Shown piece after piece: positions 1-64,000 of a DNA stretch of 64,000 bases. The notes beneath the pieces were generated by a model. It was not told the origin of the DNA and did not search any database. It saw nothing but the letters and a program-made list of their open reading frames with translations. The translations under genes and the position numbers were made by a program. How positions within the stretch are numbered: position 1 is the first letter of the stretch; each line of letters opens with the position of its first letter. Source of the stretch: Candidatus Pseudothioglobus singularis PS1 (GTDB lineage: Bacteria > Pseudomonadota > Gammaproteobacteria > PS1 > Pseudothioglobaceae); the NCBI RefSeq assembly GCF_001281385.1, contig NZ_CP006911.1, forward strand, positions 62,001 to 126,000. Reading direction: 5' to 3'.

Positions 1-709
1 CTGCACCACCATTAAAGTTTTGCATGCCCATCATGAAATTACCAGATTTTTGAGGAGTACCATGAGCTAGTTGTGTATAGCTACTTACTACTTGATCAGA
101 AGAACTATTATTACTAATCTCATAGTCTACTTCAATAATGTAGCTGTTTGGTTTGAAGCGGAAGTTTTTAGTAACACTAAGACCATTGCTTCCTGTCCAC
201 TTTAGCGGGACAACTAATTCATTGCCGCCTTGTAAGAAATAATCTTGCCTTTCAGAGAAATATTCATCTTGATGAGTAGGCATTTGCTCTGCTGGAATTA
301 ATCCACTCTGCGCATGAAAAATATTGTCTGGAGAGTTGCTAAGCAACTGAAATTTGTCTTCTGAGTTTAGAGAGTTTGGATATTCATTTAGGTAGGCACT
401 AATTATTGTTCCACCCTTATGAGAAATTTGAACTGTTAAAAGATCTGTAACAACAGTTGTATACGCACTATTAATATTTGACTCGCTTACTGATGGAGTT
501 GAGTCATCAGATATTGAAACCTCAGCAACAGGAACGTCACTTGCAAGAGGAATATCAGTCTTTTCGCTTAATGAGCTATTATCAATCAGTTGAGTTTGGG
601 ATATTACATTACCATTTGCATCAGTCGATTGAGTGAGCTCCCACTTGTCCCAAAGAAGAAAGACTGTTAAAAAAATTGCTATAAAGAGAAAGAGTTTTTG
701 AGTATTCAT
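1..709 (-). CDS. yidC: Membrane protein insertase YidC, N-terminal part
   Basis: This is the N-terminal part of the inner-membrane insertase YidC/Oxa1; the C-terminal insertase core lies beyond the left edge of the window. About 236 codons are visible. They begin MNTQKLFLFIAIFLTVFLLW, a single N-terminal membrane segment. A Ser/Thr/Asp-rich linker follows, then a beta-rich periplasmic P1-type domain with the family-typical stretch NFRFKPNSYIIEVDYEI. The start ATG at 707-709 is followed by that transmembrane helix, as in other gammaproteobacterial YidC proteins. The gene lies downstream of yidD, rnpA and rpmH on the same strand, the classical rpmH-rnpA-yidD-yidC order. Identity is secure from sequence and synteny together. 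Confidence 0.95.
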   Translation of the reverse strand, partial: MNTQKLFLFIAIFLTVFLLWDKWELTQSTDANGNVISQTQLIDNSSLSEKTDIPLASDVPVAEVSISDDSTPSVSESNINSAYTTVVTDLLTVQISHKGGTIISAYLNEYPNSLNSEDKFQLLSNSPDNIFHAQSGLIPAEQMPTHQDEYFSERQDYFLQGGNELVVPLKWTGSNGLSVTKNFRFKPNSYIIEVDYEISNNSSSDQVVSSYTQLAHGTPQKSGNFMMGMQNFNGGA

Positions 710-729
710 AGAGTATTAAATTTTTTAAA

Positions 730-945
730 TTATTTTTTTGGGACTGGGTCAAAGCTAGCTTCAGACCATGGATGGCATTTACTTATTCTTTTTGCTCCAA
801 GAGCCACACCTTTTATCGCACCATGATATTTGATAGCATCAAACGTATATTCAGAGCATGTTGGAATATGACGACAATTATTTCCTAGAATAGGACTAAC
901 TAGCCATTGATAAATCTTAATAAGAGGTAGAAGCAAATATTTCAT
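730..945 (-). CDS. yidD: Membrane protein insertion efficiency factor YidD
   Basis: A 71-aa protein of the YidD (DUF37) family, a small membrane-associated accessory factor for YidC-dependent insertion. The family signature is plain: an amphipathic N-terminus (LIKIYQWLVSP), then the Cys-containing core NNCRHIPTCSEYTFDAI and the terminal KCHPW. Length is normal. The start overlaps the end of rnpA by 4 bases, and yidC starts 20 bases downstream, so the three genes are probably translated from one message. One small oddity is NNCRHIPTCS where many homologues have a CRF/YxPTCS form. Confidence 0.96.
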   Translation of the reverse strand: MKYLLLPLIKIYQWLVSPILGNNCRHIPTCSEYTFDAIKYHGAIKGVALGAKRISKCHPWSEASFDPVPKK

Positions 946-1295
946 TGAGTTTTTGCCTTCGTTTTAGCATTTTTCATAAGAGTAATCAAATCTAAGGTTA
1001 ATTCACTATTGTTTTTAGACTTAGATTTTTTAGCCATTACAACAAAGTCTAGGTGGTCTAAATTATCTTGATTTTTTCTAAAAGTTTCACGAGCAAGACG
1101 TTTAAATAGGTTTCTGTCAACAGCCCTTTTATATTCTTTTTTGGATATGGCAAGGCCCAGTCTTGAGAAACCATTACCAGAGTCATTAGCAACTATTTTC
1201 CAGAACTTACTTTGGGAGTGAAAGCCTTTTTTGAAAACGTGAGCGAACTCTTTTGCATTTGTAATACGCACACTATGAGCGAGCGAGCTGGACAT
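942..1295 (-). CDS. rnpA: Ribonuclease P protein component
   Basis: Protein subunit of RNase P (117 aa), which helps the RNA subunit cleave the 5' leader of precursor tRNAs. The family core is visible as SRLGLAISKKEYKRAVDRNLFKR, which is the RNR-motif region in a slightly divergent form (KRAVDRNLFKR), followed by VVMAKKS near the C-terminus. The gene sits between rpmH (4-base gap) and yidD (overlap), the standard bacterial operon. No competing start is likely, because the ATG at 1293-1295 follows the rpmH stop closely. Confidence 0.95.
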   Translation of the reverse strand: MSSSLAHSVRITNAKEFAHVFKKGFHSQSKFWKIVANDSGNGFSRLGLAISKKEYKRAVDRNLFKRLARETFRKNQDNLDHLDFVVMAKKSKSKNNSELTLDLITLMKNAKTKAKTQ

Positions 1296-1299
1296 TTAT

Positions 1300-1434
1300 T
1301 TATGCTGCTAAGCGCTTACGCCCTTTTTTTCTTCGTGCACTTAATATGGCACGGCCTGATCGAGTTTTCATTCTGGCTCTAAAGCCATGATTACGTTTGC
1401 GTTTTAGTACGCTGGGTTGGAAAGTTCTTTTCAT
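1300..1434 (-). CDS. rpmH: 50S ribosomal protein L34
   Basis: A 44-aa, extremely basic protein read from ATG (1432-1434) to TAA (1300-1302). It starts [19 protein letters not shown], continues [20 protein letters not shown] and ends KRLAA, a textbook L34. It is the first gene of the rpmH-rnpA-yidD-yidC operon on the minus strand. In many bacteria dnaA and the replication origin lie just upstream of rpmH. Here the upstream gene is smg, but the gap holds a DnaA box (see 1435-1738). Confidence 0.98.
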
Positions 1435-1738
1435 AATCTATGTATGCCAACAAAAAGTTTGCAATTTTACCATACTTGATTTGATTCAGTAAGCCTGATA
1501 AATAAGAGTTTCTTTGCTATTCATAGCTAGATTAAGCCCACTCTTTGTAAAGATGTGGATAATGAAAGGTAACAAATAATTAGTTACTTAAATTTTGTAT
1601 ACACTTTATAACTTGTATAGAGGTTGAAAAAAGGGATTGTTGCCCACAAGTAATACCAAAAGAAAGACACCTTTAAGTTTCTAATATTGGGTCTTAAAAT
1701 AATTATTAAGTAAATATCTGTAAATTCGATGAGGCCTT
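1435..1738. other. Divergent intergenic region rpmH/smg with a consensus DnaA box
   Basis: This AT-rich 304-bp gap separates rpmH (minus) from smg (plus), so it must contain both promoters. At 1554-1562 it carries TGTGGATAA, the exact complement of the consensus DnaA box TTATCCACA. A weaker 7/9 match, TTGCCCACA, lies at 1640-1648, and a 6/9 match, TTGTATACA, lies near 1595-1603. The neighbouring rpmH gene is a common flank of oriC in gammaproteobacteria. One perfect box does not prove an origin, and I see no clear cluster of boxes. No RNA gene or open reading frame is apparent. Confidence 0.4.
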
Positions 1739-2227
1739 ATGACTAATAATATTCTTGATGTGCTCACCTTTATGTTTGATTTTTTGTTTGAGTCGGCTGA
1801 GCAAGACTCGACGCAAGAGTTGGATGATGATCTATTAAAAACTCATCTTTCTGAGGCAGGATTTGATTCGGATCGAATTGAAAAAGCTTTAGTTTGGCTT
1901 GAGAATATTGCCGCACTTCAAGATGGAAAAATTGCAAGTTTCAATACAGTGCATAATTCCATGAGAATCTACAATGATCTAGAAAAAACAAAACTAGATT
2001 CTAGAGCCAGAGGATTCATAATGTTTATGGAAAATATGGGCCAACTCAATGCGAGCCAAAGAGAAATAGTTATTGATCAAGTAATGTCCCTAGAGGACTC
2101 CAAATTAAGTATTGATGACTTGAAATGGGTGGTTATGATGGTTATCGGAAATAGTGCTGAATCTGCTGTTCCGTCACAATGGATTGAATCTATTGTGTTT
2201 TATGATGATAACCCTACCCTTCAGTAG
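1739..2227 (+). CDS. smg: Smg family protein (DUF494)
   Basis: A 162-aa acidic protein beginning MTNNILDVLTFMFDFLFE, which matches the start of the Smg/DUF494 family. Smg is found next to dprA and topA in many proteobacteria, and its biochemical role is not established. Here it lies 8 bases upstream of topA with no gap for a promoter, so the two are almost certainly co-transcribed. The dprA gene that usually precedes it is absent. The start is the first ATG after the divergent promoter region. Confidence 0.85.
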   Translation: MTNNILDVLTFMFDFLFESAEQDSTQELDDDLLKTHLSEAGFDSDRIEKALVWLENIAALQDGKIASFNTVHNSMRIYNDLEKTKLDSRARGFIMFMENMGQLNASQREIVIDQVMSLEDSKLSIDDLKWVVMMVIGNSAESAVPSQWIESIVFYDDNPTLQ

Positions 2228-2235
2228 GTCTTCTT

Positions 2236-4590
2236 ATGTCAAAAAATCTTGTTATTGTCGAATCACCGGCGAAAGCAAAAACAATTGAAAAGTTCTTAGG
2301 CGCAGACTATGTTGTTAAGTCAAGCATAGGTCATATTCGAGACATGCCAAAGAAAGATATGGGTGTCAATATAGAGAATGACTTCCAGCCAACCTACGCT
2401 ATCAGTGCGGATAAGAAAAAAGTAGTTGCTGATCTTAAAAAATCCGCTAAGACTGCTGAGAAAATTTATCTTGCAACTGATGAGGACAGAGAGGGAGAGG
2501 CCATTGCATGGCATTTGCAACAAGCGCTTTCCTTAGCTGAGGATACTCCAAGGATTGTTTTTCATGAGATAACCAAGGGTGCTATTACCGATGCAATTAG
2601 CAACCCAAGGACAATAAATACTGATCTTGTTAATGCGCAGCAAGCCAGGCGCATTATTGACAGACTTGTTGGCTTTGAAATCTCACCAGTGCTATGGCGT
2701 AAAATTTCTGGAGCACGCTCTGCTGGCAGAGTTCAGTCTCCAGTTGTGAGATTGGTGGTTGAGCGTGAACGTGAAATCTCTGCACACTCTCCTGTTAGCA
2801 CTTATAAAGTTAAAGCAAACCTTGTAAACAAGACTAGTCAAAGCCTTGAGGTAAAGCTAGGCAAAGACTTTGACTCCAGAGAAGAGGCGCTTGCTTTTGC
2901 AGAGGCTCTTTTGAAGTCAACGTTAATTGTTGAGTCTATTGATACTAAGCCTTCTAAAAGGTCACCTAAAGCGCCATTTATTACTTCTACATTACAACAA
3001 GAGGCATCTCAAAAGCTTGGATTTTCTGTCAAGCAAACTATGTCAATTGCGCAAAACTTATATCGTGAAGGCGCAATCACATACATGAGAACTGACTCGT
3101 TAAATTTATCTGAAGTGGCAATTTCAGCGGCCCAAGATGAAATTATTTCTAAATATGGCAAGGATTTTCATCAGGCCAGAAGATATAAGACAAGTTCCAC
3201 TGGTGCTCAAGAGGCGCATGAAGCAATCAGACCAACGGATCTAACTAAGCCAACTATTTTGGGTTTAGATGATCAGTCAGCAAAATTGTATTCTTTAATT
3301 TATAAACGGACATTGGCGTCTCAAATGAGTGATGCCCAGTTACAAAAAACTAAAATCAATATTAGTATCTCGGAAAGAAGTGAAAACTTTATTGCAGATG
3401 GTGAGATTCTCTCTTTTGCTGGATTTCTTGAGGTTTATGATTACATTGCTGCTGAAGATAAATTGTTGCCTGAGGTGTCTAAGGGTGATGAGCTCACTCT
3501 CATGGATATGAGTTCTAGAGAGTCATTCTCTAGAGCAAAACCAAGATACACTGAAGCCTCATTAGTTAAAGAGATTGAGCAAATGGGGATTGGAAGACCG
3601 TCTACATTTGCAACAATGATTACAACAGTTCAAGATAGAAATTATGTTGTCAAAGATACTAGAGAAGGTGCTCAACGAGAGTACCAAATGATAGAAATTG
3701 CAGATGGTGTTATCTCACAATTGACGCAAACTGAGAATACTGGAGCTGAAAAAAATAAGTTATTCCCAACAAATGTAGCCTACCTCTTAGTTGATTTTTT
3801 GGTTAAAAACTTTAGAAATATTATTGGGTATGAGTTTACAGCTAATCTTGAAAGTGACTTTGACCTTATTGCTGAAGAATCCAAGCCATGGGCAGGCGTA
3901 ATTCGAAATTTTTATGAACCCTTTCATGAGCAAATAGAGCTTGCTAAGGATATTTCGCGAGATGAAACCCATGGAAAGAGGGACTTAGGAGAAGATCCAG
4001 TTTCTGGTAAGCCAGTAAGTGTGCGATTCGGTCGATATGGTGCTTATGCTCAGATTGGCACTCAAGATGATGAGGAAAAACCAACTTTTGCTTCACTTAG
4101 AACAGGGCAAGACATTGAAAATATATCACTTGATGAAGCAATAGAGCTTTTCAAAATGCCTCGAACTGTTGGAGAGACAGATGGTGGTGAAGTAATTAAG
4201 GCTAATTATGGACGTTTTGGTCCATATATTCAATATGGAAAAAAGTATGTCTCTTTGAAAGAGGTCTCACCAGAAGAGGTTTCTTTAGAGACTGCATTAG
4301 AGCTTATTGCTGCAAAAGAAAAATTCGATGCTGAAAGAATAATAAAGGTATTTGAAGACTCTGAAATTCAGGTTTTGAATGGTCGTTTTGGTCCATATAT
4401 TTGGAATGGTAAAAAGCGAGGTAAAGGTCAAAAAAATGTCACTGTTCAAAAAGTTTTTGGTGACAAAGAGCCAGCAGACTTATCCCTTGAGGAGTGCAAA
4501 AAAGCTATAGAGGGAAAAATTAAAGCCAAAAAAGCTAAAGCAAAAAAATCCAAAAAGAAAGCGCCTGCCAAAAAAAAAGCTTCTAGTTAA
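2236..4590 (+). CDS. topA: DNA topoisomerase I
   Basis: Type IA topoisomerase (784 aa) that relaxes negative supercoils by a 5'-phosphotyrosine mechanism. The N-terminal Toprim domain carries IVESPAKAKTIEKFLG (about residues 6-21) and the acidic triad region DEDREGEAIAW (from about 82). The catalytic tyrosine is Tyr283 in the motif GAITYMRTDS. The C-terminus differs from E. coli TopA. Instead of Cys4 zinc fingers it has three short topoisomerase C-repeats, each with G-R-F/Y-G-x-Y (FGRYGAYAQIG, YGRFGPYIQYG, NGRFGPYIWNG). A Lys/Ala-rich tail of about 25 residues follows, likely a non-specific DNA-binding tail. It is in an operon with smg. Confidence 0.97.
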   Translation: MSKNLVIVESPAKAKTIEKFLGADYVVKSSIGHIRDMPKKDMGVNIENDFQPTYAISADKKKVVADLKKSAKTAEKIYLATDEDREGEAIAWHLQQALSLAEDTPRIVFHEITKGAITDAISNPRTINTDLVNAQQARRIIDRLVGFEISPVLWRKISGARSAGRVQSPVVRLVVEREREISAHSPVSTYKVKANLVNKTSQSLEVKLGKDFDSREEALAFAEALLKSTLIVESIDTKPSKRSPKAPFITSTLQQEASQKLGFSVKQTMSIAQNLYREGAITYMRTDSLNLSEVAISAAQDEIISKYGKDFHQARRYKTSSTGAQEAHEAIRPTDLTKPTILGLDDQSAKLYSLIYKRTLASQMSDAQLQKTKINISISERSENFIADGEILSFAGFLEVYDYIAAEDKLLPEVSKGDELTLMDMSSRESFSRAKPRYTEASLVKEIEQMGIGRPSTFATMITTVQDRNYVVKDTREGAQREYQMIEIADGVISQLTQTENTGAEKNKLFPTNVAYLLVDFLVKNFRNIIGYEFTANLESDFDLIAEESKPWAGVIRNFYEPFHEQIELAKDISRDETHGKRDLGEDPVSGKPVSVRFGRYGAYAQIGTQDDEEKPTFASLRTGQDIENISLDEAIELFKMPRTVGETDGGEVIKANYGRFGPYIQYGKKYVSLKEVSPEEVSLETALELIAAKEKFDAERIIKVFEDSEIQVLNGRFGPYIWNGKKRGKGQKNVTVQKVFGDKEPADLSLEECKKAIEGKIKAKKAKAKKSKKKAPAKKKASS

Positions 4591-4672
4591 ATTTTAAGTT
4601 CATTCTTTAATTGTATTCATTACATAGCGAGGCTATGAGAAAATCATTCTTTTAAAGAAATTGATTTAGTTA

Positions 4673-5284
4673 ATGACTAAGGTAAAAATTTGTGGATTTA
4701 CTGAGCCTAATAATGCCAGAGATGCTGCCTTAGCCGGCGTTGATGCAATCGGCCTGGTTTTTTATGATAAATCTCCACGAAATGTAGATATCCATTCTGC
4801 TCAAAAAATAATTGAAGCGCTTCCTCCTTTCATAAATAGAGTGGGTTTATTTGTTAATGCTAACCCCAGCTTTATTGATGAGATTCTTTGTGAGGTGCCT
4901 CTTGATACTCTTCAGTTTCATGGTGATGAAAGTGTTCTTGATTGTGCCCAATATCAAATGCCATTTATCAAGTCTTTACGCGTAAAACCAGACACTAATG
5001 TTAAAGAAATAGCTGAAAATTTTTCATCAGCTAGCGCACTCCTTTTAGATTCTTTCAGTCCTTCAAGTTATGGAGGAACCGGTGAGTCTTTTGATTGGTC
5101 ATTGGCGCGTGTCAAAATATCATTGCCAATTATTTTGGCTGGTGGCTTAACTGTTGACAATGTAGCCGATGCAATTAAACAAGTAAATCCATATGCAGTT
5201 GATGCTTCAAGTGGCGTGGAAAGTGCACCAGGAGTTAAGGATATTGATAAAATAGAAGCTTTTATCAGACATACCAATTCATGA
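4673..5284 (+). CDS. trpF: Phosphoribosylanthranilate isomerase
   Basis: TrpF (203 aa) converts N-(5-phosphoribosyl)anthranilate to CdRP in tryptophan synthesis. It is a TIM barrel. The N-terminal [16 protein letters not shown] contains the catalytic Cys (VKICG). Phosphate-binding segments [16 protein letters not shown] and the C-terminal [12 protein letters not shown] are all present. The catalytic Asp of the family lies in [15 protein letters not shown]. Its last codon and stop overlap the trpB start by 4 bases, so trpF and trpB are translationally coupled. The 82-bp gap from topA contains a small inverted repeat (CATAGC-GAG-GCTATG, 4623-4637) without a clear U-tract. Confidence 0.96.
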
Positions 5285-6483
5285 GCTATAACCTTCCTGA
5301 CGAAAAAGGTCATTTTGATCAATACGGTGGAATCTTTGTTGCCGAAACTCTGATGACAGCAGTCACAGAGTTAAAAGAGGCCTATGAGAAATTTAAAGAT
5401 GATCCAGACTTCCTTAAAGAGTTTGAGGATGACCTTAAACACTATGTTGGACGTAAAACGCCACTCTACTTCGCAGAAAACCTGACTAAAAAGATTGGTG
5501 GTGCAAAAATTTATCTGAAGCGTGAGGACTTAAATCATACTGGTGCTCATAAAATTAATAATACAATTGGACAAGCGCTTCTTGCCAAGCGCATGGGTAA
5601 AACTAGAATTATTGCTGAGACAGGTGCTGGTCAGCATGGCGTAGCTTCGGCAACTATTGCAGCCAGACTGGGTCTTGAGTGTGTTGTATATATGGGCGAA
5701 GTTGATGTTGTTAGACAAGTCCAGAATGTATATCGTATGAAGCTCCTTGGTGCGACTGTCGTTCCTGTATCCTCAGGATCAAAGACTCTTAAAGATGCTT
5801 TGAATGAGGCAATGCGAGACTGGGTAACTAACATTGATGACACTTACTATATTATTGGAACGGTAGCTGGACCACACCCCTATCCTATGTTAGTAAGGGA
5901 CTTTCAGAGCGTCATTGGTAAAGAAGCTAAAGAGCAATTTGATGATCAGGTTGGCGGTCTTCCAGATGCTGTTATTGCCTGTGTTGGCGGTGGTTCAAAT
6001 GCAATAGGCCTGTTCTATCCATTTATTGAGGATACCTCAGTGAAAATTATCGGCGTTGAGGCTGGTGGTCGTGGAATTGACTTAGGACCTGATGCACATG
6101 CGGCTCCATTGACTGCAGGAAGCGTAGGTGTTTTGCATGGAAACAGAACATACTTGATGGAAAATGATGATGGTCAAATTATTGAGGGACACTCAATTTC
6201 AGCGGGTCTTGATTATCCAGGAGTTGGTCCTGAGCATGCCTACCTTAAAGATATTGGAAGAGCAGAGTATGTTGCTATTACTGATAAAGAGGCATTAGAA
6301 GCATTTCATTTATTGACTGAGGTGGAAGGTATTATTCCTGCTCTTGAGCCATCACATGCAATTGCATATGCTGTAAAACTCGCCAAAGAGTGGTCTAGTG
6401 ATAAATCTATTATCATTAACCTCTCAGGAAGAGGTGATAAGGATATGCAAACCATTGCTGAAGTTGAAGGCATTGAATTTTAG
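5281..6483 (+). CDS. trpB: Tryptophan synthase beta chain
   Basis: PLP-dependent beta subunit (400 aa) that joins indole and serine to make tryptophan. The PLP lysine is Lys91 in HTGAHKINN. The phosphate cup GGGSNAIG and the loop ETGAGQHG are present, as is NLSGRGDKD near the end. This is the short TrpB1 type, which normally works with TrpA. The start overlaps trpF. No trpA follows: the next gene is a membrane transporter 76 bases downstream. The alpha subunit must be elsewhere or absent. Confidence 0.97.
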
Positions 6484-6559
6484 ACAAATTTAATATTTAC
6501 TAATAACGAATCTCTAATTCTCTTATACTGTTTACTTTAAAGTTAGTGTTGGGGGAGTC

Positions 6560-7858
6560 ATGGAAGAGAGTCAACAAATTAGTAGAGAACGATCAGTCAT
6601 ATTTTCGATCTACCTAGTTGCTGTTTTTCTTAATGCATTTGTAGATTTAGGTCACAAAATAATCATTCAGAATACCATCTTTATGATTTATGGTGAGCAG
6701 CAGCAAATTATTTTGACTGCCATCGTTAATGCCATGATTCTAGTTCCTTTTATTCTTCTCTTTACTTTGTCAGGCCATCTTTCTGATAAATTCGCCAAGA
6801 CAAGTGTAATGCGTTTTAGCGCCTTTTCAGCTGTCATAATTACCTTAGGCATTACATACTGTTATTACAATGGTTTATATAAAACTGCATTTGGTTTCAC
6901 TCTACTTCTTGCTACGCAAAGCGCAATATATTCTCCTGCAAAAATGGGTTATATTAAAGAATGTCTGAGTAAGGCTGGCTTAAGTAGAGGGAACGCTTTA
7001 CACTCTTCTGTTGTATTGATTGCTATTCTATTAGGAACCGTTTTCTTCTCCTATTTATTTGAAGCATTTCTTGGGACTATGCAAGCTTCTAGTCCTGAAG
7101 AGATATTGATGAAAATTGCTCCTGTTGGTTGGGTTTTAGTTGGCCTATCAACGGTAGAATTTTTGGCTACCCTTGGGACTCGTTTTTATCCAACTAAGTT
7201 AATCAGTGCCCAGTTTTCAATCCCTAAGCTGATTTCTTTTAAATATTTAGCATCAAACTTTAAAGCAATGAGGTCCAATGAAATTGTTTGGTATTCTATT
7301 TTGGGTACAGCAATATTTTGGGGAATGTCCCAAAATTTAGTTGCCGTTATTCCTGCTCATGCAAAAGTCAATTTCGGTGTTGAAAGTCCACTAGTTGTAA
7401 ATGCAATGTTGGCATCTTCAGTCATTGGAATAATGATTGGTGCATTCCTTTCTGGAAGAAAGAGTTTGAATTTTATTCGTATTAATAATATATATACAGG
7501 TTCGATTCTGATTACAGTTTGTGCAATTTTGGTTCCTGTCATTTCTAGCCTTACATTTATTCCCAACTCGACCGCACTTATTTTGGTGACCTCAGTCATA
7601 CTATTATTTGGCGTTGGTGCAGGAATGATGATTGTTCCACTTAATGCTTTGATGCAAGCCCACTCGCCAGAAGATGGTTTAGGCAGTATGCTTGCAGGCA
7701 AGAACTGGCTTCAAAATATAGCTATGATCAGTCTTTTAATTTTTACAGTTATTCTAGCTAACCTTAGTTTTGGTAGTGAATTTATTCTCTACTTTAATGC
7801 ATTCATTGCGGTCGCAGGTTTTAGCATTGTTCTGAAAAAACTCAAAGCTATTCTCTAG
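6560..7858 (+). CDS. MFS transporter, LplT-like lysophospholipid transporter
   Basis: A 432-aa polytopic membrane protein with about twelve hydrophobic segments. The N-terminus (YLVAVFLNAFVDLGHKIIIQN) and the segment LLATQSAIYSPAKMGYIKE resemble the LplT family. LplT flips lysophospholipids across the inner membrane for re-acylation. The next gene, starting 2 bases after the stop, encodes a PlsC-type acyltransferase, matching the LplT/Aas pairing of enterobacteria, where the acyltransferase is part of Aas. The match and the neighbour together support phospholipid repair. Another MFS substrate cannot be excluded from sequence alone. Confidence 0.75.
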   Translation: MEESQQISRERSVIFSIYLVAVFLNAFVDLGHKIIIQNTIFMIYGEQQQIILTAIVNAMILVPFILLFTLSGHLSDKFAKTSVMRFSAFSAVIITLGITYCYYNGLYKTAFGFTLLLATQSAIYSPAKMGYIKECLSKAGLSRGNALHSSVVLIAILLGTVFFSYLFEAFLGTMQASSPEEILMKIAPVGWVLVGLSTVEFLATLGTRFYPTKLISAQFSIPKLISFKYLASNFKAMRSNEIVWYSILGTAIFWGMSQNLVAVIPAHAKVNFGVESPLVVNAMLASSVIGIMIGAFLSGRKSLNFIRINNIYTGSILITVCAILVPVISSLTFIPNSTALILVTSVILLFGVGAGMMIVPLNALMQAHSPEDGLGSMLAGKNWLQNIAMISLLIFTVILANLSFGSEFILYFNAFIAVAGFSIVLKKLKAIL

Positions 7859-7860
7859 CT

Positions 7861-8442
7861 ATGCGTCAACTGGCTGGCCTCCTATTGTTTGGATGGCGTT
7901 ATCGATTAAAGGTGAGCGGCATAGATAACATTCCTAAAGATGGGCCTGTATTGCTTCTAGGTAATCACATTAGTTATATTGATTTTGCATTAATTCAGTG
8001 GGCGACACCAAGGACAATAAGATTTGTAGTGCATGATGATTATTACAGTAAGCCAATCTTTAATTGGATTCTTAGAGGAGTTGGAGCAGTTTCAATAAGA
8101 CCTGAGAATAGCAGAAATGCCATGCAAAACATTATAAATTTATTAAACGATGACTGTGCTGTTTGTTTATTTCCTGAGGGTCATGTTTCAACTAGTGGAG
8201 AGTTAAGTGACTTAAAAAGAGGCTTTGAAAAAGTTTTATCTCAATCAAAAGAAGCTGTCATCGTTGTTCCTTTTGCTATCAAAAATATGTGGGGGAGTTT
8301 TTTTTCAAAAGCACCCAGGCCAGTTAAAAAGAGAATAAAGTTTAGGCTTCGTCGCGAAGTCAATGTCAAAATTGGAACTGGTTTGAATTCAAATACGACC
8401 AAAGAGGAAGTTAAAAAGCAAATCGGTAGTTTGCTTAATTAG
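7861..8442 (+). CDS. PlsC-type 1-acyl-glycerophosphate acyltransferase family protein
   Basis: A 193-aa acyltransferase of the PlsC/LPLAT family. The catalytic motif I is NHISYID (the NHxxxxD box), motif II is around IRFVVHD, motif III is FPEGHVSTSG, and VVPFAIKN corresponds to motif IV. It is short and lacks an acyl-ACP synthetase domain, unlike enterobacterial Aas. Coupling to the LplT-like gene (2-base gap) suggests that it re-acylates imported or flipped lysophospholipids. A role as a second, general lysophosphatidate acyltransferase is the alternative. Confidence 0.85.
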   Translation: MRQLAGLLLFGWRYRLKVSGIDNIPKDGPVLLLGNHISYIDFALIQWATPRTIRFVVHDDYYSKPIFNWILRGVGAVSIRPENSRNAMQNIINLLNDDCAVCLFPEGHVSTSGELSDLKRGFEKVLSQSKEAVIVVPFAIKNMWGSFFSKAPRPVKKRIKFRLRREVNVKIGTGLNSNTTKEEVKKQIGSLLN

Positions 8443-8481
8443 TGATATCATTATTTTATTATTTAAACTGGAAGAGGTATT

Positions 8482-9093
8482 ATGAAAAAAATTATTGTAG
8501 TTGGTGCAACTGGAAGACTTGGAAGACTTGTAGTTGGAGGACTTAAAGATTATGAGGTCATTCGTGCTGGCCGCTCTGGACCAGACTTAAAAATTGATGC
8601 TTTGGACTTTGAAAGCGTGTCTGATGTATTTGCTTCGATCGGATCTTTTGATGCTCTAATTTCATGTGCTGGTGTTCGAGCCCCTTTCAAAACATTTGAG
8701 GAATTGACTATGGAAGACTTTGCTTTAGGGTTATCTAATAAGTGCTTCAGCCAACTTAATTTAGCAAAGGCAGCAATTCCTTTTTTAACTGAAAATGGAT
8801 CAATCACTCTAACCAGTGGCATCATTGGTGACGAGCCAATTTTGTCAGGCTCGTGTGCAGCTGCTGCTAATGGGGCATTAAACATGTGTGTATCAACATT
8901 GGCTGCAGAGTATGCAGGTAGACTTCGAATAAATATTGTTTCGCCTTCTATTATTGAGAACTCAGTTGAGGACTATGGAATGGTCTTTGATGGCTTTGAG
9001 CCGACATCTGAAAAACGTATTATTGAGGCATATAGGAGAACTATTTCTGCACCTATAAGTGGAAGGGTGCTTTGTCAAACACGCTCACTCTAA
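8482..9093 (+). CDS. Short-chain dehydrogenase/reductase, atypical small form
   Basis: A 203-aa SDR with a Rossmann nucleotide-binding start, KKIIVVGATGRLGRLVVGGL. The ADP-ribose side shows RAGRSG, which often goes with NADP. A conserved Ser is present in ITLTSGI. The usual YxxxK active-site motif is replaced by SCAAAANGALN, where the canonical Tyr appears to be absent. Small SDRs with an AAAANGAL motif form a recognisable subgroup of unknown substrate. It follows the acyltransferase gene by 39 bases with its own ribosome-binding site (GGAAGAGGT). Function is not assigned. Confidence 0.75.
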   Translation: MKKIIVVGATGRLGRLVVGGLKDYEVIRAGRSGPDLKIDALDFESVSDVFASIGSFDALISCAGVRAPFKTFEELTMEDFALGLSNKCFSQLNLAKAAIPFLTENGSITLTSGIIGDEPILSGSCAAAANGALNMCVSTLAAEYAGRLRINIVSPSIIENSVEDYGMVFDGFEPTSEKRIIEAYRRTISAPISGRVLCQTRSL

Positions 9094-9143
9094 ACAACTA
9101 ATATATTTATATTAATTAAAATAATTCAACAAATCTCTCTAAT

Positions 9144-9181
9144 TTTTTTAACTTGAGTTTTGACTTGCTCTTAGTTAACAT
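9144..9181 (+). promoter_or_regulatory. Promoter of mttB-1 with the conserved AACTTGAGTT block
   Basis: The -35 element TTGAGT is at 9153-9158 and the -10 element TAACAT at 9176-9181, with 17 bp between them. The 17-base block TTTTTTAACTTGAGTTT (9144-9160) around the -35 is identical at two other promoters in this window (30703-30719 and 32314-32330). AACT-TG-AGTT is itself a near-perfect inverted repeat, so a regulator could bind over the -35. Confidence 0.75.
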
Positions 9182-9225
9182 GAATTTAGATTTCTTTTAA
9201 ATTCTAAATTTATCATAAGATTTAT

Positions 9226-10767
9226 ATGTCAGATCATCAGCACAGAAGGAGAGTGGGTGGACGGTCAGCAAAAATTGCTGATCGAAAAAAAGCTGAACAA
9301 ATTGAACCTCCTAGGTATTTAACACGAAATATCAAGTGTTACGACATGCTCAGTGAAGAAGAGCTGTCAAAGATTGATGATCATGTTGACTGGATTCTTA
9401 AAGAGGTTGGCCTTGAGTTTTGGGATGACGAAGAGTCATTAAACTTATTTAAAGAAGCAGGTGCAACCGTTAAAGGAACCCTTGTAAAGTTTGATAAAGG
9501 TCTTATCCAAAGCCTTTGTAAAACTGCTCCCAGTGAGTTTGAAATGCTCGCAAGAAACCCTAAAAGATCAACCATATTTGGGGGTAATAAGCTAGTACTA
9601 GGTCCAGCTTATGGATCTCCTTTTGTCTACGATCTAAAGGGGGGGAGACGTCAAGGCAATATGCAAGACTTTAATAATTTGATAAAACTTTCGCATATGA
9701 CCCCATGGCTTCATCATACCAGTGGCACTAATTGTGAACCAGTTGATGTTCCAGTGAACAAGCGTCATCTGGATATGGTTTATTCACATTTAAAATATTC
9801 AGATAAGCCATTTATGGGATCTGTAACGGCACTTGACAGAGTAGAGGATTCAATTGAAATGGCGCGTATTGTTTTTGGTAAGGATATCGTTGATAAAAAT
9901 TGCGTTATACAAGGAAATATAAATGTGAACTCACCCCTTGTGTATGACAAGACCATGACCGATGCTCTAAAAGGTTATGCTAGGGCAAATCAAGGAGTCG
10001 TAATCACTCCTTTTATTCTTGGCGGGGCAATGTCTCCTGTGACCATGCCAGCAGCCATCGCTCAGGCTCATGCTGAAACCCTTGTCGGTGTTGCGCTAAC
10101 GCAATTAATTAGACCAGGTTCTTCTGCAGTATATGGAAACTTTTTGACAACGATGGACCTTAAGTCAGGCGCACCGACCTTTGGAACTGCTGAATCAAGT
10201 TTAGCTACCTATGCAGTTGGGCAGATGGCCAGAAGGGTAGGCCTTCCATTTAGGGCGGGTGGTCACTACACTGCCTCAAAGGTTGCTGATGCTCAGGCTA
10301 TGCAAGAGTCGGTTGATTCAATTTATCCAGCAATTTTAGCTGGGGCAAACTTTATTCATCAAGCAGCTGGTTGGCTGGAGGGCGGATTGGTAGTTGGCTA
10401 TGAAAAATTTATGCTTGATGTAGACCGTCTAGGAATGCTTCATAGAATGTTTGAAGGGCTTACTATTGATGACAATTCATTAGCTACAACTGCTTATTTA
10501 GAAAATTCTCCTGGTGAAAATTTTCTTGGTACTCAGCATACTGCAGAAAATTTTGAAACTGCAAATTATCGTGCTGAACTGCCCGACAACAACTCTTTTG
10601 AGCAGTGGGAAGAAGATGGCTCAAAGGATTCTCAGCAAAGAGCTTATGAGCGCTGGAATGAAATGCTTGATAACTATGTCGAGCCATCTCTCGATCAGTC
10701 TATAGACGAAGAATTAGTTGATTTTATTGCTAAAAAGAAAGAGAGTATGGAAGATGAATGGTATTAA
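9226..10767 (+). CDS. MttB-family (trimethylamine methyltransferase superfamily) protein, copy 1
   Basis: A 513-aa member of the MttB superfamily, TIM-barrel enzymes that transfer a methyl group from a quaternary or tertiary amine. Family-typical segments include LSHMTPWLHHTSG, NVNSPLVYDKTM, ITPFILGGAMSPVT, YGNFLTTMDLKSG and RAGGHYTASKVADAQA. The frame is open from end to end, so there is no in-frame amber codon for pyrrolysine. It therefore belongs to the non-Pyl group, whose characterised members use glycine betaine, carnitine or related betaines. The carnitine genes that converge on its 3' end (4-base overlap of stops) make glycine betaine a plausible substrate, but that is inference. No corrinoid protein gene is nearby. 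Confidence 0.85.
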   Translation: MSDHQHRRRVGGRSAKIADRKKAEQIEPPRYLTRNIKCYDMLSEEELSKIDDHVDWILKEVGLEFWDDEESLNLFKEAGATVKGTLVKFDKGLIQSLCKTAPSEFEMLARNPKRSTIFGGNKLVLGPAYGSPFVYDLKGGRRQGNMQDFNNLIKLSHMTPWLHHTSGTNCEPVDVPVNKRHLDMVYSHLKYSDKPFMGSVTALDRVEDSIEMARIVFGKDIVDKNCVIQGNINVNSPLVYDKTMTDALKGYARANQGVVITPFILGGAMSPVTMPAAIAQAHAETLVGVALTQLIRPGSSAVYGNFLTTMDLKSGAPTFGTAESSLATYAVGQMARRVGLPFRAGGHYTASKVADAQAMQESVDSIYPAILAGANFIHQAAGWLEGGLVVGYEKFMLDVDRLGMLHRMFEGLTIDDNSLATTAYLENSPGENFLGTQHTAENFETANYRAELPDNNSFEQWEEDGSKDSQQRAYERWNEMLDNYVEPSLDQSIDEELVDFIAKKKESMEDEWY

Positions 10768-12236
10768 ACTTTGTCTCCAACAGCTCGACTTAAGCCCTCA
10801 GGTTTAGGCAAATTTTTATGTGCGCTGTATATGCGCTCCATTTTCTCAATGACTGAATCTCCTGGCATACTCGCGCCCCGTGTTTTTAAGTCTACATGAA
10901 TGAGCATATGCTCTGCTGTAGCTAAAAGCCTTCCGTCATTATGATGGAGCCAGTGAAAGAGATGTAGTTTTTTATTTTCACCATATATTACTTGAGTTTT
11001 AGAATAAATACCCTCACCAATAAGTACTTCATCTAGGTGACGAATATGCGTTTCAACAGTAAAGTAGGAGCCTATATTCGCAATATATTCTTCATCAGCG
11101 CCAATGATGGCCATCAGCTCAGTAGTTGCTTCTGAAAAACAATCTAGGTAGCGTGCCTCTGTCATGTGACCATTATAATCAGCCCAATCTTTAGGAATAT
11201 GAGTTGAAAAGGTTTTTAAGGGTTTAGATACATCTAATTCAGAAAAGTCTATCCTAGAGTTACCTAGGCTATCATCAAATTCTTTTAAGGTATTGCCAGC
11301 GCCCCATCGGTTTTCTTTTAAAACCTTTAAGAAGTCAACTAAATTGTCGTCTCGCTTTTGCATAAGTTCGTCAATACTGTGCTTTCCAGATTGGTCATCT
11401 GATTGATTTGACACTTTGTCTACAAGCTCTTCTGTAAATTCAGGTACATCCATCAAGTGAGTCCATGGCCATTCTAGGCAGGGCCCAAATTGTGAAATAA
11501 AGTGACGCATCCCTGCCTCACCTCCAGCTAGTCTATATGTCTCAAACAGCCCCATTTGTGCCCAGCGAAGCCCAAAACCATAACGAATTGCATCATCAAT
11601 CTCTTCTGTCGTTGCAATATCATCATTGACTAGCCATAATGCTTCTCGCCAGACAGACTCAAGTAACCTGTCAGCGATAAATGCGGGTATCTCCTTTTTA
11701 ATATAAAGAGGAAACATCCCAATATTAGAAAAAATACTACACGTTTCGTCGATTACTTTTTGTGAAGTTTTGGATCCACCAACGACCTCAACTAAAGGCA
11801 GAAGATAAACTGGATTGAATGGATGGGCAACAGTTAATCTTTCTGGATTTTTCATTTCTGACTGCAAATCAGATGGAAGAATTCCTGAGGTAGATGAGGT
11901 AATGATTAATTCGTTAGAAGCATTTAACTCAATTTCTTTATAAACAGATTGCTTTGCAGAAAGCCTTTCTGGGACAGCTTCGATAATTATTTCTGAAGAT
12001 TTTGCAACTTCTGAAACGGTATCAAGAAATGATAACACTCCTTTTTTTGGAAGTGGGGACCTGAGTAAATTTTTATAAGCTCTCTCTGCATTATTAATGA
12101 CTTTTTCAACACTCTTTGGAGCATCCTTTGAAGGATCAAAAACACAGACATCAATTCCATTGAGTATTAGTCTTGCAATCCAACCACTTCCAATAACGCC
12201 CGCTCCAATTACACCTGCAGACTTAATGCTTTTCAT
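10764..12236 (-). CDS. L-carnitine dehydrogenase fused to betainyl-CoA thioesterase
   Basis: A 490-aa two-domain protein. Residues 1 to about 310 form a 3-hydroxyacyl-CoA-dehydrogenase-like fold: the NAD-binding start SAGVIGAGVIGSGWIARLIL, the HPFNP motif (TVAHPFNPVYLLPLVEVVGG) and a helical C-terminal domain. This is the form typical of L-carnitine dehydrogenase, which oxidises carnitine to 3-dehydrocarnitine. From about residue 335 a hotdog thioesterase domain follows, with its hallmark DYNGHMTEARYLDCFSEA. Such fusions are known in carnitine-degrading proteobacteria, where the thioesterase hydrolyses betainyl-CoA to glycine betaine. The BKACE gene that makes betainyl-CoA lies 2 bases upstream in the same operon. 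Confidence 0.92.
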   Translation of the reverse strand: MKSIKSAGVIGAGVIGSGWIARLILNGIDVCVFDPSKDAPKSVEKVINNAERAYKNLLRSPLPKKGVLSFLDTVSEVAKSSEIIIEAVPERLSAKQSVYKEIELNASNELIITSSTSGILPSDLQSEMKNPERLTVAHPFNPVYLLPLVEVVGGSKTSQKVIDETCSIFSNIGMFPLYIKKEIPAFIADRLLESVWREALWLVNDDIATTEEIDDAIRYGFGLRWAQMGLFETYRLAGGEAGMRHFISQFGPCLEWPWTHLMDVPEFTEELVDKVSNQSDDQSGKHSIDELMQKRDDNLVDFLKVLKENRWGAGNTLKEFDDSLGNSRIDFSELDVSKPLKTFSTHIPKDWADYNGHMTEARYLDCFSEATTELMAIIGADEEYIANIGSYFTVETHIRHLDEVLIGEGIYSKTQVIYGENKKLHLFHWLHHNDGRLLATAEHMLIHVDLKTRGASMPGDSVIEKMERIYSAHKNLPKPEGLSRAVGDKV

Positions 12237-12238
12237 AA

Positions 12239-13150
12239 CTATCCCCAGCGCTTTTCAAGCTTTAAATTTTTACGAACTTGCTCTGGTCCTATGATTGTGC
12301 AACCCATTCCTTCAGCAGTCTTAACTGCCTGTTTAACAAGGTCGCCATTTGTCGCAAGAACTCCTTTTTTAAGATAAATATTATCCTCAAGTCCTACACG
12401 AATATTACCCCCTGCTAGGATTGACATTGCTACAAATGGAAGCTGATTCCTACTTATAGAGAAGGCTGAAAAAGTCCAGTCCTTTGGAATACTGGAGGTC
12501 ATTGCTAAGAATGTATGCATATCATCTGGCGCTCCCCAAGGAATGCCCATGCATAGCTGGATCATCACTGGGTCATCAATAAGTCCTTGATTTTTTAACC
12601 AGATAGCTAATTGTAAATGTCCAGTATCAAAACACTCAATCTCTGGCCTGACCCCAAGCGCTTGAACCTGGCGTGCCATTTCTTGCAGAACTGAGGAGGT
12701 ATTGGTCATTACATAATCGCCATGACCAAAATTCATAGTGCCGCAATCGATGGTGCATATCTCTGGAAGTAGATTACGGACATGTTCAAGCCGCTCTGTT
12801 GCTCCAACCATGTCGGTACCAGCTTCATCGAGTGGGAAAGGCTTTTCAGCTGACCCAAAAACAATGTCACCACCCATTCCAGCAGTAAAGTTGATGACCA
12901 TATCAACTTTTGACTCTTTGATGATATTAACAACTTGGCTGTATAGTCTAGGATCACGAGCTGGAGTGCCAGTTTCTGGATCACGAACATGAATATGCAC
13001 AATTGCAGCGCCTGCTTCAGCTGCCTCGATACATGAGTCTGCAATTTGTTGAGGTGTAATTGGTACTTTTTCTGATCTACCAGTTGTATCACCAGAGCCA
13101 GTGACGGCGCAGGTAATAAAGACTTCTCTTGATGGTTGAAGGTTTGTCAT
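12239..13150 (-). CDS. BKACE family (DUF849) 3-dehydrocarnitine cleavage enzyme
   Basis: A 303-aa TIM-barrel beta-keto-acid cleavage enzyme. BKACE proteins condense a beta-keto acid with acetyl-CoA and release acetoacetate plus a new CoA ester. With dehydrocarnitine the products are betainyl-CoA and acetoacetate. The N-terminal sequence EVFITCAVTGSGDTTGRSE and the zinc-binding segment IVHIHVRDPETG (two His) are present, and IECFDTGHLQLA lies in the mid-region. Its partner gene encodes carnitine dehydrogenase plus thioesterase, so the carnitine assignment is strong. It is the first gene of the operon and diverges from the ABC transporter operon across a 195-bp region with two LacI-type operators. 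Confidence 0.92.
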   Translation of the reverse strand: MTNLQPSREVFITCAVTGSGDTTGRSEKVPITPQQIADSCIEAAEAGAAIVHIHVRDPETGTPARDPRLYSQVVNIIKESKVDMVINFTAGMGGDIVFGSAEKPFPLDEAGTDMVGATERLEHVRNLLPEICTIDCGTMNFGHGDYVMTNTSSVLQEMARQVQALGVRPEIECFDTGHLQLAIWLKNQGLIDDPVMIQLCMGIPWGAPDDMHTFLAMTSSIPKDWTFSAFSISRNQLPFVAMSILAGGNIRVGLEDNIYLKKGVLATNGDLVKQAVKTAEGMGCTIIGPEQVRKNLKLEKRWG

Positions 13151-13227
13151 GTCATTTCCCCTTTATCTGAACATTAGTTATTTTATTTGCAAAACTTGTA
13201 AATTTGAAATAAAAATAAATTTATTTT

Positions 13228-13243
13228 TTGCATAGGATTGCAA
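13228..13243. promoter_or_regulatory. LacI-type operator O1 (carnitine / ABC-ATPase divergent region)
   Basis: The 16-base near-palindrome TTGCATAGGATTGCAA has half-sites TTGCA/TGCAA. It lies 54 bp upstream of the second operator (start to start). The same 54-bp spacing is found at 24660/24714. On the minus strand a -10-like GATAAT (13245-13250) lies 1 base upstream of this site, so O1 may also control the carnitine operon. The centre is GG instead of the CG of the other sites. Confidence 0.75.
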
Positions 13244-13269
13244 CATTATCTTTATAAGAAAAAACCATG

Positions 13270-13297
13270 TGCTATAATATTTTGCAATCGTATGCAT
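13270..13297 (+). promoter_or_regulatory. Extended -10 promoter and LacI-type operator O2 of the ABC-ATPase operon
   Basis: TGC-TATAAT (13270-13278) is an extended -10 element, and no good -35 is visible upstream. Three bases after it lies operator TTGCAATCGTATGCAT (13282-13297), covering the expected transcription start. The central CG step is typical of LacI-family sites. The arrangement is copied almost exactly at 24702-24729. Repression by the LacI-family protein encoded at 18041-19054 is the simplest reading. Confidence 0.82.
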
Positions 13298-13345
13298 TTT
13301 GCTTGCAATACTTAAGTTTTAGGAATTAGTTTACATACAAATATT

Positions 13346-14404
13346 ATGGCAGAAATTGAATTAAAAAATCTAACAAAAAGATGGGGTAGTTTTGTAGGAG
13401 TTGATAACTTTAACCTTACAATAGCTGACGAAGAGTTTTTAGTATTGTTGGGCCCTTCTGGCTGTGGTAAGACTACGACAATGAGAATGATAGCTGGTTT
13501 AGAAACCATCACCAGTGGAGAAGTACTCATTAAGGGTAAAGTAGTCAATACTCTAGAGCCAAAGGATCGCGACGTAGCAATGGTTTTTCAATCCTATGCG
13601 CTCTATCCCAACATGACAGTCTATGAAAATATTCGTTTTCCACTTAAGGTTAGGAAGATTGATAAAGCGCTTCATGATGAAAAAGTAATGAACGCTTCGG
13701 AGATGGTCGAATTGAATGACTTTTTGCATCGAAAACCTGCCGAGCTATCTGGAGGACAGAGACAAAGAGTAGCACTAGCTAGGGCAATTGTGAGGGAGCC
13801 GACAGTTTTCTTGATGGATGAACCGTTATCAAATTTAGATGCCAAGTTACGTGTTTCCACAAGGGCGCAAATTAAAAATCTACAGCATAATTTAAAAGTT
13901 ACCACAATATACGTGACCCATGACCAGGTTGAAGCCATGACGCTTGCAGATCGAGTTGTAGTAATGAATGCTGGAATTGTACAACAGGTTGGAACACCTC
14001 AAGAAATATACAATAAACCGGCTAATAGTTTTGTAGCAAGCTTTATTGGATCACCTGCGATGAACCTATTAAAAGGATCAATAAGCGATGGCGTCTTTAC
14101 GAGTGAGGGAGTTAAGATTAAAGGGTTGAGTAAAAAGCATAATGGAAGTATAACCCTGGGTTTCCGTGCGGAGGACGCTGTAATCGTCAAATCCAAGGGT
14201 GATATTTCAGCGCCAGCATTCTCAATGGAGCTACTTGGTGATATGACTATGGTTTCAGTTAGGCCTGGCGACGAACTTATTTCGATGAAGTCGGATAAGA
14301 ATTATCATGTTGATATTGGCTCTAATGTGATGGCCAATATTTCTGCTAACTTGTGTTTATTGTTTGACAGTGAAACTGGTCAAATGTTAGAAAATGAGTG
14401 TTGA
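13346..14404 (+). CDS. ABC transporter ATP-binding protein, UgpC/MsmK/MalK type
   Basis: A 352-aa ATPase subunit of a CUT1-type importer. Walker A is GPSGCGKTT (residues 36-44), the signature is [14 protein letters not shown], Walker B is [12 protein letters not shown], and the switch is [14 protein letters not shown]. The C-terminal third is the regulatory OB-fold/TOBE region (GFRAED near residue 271) and ends in FDSETGQ, as in MalK homologues. CUT1 ATPases usually serve sugar, polyol or glycerol-phosphate transporters. The matching binding protein and permeases are in a separate operon 10 kb downstream (24797-28034), controlled by the same operator pattern. It overlaps the next gene by 11 bases. 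Confidence 0.93.
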
Positions 14405-14897
14405 GCTTCCTATGAGTTATGATTCAAAATCTCAAAAAACTCTTGAAATTGTAAAGGCAATGGAAGATGCTTTGGGAGCTAACTCAAATGACATGGATCA
14501 ATATTTTCATAAAGAGTTTCGCTGGATGGGCAACCAGGGCTGCGGCATAAAAAACAACCTTGAGGAGTTTAGAAATAACTGGCAGCTGCCATTAAGGGCA
14601 GCCTTTACAGATCGGATATATAAGACGGACAAGTTTCTTGTGGATGGTGAATGGGCTTCCTGTTTTGGACACATCGATGCGCTTCATAGTGGTGAATTCA
14701 TGGGTATTAAGCCAACGAATCAGCGTGTGAAAATTCATTACACAGATTTTTGGGAAGTCAGAGATGGCCTCATTATTGATAATTGGGTTAATGTTGATTT
14801 TCCAAGCATATTGTCTCAACTCGGAATTGATGTTTTCAATGGAATGGGTTGGGAAACGTTTGATCGAGGTGAAGTCCAACCACCAAAACCTAATTAA
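14394..14897 (+). CDS. SnoaL/NTF2-like single-domain protein
   Basis: A 167-aa protein of the SnoaL-like NTF2 fold. It aligns by eye with the C-terminal half of the larger 351-aa protein at 16219. Both share a W/Y-M/Y-G start to the core ([14 protein letters not shown] versus MNWYGPSGIGSGRG), a DFWEVRDG / DFWRLEEG segment and the ending NWVxxDxxxxxxQLGIDVF / NQIGVDVL. It is the smallest of five paralogues in this regulon. NTF2-like proteins can be isomerases, dehydratases, cyclases or ligand-binding proteins, and nothing here fixes the reaction. It overlaps the ATPase gene and is followed 11 bases later by the HisD-like gene. Confidence 0.75.
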
Positions 14898-14908
14898 TTG
14901 GAATTATT

Positions 14909-16219
14909 ATGGCTATTAAATATTTAAAAAAAGGAAAGACAGCTGCTGACAAAGCAATTGATGATGCTGAGGTTAGTGAAGTTGTCAAAAATACTTTAAA
15001 AGTAATTGAAGAAAAAGGTGATTCTGCTGTTAGAGAGTTCTCAGAAAAGTTTGACAATTACTCACCAAAATCATACAAGTTAAGTTCAGCTGAGATTGAT
15101 GGCCTTATTGCAAATGTGTCTGATAGAGATATGAAAGATATCAAGTTTGCACAGGAACAGGTCAGGAATTTTGCCCAGGCCCAAAGAGACTCAATGCAAG
15201 ATATCGAAGTTGAAACAATGCCAGGTGTTATTCTTGGACACAAAAATATTCCTGTACAGTCAGTAGGTTGCTACGTACCAGCAGGAAAGTTTCCTATGGT
15301 CGCTTCGGCACATATGTCAGTTGTGACTGCTAGTGTTGCAAAAGTTCCTAGAATTGTAGCCTGCACTCCGCCATATCAAGGTGCGCCAAACGCAGCCGTA
15401 ATTGCTGCAATGCATCTTGGCGGCGCTCATGAAATTTATGTGATTGGAGGTATACAAGCTGTTGGAGCTATGGCTCTTGGAACTGAGTCGATTAATCCAG
15501 TAGATATGCTCGTTGGCCCCGGTAATGCATTTGTGGCTGAGGCTAAAAGACAACTCTTTGGTAGAGTTGGTATTGACTTATTCGCTGGACCTACAGAAAC
15601 GATGGTTATTGCTGATGAGACAGTTGATGCTGAACTATGTGCAACTGACCTTTTAGGTCAAGCCGAACACGGCTATAACTCACCAGCGGTTTTGGTTACG
15701 AACAGTCAAAAACTTGCCGAAGAAACACAAGTAGAGATTGATAGAATACTAACGATTCTTCCGACAGCAGATACGGCGGGTGTCAGCTGGGCAGAGTATG
15801 GCGAGGTTGTTGTTTGTGATACTTATGATGAAATGCTAGAAGTTGCCAATGATATTGCCTCAGAACATGTTCAGGTTATGACTGACCGTGATGACTGGTT
15901 TTTAGATCATATGCATTCTTATGGAGCACTATTCTTGGGTCCAAGAACAAACGTATCGAATGGTGATAAAGTGATTGGAACTAACCATACTTTGCCAACT
16001 AAAAAAGCGGGGCGTTATACAGGCGGTCTCTGGGTAGGAAAGTATCTCAAAACGCATAGTTATCAAAAAATAACAACGGATGAGGCAGCCGTAAAGATTG
16101 GAAGATACTGCTCTCGACTTTGCATGCTAGAGTCTTTTGTTGGTCATGCAGAGCAAGCCAATATAAGGGTTAGGCGCTATGGTGGTGAAGACGTACCATA
16201 TGGGAAGGCGGCCCAGTAG
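14909..16219 (+). CDS. Histidinol-dehydrogenase-family NAD-dependent alcohol dehydrogenase
   Basis: A 436-aa HisD-family protein. The family zinc ligands and catalytic pair appear conserved: Gln/His in [11 protein letters not shown], the Glu-His pair in ASEHVQVM, Asp in [17 protein letters not shown] and a His near the C-terminus (FVGHAEQ). HisD oxidises an alcohol to an acid in two steps. No other his gene is nearby, and the protein sits inside a catabolic regulon. The [19 protein letters not shown] region resembles catabolic HisD relatives such as the sulfopropanediol dehydrogenase HpsN. An oxidation of a small polyol-like substrate is therefore likelier than histidine synthesis. No sulfolactate-cleaving gene is in the window, so an HpsN role is not claimed. 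Confidence 0.8.
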
Positions 16220-17274
16220 TGCATAGAGCCAACCATCTTAAAGAGCTAATAAAGCCTCTAAGATTGAGTATGTATAGTTTTACGGAGGATGGAGTTCGAA
16301 GTAGCCTCGAGTCTCTATTTGATGAGGAGGCGATTATTCATCTATCCCACCCTTTTGGAGATATTCTAGGTCCAACTAGTTTTTATAATCAAGCACTTAA
16401 ACCACTGTTTGAATCAATGCCTGATCTTGAAAGACGAGACTATATCGTTATTGCGGGGAAAACTGAAAAGGATTTGCATTGGGTTGGATGTGCTGGCTTT
16501 TACAATGGTACTTTTTTAAAGTCATTTTTAGATATCCCTCCAACTGGACATATTGCACATATGCGATTCCATGAATTTTATTGCTTTCAGGAGGACAAAA
16601 TAATTGAAGTTCAGGCGTTGTGGGACATACCTGAACTTATGATGCAGTCTGACTCTTGGCCAATGGCCCCAACTCTTGGAAGAGAATGGTGCGTCCCAGG
16701 CCCAGCAACAATGGATGGGATTTCAGATAGTCCATATGACCCTGAAAAAAGTGATGCCTCAATGGAGCATATTCTAGGAATGGCTAATGCTATGAAGAAG
16801 CATCCCTCTGAGGGCGGTCCTGAGGTCATGAAAATGGATTACTATTGGCATCCCAAAATGAATTGGTATGGTCCCTCTGGAATAGGAAGTGGAAGAGGCA
16901 TTGAAGGTTTTAGAAACTGGCATCAAATACCATTTTTGAATGCTATGCCAGACAGAGGAAAAGATACAACTTATAGTAAGAGAGATGGTTGGGGGGATCA
17001 AATTGGATATCACTTTTTTGGAGATGGAGAATATGCAGCTGTAACTGGCTGGCCAAATATGAAACAAACACTCACTCATGATGGCTGGATGGGTATCGCC
17101 CCAAGTAATAAAGAGGTTTTTCTTCGGTCACTTGATTTTTGGAGGTTGGAAGAAGGAAAAATAAGGGAAAACTGGGTCATGATAGATATTCTGGATATCT
17201 ATAATCAAATTGGTGTTGATGTTCTCGGTAGATTAAGAGAATTTAACAAAGCTAAAAACATAAACGGTAATTGA
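16219..17274 (+). CDS. SnoaL/NTF2-like double-domain protein, copy A
   Basis: A 351-aa protein with two SnoaL-like halves. The first (about residues 10-140) contains HPFGDILGPTSFYNQALKPLF and ends EVQALWDIPELMMQ. The second (about 195-345) contains YYWHPKMNWYGPSGIGSG and ends NWVMIDILDIYNQIGVDVL. The same two-half plan is found at 23598 and 29645, and more loosely at 19066. The start is a GTG whose G is shared with the upstream TAG stop, so translation is coupled to the HisD-like gene. The TTG start of the next SDR overlaps its stop. Reaction unknown; acid/base chemistry in the pathway of this regulon is the reasonable guess. Confidence 0.75.
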   Translation: MHRANHLKELIKPLRLSMYSFTEDGVRSSLESLFDEEAIIHLSHPFGDILGPTSFYNQALKPLFESMPDLERRDYIVIAGKTEKDLHWVGCAGFYNGTFLKSFLDIPPTGHIAHMRFHEFYCFQEDKIIEVQALWDIPELMMQSDSWPMAPTLGREWCVPGPATMDGISDSPYDPEKSDASMEHILGMANAMKKHPSEGGPEVMKMDYYWHPKMNWYGPSGIGSGRGIEGFRNWHQIPFLNAMPDRGKDTTYSKRDGWGDQIGYHFFGDGEYAAVTGWPNMKQTLTHDGWMGIAPSNKEVFLRSLDFWRLEEGKIRENWVMIDILDIYNQIGVDVLGRLREFNKAKNINGN

Positions 17275-18041
17275 TTTTGAAACTTCCAACTACACCATCT
17301 TTTAGATTAGATAATAAAACTGCCCTTATTGCGGGAGCTTCATCTGGCATTGGTCTGGCTTGTGCTGTAGCACTTGCGGATGCAGGCGCTGAGGTCGTCT
17401 TGGCATCAAGAAATATTGAAGCTCTTCAAAAAGCTTCTGATGCAATACAATTAAAGGGCAATAGTGTTGAGGCTGTTCAGCTGGATATTGCTGATACAGA
17501 CGCAATCGAGCTTTTTTTCAAAAATCAAAAGCCCTTTGATATCCTTGTAAATAGTGCTGGCATGGGTCGTCATTCACCTTCATTAGAAACCTCTACTGAG
17601 GATTTTGATGAGGTCATGGATGTCAATCTCAGGGGTGCTTACTTTTTGACACAAGCAGTAGCAAGAGGGCTGATAAAGGCAAAAAAACCAGGCTCACTAA
17701 TTAATATTTCTTCTCAAATGGGACATGTTGGCGGAGTAGACCGAGCGGTATATTCTGCTTCAAAGCATGCTGTAGAGGGCTTTACAAAGGCCATGGCAAT
17801 TGAATGGGGAGGCCATCAAATTAGGGTCAACACAATTTGTCCAACATTTATCCGAACGGCGTTAACACAATCTACATTTGATAATCCTGAACGCAAAAAG
17901 TGGATTGAAGAAAAAATAAAACTTGGACGTGCAGGTGAAGTTGAAGATATTATGGGGGCAGTGGTATTTCTAGCCTCAGAGGCATCTGGCATGATTACAG
18001 GTTCAGCATTGATGATTGATGGGGGCTGGACAGCGGACTAA
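17271..18041 (+). CDS. SDR-family oxidoreductase (classical)
   Basis: A 256-aa classical short-chain dehydrogenase. The nucleotide site is LIAGASSGIGLACAVAL, the NNAG equivalent is LVNSAGMG, the catalytic Ser is in NISSQMG and the active-site pair is YSASKHAVEG. The motif YxxxK is intact, so it should be active. The N-terminal sequence and the ending SEASGMITGSALMIDGGWTAD are typical of sugar/polyol or gluconate-type dehydrogenases, but specificity cannot be read. The start is TTG at 17271 or 17277, overlapping the upstream stop. The stop overlaps the ATG of the LacI gene by one base. Confidence 0.88.
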   Translation: MILKLPTTPSFRLDNKTALIAGASSGIGLACAVALADAGAEVVLASRNIEALQKASDAIQLKGNSVEAVQLDIADTDAIELFFKNQKPFDILVNSAGMGRHSPSLETSTEDFDEVMDVNLRGAYFLTQAVARGLIKAKKPGSLINISSQMGHVGGVDRAVYSASKHAVEGFTKAMAIEWGGHQIRVNTICPTFIRTALTQSTFDNPERKKWIEEKIKLGRAGEVEDIMGAVVFLASEASGMITGSALMIDGGWTAD

Positions 18042-19054
18042 TGAGCACTCAAAAAATTACATCAATGGAGGTAGCAAAATTAGCTGGTGTAAGCCAGTCT
18101 GCTGTTTCAAGGGTCTTCACACCTGGTGCTTCATCCTCTAAGAAAACAAACGAGCTAGTTCGTAAAGCAGCAGCAGAATTAGGATATAGGCCCAATGTTT
18201 TAGCGCGTTCATTAATCACAGGAAAGTCTCGAATGATTGGGCTCGTAGTGGCATATTTGGATAACTACTTTTATCCAGAGGCTTTGGAGTTACTCTCAAG
18301 TGCTCTTCAAAAGAAAGGTTATCACGTTTTAATTTTTATGTCTGGAAACAAAGAGGGTGACATTGCTGATGCGGTAGATGAAATTTTAGATTATCAAGTT
18401 GATGGCATTATAGCTGCTTCGGTTTCTATGTCCTCAGACCTTGCTAAGAGATGCACCTCTGCAGGTGTTCCAGTTGTTTTATTTAATCGAACTCAAGATG
18501 ATGATAGGCTATCGGCGGTAACCTCTGATAATTTTCAAGGTGGTCAGAAAGTTGCTAGATTTCTTTTGGCAGGTGGGCATAAGCGTATTGGATATATTGC
18601 TGGTTGGGAGGGGGCATCGACTCAACGAGACCGAGAAAAAGGCTTCACTGAAGAACTAGTTAGAAATGGACAGGAATTATATGCAAGAGAAGTGGGTAAC
18701 TTTAATTCTGATGAAGCCAAACAAGCGGCGCGAACAATGTTTTCTAAACAAAATTTTCCAGATGCAGTATTCGTTGCTAATGATGCTATGGCAATTGCAG
18801 TAATCGATGTTATTAGGTTTGAGCTAGGATTACAAGTCCCTGAACAAGTTTCTGTCGTTGGTTATGATGATGTGCCTATTTCCTCATGGCCTGCTTATGA
18901 TCTAACAACAGTTCGACAGCCAGCCAATCGAATGGTAGCTGAAACGGTTTCAATTCTTATTGAGAGCATTGAAAATAAAACAACAACTGCTAGAAGAGTT
19001 GAAATTGATGGACCACTAATGGTTAGGGGTTCTGCAAAAATTTCTGATAAATAG
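18041..19054 (+). CDS. LacI-family transcriptional regulator
   Basis: A 337-aa regulator with an N-terminal helix-turn-helix (TSMEVAKLAGVSQSAVSRVF) and a hinge region ending RPNVLARSLITGKS. A periplasmic-binding-protein-like effector domain of about 270 residues follows (GLVVAYLDNYFYPEALELL, FVANDAMAIAV, SVVGYDDVPISSWPAYDLTTV). It is embedded in the long operon starting at 13346, so it is probably autoregulated. Its natural targets are the four 16-bp near-palindromes at 13228, 13282, 24660 and 24714. Those three sites with a central CG fit LacI-family recognition. The inducer is likely the transported substrate or an intermediate. Confidence 0.93.
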   Translation: MSTQKITSMEVAKLAGVSQSAVSRVFTPGASSSKKTNELVRKAAAELGYRPNVLARSLITGKSRMIGLVVAYLDNYFYPEALELLSSALQKKGYHVLIFMSGNKEGDIADAVDEILDYQVDGIIAASVSMSSDLAKRCTSAGVPVVLFNRTQDDDRLSAVTSDNFQGGQKVARFLLAGGHKRIGYIAGWEGASTQRDREKGFTEELVRNGQELYAREVGNFNSDEAKQAARTMFSKQNFPDAVFVANDAMAIAVIDVIRFELGLQVPEQVSVVGYDDVPISSWPAYDLTTVRQPANRMVAETVSILIESIENKTTTARRVEIDGPLMVRGSAKISDK

Positions 19055-19065
19055 GAGAGAATAGA

Positions 19066-20034
19066 ATGAAAGGGTTTGATTCACAATATGCTAATTTTCC
19101 TGACTGGATTAATGGCATTACTCATGAAATTTGGGAAGAAAGGGGTATTGATAAGCTCCTTTACTTGTACTCAGATGATATTATTTTAAGGGCCCCACCC
19201 TCCCTTGTGATTGGAAATAAGACGGTTATTGATGCAACAAAAGCAACATTATCAGAATTTCCTGATCGTAAGTTATTAGGAGAAGATGTAATTTGGTCAG
19301 GGACACCGGAGACCGGTATGTTGTCCTCACATAGAATTATTTCTACAGCTTCTCATCTGGGAGATGGCTCATTTGGGAAGGCAACAGGTAAGAAGGTTGT
19401 TTTTAGAACAATCGCAGACTGTCATGCTATTAACAATCAAGTAAATGATGAATGGTTAATTCGAGATCAGGGCGCTATTGTTCGCCAGCTTGGAATGATG
19501 CCAAAGGATTTTGCAAGAGATCAAATAAATCTCGAAGGCGGCATAGAAAAATGCAACCATCCATTTAATGATTCTATGGACAAGAAAGGCCCCTACATCG
19601 GCAATGGGAATACGAATGCGTGGGGTGAAAAGTATGTCGATATACTTAATCGTATTATGAACGATGACGCTTCGGTTTATAGATCTGAATATGATCGTGG
19701 ATGTCATCTAGAATACCCAGGAGGGGTATGTGGTCATTCGTATGTGGATGCTGAAGAGTTTTGGAGAGGGCTACGCTCTTCTATGCCAAGCGCAGTTTTA
19801 ACAGTCGAACATCAAATTGGACGTGAAGATAGTCACCTCTCTCCCAGAGCTGCAGTGAGATGGAACCTTAAAGGCAAGCATGATGGTTGGGGTATTTTTG
19901 GTGAACCTACTGGTGCTGACTTATATGTAATGGGCGTTTCACATGCAGAATTTGGACCTTGGGGGCTTAGGAGAGAATATACACTCTTCGATGAAACAGC
20001 AATCTGGAAACAAATCATCATTAAGACAGGTTAA
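19066..20034 (+). CDS. SnoaL/NTF2-like double-domain protein, copy B (divergent)
   Basis: A 322-aa protein with two weakly similar NTF2-like halves. The first (about residues 15-150) has WEERGIDKLLYLYSDDIILRAP and ends WLIRDQGAIVRQLG. The second (about 185-320) has HLEYPGGVCGHSYVDAEEFWRGL. It is the most divergent of the group and lacks the WYGPxGIGS core of the other copies. It has its own Shine-Dalgarno (AGGAGAG) 11 bases after the LacI stop. The next gene starts 3 bases after its stop. A short polyketide-cyclase-like or hydratase-like role is possible, and no function is assigned. Confidence 0.68.
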   Translation: MKGFDSQYANFPDWINGITHEIWEERGIDKLLYLYSDDIILRAPPSLVIGNKTVIDATKATLSEFPDRKLLGEDVIWSGTPETGMLSSHRIISTASHLGDGSFGKATGKKVVFRTIADCHAINNQVNDEWLIRDQGAIVRQLGMMPKDFARDQINLEGGIEKCNHPFNDSMDKKGPYIGNGNTNAWGEKYVDILNRIMNDDASVYRSEYDRGCHLEYPGGVCGHSYVDAEEFWRGLRSSMPSAVLTVEHQIGREDSHLSPRAAVRWNLKGKHDGWGIFGEPTGADLYVMGVSHAEFGPWGLRREYTLFDETAIWKQIIIKTG

Positions 20035-20037
20035 AAA

Positions 20038-21003
20038 ATGACCCTAGAAGAAATGGAAAAATTTATTGTTCGGTATTCAGACTTGAAGCCTTGCAAGACC
20101 GCTTTCATTGATGCCCATACACCAGGATCTGATCAAAAAGAAAACTTTACTATTATAGGTGGTGGCGTTTCAGAAAGTCGAGACCAGCATGTACATATTA
20201 ATGAAACTCCAGGTTTTAATATAGGTGCGGCTGGACAACCACCTGGTTGCAAGAACTCTTTGCATACTCACACAACTGCTGAAGTCTTTTATGTGCTCAA
20301 GGGAAGCTGGCGTTTTTTCTGGGGACGCTATGGTGAAGATGGAGAATTGTTTGCAAATGAAGGCGACTTGGTGAATATACCAACAGGGATATTTAGAGCC
20401 TTTGAAAATGTTGGAGATGGCTATGGAATGTTAATGGCCATTCTTGGTGGCGATGATGCAGGGGGTGGTGTGACGTGGGCCCCTGAGGTGATTAATGACG
20501 CTAAGGATTTTGGGCTTCTGCTTGGAGATAATGGAGTCTTATATGATACAAAAAAAGGAGAGTTGCTCCCAGAGCATATTGCGCCCATGCAATTATTAAC
20601 TGATGAAGAGCTTAGAAACTTCCCAAAGGTTTCGACAGAAGCGTTTATGAGTAATTTTTTTGTAAGTGCATCAGACTTATCTCACCACTCTAAAGACACA
20701 CCACTTAAGGTCATAGGAGCTAATGGTCTTTTGAAAGATAAGCCAGGGTTTGAGGTGGATTTCATTTCGAATGAGACCTTTGTTGACGAAATGCACTCGC
20801 CCAGCCAATACGAAGTCAACATGGTTATGAGAGGCGAATGGACTCTCGAGTGGGACGGAAATTCAACTCGCATTTCTGCTGGAGATACTTGCTTAATTCG
20901 CCCCGACTTATCCTACAAGATGACCCCTATTGGTTTAGATGAAGCGAGCTTATTTAAAGTTACAAAAACAAACGACCCAGCAGGGTCAACTTGGAGAGAA
21001 TAG
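20038..21003 (+). CDS. Bicupin-domain protein
   Basis: A 321-aa protein with two cupin barrels. The first contains a clear metal-binding motif, HTHTTAEVFYVLKGSWRFFWG (His-x-His...Glu), at about residues 80-100, with a later segment EGDLVNIPTGIFRAFENVG. The second cupin (EMHSPSQYEVNMVMRGEWTLEW) keeps a single His and a Glu and may have lost metal binding. Bicupins of this size include dioxygenases, isomerases and sugar-acid processing enzymes. Within this regulon an isomerase or dioxygenase step is plausible, but the substrate is unknown. It lies between an NTF2-like gene and the MetE-like gene. Confidence 0.82.
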   Translation: MTLEEMEKFIVRYSDLKPCKTAFIDAHTPGSDQKENFTIIGGGVSESRDQHVHINETPGFNIGAAGQPPGCKNSLHTHTTAEVFYVLKGSWRFFWGRYGEDGELFANEGDLVNIPTGIFRAFENVGDGYGMLMAILGGDDAGGGVTWAPEVINDAKDFGLLLGDNGVLYDTKKGELLPEHIAPMQLLTDEELRNFPKVSTEAFMSNFFVSASDLSHHSKDTPLKVIGANGLLKDKPGFEVDFISNETFVDEMHSPSQYEVNMVMRGEWTLEWDGNSTRISAGDTCLIRPDLSYKMTPIGLDEASLFKVTKTNDPAGSTWRE

Positions 21004-21026
21004 TTTAATTTATAAAGGAGAATTAA

Positions 21027-22157
21027 TTGAGTAGAATTTTAACGAGCCATGTAGGTTCATTGCCAAGAGGTCAAGAGGTTGTAGATTATATTTTTGCAAG
21101 AGAAAATAATCAAGAATATGATGAAAAAAGTTTTGATGCATGCATGCAAAACAACGTTTTGACTACAGTTGAAAAGCAAAAAAAAGCGGGCATTGATATT
21201 GTGAGTGATGGAGAAACCTCAAAAATATCATACGCAACTTATGTTAAAGACAGATATACGGGATTTTCTGGAGATAGCCCTAGAAATGCTCCAGAAGATC
21301 TGAAGCTCTTCCCAGGATTTTTAAAAAGACTTTCTGATGATGGTGGAACGCCTCAATATGCTAGGCCGATGTGCACAGGTGAAGTTAAATCAAAAGGACA
21401 GGGGGAACTTCAAAAAGATATTTTAAACTTAAAAAAAGCAATGTCTGTAAATGACGTTCAAAGAGGCTTTATGAATGCGGCGTCACCTGGCGTCATTTCT
21501 TTATTTTTGCAGAATGATTACTATCCAACTCGAGATTCATATTTAGCAGCACTGGCTGATGCAATGAAAGATGAGTATGAAACAATTGTCGCATCGGGCT
21601 TAGACTTGCAGCTTGATTGCCCTGATCTTGCTTTATCTCGGCATATGCTTTTCAGTGGTCTATCTGACTCTGAATTCATAAAGATTGCAGAATCACATAT
21701 GGAGGCACTGAATCATGCCTTATCGAATGTTCCAGAAGAAAAAGTAAGAATTCATATTTGTTGGGGTAATTATGAGGGACCTCATTGCTGTGATATTGAT
21801 ATGAATAAAGTTTTTGGAACATTGATGAAAGCAAAGGCTCGATATACTTTATTTGAGACATCAAACCCTAGACACGCGCATGAATGGACAGTTTTTCGAG
21901 ATCGTAAAAGTGAAATACCTGATACTAAAATACTTGTTCCAGGTGTTGTAGACACAACAACTAACTTTATTGAGCATCCTGAGTTGGTGGCTGAACGAAT
22001 TAATAAATTTGTCAATATAGTCGGAAAAGAGAGAGTCATTGCGGGTTCAGACTGCGGTTTTGGTACTTTTGCAGGTTTTGGTGCAGTGGATCCAGACATT
22101 GCATTTGCTAAGCTAGAGTCACTATCCGAGGGTGCTAAGATTGCGAGCAATCAATAG
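21027..22157 (+). CDS. MetE C-terminal-domain-like (UROD/MetE superfamily) methyltransferase
   Basis: A 376-aa protein resembling the catalytic half of cobalamin-independent methionine synthase, without the MetE N-terminal domain. The start ILTSHVGSLPRG is characteristic of stand-alone MetE-like proteins. Likely zinc ligands are in RIHICWGNYEGPHCC (His-x-Cys) and in GSDCGFGTFAG (Cys), the counterparts of HxC and the distal Cys in MetE. Stand-alone homologues include methyltransferases and coenzyme M-epoxide transferases, and many are uncharacterised. Start is TTG at 21027 with a good Shine-Dalgarno (AAAGGAG). In a region rich in methylated-amine enzymes it could accept or move methyl groups, which is inference. 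Confidence 0.8.
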   Translation: MSRILTSHVGSLPRGQEVVDYIFARENNQEYDEKSFDACMQNNVLTTVEKQKKAGIDIVSDGETSKISYATYVKDRYTGFSGDSPRNAPEDLKLFPGFLKRLSDDGGTPQYARPMCTGEVKSKGQGELQKDILNLKKAMSVNDVQRGFMNAASPGVISLFLQNDYYPTRDSYLAALADAMKDEYETIVASGLDLQLDCPDLALSRHMLFSGLSDSEFIKIAESHMEALNHALSNVPEEKVRIHICWGNYEGPHCCDIDMNKVFGTLMKAKARYTLFETSNPRHAHEWTVFRDRKSEIPDTKILVPGVVDTTTNFIEHPELVAERINKFVNIVGKERVIAGSDCGFGTFAGFGAVDPDIAFAKLESLSEGAKIASNQ

Positions 22158-22846
22158 TGAAGACTCTTGTTATGATTCCTGGAATGATGTGTGATGAACG
22201 TATTTTTGCACCACAAATTGAAGGACTTAGCGATTCAATAAGGATTATTGTCGCAGATATTTCTGGACATTCAACTGTTCAGGACTTAGCAGCTGAAGTA
22301 CTGAAAAAATCACCACCCAAGTTTCATCTCTTAGGTCATTCTATGGGAGGTATTGTCGCTATGGAGATGTACGCCCAGGAGCCCAATCGAATTGAAAAGT
22401 TGGTGCTTATGGATACCAATCATAAAGCGGAGCTTGAAGAGGTTAAAGCAATGAGAGACCCTCAAATGAAGGCCGCAAAGGAAGGCAAGCTTGTTGATGT
22501 CATGCGTGATGAGATGAAGCCTAACTATTTAGATGCTAGTGATAATCGAGAGAGTATCCTCCATACCTGTATGGATATGGCTAAATCGATGGGCCCAGAA
22601 GTATTTATAAATCAATCAAAGGCCTTGCAAACAAGAGTAGACCAACAAAGCACATTGCGCTTAATTGCGGTTCCAGTATTGGTGATATGTGGCTCCAACG
22701 ATATATTATGTCCAGTAGAAAGGCATGAGTTGATGCATAGTATAATCAATGATTCAGAGTTAAAAATTATTAATAATGCTGGCCATATGCCTTCATTAGA
22801 GCAACCAAAAGAGACAACCGAGGTATTAAAAAAATGGCTAAATTAG
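22157..22846 (+). CDS. Alpha/beta-hydrolase family protein
   Basis: A 229-aa alpha/beta hydrolase. The nucleophile elbow is LLGHSMGGIVA (Ser about residue 60). The acid is the Asp in VICGSNDILCP and the base is the His in NNAGHMPSLEQP, so the triad is complete. The start is GTG overlapping the upstream stop, and its 3' end overlaps the RraA-like gene by 13 bases. A lactonase or esterase acting on an intermediate of the regulon pathway is a reasonable guess, but the family is too broad to say more. Confidence 0.88.
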   Translation: MKTLVMIPGMMCDERIFAPQIEGLSDSIRIIVADISGHSTVQDLAAEVLKKSPPKFHLLGHSMGGIVAMEMYAQEPNRIEKLVLMDTNHKAELEEVKAMRDPQMKAAKEGKLVDVMRDEMKPNYLDASDNRESILHTCMDMAKSMGPEVFINQSKALQTRVDQQSTLRLIAVPVLVICGSNDILCPVERHELMHSIINDSELKIINNAGHMPSLEQPKETTEVLKKWLN

Positions 22847-23538
22847 ATCCAGAATTACTCACACTCCTTCGCTCAGTTGATACGCCAACGGTCTGTAACG
22901 CTATCGAAGTTGCTCAATGTAAAAGGGGTTTTTCAAAGTTTACACGAGGCACAATGATTTGCTCAGATCCTGAAGGTGGGTCTATAGTTGGTTTTGCCAA
23001 GACTGCAAAAATTGCTGCACTTGATCCACCGACCGAAAATCAAGATATTATTAAAGAGCGCAGAATGAATTACTACCGATATATGTCCGAGGTTGATGGG
23101 CCAATGGTCACTGTAATTGAGGATGTTGACTATCCTGATTGTATTGGTGCTTATTGGGGTGAGATTAATACAAAAGTTCACAAAGGGTTTGGACTATCAG
23201 GAACTCTAACAAATGGAGTAATGAGAGACTTAGGGGATCTTGCTGAAGCCTTTCCAGTTGTTGCAGGATCGGTTGGTCCTAGTCATGGTTTTGTCCATGT
23301 GCGTGAGATAGATACCCCTGTAAATATCTTTGGTATGACTGTGGCACCAGGCGACTTAATTCATGCTGATCGTCATGGAGCTGTTGTAATTCCTTCTGAA
23401 GTTATACCTATTTTGAAAGATTCAATTCACAAGTTGTTTGCATCTGAGAGACTCATATTAGATCCTGCAGAAAAAACAGAATTTAGTTTTGATGATTTTC
23501 AAAAAGCATGGGAGGATTTTGAAAAATCCCGCACCTAG
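22834..23538 (+). CDS. RraA-like / HMG-aldolase family protein
   Basis: A 234-aa member of the RraA-like fold family. Catabolic members cleave 4-hydroxy-4-methyl-2-oxoglutarate and related oxo acids or decarboxylate oxaloacetate. The metal/substrate loop GTLTNGVMRDLGDL (Arg-Asp pair) and the signature APGDLIHADRHGAVVIP are well conserved. The N-terminus (LLRSVDTPTVCNAIE) matches the family. In a catabolic operon an aldolase or decarboxylase is likelier than an RNase E inhibitor. Overlap with the hydrolase gene suggests consecutive steps. Confidence 0.85.
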   Translation: MAKLDPELLTLLRSVDTPTVCNAIEVAQCKRGFSKFTRGTMICSDPEGGSIVGFAKTAKIAALDPPTENQDIIKERRMNYYRYMSEVDGPMVTVIEDVDYPDCIGAYWGEINTKVHKGFGLSGTLTNGVMRDLGDLAEAFPVVAGSVGPSHGFVHVREIDTPVNIFGMTVAPGDLIHADRHGAVVIPSEVIPILKDSIHKLFASERLILDPAEKTEFSFDDFQKAWEDFEKSRT

Positions 23539-23597
23539 TTTTAAAACATTTATGCACCAAGTTGATCTAAAGATTATCTAATTTAAAAGAAAAAATT

Positions 23598-24578
23598 ATG
23601 TCAATAAATGACCGTTCACTCTATTTCAAATATGCAAAGGCATTGAGCCATCCGGGAGACTTCTCTTCGAACATTGCGAGTTTTTACAGTGAGGATGCTG
23701 ACATTAATGTTGTCCACCCTTTTAATCAGCTGGCTGGTGCAGATGCCTACCTCAATGAATTTTTATTGCCACTTCAACACTCATTTAAAGGCCTTTATCG
23801 GCGAGATGACATCTTCATGGCTGGAGAATTTGAGGGACAAAATTGGATCAGTTCAACTGGTTATTATGTAGGGCAATTTGTAAGAGATTGGATTGGCCTT
23901 CAAGCCACGAAAACGCTTAGTTTTATTCGCTATGGTGAATTCCACCGTATTGAGAAAGGCCAAGCTGTTGAAAGCTATATCTATCTAGACATTCCAGAAC
24001 TGATGATTGCCTGTAATCAGTGGCCTTTGGATATGGGGCCAGGGCATTCGCGAGGATACACCGGGCTAATTCAAGGGCCTGCATCACGAGATGGCGTCCT
24101 CAAAAGTTATTCTGACCCTGTCGAAGGCCAGCAAAGCTATCAAATTGTGACTGATATGCTTGACAAATTAGCGACAAAGGATGAGGCGTGGCGTCCCTAT
24201 TGGCATAAGAATATGATGTGGTATGGGCCGGGTGCGTTTGGCTCTTTTATTGGCGTTGACGAGTTCGCTTCATTTCAGGTTCCATTTGAATCTCAGTTTG
24301 AAGGATGGTCAGGTGGAACAAAAAATAATGGCTTTACAAAACACTTTACAAGATTTGGCGAGGGTAATTACACCTGTTCAGGGGGCTGGCCATCCTTGAC
24401 CGGTATCAACGTCAAACCCTTCCTAGGACAAGGCCCAAGCAACGAGCGAGTTTTTATGCGTGTCTGTGATTGGTGGCGGCGTGAAAATGAGCTTTTAGTG
24501 GAAAATTGGGTGTTTGTCGATGTACCAAATCTTTTATTGCAGTTGGGATATGACCCACTCCCGAATTGGCAGAAGTAG
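23598..24578 (+). CDS. SnoaL/NTF2-like double-domain protein, copy C
   Basis: A 326-aa two-half NTF2-like protein closely related in plan to the copies at 16219 and 29645. Shared points are HPFNQLAGADAYLNEFLLPL in the first half, the junction YIYLDIPELMIACNQWP, the core MMWYGPGAFGSFIG in the second half and the ending NWVFVDVPNLLLQLGYDPL. It is the last gene of the operon that starts at 13346, 59 bases after the RraA-like gene. A large region with operators follows, so it is probably the operon end, although I see no strong terminator hairpin. Confidence 0.75.
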   Translation: MSINDRSLYFKYAKALSHPGDFSSNIASFYSEDADINVVHPFNQLAGADAYLNEFLLPLQHSFKGLYRRDDIFMAGEFEGQNWISSTGYYVGQFVRDWIGLQATKTLSFIRYGEFHRIEKGQAVESYIYLDIPELMIACNQWPLDMGPGHSRGYTGLIQGPASRDGVLKSYSDPVEGQQSYQIVTDMLDKLATKDEAWRPYWHKNMMWYGPGAFGSFIGVDEFASFQVPFESQFEGWSGGTKNNGFTKHFTRFGEGNYTCSGGWPSLTGINVKPFLGQGPSNERVFMRVCDWWRRENELLVENWVFVDVPNLLLQLGYDPLPNWQK

Positions 24579-24659
24579 AGTGGCTTTAAAAAATAATTTT
24601 TAGGTACTTAGGCATTACTATTTATTGTTAGGATTTAAGTTATTAAGATATACTATTTA

Positions 24660-24675
24660 CTGAATACGAATGCAA
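24660..24675. promoter_or_regulatory. LacI-type operator O3 (upstream member of pair)
   Basis: CTGAATACGAATGCAA matches the idealised site TTGCATACGATTGCAA at 13 of 16 positions and keeps the central CG. It starts exactly 54 bp before operator O4, the same distance as O1 to O2. Degeneracy in one half-site makes it weaker than O4. Confidence 0.65.
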
Positions 24676-24701
24676 AATGATAGCTCAAAGATATTTTACT
24701 G

Positions 24702-24729
24702 TGTTATAATAATTTGCAATCGTATGCAA
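24702..24729 (+). promoter_or_regulatory. Extended -10 promoter and LacI-type operator O4 of the binding-protein operon
   Basis: TGT-TATAAT (24702-24710) is an extended -10 element. Three bases later comes TTGCAATCGTATGCAA (24714-24729), the best palindrome of the four operators, differing from O2 only in the last base. Geometry relative to the -10 is identical to that at 13270-13297. It controls the binding protein, the two permeases, the GMC oxidoreductase and the last NTF2-like gene. Confidence 0.85.
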
Positions 24730-24796
24730 AAAAAGTTTTAAGGTTTCATATGATGTATTATTAATGAGTATTTAATTGAAAAAAAGGAGTGATATT

Positions 24797-26026
24797 ATGT
24801 TTTTAAAAAAGGTAGCTACAGTTGTAGCTCTTACTACTCTAGCTTCAAGTGCCTGGGCAGGTTGCGGGATTTCTGAAGGAAGAGTAAGTATTGTTGGTAA
24901 TGAGTTCCCAGCGATCCAAACTATTGGAGCGGGAGCAATGGAATGTGCTGGTGATGGCGTTACAGTTGAAACAAACTTAACAGCTGATCATCAAAAAATT
25001 AATCTTCCTGGTATGACTGGTAATCCAGCTGAATTTACATCAGCGATTGTTGCAAACTCGTCTATTGTTGCACTAATGAACAATGATGTGATTAGACCTT
25101 TGAATGATCTTGTTGAAAAACATGGACAAGGTCTTCAGAAAAGCCAGTTAGTTACAATTGATGGAAATATTATGGGTATTGCCTTTATGGCGAACGCTCA
25201 ACACCTTACATATAGATCAGATATTTTGGATCAGTTAGGAATTGCGGCTCCAACTACCTATGAAGAAATGTTAGAAGCTGCTGGAAGGATTCGTTCGAGT
25301 GGTTTGATGAAGAATCCAGTTGGCGGTGCTTATGCAGCGGGTTGGAACTTAGCTGAAGAATTCGTCAATATGTACATTGGCCATGGCGGTGAGTTCTTTA
25401 AGCCAGGAACAGCTGAAATTGCTGTTAACAACCAGCATGGTTATGACACACTTAACATGATGAAGCAGTTATCTCACTTCATGAACCCAGACTACCTAAC
25501 GCATGACTCAAACGCAACAAGTGCTGAATGGAAAGCTGGTAATGTTGCACTTATGAATATGTGGGGATCACGTATCGGCGCTCTTAAAGGTGACGAGGTA
25601 GATGCCGCTGTAGTCGCTGCAACAGCTACTGCTGGCCCTATGACAGTTGGTGGTGGTTCAACTGCAGCTTCAACCCTTTGGTGGGATGGATTTACTGTAG
25701 CCAAGAACATTTCAGATGCAGATGCAGAGGCTACTTTTATGGCTTTGATGCATGCAATTCGTCCAGAAATGTTGAACGAAACGACTGCACCACAAGCTGT
25801 TTGGCTAATTGATGGTTATGAGCCTACTCCAGCTGCTGCAGGTGTATTTGCTGCTGCTGCAATGGGAACTAAGCCTTATCCAATGTTGCCATATGCAGGC
25901 CTAATGCATTCAGCTGCAGGTTCTGAATTAGTTGACTTCATGCAAGGCAAAGAAACTGCTGAGCAAGCTTTAGCTGGTTTAGAAGCCGCATACACAACAG
26001 CTGCGAAAGAAAAAGGTTATTTATAA
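24797..26026 (+). CDS. ABC transporter substrate-binding protein (CUT1-like)
   Basis: A periplasmic binding protein of 409 aa, read from the ATG at 24797. That ATG is preceded by AAAAAGGAG and opens a signal peptide (MFLKKVATVVALTTLASSAWA, likely cleavage after AWA). A TTG at 24776 would add 7 residues ahead of the signal peptide and is unlikely. The mature protein has an extracellular solute-binding family 1 layout (TTYEEMLEAAGRIRSSG, WKAGNVALMNMWGSRIGA, WWDGFTVAKN). Cys residues at the start of the mature chain (GCGISEG) are typical of a periplasmic rather than a lipid-anchored protein here. A terminator-like hairpin directly follows, favouring high expression over the permeases. Confidence 0.92.
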   Translation: MFLKKVATVVALTTLASSAWAGCGISEGRVSIVGNEFPAIQTIGAGAMECAGDGVTVETNLTADHQKINLPGMTGNPAEFTSAIVANSSIVALMNNDVIRPLNDLVEKHGQGLQKSQLVTIDGNIMGIAFMANAQHLTYRSDILDQLGIAAPTTYEEMLEAAGRIRSSGLMKNPVGGAYAAGWNLAEEFVNMYIGHGGEFFKPGTAEIAVNNQHGYDTLNMMKQLSHFMNPDYLTHDSNATSAEWKAGNVALMNMWGSRIGALKGDEVDAAVVAATATAGPMTVGGGSTAASTLWWDGFTVAKNISDADAEATFMALMHAIRPEMLNETTAPQAVWLIDGYEPTPAAAGVFAAAAMGTKPYPMLPYAGLMHSAAGSELVDFMQGKETAEQALAGLEAAYTTAAKEKGYL

Positions 26027-26057
26027 GCTTTTATAAGTTGTTTATCTCCTAAGATTA

Positions 26058-26090
26058 GGGCGTGTGTTATACATGCCCTTTTCTTTTTTT
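26058..26090 (+). terminator. Hairpin with U-tract between binding protein and permease genes
   Basis: An 8-bp stem (GGGCGTGT / ACATGCCC with one G-T pair) and a GTTAT loop are followed by TTTTCTTTTTTT. It probably ends most transcripts after the binding-protein gene and lets a fraction read into the permeases, a common way to set subunit ratio. Confidence 0.8.
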
Positions 26091-26125
26091 GTATAATTGA
26101 GTTGATCTAATCTTGTTATTTCCAT

Positions 26126-27151
26126 ATGAAGCATAAGACTTTTTTCTGGTTCTTTTTACCTACAGCCTTAGCAATGTTTTTGTTCATTGCCCTGCCCTTA
26201 ACTTCGATTGTAAGTCAATCACTTCATACTCCTCATGATGCGGTTCTGGTTGTTGTTGAATCGTGTGATCCATTTGGTTGTAAATCTGAAACAACGATTG
26301 ATCATGAGGCGAGTAAACAAATCAAAGAGGAGCAGCCAAAAGGCAAGTGGGTTGGATTTCAAATCTATACTGATAGAAACCATCTAGCCTTTAAAGAGGT
26401 CGGTGAGCTTTGGGAGAATAAGACAAACTTAATTGATTTTGTGTCAGGTCTTAATAATCTTCCATTCTATAGAGCAATGGGATTTACGATAACTTTTGTC
26501 TTAGTGGTAACACCATTAGTTATATTATTTGGATTGATAATTGCACTGGCAGTCAACTCGCTGCATCGACATCTTAAAGGGCTTATGGTTTTCTTTTCAT
26601 TGCTACCAATGATTGTAACTCCTCTAGTTGGTTCGTTGATTCTGTTTTGGATGATTGATTCACGAGGTATTATTGGTTCAGGACTCCAAGAATTATTTGC
26701 AGATCCTAATCTGTCATTAAAGGCATCAACTGGCCTAACTTGGATAACACTCATTGTATATGGTGTTTGGCATTCTGCCCCCTTTGCCTTCATAGTTTTT
26801 TATGCTGGACTCCAGACTGTTCCGCAAGAAACTATAGAAGCAGCAATGATTGATGGAGCCTCTCGTTTACAGCAAACTTATCATGTCGTTGTGCCCCATT
26901 TATCTCCATTAGTAGCTTTTGTTGCTTTAATTCAACTGATGGATAATTTCCGAGTATTTGAGCCAATAGTTGGTTTTAGTGCCTCGGCACATGCGACCTC
27001 TCTTTCATGGATTATATGGAATGATATTGGTCAAGAAATCAGGCTTATGTCATCCGCTGCCACAACATCAGTGTTGACAATAATTGGTGTCATCATACTT
27101 CTAATGCCAGTTTTGATTAGAACATGGCGTGAATTCAATCCTCAGAAATAA
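26126..27151 (+). CDS. ABC transporter permease (UgpA/MalF-like)
   Basis: A 341-aa inner-membrane permease. One N-terminal membrane helix (FFWFFLPTALAMFLFIALPL) is followed by a soluble periplasmic insert of about 80 residues containing two Cys (ESCDPFGCKSE), then five more helices. The cytoplasmic coupling EAA motif is EAAMIDGASRLQQTYHVVVP. The Cys pair in the insert may form a disulfide. It is the first of two permeases, and the second begins one base after its stop. Confidence 0.92.
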   Translation: MKHKTFFWFFLPTALAMFLFIALPLTSIVSQSLHTPHDAVLVVVESCDPFGCKSETTIDHEASKQIKEEQPKGKWVGFQIYTDRNHLAFKEVGELWENKTNLIDFVSGLNNLPFYRAMGFTITFVLVVTPLVILFGLIIALAVNSLHRHLKGLMVFFSLLPMIVTPLVGSLILFWMIDSRGIIGSGLQELFADPNLSLKASTGLTWITLIVYGVWHSAPFAFIVFYAGLQTVPQETIEAAMIDGASRLQQTYHVVVPHLSPLVAFVALIQLMDNFRVFEPIVGFSASAHATSLSWIIWNDIGQEIRLMSSAATTSVLTIIGVIILLMPVLIRTWREFNPQK

Positions 27152-27152
27152 T

Positions 27153-28034
27153 ATGACTTCAAATCAAATAAAAAGACCACTAGCACTCCAGATATTAATA
27201 TATGGCTTTGTATTGTTCTGGTTTATTCTGGCAGCTTTTCCATTTATGTGGACTATGTGGGGTTCATTCAAAGTAGAGCTGGATTTTTTCTCTAAGTTAG
27301 ACTGGACTAATGTTTTTTCTGGGGTAAGAACGCAAGTAGTACATGGAAAGTCTTTTACAGGCGCAGGTTATGATGGGGCGTGGATCCAAGAAGAGTTTTG
27401 GCGCGCTTTTCTTAATACAGCGATAGTTTGTTTTTGTACGGTACTCACATCATTAACGCTTGCAACTTTAGGTGGCTATGCCCTTTCAAGGTCTGGTTTT
27501 CGTTATTCATTTTGGCTATTAATAATTGCACTTGTTTTTCGTGCATTGCCCCCAATCACTCTTGTTTCAGGGTATCTACAACCCTTCTATGACTGGAATG
27601 TTTGGGGAACACTTCCGACCACTATTATTGTTTTAGTGGCTATAAACCAGCCATTTACATTGTGGATGCTGCACTCATTTTTTCAAACAATTCCGAAAGA
27701 GCTTGATGAGAGTGCAAAGGTAGATGGCTGTAGTCAGTTCCAAGCATTTCGACATGTCATTATTCCAGTGATGTGGCCAGGAGTTATTACTGCTGGTCTC
27801 TTCTCATTTCTTTTGGCATATAATGATTTTGCTGTTACAGGGATACTGCTATCTCAAGAAAACCAAACCATGGTCCCTAAAATTGCCAGCTTTATGGGCA
27901 CTACTCAAACAGAAGGTAATATTATGTTTGCGGTTGCAGCAGTTGTATCCTCCATAATTCCATTGTTTATTCTGGTTATGTTTTTTCAAAGACAGCTTGT
28001 TAGTGGACTAACAGCTGGTGCAGTGAAGGGCTAG
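27153..28034 (+). CDS. ABC transporter permease (UgpE/MalG-like)
   Basis: Second permease subunit, 293 aa from the ATG at 27153 (MTSNQIKRPLALQILIYGF). A GTG at 27129 inside the upstream gene would lengthen it by 8 residues and is less likely. It has six predicted helices, a periplasmic loop with HGKSFTGAGYDG, and the coupling motif DESAKVDGCSQFQAFRHVIIP. MalG-type proteins pair with a MalF-type partner, here directly upstream. The ATPase partner is encoded at 13346. Confidence 0.92.
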   Translation: MTSNQIKRPLALQILIYGFVLFWFILAAFPFMWTMWGSFKVELDFFSKLDWTNVFSGVRTQVVHGKSFTGAGYDGAWIQEEFWRAFLNTAIVCFCTVLTSLTLATLGGYALSRSGFRYSFWLLIIALVFRALPPITLVSGYLQPFYDWNVWGTLPTTIIVLVAINQPFTLWMLHSFFQTIPKELDESAKVDGCSQFQAFRHVIIPVMWPGVITAGLFSFLLAYNDFAVTGILLSQENQTMVPKIASFMGTTQTEGNIMFAVAAVVSSIIPLFILVMFFQRQLVSGLTAGAVKG

Positions 28035-28037
28035 TCA

Positions 28038-29642
28038 TTGTCCACGTTTGATTATATTATCATTGGTGCAGGTTCTGCTGGATGCGTATTAGCCAATCGT
28101 CTGAGTGAGAACCCTGAAAATACTGTTTGTCTTATTGAGGGCGGTGGCAGTGACAAGAGTCCATGGGTCAAAATCCCAGCCGGTCTTTCCATGGCCATTG
28201 ACCATAAAAAACTTGATTATAACTATAAGACCACTCCCCAAAAACATTTGAATGACCGATTAATAAAGGTCAATCGAGGTAGGTGTCTTGGAGGATCGAG
28301 CTCCATTAATGGCATGATCTATATCCGTGGCAATAAGAATGATTATGACAATTGGGAGAGACTAGGATGCAAGGGCTGGTCTTATAATGATGTTTTGCCA
28401 ATCTTTAAAAAACTTGAGAACGATCAAACAGGGGGAGACCCTACTTACCATTCGATGGATGGAGAGTGGCCAGTTGTTATTCAACAAGAGATCAATAAAA
28501 CGGCCCAACGCTTTATCCATTCGGGAAATCATATAGGACTTGCATATAACACAGACTTTAATGGTGCCTCTCAGTTAGGTCTGGGTGATTACAAGGTTAC
28601 TCAGGATAAAGGCACTCGAGTGAACTCGTATAGAGCCTTTATTAAGCCTATTGTTTCGAGGACCAATCTAACCATAATGACTCACGCCAGAGCCCAATCA
28701 ATTGAGATTGAAGGTGATACTGCTAAATCTTTGAAGATTCAAGTGAATGGTGTTGATAAAGAATTACATTGCAATAAAGAGATTGTGCTGTCTGCTGGTG
28801 CCATTGAGTCACCAAGGATACTTTTATCCTCAGGGATAGGGAATAAGAAGGAGCTTGAAGCCGAAGGGATTAGATGTCAACACAATGTTCCAGGAGTTGG
28901 TGAGAATCTTCAAGATCACCTCGACACTATGGTCACAGTTCGATCAAAAAAAGCAGAGTCAATTGGGATTTCTTGGAGGTCTCTGTTGCCAAAAGTCATT
29001 ACCTCTCCATTCAATTTTCTTCTGAGGAGGATGGGCTGGTGGACGAGTAATTATGTTGAAGTTGGAGGTTTTGCAAACACAAAACTTGGCCAACCTGATT
29101 ATCCCGACGTTCAGTTTCACTTCACGCCTATATACCGGAGTCATCGAGGCAGAAAGTTTGAGTTTGGGCATGGATACTCACTCTTTACATGTTTATTAAG
29201 ACCCCACAGTAGAGGATCATTAAAAATTAAGAAGGATGGAGACATGCACAAAGCGCTGATTGACCACAATTTTTTATCTGATACCAGGGATGAGGTAACC
29301 ATTGTTGAGGCAATTAAAAAAGCGAGAGAGGTTTTATCATCTGAAGAGTTTGACGAGGTTCGAGGAGAGGAGATGGCTCCAGGAAAATCTATCCAATCTG
29401 ATGAGGATCTATTGGCATATATTCGTAAGACTGCAGTTACCGTCTATCATCCTGTAGGGACCTGCAAAATGGGTACTGACGATCTATCAGTCGTTTCACC
29501 AGGTGATTTAAAAGTAAAAGGTATGAGTAACCTTAGAGTGATTGACGCCTCAGTCATGCCAAGCATTGTTAGTGGTAATACCTCTGCCCCAACGATGATG
29601 ATTGCTGAGCGAGGAGCTAGAATGATATTAGAAAAGGAATAA
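28038..29642 (+). CDS. GMC-family FAD oxidoreductase (choline-dehydrogenase-like)
   Basis: A 534-aa glucose-methanol-choline family flavoprotein. The FAD-binding start is DYIIIGAGSAGCVLANRLSE, GMC signature 1 is GRCLGGSSSINGMIYIRG, and signature 2 is SAGAIESPRILLSSGIG. The active-site region at the C-terminus contains VYHPVGTCKMG with the catalytic His and GNTSAPTMMIAERGA with the second polar residue. It oxidises a primary or secondary alcohol to an aldehyde or ketone. Annotation as choline dehydrogenase is tempting, but the family is broad and the cluster lacks an adjacent betaine aldehyde dehydrogenase. Start is TTG, 4 bases after the permease stop. Confidence 0.9.
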   Translation: MSTFDYIIIGAGSAGCVLANRLSENPENTVCLIEGGGSDKSPWVKIPAGLSMAIDHKKLDYNYKTTPQKHLNDRLIKVNRGRCLGGSSSINGMIYIRGNKNDYDNWERLGCKGWSYNDVLPIFKKLENDQTGGDPTYHSMDGEWPVVIQQEINKTAQRFIHSGNHIGLAYNTDFNGASQLGLGDYKVTQDKGTRVNSYRAFIKPIVSRTNLTIMTHARAQSIEIEGDTAKSLKIQVNGVDKELHCNKEIVLSAGAIESPRILLSSGIGNKKELEAEGIRCQHNVPGVGENLQDHLDTMVTVRSKKAESIGISWRSLLPKVITSPFNFLLRRMGWWTSNYVEVGGFANTKLGQPDYPDVQFHFTPIYRSHRGRKFEFGHGYSLFTCLLRPHSRGSLKIKKDGDMHKALIDHNFLSDTRDEVTIVEAIKKAREVLSSEEFDEVRGEEMAPGKSIQSDEDLLAYIRKTAVTVYHPVGTCKMGTDDLSVVSPGDLKVKGMSNLRVIDASVMPSIVSGNTSAPTMMIAERGARMILEKE

Positions 29643-29644
29643 AT

Positions 29645-30658
29645 ATGACTACAAATTTTCAAAACGAAAAAAACTTAATTCGTGATTATTACAAAGCACT
29701 AGATTCTGCGAATGGTAATGATATTACAAAAGTTTTACAAAACTATATTAGTGAGGATTATATTTGGAGAGGTTTCCATCCTTTTAATGAGATTTCGGAT
29801 GCCAAGGAGGTTTCTGAAATTTTCTGGCAGCCATTTCGTCATGCATTTAAAAATATTCAAAGACGTATGGATATTTTCATTGCAGGAAAAAATCAAATTG
29901 ACGGATTTGAATCTGTCTGGGTAATTTCTATGGGAAATCTTATGGGTCTATTTGATAATGAATGGCTTGGAATTCAGCCCTCGAGAAAAATGGCCTTCCT
30001 TCGTTACTGTGAGTTTAATAGAGTTGAAAATGGAAAAATTACTGAAACTGCAATGTTTTTTGATATTCCACATGTCATGCTGCAGGTTGGATTAAACCCC
30101 TTTCCACCTCAAACAGGTGCCCATCTTGTTCAGCCAGGACCGATGACTCATGAGGGTTTGTTGTACGAAGAGCAAAATATGGAAGAAGGTGAAAAGACAC
30201 TAGCTTCAATAAACTTTATGATTGAAGATATTAAAGGTTGGAAGCACACAGGAAAAATATCATTAGTTGATGAGCTTAGAGCTAGCTGGAACGAAAATAT
30301 GATTTGGTGGGGTCCTGCTGGTATTGGCTCAAGTTATACAATTGAAAGGTATGCTGAGCAGCACTCTGGTCCATTTAGGGCTAGTTTTAAGGATCGAATC
30401 TCTAATGGCCATCTTTGTAAACTTGCGGAAGGAAATTTTGGAGGTTTTTTTGGATGGCCTAACCTTACTCTAACTCCTACAGGTGGTTTTATGGGAATGC
30501 CTGCTTCGGAAAAACCTGGAGATATGAGGGTCATAGATATGTATCGTCGTGAAGGAGATAAACTCTCTGAAAATTGGATTTTCATTGATCTCTTGCATTT
30601 TTGGAATCAACAGGGTGTTGATATTTTAGATCGAATCAAAAAGACTCCAAGAACTTAA
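29645..30658 (+). CDS. SnoaL/NTF2-like double-domain protein, copy D
   Basis: A 337-aa two-half NTF2-like protein. The first half has YIWRGFHPFNEISDAKEVSE and the junction AMFFDIPHVMLQVGLNPFPP. The second has MIWWGPAGIGSSYTIERYAEQ and the ending NWIFIDLLHFWNQQGVDIL. It shares these points with the copies at 16219 and 23598. It follows the GMC gene by 2 bases and is closed by a strong terminator, so it is the last gene of the operon that starts at O4. Confidence 0.75.
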   Translation: MTTNFQNEKNLIRDYYKALDSANGNDITKVLQNYISEDYIWRGFHPFNEISDAKEVSEIFWQPFRHAFKNIQRRMDIFIAGKNQIDGFESVWVISMGNLMGLFDNEWLGIQPSRKMAFLRYCEFNRVENGKITETAMFFDIPHVMLQVGLNPFPPQTGAHLVQPGPMTHEGLLYEEQNMEEGEKTLASINFMIEDIKGWKHTGKISLVDELRASWNENMIWWGPAGIGSSYTIERYAEQHSGPFRASFKDRISNGHLCKLAEGNFGGFFGWPNLTLTPTGGFMGMPASEKPGDMRVIDMYRREGDKLSENWIFIDLLHFWNQQGVDILDRIKKTPRT

Positions 30659-30667
30659 AAACTTATC

Positions 30668-30695
30668 AGTGAGCTGAACACAGCTCACTATTTTT
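30668..30695 (+). terminator. Rho-independent terminator after the second operon
   Basis: A perfect 8-bp stem AGTGAGCT / AGCTCACT with loop GAACAC is followed by ATTTTT. It lies 9 bases after the stop of the last NTF2-like gene and just ahead of the promoter of mttB-2, so it separates the LacI-type regulon from the demethylation genes. Confidence 0.88.
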
Positions 30696-30702
30696 ACTTA
30701 AT

Positions 30703-30740
30703 TTTTTTAACTTGAGTTTGATACTTTTTTAAATTAACAT
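30703..30740 (+). promoter_or_regulatory. Promoter of mttB-2 with the conserved AACTTGAGTT block
   Basis: The -35 element TTGAGT is at 30712-30717 and the -10 element TAACAT at 30735-30740, 17 bp apart. The 17-base block TTTTTTAACTTGAGTTT (30703-30719) is identical to that in front of mttB-1 and the DMGDH gene. Confidence 0.78.
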
Positions 30741-30773
30741 CAGTTATATTGAAGCAAATTTAAATCTCAAAAT

Positions 30774-32294
30774 ATGAGAAGAGGTCGAAGTAAAAGCGTT
30801 AGAGAGGTTACTAACTTTCAGCAGGCTCCCTATGGCCAAAAAAAGAACCCCTTTCAGCCGATGTCTATTTTTTCTGAGGATGAGATAGAAGCAATCCATC
30901 AGGCATCATTAAAGGTATTGTGTGATACTGGAATGGATATCCAGTCACCGCGCGCTGTCGAAATTCTCAAGAGAGAAGGCGCAATGATTGGTAGTGATGG
31001 CCGGCGCGTTAGGTTTGATCCTGACTTTGTGATGGAAAAAATTTCTACAACCCCTAGCGAATTTACTCTTCATGGAAGACACAAAGGCAGACACGTTCAT
31101 GTTGGTGGCCAATCAGTCATCAATACTCTAGTATCGAGTGCTCCCAATGTCTCCGATCTGGATAGAGGCCGGATCTTAGGTAACTTTGAAGATTATTCAA
31201 ACTTAATTAAGCTCGGAGAGATATTGAATACGGTTCATGCATTAGGAGGATACCCCGTTGAGCCTTGTGATTTAGATGTTAGTGAGCGTCATTTGCATGC
31301 AGTATCAGCAGCAGCTCGTTTATCTACAAAGCCATTATTTGGATACGCTATCGGCAGCGAGAGAATGTTAGATGCCATCGAAATTGTTAGAATTGGAAGA
31401 GGTATTGACAGAGAAACGCTTTTAAAAGAGCCATCAATTACGACAGTCGTCAATGCGAATTCTCCATTGGTTTACGACAAGGCACTCTTGGAGGGAGCCA
31501 TTGAAATGGCCGAACATAATCAGCCTGTTATCTATACCCCCTTCACTTTAGCAGGGGCTATGGCCCCAATTACTGTTGCAGGAGCACTCGTTCAGCAAAA
31601 TGCAGAGTCACTTGCTGGCCTTGCTTTTCATCAATGTGTCAACCCAGGAGCTCCAGCGATCTATGGCAGCTTCACATCAAACGTGGATATGAAGTCCGGC
31701 TCCCCCGCATTTGGCACACCTGAATATACTAAGGCGACAATAGCAAGTGGCCAACTCGCCAGAAAATATAAAATCCCTCTTCGCGCCTCAAATGCAAACG
31801 CCTCCAATGCGCCCGATGAGCAATCCGTTTATGAATCTCAGATGTCTTTGTGGGCATGCATGCTTGGACAAGTTAATTTTATTTTGCATGGGCACGGATG
31901 GATAGAGGGTGGGCTCTGTGCGTCATATGAGAAGGTCATCTTAGATGCAGAGATGAATCAAATGATGGAGGCATTTCTTATGCCATCGCTGGTTAATAAT
32001 GACACTCTTGGGGTTGAGGCTATTGCGGAAGTTGGCCCTGCCTCTCATTTTTTTGCAGCCCAGCAAACCCTAGATCGTTATGAAACTGAGCACTATAATC
32101 CAATGCTATCAGACTGGCGTAACTTTGAATCATGGAGAGATGCAGGATCCGAAACGGCTTCCCAAAGGGCTAATAAAATATGGAAGCAGCTTCTAGACGA
32201 TTATAAAGAGCCTAAGCTTGCTCCTGAGGTCGAGGAGGAGCTTTCAGGATTTGTAGATAGAAGAGTTTCTGAAGGCGGGGCAGCGCCACTGTAA
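30774..32294 (+). CDS. MttB-family methyltransferase, copy 2
   Basis: A 506-aa non-pyrrolysine MttB-superfamily protein; the frame has no in-frame stop. Typical segments are VVNANSPLVYDKALLEGA, YTPFTLAGAMAPITVAGAL, PAIYGSFTSNVDMKSGSPAFGTPE and RASNANASNAPDEQSVYES. It is clearly diverged from copy 1 (for example in the N-terminal 40 residues), so it may take a different amine. It shares its promoter block with copy 1 and with the DMGDH gene downstream. There is no convincing Shine-Dalgarno before its ATG. Confidence 0.85.
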   Translation: MRRGRSKSVREVTNFQQAPYGQKKNPFQPMSIFSEDEIEAIHQASLKVLCDTGMDIQSPRAVEILKREGAMIGSDGRRVRFDPDFVMEKISTTPSEFTLHGRHKGRHVHVGGQSVINTLVSSAPNVSDLDRGRILGNFEDYSNLIKLGEILNTVHALGGYPVEPCDLDVSERHLHAVSAAARLSTKPLFGYAIGSERMLDAIEIVRIGRGIDRETLLKEPSITTVVNANSPLVYDKALLEGAIEMAEHNQPVIYTPFTLAGAMAPITVAGALVQQNAESLAGLAFHQCVNPGAPAIYGSFTSNVDMKSGSPAFGTPEYTKATIASGQLARKYKIPLRASNANASNAPDEQSVYESQMSLWACMLGQVNFILHGHGWIEGGLCASYEKVILDAEMNQMMEAFLMPSLVNNDTLGVEAIAEVGPASHFFAAQQTLDRYETEHYNPMLSDWRNFESWRDAGSETASQRANKIWKQLLDDYKEPKLAPEVEEELSGFVDRRVSEGGAAPL

Positions 32295-32313
32295 GTGCTA
32301 AATTTTTTCAATA

Positions 32314-32351
32314 TTTTTTAACTTGAGTTTCATTCTTTTTTGAATTAACAT
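32314..32351 (+). promoter_or_regulatory. Promoter of the DMGDH-like gene with the conserved AACTTGAGTT block
   Basis: The -35 element TTGAGT is at 32323-32328 and the -10 element TAACAT at 32346-32351, 17 bp apart. The same 17-base block as at 9144 and 30703 surrounds the -35 (32314-32330). It lies only 20 bases after the mttB-2 stop, so DMGDH has its own promoter despite tight packing. Confidence 0.78.
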
Positions 32352-32375
32352 TTAAAGTTTATTAATGGATTTATT

Positions 32376-34790
32376 ATGAAAGATCAGGCAAGAGTGGTTG
32401 TAATTGGAGGCGGCGTTGTTGGTTGCTCAATCCTTTTTCACCTTGCAAAAATGGGATGGAAGGATGTTGTCTTACTTGAAAGAAATGAGTTAACTTCTGG
32501 CTCTAGTTGGCATGCAGCAGGACAAATTCATACGATTAGTTCTGATCCAAATATTTCCAGACTTCAAGATTACACAATTAACCTTTATAAAGAGATTGAG
32601 GAGACCTCAGGACACTCTGTAGGAATGCATAGCACTGGAGGATATTATTTGGCCTCTAACCAGAGCTGGCATGACTATCTTAAAAGGGAAAGATCCAAGG
32701 CAAGGTCAATGGGTCTTGATCAAGAGTTTGTTTCTTTAGATGAGGTTGTTGAAAAGCATCCTCTTATTAATCCTGAAAATTATGTTGCAGCTTTATGGGA
32801 CCCACTTGATGGTGATATAGATCCGTCAGGTGTGACTTATGCTTATGCAAAATCAGCACGAGTTCATGGAGCTGAGTTTTATACGCATACACCTGTTATT
32901 GAAACGAATCAAAGACCTGATGGCTCTTGGGATGTGGTGACTGAGAAAGGAAATATTCATGCTGAACATATTGTCAATGCTGGAGGGCTATGGGCCCGAG
33001 AATTGGGACGCATGTCTGGTATCCATTTACCAGTTGTACCCATGGAGCACCATTACTTAATTACCGAAGAGATCGATAAGATTACTTCACTTCCAGAGGG
33101 TCAGAGATTGCCTGCATGTATTGATTATGAAGCAAATATCTATTTCAGACAAGAGCGCTCAGGCCTTCTACTAGGAACCTATGAGCCTCAGTCAACGCCC
33201 TGGTCTTTAGATGGGACTCCGCAAACGTTTGGACATGATTTGCTCGAGCCAGATTTAGACCGAATCGCCGATCGATTGGCTTTGGCTTTTGAGCGTATCC
33301 CATCACTTCAGAATGCTGGCATCAAGGACACAATAAATGGACCATTCGTTTTTTCTCCAGATGGCAATCCCATGATTGGTCCAGTCCCTGGAATGAAGAA
33401 TTACTGGACAGCAGTTGGCGTCATGGCTGGATTTTGTCAGGCTGGTGGGGTAGGAAAGACCCTAGCAGAATGGATGATTGAAGGAGAGCCATCGATTGAT
33501 GTTTGGGCGATGGATATTGCACGTTTTGGAGATTTTGCGACTCCTGAATGGGGGGTTATTAAGTCATCTGAAAATTATGAACGACGTTTTGTGATGACCT
33601 TTCCTAACGAAACGCTGCCTAAAGGAAGGCGTCAGAAAACAACATCAATCTATGACCGTCTAACCCAGAAAGGTGCAGTATGGCAAGATTCTTTTGGTCT
33701 TGAAAACGTGCTCTGGTTTGCCAACTCCCCGGAGGATGCTTACGAAGAGCCAACATTTCACAGGTCAAGATCTCATGAGTACGTAGCTAAGGAAGTCGAA
33801 GCTGTGAGGGCGTCTGTTGGTGCAAGTGAAGTCGCTAATTTTGCTAATCACAAGTTCACTGGCAAGGGCGCTAAAGCATTTTTAAAAAAGGTGCTTGCAG
33901 GCCGGATTCCAAGGCCTGGAAGAGTGAATCTGACACCTATGCTTTTGGAGAGCGGTAAGCTCAATGGAGACCTGACTGTGTCCTGCATTGACGATGAAAC
34001 TTACTACTTGTTTGGCTCCAGTGTTGCACAAAATATGCACCTTCGCTGGTTTGAGATGCATCTTGAGGGTCTTCAAGACGTTGTCTATCAGAACATGACA
34101 GATGATTTTCATGGTATTGCGATATCGGGTCCAAACTCTCGAGAATTGTTATCAAGGCTTACTCGGGAAGATGTCAGTTCAGAGGCATTTAAATTCAGAG
34201 ATATAAAAGATACGTTCATAGGTGGTGTGCCAGCCCTCTGCGTTAGGATTTCATTTACTGGAGAGCTTGGCTATGAGATTTATGTGGCTCCTCAGTACCA
34301 ACTGAAACTCTTTGAGGCTATAGAAGAGGCAGGGGCAGATCTTAATCTCAAGTGGTTTGGAGGCAGAGCCTTGATGTCTATGAGGCTTGAGAAAAGTTGG
34401 GGAGCATGGACCATGGACTTCAGGCCAGACTTTACAATAATGGAGTCAGGTCTTGATTTCTTCGTGGACTGGGACAAGGACTTTATAGGAAAAAAAGCAG
34501 CATTAATTGAGAAAAAGAATGGACCAAGCAAAAAGCTTTCAGTAATACATATCGATACTGAAACTGATGTCAGTGGTGACGAGGCAGTGATGCATAATGG
34601 GGAGTGTGTTTCCTATATTACTTCAGGGGGCTATGGACATTCGGTTAAAAAATCACTTGCGATGACCTATCTTCCAGTTGAATTAATTGACTCCAATGCA
34701 AAACTTGAAGTAGAGATATTGGGAGAGTTCAAAGAGGCATCCATTGTCATGGAGCCCCTTTATGATCCGTCTGGATCTAAAATGAGATGA
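32376..34790 (+). CDS. Dimethylglycine/sarcosine dehydrogenase family protein (FAD plus GcvT-like folate domain)
   Basis: An 804-aa protein with two parts. Residues 1 to about 430 form the DAO-type flavin domain: VVVIGGGVVGCSILFHLAK, and GSSWHAAGQIHTIS, where the His is the usual site of covalent FAD in this family. Residues from about 440 form a GcvT-like tetrahydrofolate-binding region ending in PLYDPSGSKMR. Such enzymes oxidatively demethylate dimethylglycine or sarcosine and hand formaldehyde to folate as methylene-THF. The neighbours (MttB copies, carnitine-to-betaine genes, creatinase, glycine cleavage) fit a glycine betaine to glycine route. Dimethylglycine versus sarcosine preference cannot be read from sequence. 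Confidence 0.9.
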   Translation: MKDQARVVVIGGGVVGCSILFHLAKMGWKDVVLLERNELTSGSSWHAAGQIHTISSDPNISRLQDYTINLYKEIEETSGHSVGMHSTGGYYLASNQSWHDYLKRERSKARSMGLDQEFVSLDEVVEKHPLINPENYVAALWDPLDGDIDPSGVTYAYAKSARVHGAEFYTHTPVIETNQRPDGSWDVVTEKGNIHAEHIVNAGGLWARELGRMSGIHLPVVPMEHHYLITEEIDKITSLPEGQRLPACIDYEANIYFRQERSGLLLGTYEPQSTPWSLDGTPQTFGHDLLEPDLDRIADRLALAFERIPSLQNAGIKDTINGPFVFSPDGNPMIGPVPGMKNYWTAVGVMAGFCQAGGVGKTLAEWMIEGEPSIDVWAMDIARFGDFATPEWGVIKSSENYERRFVMTFPNETLPKGRRQKTTSIYDRLTQKGAVWQDSFGLENVLWFANSPEDAYEEPTFHRSRSHEYVAKEVEAVRASVGASEVANFANHKFTGKGAKAFLKKVLAGRIPRPGRVNLTPMLLESGKLNGDLTVSCIDDETYYLFGSSVAQNMHLRWFEMHLEGLQDVVYQNMTDDFHGIAISGPNSRELLSRLTREDVSSEAFKFRDIKDTFIGGVPALCVRISFTGELGYEIYVAPQYQLKLFEAIEEAGADLNLKWFGGRALMSMRLEKSWGAWTMDFRPDFTIMESGLDFFVDWDKDFIGKKAALIEKKNGPSKKLSVIHIDTETDVSGDEAVMHNGECVSYITSGGYGHSVKKSLAMTYLPVELIDSNAKLEVEILGEFKEASIVMEPLYDPSGSKMR

Positions 34791-34807
34791 CCATTGAGGA
34801 TTATTAA

Positions 34808-36124
34808 ATGAGTTTTACATCAGCTAAAAGACACCATGCAAAAATAGGCTCTCACCTAAAAGGTGAAGAGGATATCTATAGTCTAAATAAACATGCATTA
34901 GGCCCCGGAGAGCTTGCTGAGTCTGAATGGCTAGAGGCTGGTTTGGCAAACCCAGATATGACAAAAATTAGGGAATATCGACTCAAAAGAGTTCGAGAAA
35001 AACTCGTTGAATTTGACTGTGCCGGTATTCTTCTCTACGATCCATTAAATATTCGTTACGCAACAGACAGTACAAATATGTCTTTGTGGACCTCCCATAA
35101 CGCTGCTCGTTACGCGCTTGTAATGACGGATGGTCCTGTCATTATTTTTGAGTTTGATGCCCATGATTTTCTATCAAACCACAATCCTTTAATTACTGAA
35201 GTCAGACATGCAGTCACCTATTTATACTTTACGGCTGGAGACAAGAGTAAAGAGAGAGCCAAGATATGGGCGTCTGAAATTGTTGATATAGTTAGAGAAT
35301 ACGGTAAAGGAAACAAAAAACTAGCGCTTGATCATTGTGCGCCAGAGGGAATTCATGAACTTCAGTCAAATGGACTTGAGCTTGCTAATGGTGAAGAGGT
35401 TATGGAGCTCGCAAGGCTTATTAAGTCTGATGATGAGATGAAGGCGATGAGGCGATCTATCTTTTCATGTGAAAAATCAATGGAGCTGATGCGCAATCAC
35501 TTTAAGCCAGGCATAACTGAGCAAGAGCTCTGGAGTCGCTTCCAAATGGAGGCCGTTTCCAGGGGAGCAGAGTGGATTGAAACGAGACTACTTGCCTCAG
35601 GTCCCAGAGCAAATCCATGGTATCAGGAGTGCTCATCACGACCCATACTAAGCGGTGAGTTAATGGGTTTTGATACGGACCTGGTTGGCTCTTATGGATA
35701 CTGTACTGATATGTCTAGGACATGGTTGTGCGGCGATGAGAAGGCGACTGATGAACAAAAAGAAATCTACACCATGGGCTATGAACAAATTCAAAATAAT
35801 ATGAAGTTGTTAAAACCAGGCGTAACCTTTAAAGAGTTAACACTTAATGCTAAGGAGTACTCGAAGCAGGAGTTTCGACATTACTCGGTCCTTTTCCACG
35901 GCGTAGGTTTGTGTGATGAGTTCCCTGCTATACCTTTTAGCTGGGAGCTAAATGAGAATAGTTTTGATGGGGTTCTTCAACCGGGGATGGTGCTGTGCGT
36001 AGAAACCTATGTCGGTAGATTTAGTGGAGGGCCTGGCGTTAAACTCGAAGAACAAGTATTAGTGACTGAAGGTGGCCATGAATTGTTAACAAATTATCCA
36101 TTTGAAACGGAATTGTTAATCTAG
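34808..36124 (+). CDS. M24-family protein closely resembling DMSP lyase DddP
   Basis: A 438-aa M24 (creatinase/aminopeptidase fold) protein whose sequence follows DddP rather than prolidases. DddP-like stretches include LYDPLNIRYATDSTNMSLW, GPRANPWYQEC, GFDTDLVGSYGYCTDMSRTW, HGVGLCDEFP, LQPGMVLCVETYVG and EEQVLVTEGGHELLTNYPF. The five M24 metal ligands (Asp, Asp, His, Glu, Glu) lie in these blocks. The Asp six residues after the metal His, described as the catalytic base of DddP, and the Tyr five before it are kept. DddP cleaves DMSP to dimethyl sulfide and acrylate. The context is amine catabolism rather than DMSP, so a related substrate remains possible. It follows the DMGDH gene by 17 bases. 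Confidence 0.8.
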   Translation: MSFTSAKRHHAKIGSHLKGEEDIYSLNKHALGPGELAESEWLEAGLANPDMTKIREYRLKRVREKLVEFDCAGILLYDPLNIRYATDSTNMSLWTSHNAARYALVMTDGPVIIFEFDAHDFLSNHNPLITEVRHAVTYLYFTAGDKSKERAKIWASEIVDIVREYGKGNKKLALDHCAPEGIHELQSNGLELANGEEVMELARLIKSDDEMKAMRRSIFSCEKSMELMRNHFKPGITEQELWSRFQMEAVSRGAEWIETRLLASGPRANPWYQECSSRPILSGELMGFDTDLVGSYGYCTDMSRTWLCGDEKATDEQKEIYTMGYEQIQNNMKLLKPGVTFKELTLNAKEYSKQEFRHYSVLFHGVGLCDEFPAIPFSWELNENSFDGVLQPGMVLCVETYVGRFSGGPGVKLEEQVLVTEGGHELLTNYPFETELLI

Positions 36125-36158
36125 ACTATAAAAAGATTAATTTCTACATAGAGTCCTT

Positions 36159-37208
36159 ATGAAAATAACTAAAGAATTAATTTCTAGTGCTGAAGGTCAG
36201 AATATTTATCTTGTTAGTATTACAAATGATAATAATTTCAGTGTTACATTTTCAAATTTCGGCGGCTATATCCATCAAGTTTTAATCCCTTATGAAAATA
36301 ATCCAGAATTAACTGAGGATGTAATTCTTGGCTATGAAGATCCTTTGGGTTGCATAACGGATAGAAGCTTTTTCAATGTAATTACTGGAAGAGTCTGCAA
36401 TCGAATGAAGGATGCTGAATTTACACTTAACAATAAAAAATATAAATTAAATAATAACAATGGAAATAATCATCTTCATGGAGGAAGCACTGGCTTTAAT
36501 AAGAGGCTTTGGACGATAGATTCAATTGATGAGAATAAAGACGAAGTCATCGTATCAATGTCCTATCTATCTTCACATCTAGAAGAAAAATATCCTGGTA
36601 ATTTATCCTGTACTACTCAATATAAGTTCAATAGCAAGAACGAATTTTCAATTTGTTATTCAGCAACGACAGATGAAGACACTATTGTCAACATTACAAA
36701 TCATAACTATTGGAACTTTCATGGTCACAATGATTATTATGGAAAAATTCTTGATCATAGTGCTCAGATTTATGGAAATCAGGTTTGCGAGGTAGATTCT
36801 GATTTGATACCGAATGGCAATCTCTTAAATGTTGCTAATACCAAATATGATTTCATAGAAAGCAACCCTATTTCGAAAGAGCTCATAGATCAAGGCGGTA
36901 TTGATATTAACTATGTTGTAAATAACGAAAAAGAAATGAAGCCAGTGGCAAGAGTGTGGAGTAATCTAACAGGGATGGGAGTTCAGTACTCTAGTGACCA
37001 GCCTGGACTTCAGTTTTATACGGGTGGCAACATGCATCCGGAGTACCAAGGGAAGAATCATAGAACTTATGGAAAAAATTATGGTCTTTGTATGGAAACT
37101 CAATTTTTTCCTGATGCAATCAATCAGGATAATTTTGAGAGCCCAATTTTAAAAGTGGGCGAAACCTACACTTCAAATACTATAATTAAACTTTCAAATA
37201 ATTATTAG
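36159..37208 (+). CDS. galM: Aldose 1-epimerase (galactose mutarotase family)
   Basis: A 349-aa GalM-family protein that interconverts alpha and beta anomers of aldoses. Family motifs are NRMKDAEF (substrate Arg), NNGNNHLHGG with the first catalytic His, NITNHNYWNFHG with the second, and CMETQFFPDAINQ with the catalytic Glu. The gene is noticeably AT-rich and Asn/Lys-rich even for this window. It sits between the DddP-like gene and an MDR dehydrogenase, next to remnants of a second sugar-type ABC ATPase, so it may be a leftover of a lost sugar operon. Confidence 0.9.
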   Translation: MKITKELISSAEGQNIYLVSITNDNNFSVTFSNFGGYIHQVLIPYENNPELTEDVILGYEDPLGCITDRSFFNVITGRVCNRMKDAEFTLNNKKYKLNNNNGNNHLHGGSTGFNKRLWTIDSIDENKDEVIVSMSYLSSHLEEKYPGNLSCTTQYKFNSKNEFSICYSATTDEDTIVNITNHNYWNFHGHNDYYGKILDHSAQIYGNQVCEVDSDLIPNGNLLNVANTKYDFIESNPISKELIDQGGIDINYVVNNEKEMKPVARVWSNLTGMGVQYSSDQPGLQFYTGGNMHPEYQGKNHRTYGKNYGLCMETQFFPDAINQDNFESPILKVGETYTSNTIIKLSNNY

Positions 37209-37212
37209 AAGC

Positions 37213-38292
37213 ATGAGCATAATCCCAAAAACAATGAGCGCAGTTTTGACAACTGGCCATGGTGGTTATGAGGTGCTTGAGTACCGAAATGACATTGAAG
37301 TCCCCATCCCTAATTCAGATCAAGTTTTGATTAAGGTTTTAGGGGCAGGTATCAATAATACCGATATTAACACCCGAACTGCTTGGTATTCAAAGTCAGT
37401 CAAAGGCGAAACCAATGCTAGTAATTCCCAAGGGGAAGATGGCGATGGAAGTTGGTCTGGTGAGCCTTTAGAATTTCCAATCATACAGGGCGCAGACTGC
37501 TATGGAGAAATCGTTGCTGTTGGAGATAATATTGATGCTGGTCGAATTGGTGAGCGAGTATTAGTTAGAACAATGCAGCAGTATGCAGTAGATTATAGGC
37601 CCTATGAGTGCTGGACAATGGGCTCAGAGTGCGATGGGGCTTTTGCTCAGTATATGGTCGCTTTTAGTGATGAAAGTTTCAAGATTGAAAGTAATTGGTC
37701 GAACGCAGAACTGGCATCCATTCCCTGTGCATACTCGACAGCAGAAAACCTACTGGAACGTTCAGGTGTTAAACAGGGTGAAATTGTTCTTATAACTGGA
37801 GCTTCTGGAGGTGTTGGATCAGCTGCTATTCAGCTAGCTAAGAGACGAGGTGCTAGCGTTGTTGCAATTTCAAGTAAATCAAAGTTAGATTTAGTTAAAG
37901 AGATTGGTGCAAATACAGTTGTTAATAGAGAGGATAAATTAACAGACTCTATAGAAAATGAGAGTATTGATGTGGTAATTGATCTGGTTGCAGGGGAGCG
38001 CTGGGGAGACTTGCTGGATGTATTAAAAAAAGGTGGGAGGTATGCAGCAGCTGGAGCTATCGCAGGACCACTTGTTGAACTTGATGTTAGAACACTTTAC
38101 CTAAAAGACTTGGTTTTAATAGGATGTACTTTTCAAGATCGAAAAGTTTTTGAAAATTTAATTGGATATATTGAAAGAAACGAAATAACTCCTCTCGTTT
38201 CGAAGACCTATCCTTTAAAAGATATTATTACTGCTCAAAAAGACTTTGTATCAAAGAAGTATGTGGGTAAGTTGGTTCTTTTGCCCAAATAA
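37213..38292 (+). CDS. Zinc-type alcohol dehydrogenase-like (MDR) oxidoreductase
   Basis: A 359-aa medium-chain dehydrogenase/reductase. The N-terminal GroES-like domain contains GAGINNTDINTRTAWYSKS and the structural segment GADCYGEIVAVGDNI. The Rossmann domain carries LITGASGGVGSAAIQLAKRRGA. An insert of about 25 acidic residues (GETNASNSQGEDGDGSWSG) is unusual but is seen in some roseobacter-type alcohol dehydrogenases. Catalytic zinc ligands are not obvious, so it may be a zinc-free reductase. It is not the acryloyl-CoA reductase AcuI by pattern. It starts 4 bases after galM and is probably co-transcribed. Confidence 0.82.
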   Translation: MSIIPKTMSAVLTTGHGGYEVLEYRNDIEVPIPNSDQVLIKVLGAGINNTDINTRTAWYSKSVKGETNASNSQGEDGDGSWSGEPLEFPIIQGADCYGEIVAVGDNIDAGRIGERVLVRTMQQYAVDYRPYECWTMGSECDGAFAQYMVAFSDESFKIESNWSNAELASIPCAYSTAENLLERSGVKQGEIVLITGASGGVGSAAIQLAKRRGASVVAISSKSKLDLVKEIGANTVVNREDKLTDSIENESIDVVIDLVAGERWGDLLDVLKKGGRYAAAGAIAGPLVELDVRTLYLKDLVLIGCTFQDRKVFENLIGYIERNEITPLVSKTYPLKDIITAQKDFVSKKYVGKLVLLPK

Positions 38293-38330
38293 AGTTTAAC
38301 CAAATTTATTTTTTCTAATTCCTTGAATAG

Positions 38331-38489
38331 TTAGGAATTCTTAGTATGCAAATATATCGTATTTCTTGACAGGCCAAGCTGACGAGCCGTTAAAGCAACA
38401 TTGTAATTACAGTTTTGAAAGGTTGTTCTGATTTCAAGACAGAGACTCTCAAAAAAGTAATTTAAAGCTTGGCATACGCTCTGAGTATA
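38331..38489 (-). pseudogene. Remnant of a Fis-type (HTH_8) regulator C-terminus
   Basis: Reading the minus strand, an open stretch of about 52 codons without a start ends at TAA (38331-38333). It encodes ALNYFFESLCLEIRTTFQN and then VALTARQLGLSRNTIYLHT, the pattern of a Fis-type helix-turn-helix (AAxxLGxSRxTxYxxL) as found at the C-terminus of sigma-54 activators. The rest of the gene is absent (a TGA lies upstream at 38490-38492). It overlaps the ABC remnant on the plus strand by about 34 bases. This is the debris of a lost regulator. Confidence 0.55.
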
Positions 38490-38704
38490 TCAATGTAGTG
38501 AATAAGAAATCAGAAAATACAGTTGAAGCTAATATAAATTTAGTTGAAGATTTTGGTAACTATAAGCTCATTTCTGCAACTAATGATAATATTCAAATTA
38601 AAGTAAAAGTAAAGAGAGAAAGCATCATTCCTGAAGATAAAATTTTGCTAGAAATTCCATCAAAGCACTGCTGTATTTATAATAATGAAGAGCTAGTAGA
38701 ATAA
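38456..38704 (+). pseudogene. Remnant of a MalK/UgpC-type ABC ATPase C-terminal (TOBE) domain
   Basis: In frame from about 38456 the sequence reads SNLKLGIRSEYINVVNKKSE and on to IPSKHCCIYNNEELVE and a stop at 38702-38704. LGIRxExI is the hallmark opening of the MalK/UgpC regulatory domain. The rest follows the TOBE pattern of the intact ATPase at 13346 (there [10 protein letters not shown]...). Walker A, signature and Walker B are all missing. A GTG at 38498 could start a 68-aa product, but it would have no ATPase activity. It is a fragment of a second sugar-type transporter. Confidence 0.6.
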
Positions 38705-38705
38705 G

Positions 38706-40058
38706 TTATTTTTCTTTCCCTGCCATCAGTTCTTTCCAGCGCATATAGCTATTAACACCAAACCACATGAATGGTTTCGGCATCAGTTTTTTAGGTACTT
38801 CCTCGTCAACAAAGTCTGGCACTAGGCTATTGATAGTTCCAGTAATTTTTTCAGCCGTAATGATACCAATCGCAGTTCCTTTGGCAGTTCCAAGGCCATT
38901 TTGACAGCACGCAGAGTAGACGCCTTCATCAACCTCTCCCTGAGCAAAGACGTTGTTAAGACTCAGACAAAGACGACCTCCCCATGAGTAATCCATAGAT
39001 ACTTTATCAAGCATTGGAAAGCGAGCTTTAAATGATTCATTATGACTATTTGCAGCAGAATTCATAAATGAATCTGAGGCTTCCATGCTTGGATTATAAG
39101 ACCATCTGTTTCGAACCAGAATCCTATTGCCACCCATTCCAGAAATGCGCCTTACTGAAGAGCCCATAGCGTCAGCTGAAGTTAATCCCCAATCTTGAGT
39201 GCCGCCCAGCATATTAGACTCTTCAGAAGTTAACTCTCTTGATAGGGATGAGTAGGTAAAAATAGTCATTAGCCTATTCTGAAAGTATCCAAATTTTTCA
39301 ACCAATCCGTTGACTGCTAATATAACTTTTGGACTTGATATTGATCCAAGACTAGTTTTAGCCTTCCATACTTTTTGTCCATCATGCATTCCTTCCTCTT
39401 CAAGAGAAATGACCGGAGAGTTTTCATAAATCGTTGTATTGGGACTCTTAGAGACACCATCTGCTAGTGACTGGATGTAAAGGGCAGGTTGTAGCATCGC
39501 TGTACCTGGAGTCCATAGGCCATTTAGGTAGTAATCTATTCCGGTCAGGTCTTTCATTTCTTTAGCATCAAGCATCTTATAGCTTTCACTAGTCTTGTCT
39601 AGGTGCTTTGCATACTCTGTATTGAAATTCACTCCTTTTGGGGTTGCTGCTGCATTCGTTTTGCCAACAAGTTGTATCGCTTCAGCTGGCATTTCATATT
39701 CTTTTGAAGCACTCTTGGCAAATTCAATTGCAGAGCGATTAATCAGGGTTTGTTCACGATCTTTATCGAGGCTTCCTACGTAATCATCTGAAGCTAAGTT
39801 GTGAGGAAGATCAATCATAAAGCCTGAGTTTCTTCCTGCGGGGCCTTCACCAATTTCACAGGCTTCAAGTACAGCAATTTTTGCTTTATTATCGATTTGA
39901 ATTAAACGCCTAGCCGCAGAGAGGCCCGCAAAGCCTCCGCCAATAATCAAGTAGTCTGCGTTGAGATGATCTGAAAGCTTTGGATTAACCTTCCGCTCAG
40001 GAAGGATTTCTTTCCAGCCTGTATCACCAGGATTTTTGGGTAGCTTGATCTGATTCAT
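38706..40058 (-). CDS. FAD-dependent amine oxidoreductase (DAO family, PuuB-like)
   Basis: A 450-aa flavoprotein of the D-amino-acid/glycine-oxidase superfamily. The FAD site is ADYLIIGGGFAGLSAARRLI with a later GEGPAGRNSGFMIDLPHNL that matches the PuuB-type FAD-binding oxidoreductases (GRNGG/SGF motif). The C-terminus has CQNGLGTAKGTAIGIITAEKI. Such enzymes oxidise an amine to an aldehyde. The preceding gene of the operon (5 bases apart) is an aldehyde dehydrogenase, as in putrescine catabolism. The substrate here is more likely a methylated or secondary amine, given the neighbours, but this is inference. It is the last gene of the minus-strand operon that starts at 45520. Confidence 0.85.
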   Translation of the reverse strand: MNQIKLPKNPGDTGWKEILPERKVNPKLSDHLNADYLIIGGGFAGLSAARRLIQIDNKAKIAVLEACEIGEGPAGRNSGFMIDLPHNLASDDYVGSLDKDREQTLINRSAIEFAKSASKEYEMPAEAIQLVGKTNAAATPKGVNFNTEYAKHLDKTSESYKMLDAKEMKDLTGIDYYLNGLWTPGTAMLQPALYIQSLADGVSKSPNTTIYENSPVISLEEEGMHDGQKVWKAKTSLGSISSPKVILAVNGLVEKFGYFQNRLMTIFTYSSLSRELTSEESNMLGGTQDWGLTSADAMGSSVRRISGMGGNRILVRNRWSYNPSMEASDSFMNSAANSHNESFKARFPMLDKVSMDYSWGGRLCLSLNNVFAQGEVDEGVYSACCQNGLGTAKGTAIGIITAEKITGTINSLVPDFVDEEVPKKLMPKPFMWFGVNSYMRWKELMAGKEK

Positions 40059-40063
40059 TTATT

Positions 40064-41566
40064 TTAATCTACTGACTCTTCTGGAGCCCGATCTGAGAGA
40101 TCAATCCATATTGTCTTGAGCTCTGTATATTGGTCATGGGCATGAATGGAGTTATCCCTTCCGCCAAAACCTGAATGCTTGTACCCACCAAATGGCGTAC
40201 TCATATCTCCTTCACCATAACAATTAACAGTCACTGTGCCCGCCTTAATGGCTCGTGCAGCTCGGATTGCTTTCTTTCCATTTGAGGTAAAGACGCTGGC
40301 AGCTAATCCATATTCTGTATTGTTTGCAACAGCAATCGCCTCATCAAATGACTTCACGGTAATTACGGAGAGGATTGGACCAAAAATTTCCTCTTGTGCT
40401 ATTTTGGAGTCAGGATCAACCTGGTCAACAATAGTAGGAAGAACATAGTTTGGTTTTTCAGTTGTTCCGCCAACTAAAATGTTGTCTTGCTTGAGGTAGC
40501 TACAAACCTTTTTAAAGTGTTCATCATCCACTAAAGAGCCAAGATAATTTGATGGATCAAGGGGATCACCCGTCTTCCAATCTCTGAGGTGTGCAAGAAT
40601 CTTTTCAAGTAAAGCCTCTTTAATATTTTCTTGAACAATGAGCCTTGAGTTTGCTGAACAGTTCTCTCCCATGTTCCAAAAAGAGGCGTTCACAATATGC
40701 TCTGCAACTAGGTCTAAATCTTCAGCATCATCCAAAACAATTGCTGGATTTTTACCGCCACACTCAAGCACAATCTTTTTAAGATTTGAGTCTGCTGAAT
40801 AGCGCAGAAAACGTCTACCGGTCTCTGTTGATCCAGTAAATGAAACCATATCGATATCAGCATGAAGGCCAATCGGCTCACCAACATCTGGCCCCATCCC
40901 TGGTATGACATTGAGGACGCCTCTTGGGAGTCCTGCATCGATGGCCAATTCGGCCAGTCTAAGCGCGGTTAAGCTGGTTTGTTCTGCGGGTTTAACAATC
41001 ACAGAGTTCCCTGTAGCAAGTGCGGGCGCTATTTTCCAGGCCATCATGAGAAGCGGAAAGTTCCATGGCAGAACGCAGCCAACAACGCCAACCGGTTCAC
41101 GAACGATAACGGATAAGGCATCTTCTCCTGCTGGCGCAGTTTGATCATAAACCTTGTCAATGGCTTCTGCATGCCAAAGTAAACATTCAATCGTTTCTGG
41201 AAGGTCAATCGTTGCACAATCACGAACTGGTTTACCTGAGTCAACACTCTCCATAACGGCCAGCTCATTAAGATTTCTTTGTATCAGTTTAGAGAATTTA
41301 ATGAGCACCTTTTTTCTCTCACTTGGATGAAGTTTTGACCAGTGACCTTGATCAAATGCCTCCCTTGCTTTTATAACAGCGTGGTCTACATCATCTGCAT
41401 TACATGCAGCAACTTTGGCAATAACATTTCCAGTTGCAGGGTTTATAGTTTCAAATGTTTTTCCTGATTTTGAAGATTGGAATTGTCCATTAATGAACGC
41501 ATTGGTTGGAAAGCTAAGTGAATTTGCAATTGCACTATATTCCTCATGGGTTAGAAGATTTGACAT
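40064..41566 (-). CDS. Aldehyde dehydrogenase (NAD(P)-dependent), PuuC/BetB-like
   Basis: A 500-aa class 1/2-type aldehyde dehydrogenase. The oxyanion Asn lies in VLPWNFPLLM, the general base Glu in VLECGGKNPAIV, the catalytic Cys in NMGENCSANSRL, and the segment EEIFGPILSV is present. It oxidises an aldehyde to the acid and probably takes the product of the adjacent flavoprotein. The pair suggests amine to aldehyde to acid. Betaine aldehyde or gamma-aminobutyraldehyde-type substrates are both possible. The gap to the DapA-family gene upstream is zero bases. Confidence 0.9.
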   Translation of the reverse strand: MSNLLTHEEYSAIANSLSFPTNAFINGQFQSSKSGKTFETINPATGNVIAKVAACNADDVDHAVIKAREAFDQGHWSKLHPSERKKVLIKFSKLIQRNLNELAVMESVDSGKPVRDCATIDLPETIECLLWHAEAIDKVYDQTAPAGEDALSVIVREPVGVVGCVLPWNFPLLMMAWKIAPALATGNSVIVKPAEQTSLTALRLAELAIDAGLPRGVLNVIPGMGPDVGEPIGLHADIDMVSFTGSTETGRRFLRYSADSNLKKIVLECGGKNPAIVLDDAEDLDLVAEHIVNASFWNMGENCSANSRLIVQENIKEALLEKILAHLRDWKTGDPLDPSNYLGSLVDDEHFKKVCSYLKQDNILVGGTTEKPNYVLPTIVDQVDPDSKIAQEEIFGPILSVITVKSFDEAIAVANNTEYGLAASVFTSNGKKAIRAARAIKAGTVTVNCYGEGDMSTPFGGYKHSGFGGRDNSIHAHDQYTELKTIWIDLSDRAPEESVD

Positions 41567-42475
41567 TTAACTCCCCTCCTGTTTGATTTGATTGACAGTT
41601 TGATTCATGACTCGTATGACTTGCTCTAATTGGCGCTTATCGTCTTTATTCAATTTTTGAAGTGGTTTTCTTGGAGGTCCTACTGGAAGTCCTCTCATAA
41701 TTGATCCGTGCTTGATACATTGGATAAATTTTCCACCTTGCTCAAGAACTCTCATCAACGGCATCATTGCTGACATGATTCGCCTCCCTTTATCGAAGTC
41801 TCCCTCAACTCTACAAGCCTCGTATAGAGCAACATGAGCTTCAGGAGCGAAATTAGATCCAGCACAGACCCAACCACTGGCTCCCCAAGCAAAGAACTCT
41901 AAGGCTTGATCATCCATTCCGCAGCAAAGCTGGATATGAGGATAATCTCTTGCTAATAGGTGAAGTCTATTTATATCTCCACTGCTTTCTTTGATGGCGC
42001 AAAAGTTTGATGACCTACCCACCCTGTCAAGATATTCCTCACCCATCTTAGAGCCCATCCTTCCAGGATAGTTGTAGAGCATAATTGGAAGATCAGCTGC
42101 TCGGTCAATTGCTAGTGCATGAAGCGCATTTTCTCTCTCTGTAGGGAGCGCATAGGGAGGTGTTGCTATTAATATTCCGTCTGCTCCAATTTTGGCTGCC
42201 TCCTCTGCAAAGAAAACTGACTCTTCAGTTCGAATGGCACCAGTACCAACAATGCAGGGAACTCTATTATTAATGATATCCTTACTTATCTTCATTACCT
42301 GAAGGCGCTCTTTAGTATCCTGAGTATAGTACTCGCCAGTTGTTCCAGCAACGACAATCCCATGAACACCACTGTTAATGAGATCCTCAATCATAGGCTC
42401 GATGGCGTCAAAGTTTATTGCATGATTGTCATCATACGGTGTAAGTACTGGCGTATAAATTCCTTCAAACTTCAT
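41567..42475 (-). CDS. Dihydrodipicolinate synthase/N-acetylneuraminate lyase family protein
   Basis: A 302-aa Schiff-base aldolase-fold protein. The Schiff-base lysine is Lys162 in AIKESSGD, the Tyr in MLYNYPGRM is at about 134, and the carboxylate-binding loop is GTTGEYYT. It is not dapA itself: the context is a catabolic operon. Members include pyrroline-carboxylate deaminase, keto-deoxy-sugar-acid aldolases and others. Combined with the flavoprotein and aldehyde dehydrogenase in the operon it might fit an amino-acid or hydroxy-acid route, but the reaction cannot be fixed. It abuts the aldehyde dehydrogenase start. Confidence 0.85.
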   Translation of the reverse strand: MKFEGIYTPVLTPYDDNHAINFDAIEPMIEDLINSGVHGIVVAGTTGEYYTQDTKERLQVMKISKDIINNRVPCIVGTGAIRTEESVFFAEEAAKIGADGILIATPPYALPTERENALHALAIDRAADLPIMLYNYPGRMGSKMGEEYLDRVGRSSNFCAIKESSGDINRLHLLARDYPHIQLCCGMDDQALEFFAWGASGWVCAGSNFAPEAHVALYEACRVEGDFDKGRRIMSAMMPLMRVLEQGGKFIQCIKHGSIMRGLPVGPPRKPLQKLNKDDKRQLEQVIRVMNQTVNQIKQEGS

Positions 42476-42483
42476 ATGTTCTC

Positions 42484-43230
42484 CTAGAGGTTTGGCAAGC
42501 TAATTTTTGCCATCCTTCCCCCATCAATAGTATATACCTGTCCAGTTACAAAACTTGATTCTGAAGATGCAAGCCATGAAACTAATGAGGCAACTTCTTC
42601 TGTTTTACCTGTTCTATTAAGTGGGTGGATACTACCAATATTTTTTCTAAAATGGTCTGAATCAGGCATTGAGTTTATAAAGTCCTCATTTAGCTCTGTA
42701 TCTATCCATCCTGGAGCGACAGCATTACACCTTACCCCATCCTTTCCATGATCGACTGCGATGGAGCGTGTTAGTCCATGAAGCCCAGCCTTGCTAGAAC
42801 AATATGCCGCATGATTTGGATTAGCTCCTATCCCCTCAATTGAGCCGATATTAACAATACAGCCTTCAGATTCAATCAAAAAAGGCATAGCAAATTTACT
42901 CAATAAGAAAGGGGCAGTGAGATTAACCGATATTGTTTGATTCCAATCCTCAAGTGAAGTGTCCATCAACGAAGATTCTTTCATGATGCCAGCATTATTA
43001 ACTAATACGTCAATGCGACCATACTTTTTGACAATGACATCAATACTTTTAGAGCAGTCTTGTTCTTTGCTTAGATCAAACTTAAAAGAGTCAAATAAGT
43101 TTGATTGTCCTCTTTGAATGGCGCAAACGGTTGCTCCCTCTTCATGAAGACGCTCAGCGCAAGCAAGTCCAATGCCTTGAGTGGCTCCAGTAACAACAAC
43201 AATTTTATTAGTAAACCGCTTTTCCACCAT
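42484..43230 (-). CDS. SDR-family oxidoreductase (second of pair)
   Basis: A 248-aa classical SDR with VVTGATQGIGLACAERL, NNAG (LVNNAGIM), the catalytic Ser in VNIGSIEGIG and the YCSSKAGLHG active site. It ends SFVTGQVYTIDGGRMAKI. The start overlaps the upstream SDR by 23 bases, so the two are translated together. Two adjacent SDRs could act on the two stereoisomers of one alcohol, as described for other substrates, but nothing shows this directly. Confidence 0.86.
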   Translation of the reverse strand: MVEKRFTNKIVVVTGATQGIGLACAERLHEEGATVCAIQRGQSNLFDSFKFDLSKEQDCSKSIDVIVKKYGRIDVLVNNAGIMKESSLMDTSLEDWNQTISVNLTAPFLLSKFAMPFLIESEGCIVNIGSIEGIGANPNHAAYCSSKAGLHGLTRSIAVDHGKDGVRCNAVAPGWIDTELNEDFINSMPDSDHFRKNIGSIHPLNRTGKTEEVASLVSWLASSESSFVTGQVYTIDGGRMAKISLPNL

Positions 43231-43975
43231 TAATCTCCACTAGTGATCCACAAATATAACGCGCCTCATCTGAACTTAAAAAAGACACCACATTAGCAAT
43301 CTCCTCTGGCTCAGCTATATGACCTATCGGGACAGATTGATTCAATTCTTCAATAGCATCATCTGGATTTAAACCTCTTATTTCAAAACCTGTTCTGAGC
43401 ATTGGTGTATTAACTTCGTTAGGACATACTGCATTGATTCGAATATTTTGATGAGCATGATCTCTGCCTAGGCACTTCGTCATTGCTGCTAATGCTGCCT
43501 TGGTAGTGCAGTAGATCAGATGATTTGGTCCTGGATTAATGCCCCAACAGGATGATACGTTGACAATGGATCCACCTCCAGCTTCTGCCATCAAGGGGAT
43601 CGCAGCTCTAATGAGTCTAAACGGCGCTTCAACATTGATCTTCATTGATAGATCATAATCCTCATCAGAGGTCTGTGTGATGTCACCACGACGCATAAGA
43701 CCAGCATTGTTGATGAGAATATCAATGCTTCCAAGTTTTTTTTGAACCTCATTTGCAAGACGATCACAATAATTTTGATCCAACAGGTCTCCAGGAAATG
43801 CCATTGCCTTTCCATTGCCGTGATTGATTTCATGAACAAGTTTGTTAGCCTGTTCTTCGTCCTTATCAGCAATGGCTAGAGTTAAACCTTGCCGTGAATA
43901 TTTATTTACTATGGACTTTCCAATACCACCAGTGGCACCAGTCACAAGAACAACATTTGATTTATCTTTGACCAT
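43208..43975 (-). CDS. SDR-family oxidoreductase (first of pair)
   Basis: A 255-aa classical SDR with LVTGATGGIGKSIVNKYS, LINNAGLMRRG, VNVSSCWGINPGPNH and the YCTTKAALAAM active site. The sequence SSDEARYICGSLVEINGGKAVY closes the chain. It overlaps the next SDR by 23 bases and starts 3 bases after the mttB-3 stop, so it is in the same operon. NAD versus NADP preference is not clear; DKDEEQ after beta-2 suggests NAD. Confidence 0.86.
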   Translation of the reverse strand: MVKDKSNVVLVTGATGGIGKSIVNKYSRQGLTLAIADKDEEQANKLVHEINHGNGKAMAFPGDLLDQNYCDRLANEVQKKLGSIDILINNAGLMRRGDITQTSDEDYDLSMKINVEAPFRLIRAAIPLMAEAGGGSIVNVSSCWGINPGPNHLIYCTTKAALAAMTKCLGRDHAHQNIRINAVCPNEVNTPMLRTGFEIRGLNPDDAIEELNQSVPIGHIAEPEEIANVVSFLSSDEARYICGSLVEINGGKAVY

Positions 43976-43978
43976 AGT

Positions 43979-45520
43979 TTAATGCTCCTGATTAAGTGCT
44001 TCCATTTTGGGAATTGTAGTTTCCCTTTTAGCGATGTAATCCAAGAGTTCTTCATCTTTAGCTTGATCCAGCTTAGGCTCTTGATAATCTTCAAGTAGTT
44101 TTTTTGCCCCTTCAAGTCCTCTTTGAATTGTATCTTTACTTCCATCAGCCTGCCATTGCTCAACAGAATTATTGTCAAATAGTTTAGGCATAAAAAAGGC
44201 CCTCTGAAAATTTTCCATGGTGTGTTGATGGCCAAGGTAATGACCACCAGGACCCACATCTCTAATGGCAGCCAGCCCCTCTTCAAAATCATCCCATCTC
44301 ACTCCTTCAGCCATTCTATAGCCCATTTCGCATTGCTCAGCATCAACCACAAATTTTGCCATTGAGCAATGCATTCCAGCCTCATTCCATCCCGCAGAAT
44401 GCCATATATAGTTAGCGCCAGATAACAGGACAGCCATCATTGTTGATGCACTTTCATAGCCTGATTGTGCATCAAAAACTTTTGATCCACCAAGCGTATT
44501 AGAGCTTCTCCAAGGGACTTTATAGTGTCTTGCCATTTGTCCAATCATAAAATTCATGAGAGAAATTTCAGGCGTTCCAGCCATAGGTGCCCCAGATTGC
44601 ATTGATACCGTAGCTAAGTAATGGCCATAAATTGCTGGCGCTCCTTTGCGTATGACTTGAGTATAGGCGAGAGCAGATAGAGCTTCTGCATTGACCTGAG
44701 CTACCGTTGGTGCAACACTTGCGGGAGTGTTGGCGCCACCAAGAACGAAAGGAGAGCAGAGAACAGGTTGATTGTGTGCTGAAAAAACCCTTAAAGCTGA
44801 GAGCATGGTTTGATCCCAAACTAGTGGGGAGTTTCCATTAATGTTGCCGGTGACTACTGGGTGCGTATCAATGAATTTTTCACCAAAGAGAATCTTACAC
44901 ATCTCAATTACATCCTCAGCATTCTTACCACTACTGGTCATACCCATAAAGGTCTTATCGGAGTGCTTCATTGATGAATAAGTTATCCTCAAATGTCTAT
45001 GAGAAATTGCATGATCCATGGGTTCTACGATGTGATGGGCACTCGAATGAATGGCAGGGAGCATATGAGACAGCTTATGAAAGTTAGCAAGATCATCCAG
45101 GGTAGGCATGCGCCTTTTATTTTCAAGATCAGTCAGAAACGGAGCACCTGTCATTGGAACAAAAATAGAGTTATTTCCACCAATTTCAAGTGACTTCTCT
45201 GGATCTCGGGCATGCATTGTGATGCTCTCTGGAATTGATTTGATGAGTTCTCGAATTAGACCTCTATCAAAGCGCACCCTCTCCCCCTCTACACTGGCTC
45301 CAGCTTCCTTCCAGTGTTCTAGTGCAATAGGATCATGAAATTCTACGCCAACTTCCTCCAGAATAGACAGCGAAGCGTCATCCATTTTCTCAATCTGCTC
45401 TTCATTCATTGGCTCTGTAAGAGGGATATTTCGACGTAAAGTCGGCAGCATTTCAATTTTGACTTTTAGGCGGTCACTTCTTCGAGCCGCTCTTCCAAGT
45501 CTTTCAGTAGAATTGGGCAT
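43979..45520 (-). CDS. MttB-family methyltransferase, copy 3
   Basis: A 513-aa non-pyrrolysine MttB-superfamily protein with no in-frame stop. Markers are NINGNSPLVWDQTMLSAL, CSPFVLGGANTPASVAPTV, AIYGHYLATVSMQSGAPMAG and RSSNTLGGSKVFDAQSG. It is about as distant from copies 1 and 2 as they are from each other, by eye. It starts a minus-strand operon that continues with two SDRs, a DapA-family lyase, an aldehyde dehydrogenase and a flavoprotein. It does not have the AACTTGAGTT promoter block of the other two copies, so it is controlled differently. Confidence 0.85.
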   Translation of the reverse strand: MPNSTERLGRAARRSDRLKVKIEMLPTLRRNIPLTEPMNEEQIEKMDDASLSILEEVGVEFHDPIALEHWKEAGASVEGERVRFDRGLIRELIKSIPESITMHARDPEKSLEIGGNNSIFVPMTGAPFLTDLENKRRMPTLDDLANFHKLSHMLPAIHSSAHHIVEPMDHAISHRHLRITYSSMKHSDKTFMGMTSSGKNAEDVIEMCKILFGEKFIDTHPVVTGNINGNSPLVWDQTMLSALRVFSAHNQPVLCSPFVLGGANTPASVAPTVAQVNAEALSALAYTQVIRKGAPAIYGHYLATVSMQSGAPMAGTPEISLMNFMIGQMARHYKVPWRSSNTLGGSKVFDAQSGYESASTMMAVLLSGANYIWHSAGWNEAGMHCSMAKFVVDAEQCEMGYRMAEGVRWDDFEEGLAAIRDVGPGGHYLGHQHTMENFQRAFFMPKLFDNNSVEQWQADGSKDTIQRGLEGAKKLLEDYQEPKLDQAKDEELLDYIAKRETTIPKMEALNQEH

Positions 45521-45687
45521 ATTAACTTCTTTCTATTTAATGAAAGTATCCTAGATTAATTAATTACTTAATGCAACATTTTTTTTCATGGAAACTTGAA
45601 AAATACTATATTTAGATATGTGCTTATATTCTTGATAAATCAATAATAAAGAGTAAAATTTAAATTTTTGAAAAATCAAATAAAATC
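45521..45687. other. Divergent promoter region between mttB-3 and the ALDH operon
   Basis: This 167-bp AT-rich gap must hold two divergent promoters. On the plus strand TTGAAA at 45596-45601 could be a -35 element, but no well-placed -10 is clear. I see no LacI-type operator and no AACTTGAGTT block. No RNA gene or terminator is evident. Confidence 0.35.
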
Positions 45688-47136
45688 ATGTCTAATCTTT
45701 CTAACAACTACATTGCGGGCGACTGGGTAAAAGGCGCAAGTTCAATTTCTAATATCAATCCATCGAATACAAACGATGTTATTGGAGAATTTGCTCAAGC
45801 CAGTAACTCACAATTAGAGGATGCTCTCAATTCGGCTCAGGTTGCCCAAAGACAATGGGCTGCAACAGGCCTTGAGCAGCGTCAAGCTGTATTGATGAAG
45901 ATTGGTGAAGAGATGATGGCGCGAAGCGCTGAACTTGGGGAGCTGCTATCCAGAGAGGAAGGTAAGCCAGTTGCTGAAGGCAAAGGAGAAGTATATAGGG
46001 CAGGTCAATTTTTTACTTACTATGCAGCAGAGGTCCTAAGGCAGGGTGGTGATACTGCGGATTCAGTCAGACCTAATATTGAAATTGATGTTCGCAGAGA
46101 GCCAATGGGAACAGTCGCAATCATCTCGCCATGGAACTTTCCAACAGCAACAGCGAGCTGGAAAATTGCTCCAGCACTAGCATTTGGTAATGCTGTTATT
46201 TGGAAGCCTGCGAACTTAACACCAGCAAGTGCAGTAGCATTAACTGAAATCATTTCCAAGCAAGATATTCCAAAGGGTTTGTTTAATTTAGTAATGGGCT
46301 CAGGTTCATCAATTGGACAGTCGTTGGCTGAAAGTCCAAAAGTGCATGCAATCAGTTTTACTGGATCTTATGATGTGGGTCGTCAGATTGCAGGCGCAGC
46401 CGCTAAAAATTTAACAAAGTTTCAGTTAGAGTTAGGCTCTAAAAACCCACTTGTGGTAATGGATGATGCTGATATGGATGTCGCTGTTGCGGCTGCTACT
46501 GGAGGTGCTTTTGGTAGTACTGGTCAAAAATGTACCGCGTCTTCTAGACTAGTTGTTCATGCCTCCATTCATGATGAGTTTGTAGAACGCATGAGCCAAT
46601 CCACTTCAGCTCTTAAGGTCGGTGACGCGCTTCAAGAAGGCACTCAAATTGGTCCAGCCGCAAGTCAACAGCAACTTGATTCCAACCTCAAATATATGGC
46701 TTTAGCAAAAGAAGAGGGCTGTGAAGTGGTCTGTGGAGGTAACAAGCTTGAGCTTGATAATCCTGGTTTTTATATGCAGCCAGCATTATTAATTGGGGGA
46801 AACAACTCTATGAGAGTTAATCGTGAGGAGCTTTTTGCACCGATGGCTTGCGTCATCAAAGTTGCAGATTATGAAGAGGCATTATCGGTTGCAAATGACA
46901 CAGAATTTGGACTTGTTTCAGGAATTATTACTCAGTCTCTCTCAAGAGCAAGTCACTTTAGAAGGAATGCAGAAAGTGGCTGCGTTATGGTGAACTTACC
47001 GACAGCAGGTACGGACTATCATGTCCCATTTGGAGGTAGAAAAAATTCAAGCTTTGGCCCTAGAGAGCAAGGAACTTATGCCAAAGAGCTTTATACTCAA
47101 GTTAAGACTTCTTATATTTCTAGCGGAAATCCATAA
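45688..47136 (+). CDS. Aldehyde dehydrogenase (NAD(P)-dependent)
   Basis: A 482-aa aldehyde dehydrogenase. The oxyanion Asn is in ISPWNFPTATAS, the base Glu in FQLELGSKNPLVV, and the nucleophile Cys in TGQKCTASSRL. The FGLVSGIITQS and GGRKNSSFGPREQG stretches resemble the alpha-ketoglutaric-semialdehyde/2,5-dioxovalerate dehydrogenase group more than betaine aldehyde dehydrogenases. Its stop overlaps the ATG of the M19-family gene, so the two are coupled. The substrate is unknown. Confidence 0.9.
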   Translation: MSNLSNNYIAGDWVKGASSISNINPSNTNDVIGEFAQASNSQLEDALNSAQVAQRQWAATGLEQRQAVLMKIGEEMMARSAELGELLSREEGKPVAEGKGEVYRAGQFFTYYAAEVLRQGGDTADSVRPNIEIDVRREPMGTVAIISPWNFPTATASWKIAPALAFGNAVIWKPANLTPASAVALTEIISKQDIPKGLFNLVMGSGSSIGQSLAESPKVHAISFTGSYDVGRQIAGAAAKNLTKFQLELGSKNPLVVMDDADMDVAVAAATGGAFGSTGQKCTASSRLVVHASIHDEFVERMSQSTSALKVGDALQEGTQIGPAASQQQLDSNLKYMALAKEEGCEVVCGGNKLELDNPGFYMQPALLIGGNNSMRVNREELFAPMACVIKVADYEEALSVANDTEFGLVSGIITQSLSRASHFRRNAESGCVMVNLPTAGTDYHVPFGGRKNSSFGPREQGTYAKELYTQVKTSYISSGNP

Positions 47137-48122
47137 TGGCGCACCCTTCACTATTTATTGATGCACTTCAATACAATAATTGGAGTGAGGAGATATTTAA
47201 GCAAATTAACCAAGGCGGTTTGAGTGCTGTTCACGTTACAATTTGTTATCACGAAGACTTTCAGGAGATGGTCCAAAATGTTATTGACTGGAACCGTCGT
47301 TTTGAGGACTACTCAAATTTAATTTTTCTTGGCCGAACTGCAGCTGATGTCAGAAAGGCTCAAAAAGAAGGAAGAACAGCAATCTTTTTTGGCTATCAAA
47401 ACTGCTCCCCTATCGAAGATAATATTGGCCTCGTTGAAGTATGTCATCAACTAGGTGCAAGGTTTATGCAGTTAACCTATAACAATCAAAGTCTTTTAGG
47501 AACTGGCTGTTATGAAGAAAACGACCCAGGAATTACGAGAATGGGTAAACAGGTTATTAAAGAAATGAATAGGGTTGGACTAGTGGTCGATATGAGTCAT
47601 TCCTCAGAGAAATCTACCCTAGAAGCTATAGAAATATCAGAGCGTCCTATTGCAATCACGCATGCAAATCCAACGTTCTGGCATCCTGCGCTGAGAAATA
47701 AGTCAAACGAAGTTCTAAAGGCGCTTGGAGAAAGTAATAGTATGCTTGGTTTTTCTGTCTACCCACACCACCTTAAGGATGGTTCAGACTGCACATTAGA
47801 AAGTTTTTGTAATATGATTGCCGATACTGCAGAAATTATGGGGATGAATAATATCGGTATTGGAACTGACCTATGTCAAAATCAACCTGATAGCGTTGTA
47901 GAGTGGATGCGAAATGGCACATGGACTAATGATCGTGACTTCGGTGAAGGTTCGGCCAGTTTTGCAGGATTTCCAGATCAGCCCGAGTGGTTTCGAGATA
48001 ATCGTGATTTTGTAAACATTTCAAATGGTTTAAAGTCCATAGGTTTTTCTGAAAATGACGTTGAATTGGTCATGGGTAAAAACTGGTTAAATTTTTTCGA
48101 CGCATCTTTTGAATCTTTATAA
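47136..48122 (+). CDS. M19 (membrane dipeptidase) family protein, atypical
   Basis: A 328-aa protein of the renal-dipeptidase-like M19 family. Recognisable parts are the bridging-Glu region QNCSPIEDNIG, the zinc His in VVDMSHSS and in ITHANPTFWHP, and the Asp in GIGTDLCQN. The first metal motif of active M19 enzymes, His-x-Asp near the N-terminus, is missing: the sequence there is LFIDALQYNNW. A binuclear zinc site may therefore be incomplete, and the protein may hydrolyse something other than dipeptides. It is coupled to the aldehyde dehydrogenase and followed by two genes of unknown function. Confidence 0.75.
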   Translation: MAHPSLFIDALQYNNWSEEIFKQINQGGLSAVHVTICYHEDFQEMVQNVIDWNRRFEDYSNLIFLGRTAADVRKAQKEGRTAIFFGYQNCSPIEDNIGLVEVCHQLGARFMQLTYNNQSLLGTGCYEENDPGITRMGKQVIKEMNRVGLVVDMSHSSEKSTLEAIEISERPIAITHANPTFWHPALRNKSNEVLKALGESNSMLGFSVYPHHLKDGSDCTLESFCNMIADTAEIMGMNNIGIGTDLCQNQPDSVVEWMRNGTWTNDRDFGEGSASFAGFPDQPEWFRDNRDFVNISNGLKSIGFSENDVELVMGKNWLNFFDASFESL

Positions 48123-48130
48123 TATTTATT

Positions 48131-49873
48131 ATGTCTAGCGAAACTGTATTAATAGAGAATGAATCTGATTTTATGAGATCACCTGAAACGGTTATGCGTC
48201 TCGATAGAATGGGCTCATCTTTTCCTACCCGGTTGAGCTTTATGCGAACTTTGATTAGGCGAATGTCACGGGAGAATTGGAAATTTGAGAGAACGCGCCG
48301 TGAAGTTGATAAGGATGGATATGGCTTAAGCGTTTATTCGGTTACTACTCCAAATAGAACCTACTCATTGGTTGGTTTTACACAAGAAATACCAGCTGAC
48401 ATGAGAACGGATAGAGTTATCGCAGAAGTTTGGGATGCAACCTTTAACCTTTTTGATGGTGTGCCAACACAAGAGGATATAGATTATTTGGCACAAAATA
48501 CACCTAAGCAAGAAGGCGGTCGTTACAGACCAAGCGAACTTGCTTTGGCAAGGGCCAATAAAAGCTTAAGAGTATTTAAAAATGCTGTTGATTCATTATC
48601 AAAAGGTCAACAACCAGATCTAGATTTATTAACTTCTGTAGGTTATTTAATGAGAACTTCAGCAGTTTATGGAAGCGGTAAGTTTGGGTGTGCAGATAGA
48701 GCTAAAATTGCTGATCGAGAAGAATGCAAAGCACCATTTCAAATAGAGTTACTCACTGTTTACTTAATACGTTGGTTTACGATTGACTCAGTTGAAGAGC
48801 TTGCAAAAGAAAAGGGTGGAAAAAAAGCTGTTAAATTTGATCAGACTACTCGTCAATTCATTGGAGTTGGAAATGCAACGGGTTTGGGTATGGCTCCATT
48901 TTTACTTAAGCACCCAGCATTAATTCATAACTGGGTTGTCGCAAAAGAAACAGCATTGGCAAGAGTCAGGTCCATTGAAACTCCAATTGTTGGAACTCTT
49001 GAGGTTTTCTTAAAGTCACTTCTTCAGGTTAGCCAGCATGTCGATGAATGGAATGTTGCAGATGAAGTTCAGTCTGCAAGAATTTCTCGTTTAACAGATG
49101 AAATTCAAGCTCTGAGAATGTGGTGTGAAAATGAATCAAATATATATAGACCATATCCATGGAATGGAATCTATCAGTATGTCGAGGATAACTTTTCTTT
49201 GGAATGCCAAGAAATGATTGTCTCCTTAATTATTGAGCCACATGGAACACTTGTTGATGACCTTGCAGATACAATGTCTTCAACTGTAATCCCTAAATTT
49301 CAGGCTGATATGACTTTATCTCACTTGAAAGAAGTTGTTGCTGATGCATATAAGTGGGCGACAACTATTGACTTCTCATTAGAAGAATCCCAGCACCATT
49401 TTTGGTACTATTCTGAAGATAAATTAGAGCCCAGATTCGGTTCTAAAGGAGTCGATGATGGGGTTGATCAAGAAATGCCACTAGCTATTGGGCGCGATGT
49501 TCATGATTTGAATGAGGTATTGCAAGGCATTGACGATGATATGTCTATTGGAGAATTTGCAATGATGCACCCTCAGTTTAGGCATATTATTCGAAGGGTT
49601 CAAAATACTTTTGAAAGGCCTTACTCAGAAGTTCAAGATAATTTACTAAGTGAATCTATGAGGCCTCTTGATTTATTACGATTCAAATTAGCATTCTTTG
49701 GAGCGTCAAAGTTTGATCCAAAGTCAGATTTATGGACTCGAATTTCAATGTACCAAGGAGCACCAATGCCCGACCAGTTGTCGGAGCCAAACCATGATTG
49801 TTGGTCATTTCCTATAGCTGGAAAACCACAGTCTTATCCGTGTATAAATTGCACATGTCGAAAAACGGTTTAA
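48131..49873 (+). CDS. Uncharacterised conserved protein, 580 aa
   Basis: I do not recognise the fold. The 580-aa protein is soluble, without a signal peptide or membrane segment, rich in Arg/Glu near the N-terminus (FMRTLIRRMSRENWKFERTRR) and largely helical by eye. The C-terminus ends with a Cys cluster, SYPCINCTCRKTV, that could bind a metal or iron-sulfur centre. Another possible Cys site is KFGCADRAKIADREECKAP near residue 185. It overlaps the DUF3726 gene by 19 bases, suggesting the two products act together. It belongs to the ALDH/M19 operon. I can give no function. Confidence 0.7.
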   Translation: MSSETVLIENESDFMRSPETVMRLDRMGSSFPTRLSFMRTLIRRMSRENWKFERTRREVDKDGYGLSVYSVTTPNRTYSLVGFTQEIPADMRTDRVIAEVWDATFNLFDGVPTQEDIDYLAQNTPKQEGGRYRPSELALARANKSLRVFKNAVDSLSKGQQPDLDLLTSVGYLMRTSAVYGSGKFGCADRAKIADREECKAPFQIELLTVYLIRWFTIDSVEELAKEKGGKKAVKFDQTTRQFIGVGNATGLGMAPFLLKHPALIHNWVVAKETALARVRSIETPIVGTLEVFLKSLLQVSQHVDEWNVADEVQSARISRLTDEIQALRMWCENESNIYRPYPWNGIYQYVEDNFSLECQEMIVSLIIEPHGTLVDDLADTMSSTVIPKFQADMTLSHLKEVVADAYKWATTIDFSLEESQHHFWYYSEDKLEPRFGSKGVDDGVDQEMPLAIGRDVHDLNEVLQGIDDDMSIGEFAMMHPQFRHIIRRVQNTFERPYSEVQDNLLSESMRPLDLLRFKLAFFGASKFDPKSDLWTRISMYQGAPMPDQLSEPNHDCWSFPIAGKPQSYPCINCTCRKTV

Positions 49874-50589
49874 CGATTTCCTTAAACGAAGTTCTTTTTT
49901 ATTTTACTCGTGCTGGGTTTGGTGTTAATGCATCCATCGGAGTTTCAGAAGACTTTGCCAGAAGCAATATTTGGATTGCACAAAATGGTTTTGATCCCTC
50001 AGAGTGCAGCCTTCTGGCACTTGATAATTTAGATAGCCAAACCAGTAGCCTCTCTATTCAGTTCGAAAAGACCAGCGATGGAAGTCACCTTTTTTGCCCT
50101 GAAGACAAAGTTTTGTCAGCAATTGAGGCTTCTGTAAGCTGCGTAGATTGGCTCGAGTTTAATGGCCTTGATGGAGACTTAAAATTAACTAATGTAGACT
50201 CCCCATTATTAGTTGTTTCTGCCCTTGGTGCAAACCAATGCACTGGTATTCAAGCGTCATGGACAGACAAAAGCAATAATCATTATGAGGTTAATCTAAA
50301 AGATGATATTGAGTGGGAAATTATTAGCTCATCAGAGGCTCCCATTGAGCTTAGCAACTATGCTGATATTCACATTTCTGCTTTTGATGTTAATAATAAA
50401 ACTTCAATAAGTAATGGCAAACTAAAGACACTTAATATTGCTGAAGAAAGGCTGAAAACGCTTAATAATGGCGTTAATGTGGGTGATAAGTGGCCTGAAA
50501 TCTATGAATATTTCTCTCGTTGCTTAGTGAAATCTAGCGCTGAATCGAGAGCTTCAGGTGCGGGCGCTGGTTTAGTAGATACAGATTAA
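49855..50589 (+). CDS. DUF3726-family protein
   Basis: A 244-aa protein read from the ATG at 49855, whose start MSKNGLTISLNEVLFYFTRA is the usual DUF3726 beginning. An upstream ATG at 49798 gives a longer protein without homologous sequence and is unlikely. The N-terminal pattern SLNEVxxxxxRAGxGxxxxxGVSEDFARSxxWxA fits the family, whose function is unknown. It overlaps the 580-aa gene and ends the operon, converging on sdaA with only one base between the stop codons. Confidence 0.72.
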   Translation: MSKNGLTISLNEVLFYFTRAGFGVNASIGVSEDFARSNIWIAQNGFDPSECSLLALDNLDSQTSSLSIQFEKTSDGSHLFCPEDKVLSAIEASVSCVDWLEFNGLDGDLKLTNVDSPLLVVSALGANQCTGIQASWTDKSNNHYEVNLKDDIEWEIISSSEAPIELSNYADIHISAFDVNNKTSISNGKLKTLNIAEERLKTLNNGVNVGDKWPEIYEYFSRCLVKSSAESRASGAGAGLVDTD

Positions 50590-50590
50590 T

Positions 50591-51970
50591 TTAGCACTCA
50601 ATAAAACTGACCGCTAAGCCACCAAGTGAGGTCTCTTTATACTTAGTTGACATATCTAGTCCAGTTCTCTTCATAGCGGCGATGCATTGATCTAGAGATA
50701 TTAAGTGTTCTCCACTCTCTCTGAGTGAGAGTGAACTTGCAGTATATGCTTTAACGGCTCCGAAGCCGTTTCTCTCAATACATGGAACTTGAACTAGGCC
50801 TTTAACCGGGTCACAAGTCATTCCAATGTGATGCTCAAGAGCCATCTCTGCAGCATTTTCGATTTGTTCACTTGTTCCACCCCTTGCTGCACATAGCCCT
50901 GCAGCTGCCATTGAAGATGCAGAGCCAACCTCTCCTTGACATCCAACTTCCGCGCCAGAGATTGAGCTGTTATGTTTAATTAATCCACCAATTGCAGCAG
51001 CTGACAAAAGAAATTGTCGAATTTGTTCTTGTGAAGCAGCCTTATGTTTATAGTAGTAGTAGAGTGTTGCTGGTACAACACCTGCTGCACCATTGGTAGG
51101 CGCTGTAACGACCATATGTCCAGCAGCATTTTCTTCATTAACCGCCATAGCGTATGCGCATAGCCAATCACTAGAGCCTGCATTCTCCTTATCATTTTCG
51201 AGACTTTCGTTCAATTGTTTTGCTCGTCTTTTAGTGTTCAATCCACCTGGTAAAATACCTTCAGTAGTTAGGCCTTTTTCAACACAAGTTTTCATTGCAT
51301 TCCAAATTTTGTCTAGCTCTAAATTGAGTATTTCCTCAGGAAGATTTTCTAATTCGTTTGCTAGCTTCATCTCCCAGATCGTCTTTTTATTCTTCTTTGA
51401 CATGTCCAGCATTTGGTCTGAGTTGTCAAATGGATATGGGTAGGCTGAACTTGGTTCAGCGGCTATTGGGGCCTCGACGCTATCGATTTCTGCTAAGGTA
51501 GATATAAAGCCACCACCAATCGAAAAGAAGGTGCTAGATAATAATAATCCACCAGAGTCATCTAATAGTTCAAAAACAAGACCATTTGGATGCTGTTTGA
51601 GCGAGTTTCGAGTATCAAAAATAATATCTTCTTCCGAAAAGAAAGATGCTGAAATATCATCACTTATATTGATAGTTTTTGAGTTCCAGGTTCTATCATG
51701 AACCTCATCCATATTTTCATTAATTATTGTGTTAGGTAAATACCCATGAAGACCTAAAGTTACAGCTTTATCCGTGGCATGACCAACTCCAGTGTAGGCC
51801 AAGGAGTCTTTTAAAGTGCACCTGACATGATAGTTTTTTGTATCTGAATTTGAATCAATATAATGACGTATATCTTGCAGAAAAGCGCTAGCCGCAACCA
51901 TAGGTCCCATAGTATGAGAACTGGACGGCCCAATACCAACTTTAAATAAGTCTAAAACACTGATAAACAT
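50591..51970 (-). CDS. sdaA: L-serine ammonia-lyase (iron-sulfur type)
   Basis: A 459-aa single-chain bacterial L-serine dehydratase that converts serine to pyruvate and ammonia with a [4Fe-4S] cluster. The N-terminal beta domain starts FISVLDLFKVGIGPSSSHTMG. The alpha domain contains the cluster Cys residues in VGCQGEVGSASSMAAAG and in GMTCDPVKGLVQVPCIERN. It is a monocistronic gene facing away from the CysN/CysC chimera. Together with the glycine cleavage genes it completes a glycine/serine to pyruvate route. Confidence 0.95.
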   Translation of the reverse strand: MFISVLDLFKVGIGPSSSHTMGPMVAASAFLQDIRHYIDSNSDTKNYHVRCTLKDSLAYTGVGHATDKAVTLGLHGYLPNTIINENMDEVHDRTWNSKTINISDDISASFFSEEDIIFDTRNSLKQHPNGLVFELLDDSGGLLLSSTFFSIGGGFISTLAEIDSVEAPIAAEPSSAYPYPFDNSDQMLDMSKKNKKTIWEMKLANELENLPEEILNLELDKIWNAMKTCVEKGLTTEGILPGGLNTKRRAKQLNESLENDKENAGSSDWLCAYAMAVNEENAAGHMVVTAPTNGAAGVVPATLYYYYKHKAASQEQIRQFLLSAAAIGGLIKHNSSISGAEVGCQGEVGSASSMAAAGLCAARGGTSEQIENAAEMALEHHIGMTCDPVKGLVQVPCIERNGFGAVKAYTASSLSLRESGEHLISLDQCIAAMKRTGLDMSTKYKETSLGGLAVSFIEC

Positions 51971-52106
51971 GGTAATTTTGAAGATTATAAAACTGACATT
52001 CTACATTATGAAAGTAATTCTAGCTATTAAAAAATTCACTAAAAGTTGAATTGACTAATTAATTATAATATCCCTACCAATCCATAATTTTATTCATAAA
52101 TAAGCT

Positions 52107-53117
52107 ATGCCAAAGAACGAGCACTTTGATCGACTCTACGAACTCCTTGAAAAGGTTCATGACGGTCATGAGAGCCCCAGTAAGACTGAAGATATACCAA
52201 AAGTATCAGATCAACTAGCTGCTTATATTTTATGGCTTGATGTCGATCCATTAATCCCAGAGCGAACTTACAGTATTCTTCTTGATACTCAAAGCACAAC
52301 TGTTCAGGTAACTGACCTTAGCTTCAAAATCGATGCTAAGACACATAGTCAACTTGCAGCCAAAAAGCTCTTTCAAAATGAGTATGGTTACTGTAAATTG
52401 TCCTTAGGTCAGAAAGTATCTTTTGATGCCTACAGTGAAAGTCAAATAAAAGGCTCTTTTGAAATTTTTGATTCATTAAATAATTCTATAGTTGGTATCG
52501 GTTTAATTGATTTTGCACTCAGGCGTGCTCAAAATATTAGCTGGCATGAAACAAATATTAACCAAGAAGTTCGCTCCATTAATAAAAAACAAAAGCCATG
52601 TGTGCTTTGGTTTACTGGGCTTTCCGGTTCTGGAAAATCAACCATAGCCGATGATCTTGAGAAAAAACTATATGAGCTTGGAAAGCATACTATGCTGCTT
52701 GATGGTGACAATGTTCGTCATGGGCTTAATAGAGATTTAGGATTTACAGATCAAGACAGGGTTGAAAATATAAGGAGAATTGCTGAGGTTTCAAAGCTGA
52801 TGGTTTCTTCAGGATTGATTACCATAGTTTCTTTTATCTCCCCTTTCCGAGCTGAACGTGTAATGGCTCGGAATTTATTTAATGATGGAGAGTTCATTGA
52901 GGTTTATATAGATACCCCTATTGAGGTTTGTGAAGCCAGGGACTCTAAAGGGCTTTATAAGAAAGCAAGGGCTGGAAAATTAAAAAACTTCACCGGAATT
53001 GACTCTGATTATGAGGAGCCTGAGATGTCAGAAATTGTCCTTCAGAACAGTGATGCAAAAATAGATGATCTTGTGAATCAAATTTTAGATTATTTAAGCG
53101 CACACTCAAAGATATAA
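52107..53117 (+). CDS. cysC: Chimera of a CysN C-terminal domain and an APS kinase (CysC)
   Basis: A 336-aa protein of two parts. Residues about 30-150 follow the C-terminal elongation-factor domain of CysN/NodQ (AAYILWLDVDPLIPERTYSI, VTDLSFKIDAKT, NEYGYCKLSLG, VGIGLIDFALRRAQNISWHE). The EF-Tu-like GTPase domain that should precede it is absent. Residues 165 to the end are an APS kinase: P-loop GLSGSGKSTIADDL, DGDNVRHGLNRDLGF, and ARAGKLKNFTGIDSDYE. APS kinase makes PAPS from adenosine phosphosulfate. I see no cysD or cysN in the window. The retained CysN piece may be a leftover or may dock the kinase onto a separate CysN. Confidence 0.88.
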   Translation: MPKNEHFDRLYELLEKVHDGHESPSKTEDIPKVSDQLAAYILWLDVDPLIPERTYSILLDTQSTTVQVTDLSFKIDAKTHSQLAAKKLFQNEYGYCKLSLGQKVSFDAYSESQIKGSFEIFDSLNNSIVGIGLIDFALRRAQNISWHETNINQEVRSINKKQKPCVLWFTGLSGSGKSTIADDLEKKLYELGKHTMLLDGDNVRHGLNRDLGFTDQDRVENIRRIAEVSKLMVSSGLITIVSFISPFRAERVMARNLFNDGEFIEVYIDTPIEVCEARDSKGLYKKARAGKLKNFTGIDSDYEEPEMSEIVLQNSDAKIDDLVNQILDYLSAHSKI

Positions 53118-53163
53118 TGACCAAAATTTACTTCATCTTCATTACAAATTTTCATTTATAACA

Positions 53164-54102
53164 ATGTCAATATTATTAGCTTCTACTGATTTCTGGGAGG
53201 ACATGGAGGTTTGGCGTAGTGGCCTTGAAGAGGCGATGCCAGAGATGGATATTAACGTATATCCTGATGAAAAAGATGTTAATGATGTAGAGTATGCAGT
53301 AGTCTGGAAGCATCCTAGGGGTATTCTTAAAAAATATCCAAATTTAAAAGCAATTCTATCTTTAGGTGCTGGAGTAGACCACGTGATTAGCGATCCTGAT
53401 TTGCCTTTAGGTCTCCCCATAGTCCGTTTAGTTGATAAAAAGTTAACGCATGAAATGATCCTTCACTCGCTGCACTGGGTATTACATTTTCATAGTGATC
53501 AGTACCTCTATAGAATTCAGCAACAAAGCAGCGAATGGATTCAGCAAAGCTCAATTCAATCTGAAGATCGTACAATTGGAATCATGGGGTTAGGAAATAT
53601 TGGTAAGGCTATTGGTAATTCGCTGGTTAACTTAGATTTTAAAGTTATTGGTTGGGGTGCTCGCCCTAAGGAGTCACTCGGGAGCATAGAATACTATTGT
53701 GGCCATGAACAGCTTGCAGATTTTCTGAGTCAAACTCATATCCTGATAAATGTCTTACCACTAACTGACAATACTAAAAATATACTAACAAAAAATGAAC
53801 TTACGTTTTTGCCTCAGGGTTCCTTTATTATAAATATTGGCAGAGGCGGCATAATTAATGAGAATGATCTCATCAATTTTCTGGACAGTGGGCATATTAA
53901 AGCAGCAGCTTTAGATGTTTTTGAACAGGAGCCTCTTCCAGAAAATAATTCACTTTGGATACACCCTTCAGTTTATATAACCCCTCACATTGCGGGTCAA
54001 AGCAATCCTCTCTCAGCAGCTAAAACTATTGCAGAAAATATCCGTCTAATTCAAAATGGTGAAGCTCCATATCCTATATATAGCCTTGATAGTGGGTATT
54101 AA
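53164..54102 (+). CDS. ghrA: Glyoxylate/hydroxypyruvate reductase A-type D-2-hydroxyacid dehydrogenase
   Basis: A 312-aa D-isomer-specific 2-hydroxyacid dehydrogenase resembling GhrA. The start SILLASTDFWEDMEVWRSGL fits GhrA. The NAD(P)-binding motif is IGIMGLGNIGKAIG, and the catalytic residues are the Arg in NIGRGGIINE, the Glu in FEQEPLP and the His in TPHIAGQS. It reduces glyoxylate or hydroxypyruvate, products of glycine and serine metabolism, which fits the neighbouring gcv and sdaA genes. It is in the same direction as, and probably separately transcribed from, gcvT. Confidence 0.87.
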   Translation: MSILLASTDFWEDMEVWRSGLEEAMPEMDINVYPDEKDVNDVEYAVVWKHPRGILKKYPNLKAILSLGAGVDHVISDPDLPLGLPIVRLVDKKLTHEMILHSLHWVLHFHSDQYLYRIQQQSSEWIQQSSIQSEDRTIGIMGLGNIGKAIGNSLVNLDFKVIGWGARPKESLGSIEYYCGHEQLADFLSQTHILINVLPLTDNTKNILTKNELTFLPQGSFIINIGRGGIINENDLINFLDSGHIKAAALDVFEQEPLPENNSLWIHPSVYITPHIAGQSNPLSAAKTIAENIRLIQNGEAPYPIYSLDSGY

Positions 54103-54212
54103 TTAAGTTTTATTTTTCTTAATCGAGATATAAAGAATTGTTTAGAAATCAATAGAAATCATGCACCAAGTGATAGACGAGTGTTATTTATGTGAATTCA
54201 TGACCAATTGAA

Positions 54213-54241
54213 TTCAACTAAAAAGACTAATCTTATATAAT
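54213..54241 (+). promoter_or_regulatory. gcvT: Probable promoter of the gcvTHP operon
   Basis: A good -10 element TATAAT (54236-54241) lies 24 bases before the gcvT start. At 17 bp upstream a poor -35 (TTCAAC, 54213-54218) is all that is found, so an activator may be needed. The 162-bp gap after ghrA has no glycine-riboswitch signature that I can recognise. Confidence 0.55.
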
Positions 54242-54264
54242 AACCTTTTTTTGGACAAAATATA

Positions 54265-55389
54265 ATGTCTGCAGGAAGCGAAATTAGAACTACCCCTTTG
54301 CATCAAATGCATATTAATGCAGGTGCAAAAATGGTTCCATTTGCTGGATATGAAATGCCAGTTAGCTACCCTCTTGGCATCAAAAAAGAACACACACAAA
54401 CTCGAGAAAAGGCAGGCCTATTTGATGTTTCACATATGGGCCAAATTAAAATAACAGGTGCAGAAGCAATGAGTGCTCTTGAGTCTTTGGTACCCGTAGA
54501 TATTATAGATTTACCCTTAATGAAGTCGCGCTATGCCCTTTTTACAAATAGCAATGGCGGCGTATCAGACGATTTAATGGTTACCAATCTTGGTGATAAT
54601 TGCTTGTTTCTAGTAGTGAATGCAGCTTGTAAAGATTCTGATTTGGAGCATTTAAACCAGTCAATTGGTCTTAGTTGTAAAGTTGAACTATGTCAAAATT
54701 TAGCTTTGTTGGCATTACAGGGGCCCAAGGCTATAGAAGTGTTGGGAGAAATTGCTCCCTCTGTCACAGACATGACCTTTATGACTGCTAAGCATTTAAC
54801 AATAAAAGATATTGATTGCTTTGTGACTCGTTCTGGATACACTGGCGAGGATGGTTTTGAAATATCAATGCCATCAAGTGATGCTGAAAAATTTGCTGCT
54901 CTTCTTCTTTCTAGTGATGAGGTTGAGTGGGTAGGTTTAGGTGCAAGAGACTCACTTCGATTAGAGGCTGGCTTATCGCTCTATGGACATGAGCTTGATG
55001 ATAATCATAGTCCGGTTGAGTCATCTTTAAATTGGGCACTCTCTAAAGTCAGAAGGACAGGAGGCCAGCGTGAGGGCGGCTATTTGGGGGACAATATAGT
55101 TTTAAGTCACCTAAGTGATGGCCCTAAAGCAAGGATTGTTGGAATACTTCCTGAGGGCAAAATGCCTGTGAGAGATGGCGCCCTGATTGAAAATGAAGAC
55201 GGAGTTCAGGTTGGTGAGGTGACCAGTGGAGGTTTTGGCCCAACTTTGAATAAACCGATAGCGATTGCGAGACTAAAAATAAAATATACTATGAACCAGT
55301 CAAAACTGTTTGCACTGGTAAGGGGAAAAAGAATAGCAGTTGAGGTTGTCAATCTGCCGTTTGTTAAACACAATTATTACAGAGGTTGA
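54265..55389 (+). CDS. gcvT: Aminomethyltransferase, glycine cleavage T protein
   Basis: T protein (374 aa) that transfers the aminomethyl carbon from H protein to tetrahydrofolate, releasing ammonia. It starts TTPLHQMHINAGAKMVPFAGYEMPV, a typical GcvT beginning, and has KAGLFDVSHMGQI, the catalytic Asp in RSGYTGEDGFEIS and GARDSLRLEAGLSLYGHEL. Length is normal. It is followed by gcvH (19 bases) and gcvP (14 bases), so the set T-H-P is one operon. The window also contains a GcvR-like gene directly after gcvP. Confidence 0.97.
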   Translation: MSAGSEIRTTPLHQMHINAGAKMVPFAGYEMPVSYPLGIKKEHTQTREKAGLFDVSHMGQIKITGAEAMSALESLVPVDIIDLPLMKSRYALFTNSNGGVSDDLMVTNLGDNCLFLVVNAACKDSDLEHLNQSIGLSCKVELCQNLALLALQGPKAIEVLGEIAPSVTDMTFMTAKHLTIKDIDCFVTRSGYTGEDGFEISMPSSDAEKFAALLLSSDEVEWVGLGARDSLRLEAGLSLYGHELDDNHSPVESSLNWALSKVRRTGGQREGGYLGDNIVLSHLSDGPKARIVGILPEGKMPVRDGALIENEDGVQVGEVTSGGFGPTLNKPIAIARLKIKYTMNQSKLFALVRGKRIAVEVVNLPFVKHNYYRG

Positions 55390-55408
55390 AAATTAATAAG
55401 GAGAAGAA

Positions 55409-55780
55409 ATGAGTATTAAGTATTCTGAAGATCATGAGTGGGTTGATGAGAAGGAAGATGATTTAGTGGTTATTGGGATAACTGATTTTGCCCAGGAGCA
55501 GCTTGGGGATTTAGTTTATGTTGAGTTGCCAGAGGTTGGTGATGAGTGTTCTCGTGGCGAAAACATTTCAGTTATAGAGTCTGTCAAAGCTGCTTCTGAC
55601 CTAGTTGCGCCAGTCTCAGGTTCAATTATAGAGGTAAACTCTCGACTAGAAGATGAGCCAGAGATTGTCACCGAGGACTCGATGGGTGAGGGTTGGTTCA
55701 TCAAGGTGAAACTATCAAATCCTGAAGAGTTAAACGACCTTATGGATGAGGACGCATACAACACCTTTATTGAGGAATAA
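55409..55780 (+). CDS. gcvH: Glycine cleavage H protein
   Basis: Lipoyl carrier (123 aa) that shuttles the aminomethyl group between the P and T proteins. The lipoylated lysine is Lys60 in IESVKAASD. The N-terminal [14 protein letters not shown] and the [14 protein letters not shown] end are standard. It has a clear Shine-Dalgarno (AAGGAGAAG) before the ATG. Lipoylation enzymes are not in the window. Confidence 0.97.
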
Positions 55781-55794
55781 CAAGAGAGACTTTA

Positions 55795-58647
55795 ATGGCA
55801 AATAAGATTGAAGATTTATTGAATAATGACGCTTTTACCAATAGACATATTGGCTCTTCAAGCGAACAAAAGCATCAAATGCTTAACTATCTTGGTTTTG
55901 ATAACCTTGATAAATTAATTGATGAAATAGTTCCAGATGTTATTCGTCGAAAAGAACCGATGAATATTGCAGATGGTATGTCAGAACTTGCAGCACTTAA
56001 ACAGCTAAGAAATCTAGCAAGAATGAATATTCGATATAAGTCTTTCATCGGTCAGGGCTATTACAATTCCATCACGCCTCCAGTTATTCAGAGAAATGTC
56101 GAGGAAAATCCAGCCTGGTACACAGCTTATACTCCTTATCAACCCGAGATATCCCAAGGCCGACTAGAAGCTTTGATGAATTTTCAGACCATGGTCTCAG
56201 ATTTGACAGGCATGGATTTAGCGAATGCATCGATGCTTGATGAGGCAACTGCGTGTGCAGAAGCCATGACTCTGTGTCATCGCGTTAGTAAATCAAAGAG
56301 TAATACTTTTTTTGTGGCAAATGATTGTTATGCTCAAAATCTTGAAGTTATTAAAACTAGAGCTGAGCCTCTAAATATTGAGGTTGTTGTTGGTGATCCT
56401 CTGATTGACTTAAAAGACCTCGATTGTTTTGGTGTTCTTCTGCAGTATCCAAATACTTATGGTGCTTTTAGTGACTATTCTAAATTAATCGAAGCCATTC
56501 ACGAAAAGAAAGCACTTGTTAGTGTTAGTGCCGATCTACTAGCTTTGACGCTCTTAAAACCACCTGGTGAAATGGGAGCAGATATAGTAGTAGGAAATAC
56601 CCAAAGATTTGGTGTTCCAATAGGATATGGCGGTCCTCATGCTGCTTACATGTCAATTAGTGATAAGTACAAACGATCAATGCCAGGGCGAATTATTGGT
56701 GCATCTGTTGATACAAAGGGAAGGCTAGCATATCGTTTAGCACTCCAGACTCGGGAGCAACATATTCGCCGTGAGAAAGCAACTAGTAACATTTGTACTG
56801 CACAGGCTCTCTTGGCAATCATGGCCAGCATGTATGCGGTATATCATGGTCCAGAGGGTTTAAAAAACATTGCTGGTCGTATTTTTCAATATGCCAGTGT
56901 CTTTGCAGATGGCATGAAGCAAATGGGATTTAAAGTACTTAATGATTCATATTTTGATACGTTAACGATTGAGGTTAAAAACTCAGATGCTATTGTTATG
57001 CAAGCTGAAAAAAATGGATACAATGTTAATGTGTTTAGTAAAACACTTGTCTCAGTATCTTTTGATGAACTTAGCACGCCTGAAGATATTGAGTACTTAT
57101 GGAGGATCTTCAATACTGAGTCAGATCTTAGTGCACAGTCGTTGTTTGAAAAAAATAAATCAAAAATTCAAGAGAACTTACAAAGAAATTCTAAATTTCT
57201 AACGCATAAAGTCTTTAATACTTATCGTTCTGAAACAAATATGATGAGATATATTCGTTATTTAGGGGATAAAGATATTGCTTTAGATCGCTCAATGATT
57301 CCCTTAGGGTCATGCACTATGAAACTTAACGCTGCAGCTGAGTTGATACCAGTGAGTTGGCCAGAATTTTCACAAATTCATCCTGCAGTTCCAATGAACC
57401 AGGTAATTGGCTATCAGCAAATGATAAGTGAGCTTGAGGAAATGCTTTGTGAAGCCACAGGTTACTCAGCCATTTCACTGCAACCTAATTCTGGAGCTCA
57501 GGGCGAGTATGCTGGTTTAATTGCCATAAGGGGATATCACCGAAGTAGAGGCGATGAAAATCGAAATATTTGTCTCATTCCATCATCGGCTCATGGAACT
57601 AACCCTGCTTCCGCTCAAATGGCGGGAATGAAGGTTATCGTGATTGAAAGTGCCTCTGATGGCAATATAGATCTTGAGGATTTAAGAGCAAAAACTAAAG
57701 AGCACGAAGAAAATTTAGCAGCAATAATGATTACATACCCTTCGACGCACGGTGTTTTTGAAAAAGATGTTAGAGAAGTGTGTGACATTGTTCATAACGC
57801 GGGCGGTCAGGTCTATATTGATGGTGCAAATATGAATGCGATGGTTGGAGTTTCTGCTCCAGGAGAGTTTGGAGGTGATGTATCACATCTGAACCTTCAC
57901 AAGACATTTGCGATACCCCATGGTGGAGGCGGTCCAGGCGTTGGTCCCATAGGTGTAAAAGAACACCTCATCGACTTTTTACCAAGAACACCTTTAAATA
58001 ATACCGATGTTGGAAGTATTTCTGGTGCTCCATGGGGATCTGGCAGTATTTTGCCAATTAGTTGGATGTATATTGCAATGCTTGGAAAAGATGGACTCTA
58101 TGAGGCAACATGTAATGCCATACTCAATGCAAACTACATAGCTAAAAAGCTTGAGGAGCACTATCCAATACTTTACAGTGATGAAAATGGAAGAATCGCT
58201 CATGAGTGTATTATTGATATCAGACCTATTAAAGATTCAGTAGGTATTAGTGTTGATGATGTTGCTAAGCGTCTTATTGATTTTGGATTTCATGCTCCAA
58301 CAATGTCTTTCCCAGTTGCTGGAACGTTAATGATTGAGCCAACTGAGTCAGAATCATTAGATGAACTTGATCGATTCTGTGATGCAATGATTCAAATCAG
58401 AAAAGAGATTAAAAAGGTTGAGTCAGGTGAATATTCTACTGAAGATAATCCGTTAATTAATTCGCCCCACACTTTAGAAATGGTAACATCGTCTCAATGG
58501 GATTTTTCATATTCCAGAGAAGAGGCGGCTTATCCCGTCGAAAGTCTGAGGCGAGTTAAGTATTGGCCGCCAGTTTCGAGAGTGGATAATGTCTATGGAG
58601 ATAAGAATTTGGTTTGTTCTTGTCCAAGTGTAGAAGATTATAAGTAG
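55795..58647 (+). CDS. gcvP: Glycine dehydrogenase (decarboxylating), P protein
   Basis: A 950-aa single-chain P protein (both halves fused) that decarboxylates glycine with PLP and passes the aminomethyl group to GcvH. N-terminal half: [17 protein letters not shown] and [20 protein letters not shown]-terminal half: [14 protein letters not shown] and the PLP lysine Lys703 in [18 protein letters not shown]. Length is normal for the family. It ends the T-H-P operon, with the GcvR-like gene following 6 bases later. Confidence 0.97.
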
Positions 58648-58653
58648 ATTTAT

Positions 58654-59172
58654 ATGAAATCATTTTTGATTAGTGTTTTAGGAGACGATAAGTCTGGGCT
58701 TGTTGACGGCCTTTCCAAAATCATTGTTGCAAATAATGGTGATTGGATTGAAAGTAATATGTCGAGTTTTGAAGGAAAGTTTGCAGGCATTCTTAAAGTT
58801 AATGTGCCCTCAAGTAATGCTGCAAAACTAAAAAAAGAACTGACCTCTTCCACTTTAGGTCTTCAAATTGCATGTGAGGAAACTAAACCAGTTGATGAAC
58901 TTAACAACGTTATGAGTTATAACATTGAACTGATAGGCCAAAACCATGTAGGAATTATAAATAAGCTTTCTCATGTTTTAGCTGATGAGTTGGAGGCTAA
59001 TGTTGAAGAGCTAAAGACTGAGATAATTGATGCTTCAATGTCTGGAGAGCAGCTCTTTAAAGCCCAAATTAATCTTCACCTGCCCAACTCGCTTGATGAA
59101 AATCTAATCAGAGATAAGCTAGAGCAAATTGCTGATGAGATGATGGTCGAAATATACTCTTACGAAAGTTAG
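58654..59172 (+). CDS. GcvR-like tandem ACT-domain protein
   Basis: A 172-aa protein with two ACT domains (about residues 3-80 and 90-170). The first starts FLISVLGDDKSGLVDGLSKII and the second NIELIGQNHVGIINKLSHVL, both with the D/H-x-x-G-[LI] ligand turn. It lies 6 bases after gcvP and is probably co-transcribed. GcvR is a repressor partner of GcvA in enterobacteria, and ACT domains bind amino acids such as glycine. A local glycine sensor that controls the operon is the natural guess. No GcvA is in the window, so the target is not shown. Confidence 0.8.
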   Translation: MKSFLISVLGDDKSGLVDGLSKIIVANNGDWIESNMSSFEGKFAGILKVNVPSSNAAKLKKELTSSTLGLQIACEETKPVDELNNVMSYNIELIGQNHVGIINKLSHVLADELEANVEELKTEIIDASMSGEQLFKAQINLHLPNSLDENLIRDKLEQIADEMMVEIYSYES

Positions 59173-59178
59173 AATTAA

Positions 59179-59961
59179 TCAGAAACTACCATGGGCAATG
59201 AAAGCGCTGTTTCTGTAGTTTGACTTTCCGTAGCTAAAGAGCTCACCACTTGGTAGTAAGACTTTCCCACCTGCTGACCTTAATACTGCATCTCCAGCAG
59301 CTGTATCCCACTCCATAGTTGGTCCAAATCGAGGATAAACATCAGCCTCACCGCAGGCAACTAAACAAAATTTTAATGAAGATCCAATAGAAATTGTATC
59401 TTTAATATGATTGCTATTAAGCCAATTATTCGTCGACTCATCTCGGTGAGAGACACTTGCAACAGCTATAGGGCCAGAATTTGGGACAGGTCTTATTGTA
59501 ATTTTCTGAATACCTTTTTTTGATTCTTCAAAAGCTCCTGTAGCGCTTGAAGCAAAAAACATCCGATCCAAAGCTGGTGCATAGACAACTCCTAAAGTAG
59601 GAATTCTATTTTCTATTAGACCAATGTTGACTGTAAATGATCCAAGCCCATCCTTTTTAAGGAATTCTTTAGTTCCATCCAGTGGATCAATTAGGAAAAA
59701 TTGTTCTGTAACCTCTGCTTGATGGCTACTTGAGTTTTCCTCTGAAATGATTGGGATATCAGGAATTATTTCTTTCAACTTCCCTAGAATGACATTCTCC
59801 GCAGCCTCATCAGCAAGAGTAACTGGAGACCCATCATCTTTAAAGTTGACCTCGATTGAGCTTTCATAGATTCTCATGATCTCACGACCAGCATCTCGAG
59901 CAACTTCTCGCAACTCTTCTAGTAATTGCGAATAATCTATCTGTATCATTTGATTAGGCAC
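59179..59961 (-). CDS. cysQ: 3'(2'),5'-bisphosphate nucleotidase
   Basis: A 260-aa inositol-monophosphatase-fold phosphatase. It hydrolyses 3'-phosphoadenosine-5'-phosphate (PAP), a by-product of PAPS use. The metal sites are in IISEENSSSH (first Glu), LIDPLDGTKEFLK (Asp-x-Asp-Gly-Thr) and MEWDTAAGDAVL. The gene lies 5 bases downstream of creatinase in the same direction, so it is likely part of that operon. The APS kinase chimera at 52107 supplies PAPS, so the pair makes sense, although they are 6 kb apart. Confidence 0.93.
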   Translation of the reverse strand: MPNQMIQIDYSQLLEELREVARDAGREIMRIYESSIEVNFKDDGSPVTLADEAAENVILGKLKEIIPDIPIISEENSSSHQAEVTEQFFLIDPLDGTKEFLKKDGLGSFTVNIGLIENRIPTLGVVYAPALDRMFFASSATGAFEESKKGIQKITIRPVPNSGPIAVASVSHRDESTNNWLNSNHIKDTISIGSSLKFCLVACGEADVYPRFGPTMEWDTAAGDAVLRSAGGKVLLPSGELFSYGKSNYRNSAFIAHGSF

Positions 59962-59966
59962 TTAGC

Positions 59967-61172
59967 TTAAGTGATAATGTTGTGCTCTGGGCCAAATGGG
60001 AATTTTGTAATGTCATAAGCACTATCTTCAGTCAGAACCATTACGTCATGCTCTCTGTAACCTCCTGCTCCTGGCTTACCCTCTGGAATCATAATCATTG
60101 GCTCCATAGAAACTACCATATTTTTTTGTAAAACAGTATCAATGTCCTCTCTTAATTCAACGCCAGCCTCACGGCCATAGTAATGAGACAGGACTCCAAA
60201 CGAGTGTCCATAACCAAAAGTCCTACTTTCGAGTAAACCGTATTCCTCAAAAATTTTATTCAGTTCAAGCGCAATATCCTTGCATGCTACTCCGGGCTTA
60301 ATTAGTTTCATGCCTTCTTCATGAACTTTGACATTTATTTCCCATAGCTTTAAAGATGCATCATCCACATGATCATAAAACAAGGTTCTTTCTAGCGCAA
60401 CATAATAGCCGGCGATCATTGAAAAACAGTTAAGACTTAAGATATCTCCTTTCTGAACTTGTCTTGTAGTGACAGGATTATGTGCACCATCAGTATTGAT
60501 TCCAGATTGAAACCAAGTCCAAGTATCCATTAGCTCTGAATGCGGATAGCGCTTTGCAATTTCTCTAACCATGGCTTGTGTGGAGTGAAGTGCAACTTCA
60601 TGCTCAGGAGCTCCTTCTCTAATTGCTTCAACTAATGCAGCACCTCCAATATCACAAACATTTGCTCCCTGGATGATGTGTGCGATTTCCTCATCAGATT
60701 TAATTGAACGCATCTTCATACAGTCAACGGAAATATCAACAAAGTCTGCTTTGTCAAATGCTGCACTAAGTTTATCCAGACGCTCTTTAGTTATATGGTC
60801 ATATTCAAGACCAATTTTTCCAGCATTTTTGACAAGCTTCTGTAGGGCATGAAAGAAGCTGTCTTTTTGCCAATCGGTGTAGACCAGATTTTCACCAAAG
60901 GTACGTCTAAAAGGTTGACCACCATCAATATTGGCAGTAACAGATGTCACTTTGTCTTGCGTAACTACAAGTGCATAAGGCCTGCCAAATGAACAGTAAA
61001 GGAAATCACTATAGTAATTAATGCCATGGATAGAGGTAAATATAATAGTATCAATATTGCTTTGAGCCATATGATCTTTTAGTTTTTTTTGCCTATCTAG
61101 GTATTCTTGATCACTAAATGTATGGGTGATATTATCACCATTTGGAATAAGAATCGTTCTGGGCATGTTCAT
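59967..61172 (-). CDS. Creatinase (creatine amidinohydrolase)
   Basis: A 401-aa M24-fold enzyme that hydrolyses creatine to sarcosine and urea. The whole chain follows the Pseudomonas creatinase pattern: INYYSDFLYCSFGRPYALVV, NIDGGQPFRRTFG, LMDTWTWFQSGINTDGAHNP (with the catalytic His in DGAHNP), NCFSMIAGYYVALERTLF, FGYGHSFGVLSHYYGREAG and VVSMEPMIMIPEGKPGAGGY. Length is that of known creatinases (about 403 aa). Like other creatinases it lacks the M24 metal ligands and works without metal. Sarcosine made here could feed the DMGDH/SARDH enzyme at 32376. Confidence 0.96.
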   Translation of the reverse strand: MNMPRTILIPNGDNITHTFSDQEYLDRQKKLKDHMAQSNIDTIIFTSIHGINYYSDFLYCSFGRPYALVVTQDKVTSVTANIDGGQPFRRTFGENLVYTDWQKDSFFHALQKLVKNAGKIGLEYDHITKERLDKLSAAFDKADFVDISVDCMKMRSIKSDEEIAHIIQGANVCDIGGAALVEAIREGAPEHEVALHSTQAMVREIAKRYPHSELMDTWTWFQSGINTDGAHNPVTTRQVQKGDILSLNCFSMIAGYYVALERTLFYDHVDDASLKLWEINVKVHEEGMKLIKPGVACKDIALELNKIFEEYGLLESRTFGYGHSFGVLSHYYGREAGVELREDIDTVLQKNMVVSMEPMIMIPEGKPGAGGYREHDVMVLTEDSAYDITKFPFGPEHNIIT

Positions 61173-61304
61173 AGTAAATCCTGGATATATTTAATTTGAG
61201 CGGATGTTAGACAATATTGATAAGTATAGCAAGCTTTTTTCAAACAAAATATTTTAAGTTTTTATAAATGAAGATATGCCTTATATTTTTTAAAACATTC
61301 TAAT

Positions 61305-62171
61305 TTATTGTGATTTTTTTAAAACAGTTTCACGCACGAATGTATAAAGTCCTGAGACTACTACAATTGAAGCTCCAATTATGGTTAAGCTATCTGGATT
61401 CTCCTCAAGAATGATAATTGCAAGCAACATAGCAAAAACTATTCTTGAATATCTAAACGGAGATATAACTGACATTTCACCAATTCTTGAAGAGATAACA
61501 AGTGAGTAATAAGCAATTACACCAAAGGCAGATGCGCCAATAAAATATAGAATTTGATTAGATGTAGGAATTACCATTGGTGAGTTAAATGGAATAATTA
61601 GAATACCTGAAATTCCAAAAGCTATGAAGGCATACAATGCAATTGTTACTGAAGGAAGTTTAACTTGCATAGCGCGAGTTGCTAGATCACGAGCTGCTAA
61701 AAATACGGATCCAAGTAATGCAAATATTGATGCTGGCATAAACCCTTCAAAGCCAGGACGGACAATCAATAATACACCTATAAAGCCAATAAATACTGCC
61801 GTCCAGCGTCTCCAACCTACTTTTTCTTTAAAAAATATTACAGCACCAATTGTTACTAATAATGGCGCTATTTGTAGAATTGCTGTGGCAGATGAAAGAG
61901 GCGTTAAAGCAATTGCTGTAACAAAAAAAACTGCTCCTAAAAGCTCACAAATTGTTCGAATTATTACATGTTTGTTTAATAGATCTTTATGAATAATTGG
62001 CGCACGCTGCAGAAGTGCAATAATTAGGAATACAACTGTCCCAGTAAACCCAAGGATTATTATTACTTCTGATATTGGAAAATAAGTTGAGAGCATTTTA
62101 ATAAAAAGATCCTCAAATGCAAAACCTGCCATCGCGAGAATCATAAATAGGATGCCCTTTAAGTTATCCAT
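61305..62171 (-). CDS. EamA (DMT) family transporter
   Basis: A 288-aa integral membrane protein with about ten helices in two EamA repeats (the first begins MDNLKGILFMILAMAGFAFE, the second near FALLGSVFLAARDLATRAMQ). DMT-family proteins move small metabolites, often out of the cell. Position between the DUF1989 gene and creatinase suggests transport of creatine, creatinine or a nitrogen product, but direction and substrate cannot be read. A 132-bp gap separates it from creatinase, so creatinase may have its own promoter. Confidence 0.86.
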   Translation of the reverse strand: MDNLKGILFMILAMAGFAFEDLFIKMLSTYFPISEVIIILGFTGTVVFLIIALLQRAPIIHKDLLNKHVIIRTICELLGAVFFVTAIALTPLSSATAILQIAPLLVTIGAVIFFKEKVGWRRWTAVFIGFIGVLLIVRPGFEGFMPASIFALLGSVFLAARDLATRAMQVKLPSVTIALYAFIAFGISGILIIPFNSPMVIPTSNQILYFIGASAFGVIAYYSLVISSRIGEMSVISPFRYSRIVFAMLLAIIILEENPDSLTIIGASIVVVSGLYTFVRETVLKKSQ

Positions 62172-62201
62172 TTTTGTTGAACCAGATATTAAAGTTGAAT
62201 T

Positions 62202-63065
62202 TTAACTGTAGCCATGCCCTCTTGAGTAATTATTTATTTTGGGAGGAGTCCATTGTTTCAAGGAGTCAGCTGATGGTTTGAAAATCTCCACCTTTAGAGG
62301 ATAGCAATTCGCCTCATCGCTTGAATGGCTGGAACTACAATCGCCACCAGGACAAGCTGACAATCCTCCCAAAAGATCAATTTCAGCAAAGAATTCTATG
62401 AAATCATCTGGCCTTACAGGGCTTGCTTTCATGAAGTACTGGTGAGTATTTTTTGTAAATCCGGTGCACATAAAAACATTTAATACGTCATGAACGTTAT
62501 CCTCTATTTGAGAAATTGGCTTTTGTTGCTGATTTGAGAGTGCTCTGCATAGGTTTGAGTGACAACAGTAGTGATACTCTTTGTTATTTAAAGCGACGTG
62601 TGTATAGGGGTCACACCTTGTTCCAATTACATCATGAACGCTTCCACCATCCTCATCATAGCCATACCAGTCTAGAGTGTCATGGGTAATGGTAGCCATC
62701 GGCCTTAAAAAAGGAAGATTCGAATAAAGTCTATCCCCAGTACTCACATGCGTCCCATAGAGTGCACGCGTTTTGCCACTAAAAAAACGTTCACTAATAT
62801 TATGTTTGTTCCATAAATTTAAATCTCCTACTTGTGGCCCTTCAACACTGATAATTCTGAAAAAACAACCCGCAGGAACTTCAAAAGTTTTAGCATCTCT
62901 TGGAGGAATTATAATTGACTCTATTAGATGCATATTTTCTCTGGCTGATTGATAAATATTTGCGTTATAAGCTGGGAGATTGTCAATGGGATAAGATATG
63001 ACTGGTTTAATGCCACGACGACTTTTTGCATCATCTGGCTCTGGACTTTGATTAATTATTTTCAT
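62202..63065 (-). CDS. DUF1989 (urea carboxylase-associated) family protein
   Basis: A 287-aa protein of the DUF1989 family. The core is visible in FFRIISVEGPQVGDLNLWN, GTHVSTGDRLYSNLPFLRPM and DVIGTRCDPYTHVALNNKEYHYCCHSN, with several Cys and His that may bind zinc, and a Cys-rich end (LSACPGGDCSSSH). Members act as urea/guanidine carboxylase partners (carboxyguanidine deiminase) or as part of TMAO demethylase. Next to creatinase and a hydantoinase-B subunit, a role in creatinine/N-methylhydantoin or urea nitrogen release is reasonable. It lies 31 bases upstream of the EamA gene and 41 bases downstream of the hydantoinase gene. Confidence 0.82.
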   Translation of the reverse strand: MKIINQSPEPDDAKSRRGIKPVISYPIDNLPAYNANIYQSARENMHLIESIIIPPRDAKTFEVPAGCFFRIISVEGPQVGDLNLWNKHNISERFFSGKTRALYGTHVSTGDRLYSNLPFLRPMATITHDTLDWYGYDEDGGSVHDVIGTRCDPYTHVALNNKEYHYCCHSNLCRALSNQQQKPISQIEDNVHDVLNVFMCTGFTKNTHQYFMKASPVRPDDFIEFFAEIDLLGGLSACPGGDCSSSHSSDEANCYPLKVEIFKPSADSLKQWTPPKINNYSRGHGYS

Positions 63066-63106
63066 AGTTGTCTCCTATTGATAAAACCATAACCATTATG
63101 TTGATT

Positions 63107-64000
63107 TTAGAGTGCTTTTCCAAATCCACCACCACCTGGTGTTTTTAGAACAAAAAGATCATTTTTCCGAACCTCTATCTGACCTTTAGTGCCCAATTTT
63201 GTGATACTTTCATCTGAGTGAATAACGTAATTTTCTCCAACGGCACCTGACTCACCTCCAGACACTCCGTAGGGCGGAATTTTCCTATGGCCCGCAATAA
63301 TATTCACTGTCATTGGCTCCAGGAACCGCATCCTTCTATCCACTCCATCTCCCCCTCTATTAAGACCTTTTCCACCAGAATTTTTTCTGATGCTAAATGA
63401 CTCAAGTTTGACTGGGAAGCGCCACTCTAAAACCTCTGGATCAGTTAGCCTTGAATTTGTCATGTGGGTATGAACCGCACTGCAACCAGGCTGATTTGAA
63501 CTGGCTCCAGAACCACCACAAATGGTTTCATAGTTTTGGACTTTATTGTTACCCCAAATATAATTATTCATCGTCCCTTGTGATGCTGCAAATTCTCCTA
63601 GAGCTCCGAGCAAAGCATCAACAATGTATTGCGAAGTCTCAACATTCCCAGAAAATACAGCTGCTGGGTATTGGGGGTTGATCATTGAATGTTTGGGTAT
63701 GATTAAATTTAAAGGTTTTAGGCATCCAGCATTAAGAGGGATATCGTCATCAACTAGGCAACGGAAAACATATAAGACTGCAGCGTAACAAATTGAACTT
63801 GGGGCGTTATAATTTCCTGGGTGTTGACCACTTGTGCCAGTGAAGTCAATGGTTGCAGTACGATTTACTTTGTTGACGCTTATTGAGACTGTGACTTGAT
63901 GACCATCATCCATCTTATATGTAAAGCTTGAATCACTTAATACATCTAAAACTCTTCGAACAGATTCCTCAGCGTTATCTTGAACATGGCTCATGTATGC
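63107..64000 (-). CDS. Hydantoinase B/oxoprolinase subunit, C-terminal part
   Basis: About 298 codons of a HyuB-type protein; the 5' end runs off the right edge of the window. An ATG at 63992-63994 is probably internal, because the open frame continues to the edge and typical HyuB proteins exceed 500 residues. Family segments are TIDFTGTSGQHPGNYNAP, VFRCLVDDDIPLNAGCLKPL, VFSGNVETSQYIVDAL, GGSGASSNQPG and LKTPGGGGFGKAL. HyuA/HyuB pairs use ATP to open hydantoins or 5-oxoproline, including N-methylhydantoin in creatinine breakdown. With creatinase nearby, N-methylhydantoin is the attractive substrate. Confidence 0.88.
   Translation of the reverse strand, partial: AYMSHVQDNAEESVRRVLDVLSDSSFTYKMDDGHQVTVSISVNKVNRTATIDFTGTSGQHPGNYNAPSSICYAAVLYVFRCLVDDDIPLNAGCLKPLNLIIPKHSMINPQYPAAVFSGNVETSQYIVDALLGALGEFAASQGTMNNYIWGNNKVQNYETICGGSGASSNQPGCSAVHTHMTNSRLTDPEVLEWRFPVKLESFSIRKNSGGKGLNRGGDGVDRRMRFLEPMTVNIIAGHRKIPPYGVSGGESGAVGENYVIHSDESITKLGTKGQIEVRKNDLFVLKTPGGGGFGKAL

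Follow-up and report, generated by a model that had tools for sequence, protein, structure and literature searches.

Which compound is handled by four genes that lie side by side on the forward strand of the window, as we call the whole 64-kb stretch of DNA analysed here, and what do their least informative members contribute? The window belongs to a genome that consists of a single contig of 1.71 Mb. The ORF coordinates bore out the place, the tight packing and the two overlaps that the first-pass annotation had described, and Pfam confirmed its assignments. The genes encode an aldehyde dehydrogenase (ALDH; 45688-47136; PF00171, Aldedh, E=3e-157), an M19-like hydrolase with an apparently rebuilt active site (47136-48122; PF01244, Peptidase_M19, E=1e-70), a 580-aa protein without any Pfam match, here called P580 (48131-49873), and a DUF3726 protein (49855-50589; PF12525, 23.6 bits at a cut-off of 22.1). 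The ALDH and M19 genes share one base (TAATG), and the P580 and DUF3726 genes overlap by 19 bases. The start of the DUF3726 gene is most likely the ATG at 49855, since the family start 'M..SLNE' aligns there; for the same reason a TTG at 49798 was disfavoured. The operon diverges, as had been claimed, from mttB-3 (43979-45520, reverse strand; PF06253) across an intergenic region of 167 bp (45521-45687). The best promoter-like match in this region was at 45632-45659 (forward strand), and the scanned region contained no more such matches than its shuffles. No LysR, BCCT or Ldh gene adjoins the operon within the window. We read the four genes, with a probability of roughly 0.6, as an operon for the catabolism of homarine or as a near variant of such an operon.

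Gene linkage was assessed in 86 loci (from six plasmids and 80 genomes), a sample biased towards the best matches, and the denominators for the neighbouring genes differ (78, 75 or 56 loci). By an automatic rule, DUF3726 directly followed P580 in 79 of the 86 loci, and in several of the seven automatic misses a DUF3726 ORF was recognisable by eye. The M19 gene lay upstream of P580 on the same strand in 69/78 loci. An ALDH gene was present in 36/75, an Ldh_2 gene in 19/56, LysR in 24/56 and a BCCT carrier in 15/56; a full-size Ldh_2 gene was often the next gene. P580 and DUF3726 formed one fused gene in four genomes, namely Mesorhizobium 131-2-1 (814 aa) and those of loci L054, L065 and L086 (766 aa in L086). 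On the basis of the linkage counts and the fusions M19, P580 and DUF3726 are taken as the core, and gene order and fusion mark P580 and DUF3726 as a conserved pair with P580 as the predicted large subunit.

Relatives of P580 were found on 168 plasmids and on at least 581 stretches of named genomes, and the loci span Alpha- and Gammaproteobacteria as well as metagenome-assembled genomes (MAGs) of Deltaproteobacteria and Acidimicrobiales; viral contigs yielded one weak P580 fragment only. P580 occurs in every one of the 12 genomes sampled from the SUP05-related genus to which the window belongs, and in both sampled genomes of the neighbouring genus g274. A distant copy occurs in one further genus, and none was found in the remaining sampled genera of the family. 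In one roseobacter family, P580 was present in 91 of 198 sampled species. Close relatives keep the order ALDH-M19-P580-DUF3726, in some cases with Ldh_2 next. The roseobacter loci comprise five structural genes and a LysR gene, the window four and no regulator. The conserved neighbourhood that had been proposed for roseobacters and other marine bacteria is thus found, and it extends far beyond the roseobacters; scattered genes without linkage, which would speak against a single operon, were not seen in the set of loci. Pseudomonas sp. MPC6 (L108, 755-11414) has the operon in two portions that diverge from each other, and a Rieske ring-hydroxylating oxygenase subunit is encoded nearby.

The core can also be read as a general module, in which the P580-DUF3726-M19 triad serves several substrates, homarine being one. 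In Sinorhizobium, Variovorax and Alloyangia, distant paralogues with 26-30% identity retain all three genes, here with other transporters and an IclR regulator and in some cases with gabT/SSADH, and many close loci are without ALDH and Ldh. We regard this as a serious possibility, at somewhat less than even odds; it is compatible with the homarine reading and does not contradict it for the close group. The paralogue operons of L107 (8947-12393), L109 (8941-12437) and L110 (8956-12358) have the order IclR, P580-like, DUF3726-like and M19, and adjoin ABC or tripartite transporter genes, with GABA-pathway genes in two of the three. Their P580-like and DUF3726-like genes are annotated as hypothetical proteins.

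The genes around the operon in other genomes point towards methylated amines. They include BCCT or betaine ABC carriers, mttB and, frequently, RidA, which belongs to an imine/enamine hydrolase family. Genes of a heterotetrameric oxidase adjoin the operon in Ruegeria TM1040, Phaeobacter, Shimia and a further alphaproteobacterium (L045); in the first two, the set of four oxidase genes is accompanied by an AraC-type regulator. Across these four genomes the oxidase shares 71-74% identity with its counterparts at gmaS-mgs clusters, the beta subunit of TM1040 and Phaeobacter 72-73%; identity to a sarcosine oxidase beside glyA/sdaA is about 51%. In the tree the neighbouring oxidases group with the genes of gmaS-mgs and dmm-tmaR clusters (clade support 100/99). 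Because of these identities and this support, the neighbouring oxidase is assigned, by homology and context, as N-methylglutamate dehydrogenase (Mgd). With genome size and copy number assumed, about 0.4 Mgd-type neighbours would be expected by chance, and at least 4 were seen. The genome of the window has an Mgd-clade set at about 1,092 kb, unlinked to the operon; an assignment of this SoxBDAG-like set as sarcosine oxidase was rejected, as the tree places it in the Mgd clade. The Ldh_2 genes of this genome are likewise unlinked to the operon. The whole genome is devoid of a BCCT gene, and uptake must therefore use another carrier.

The betaine transporters, mttB and Mgd support the link to quaternary or methylated amines made in the first-pass annotation. 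The homarine reading itself rests on the betaine transporters and Mgd genes that adjoin the operon elsewhere, together with the reported participation of Mgd in homarine catabolism (PMC13390433). Counting against it are the missing ALDH in about half of the loci, the confinement of Mgd adjacency to a minority, the lack of any cofactor or oxygenase signature in P580, and the lack of an adjacent LysR, BCCT or Ldh gene in the window and of any BCCT gene in the genome.

A substrate shared with mttB in methylamine metabolism had been suggested from the divergent arrangement. In six genus or family relatives for which enough of the flank was read, mttB stands divergent to the operon; overall, it is a close neighbour in 6/56 loci, two of them from SUP05/Thioglobus. 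This lends weak support to a shared substrate, and the links to N-methylglutamate and betaines favour homarine over simple methylamines. The target of the operon could instead be a different betaine or cyclic N-methyl amine, such as a proline- or hydroxyproline-type betaine that is also the substrate of the mttB-3 cluster. Such a route would also pass through imine/enamine intermediates, betaine transporters would suit any betaine, and the mttB-3 cluster contains DapA-like, ALDH and pipecolate-oxidase-like genes. Most loci are without mttB, however, and the adjacent Mgd-clade genes indicate N-methylglutamate, which is no obvious product of such betaines; we therefore consider this alternative unlikely. 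The mttB-3 cluster (38706-45520, reverse strand), in which the pipecolate-oxidase-like gene encodes an FAD protein, also includes two SDRs and resembles a hydroxyproline/betaine route. Three non-pyrrolysine mttB homologues are present in the window (9226-10767, 30774-32294 and 43979-45520). Five related proteins that look like NTF2/SnoaL by eye (14394-14897, 16219-17274, 19066-20034, 23598-24578 and 29645-30658) are scattered among the amine genes, and four of them are of double length.

The ALDH (PF00171, 524 bits) has the catalytic Cys (GQKCTAS) and Glu (ELGSKNP). Its closest NCBIfam models are alpha-ketoglutarate semialdehyde and 2,5-dioxovalerate dehydrogenase, both below their cut-offs, and no NCBIfam equivalog cut-off was reached. 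The M19-like protein matches PF01244 over most of its length (238.6 bits). It was compared with renal dipeptidase, whose residues are numbered here as in the human enzyme. The positions of His20 and Asp22 were placed via a conserved N-terminal Asp, as the phmmer alignment ends short of there. H198, H219, R230 and D288 are kept as H155, H176, R187 and D245, whereas H20, D22, E125 and H152 are replaced by L11, Y13, Q88 and Y115. The binuclear metal ligands of the His-x-Asp motif and the bridging Glu are thus missing, as is the substrate His of the M19 renal dipeptidases. In essentially all of 74 homologues the HxD and bridging-Glu positions hold L, Y (or F) and Q. Three paralogues likewise retain Gln88 and Tyr115. 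The nearest relative with a solved structure, 2i5g (an amidohydrolase according to its deposition), aligns end to end and similarly has neither HxD nor the bridging Glu. The label 'atypical M19' was right, and the missing metal-site residues in the copies examined explain it: by sequence, the active site is rebuilt and is not that of a dipeptidase. A generic peptide or amide salvage operon, with M19 as dipeptidase and the ALDH and the pair processing the released product, would agree with the Pfam match to M19. It is nevertheless very unlikely, given that the four canonical residues are replaced in essentially all 74 copies and in the paralogues and that, where neighbourhoods were inspected, the carriers linked to the operon are for betaine or other small molecules, none being annotated for peptides.

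For DUF3726, listed before as of no known function, the PF12525 match stands (at E <= 0.1 it is shared by 58 of 59 aligned homologues), and its character could be narrowed to an Ldh_2 fold. The single-chain model was confident (pLDDT 92.3), and its 27 best Foldseek matches were all Ldh_2 proteins (best E=2.7e-6, probability 1.00). VIA gave Z 11.1-14.9 over 178-210 residues for Ldh_2 and Z 2.8 for the next unrelated fold; the fourteen best Ldh_2 entries reached Z 12.8-14.9 over 199-210 residues at 3.4-4.0 Å. An hhalign comparison with an Ldh profile, built mostly from proteins of the same operon loci, matched the N-terminal 61 columns (probability 68%, E=4.9e-5), and the P580 control was null (probability 0.1%). 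Two DUF3726 paralogues matched PF02615 weakly and co-linearly, below the cut-off (E=0.005 and 0.025); the window protein had no PF02615 match in Pfam. While the fold and the N-terminal profile are shared with Ldh_2 dehydrogenases, DUF3726 has 6-12% identity to them and is about 100 residues shorter (244 aa against about 335), with an incomplete NAD(P)H domain. The catalytic SHG motif was not found, no His stands at the aligned position, and a conserved C-terminal tail (SR..GAGAG..D.D) is added. DUF3726 is accordingly modelled as a shortened Ldh_2-fold protein, which we read as an Ldh_2 descendant that has degenerated catalytically and that probably lends its tail to the partner protein. Many Ldh_2 enzymes have the catalytic His in NSxHFG; the Ldh_2 proteins of the operon loci (L020, 14394-15401, in the alignment) have NSYNCG and may likewise be atypical. 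No paper on DUF3726 or PA5396 was found in the searchable literature.

P580 had no convincing match in Pfam (75 members searched), NCBIfam, PDB sequences or PDB folds, and a weak NCBIfam hit to NAC (E=0.006) was set aside as a chance match. The single-chain model was confident (pLDDT 91.4). Foldseek found nothing below 0.001 among solved folds, and the best VIA match, phage Mu Mom at Z 5.5, was not convincing; a weak or absent match of this kind does not prove a fold new. A glycine-rich motif, G(V/I)GN(A/S)TGLGMAPF (residues 245-257; 48863-48901, forward strand), is conserved. The positions conserved throughout the superfamily are rich in Arg, with 14 such residues, one His and no Cys, which suggests binding of a carboxylate or of a phosphate-bearing cofactor rather than of metal; no cofactor or oxygenase signature was detected in P580. 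The C-terminal CINCTC that had been proposed to coordinate metal is present in the window protein, which ends in PCINCTCRKTV (Cys tail codons 49841-49858, forward strand). The CxxCxC tail is shared with L026 and six further relatives within the genus, and other members of the genus end without it, as do most P580 proteins. Since only these few close relatives have it, the model falls below pLDDT 50 at its end and its third Cys codon runs into the start ATG of DUF3726, the tail cannot carry the function of the family. A group of close relatives does keep CxxCxC, but that P580 is a metal-binding protein or metallochaperone is extremely improbable, since the rest of the family is without the tail and conserves no Cys, and the tail is disordered in the model and lies over the start of the next gene.

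The route that we infer, in its substrate and in every reaction, would begin with a betaine of the pyridinium or cyclic N-methyl type, for which homarine (N-methylpicolinate) is the likeliest candidate. The P580/DUF3726 pair may bind the ring carboxylate and open or prime the ring. The ALDH would oxidise a five-carbon semialdehyde, and the rebuilt M19 protein would cleave an N-acyl or enamine intermediate. A full-size Ldh_2 enzyme, encoded by the next gene in relatives and by an unlinked one in the genome of the window, could convert an N-methyl imine to N-methylglutamate, from which Mgd would finally form glutamate. Turning homarine into N-methylglutamate requires the removal of one ring carbon and the oxidation of a five-carbon semialdehyde; an ALDH nearest, below cut-off, to alpha-ketoglutarate semialdehyde dehydrogenases and an Ldh_2 imine reductase would fit this. 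In the trigonelline pathway of Acinetobacter (tgnABCDE), an N-methylpyridinium carboxylate is opened by a flavin two-component monooxygenase, followed by an ALDH and amide hydrolysis. The proposed route resembles it in these steps, but P580 and DUF3726 match no flavin two-component monooxygenase family. Within the Ldh_2 family, DpkA acts as a reductase on a cyclic imino acid and produces N-methyl amino acids (PMC8070496). We tentatively propose, as an idea that may well prove wrong, that P580 and DUF3726 represent a new two-subunit, metal-independent class of enzyme that opens the N-methylpyridinium ring. Its large subunit would have a new fold, and its small subunit would be a dehydrogenase derivative without catalytic residues that lends its conserved tail to the active site of the partner.

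The homarine gene set of Ferrer-Gonzalez and co-workers is said to be named homABCDER. The roseobacter loci, with five structural genes and LysR, would fit such a set, and Mgd is common to both; the window operon differs in having no regulator and no linked Ldh or transporter gene. That the operon is the one published as hom (Ferrer-Gonzalez et al., 2026, Nat Microbiol 11:1531; cited in PMC13390433) is likewise our inference. If this is confirmed, the operon itself is already known; new here, as far as the searchable literature shows, would be the descent of DUF3726 from Ldh_2, the rebuilt active site of M19 and a Cys tail specific to one lineage. With the Ldh_2 fold and the rebuilt site, two annotations that had said little become concrete hypotheses about biochemistry. 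Homarine is an abundant nitrogen compound of marine plankton and is quickly used by marine bacteria. Fast drawdown of homarine has been described for Ruegeria pomeroyi (PMC12817926). If the homarine reading is true, the ring-opening step becomes testable, and heterotrophic relatives of SUP05 would have a defined food source.
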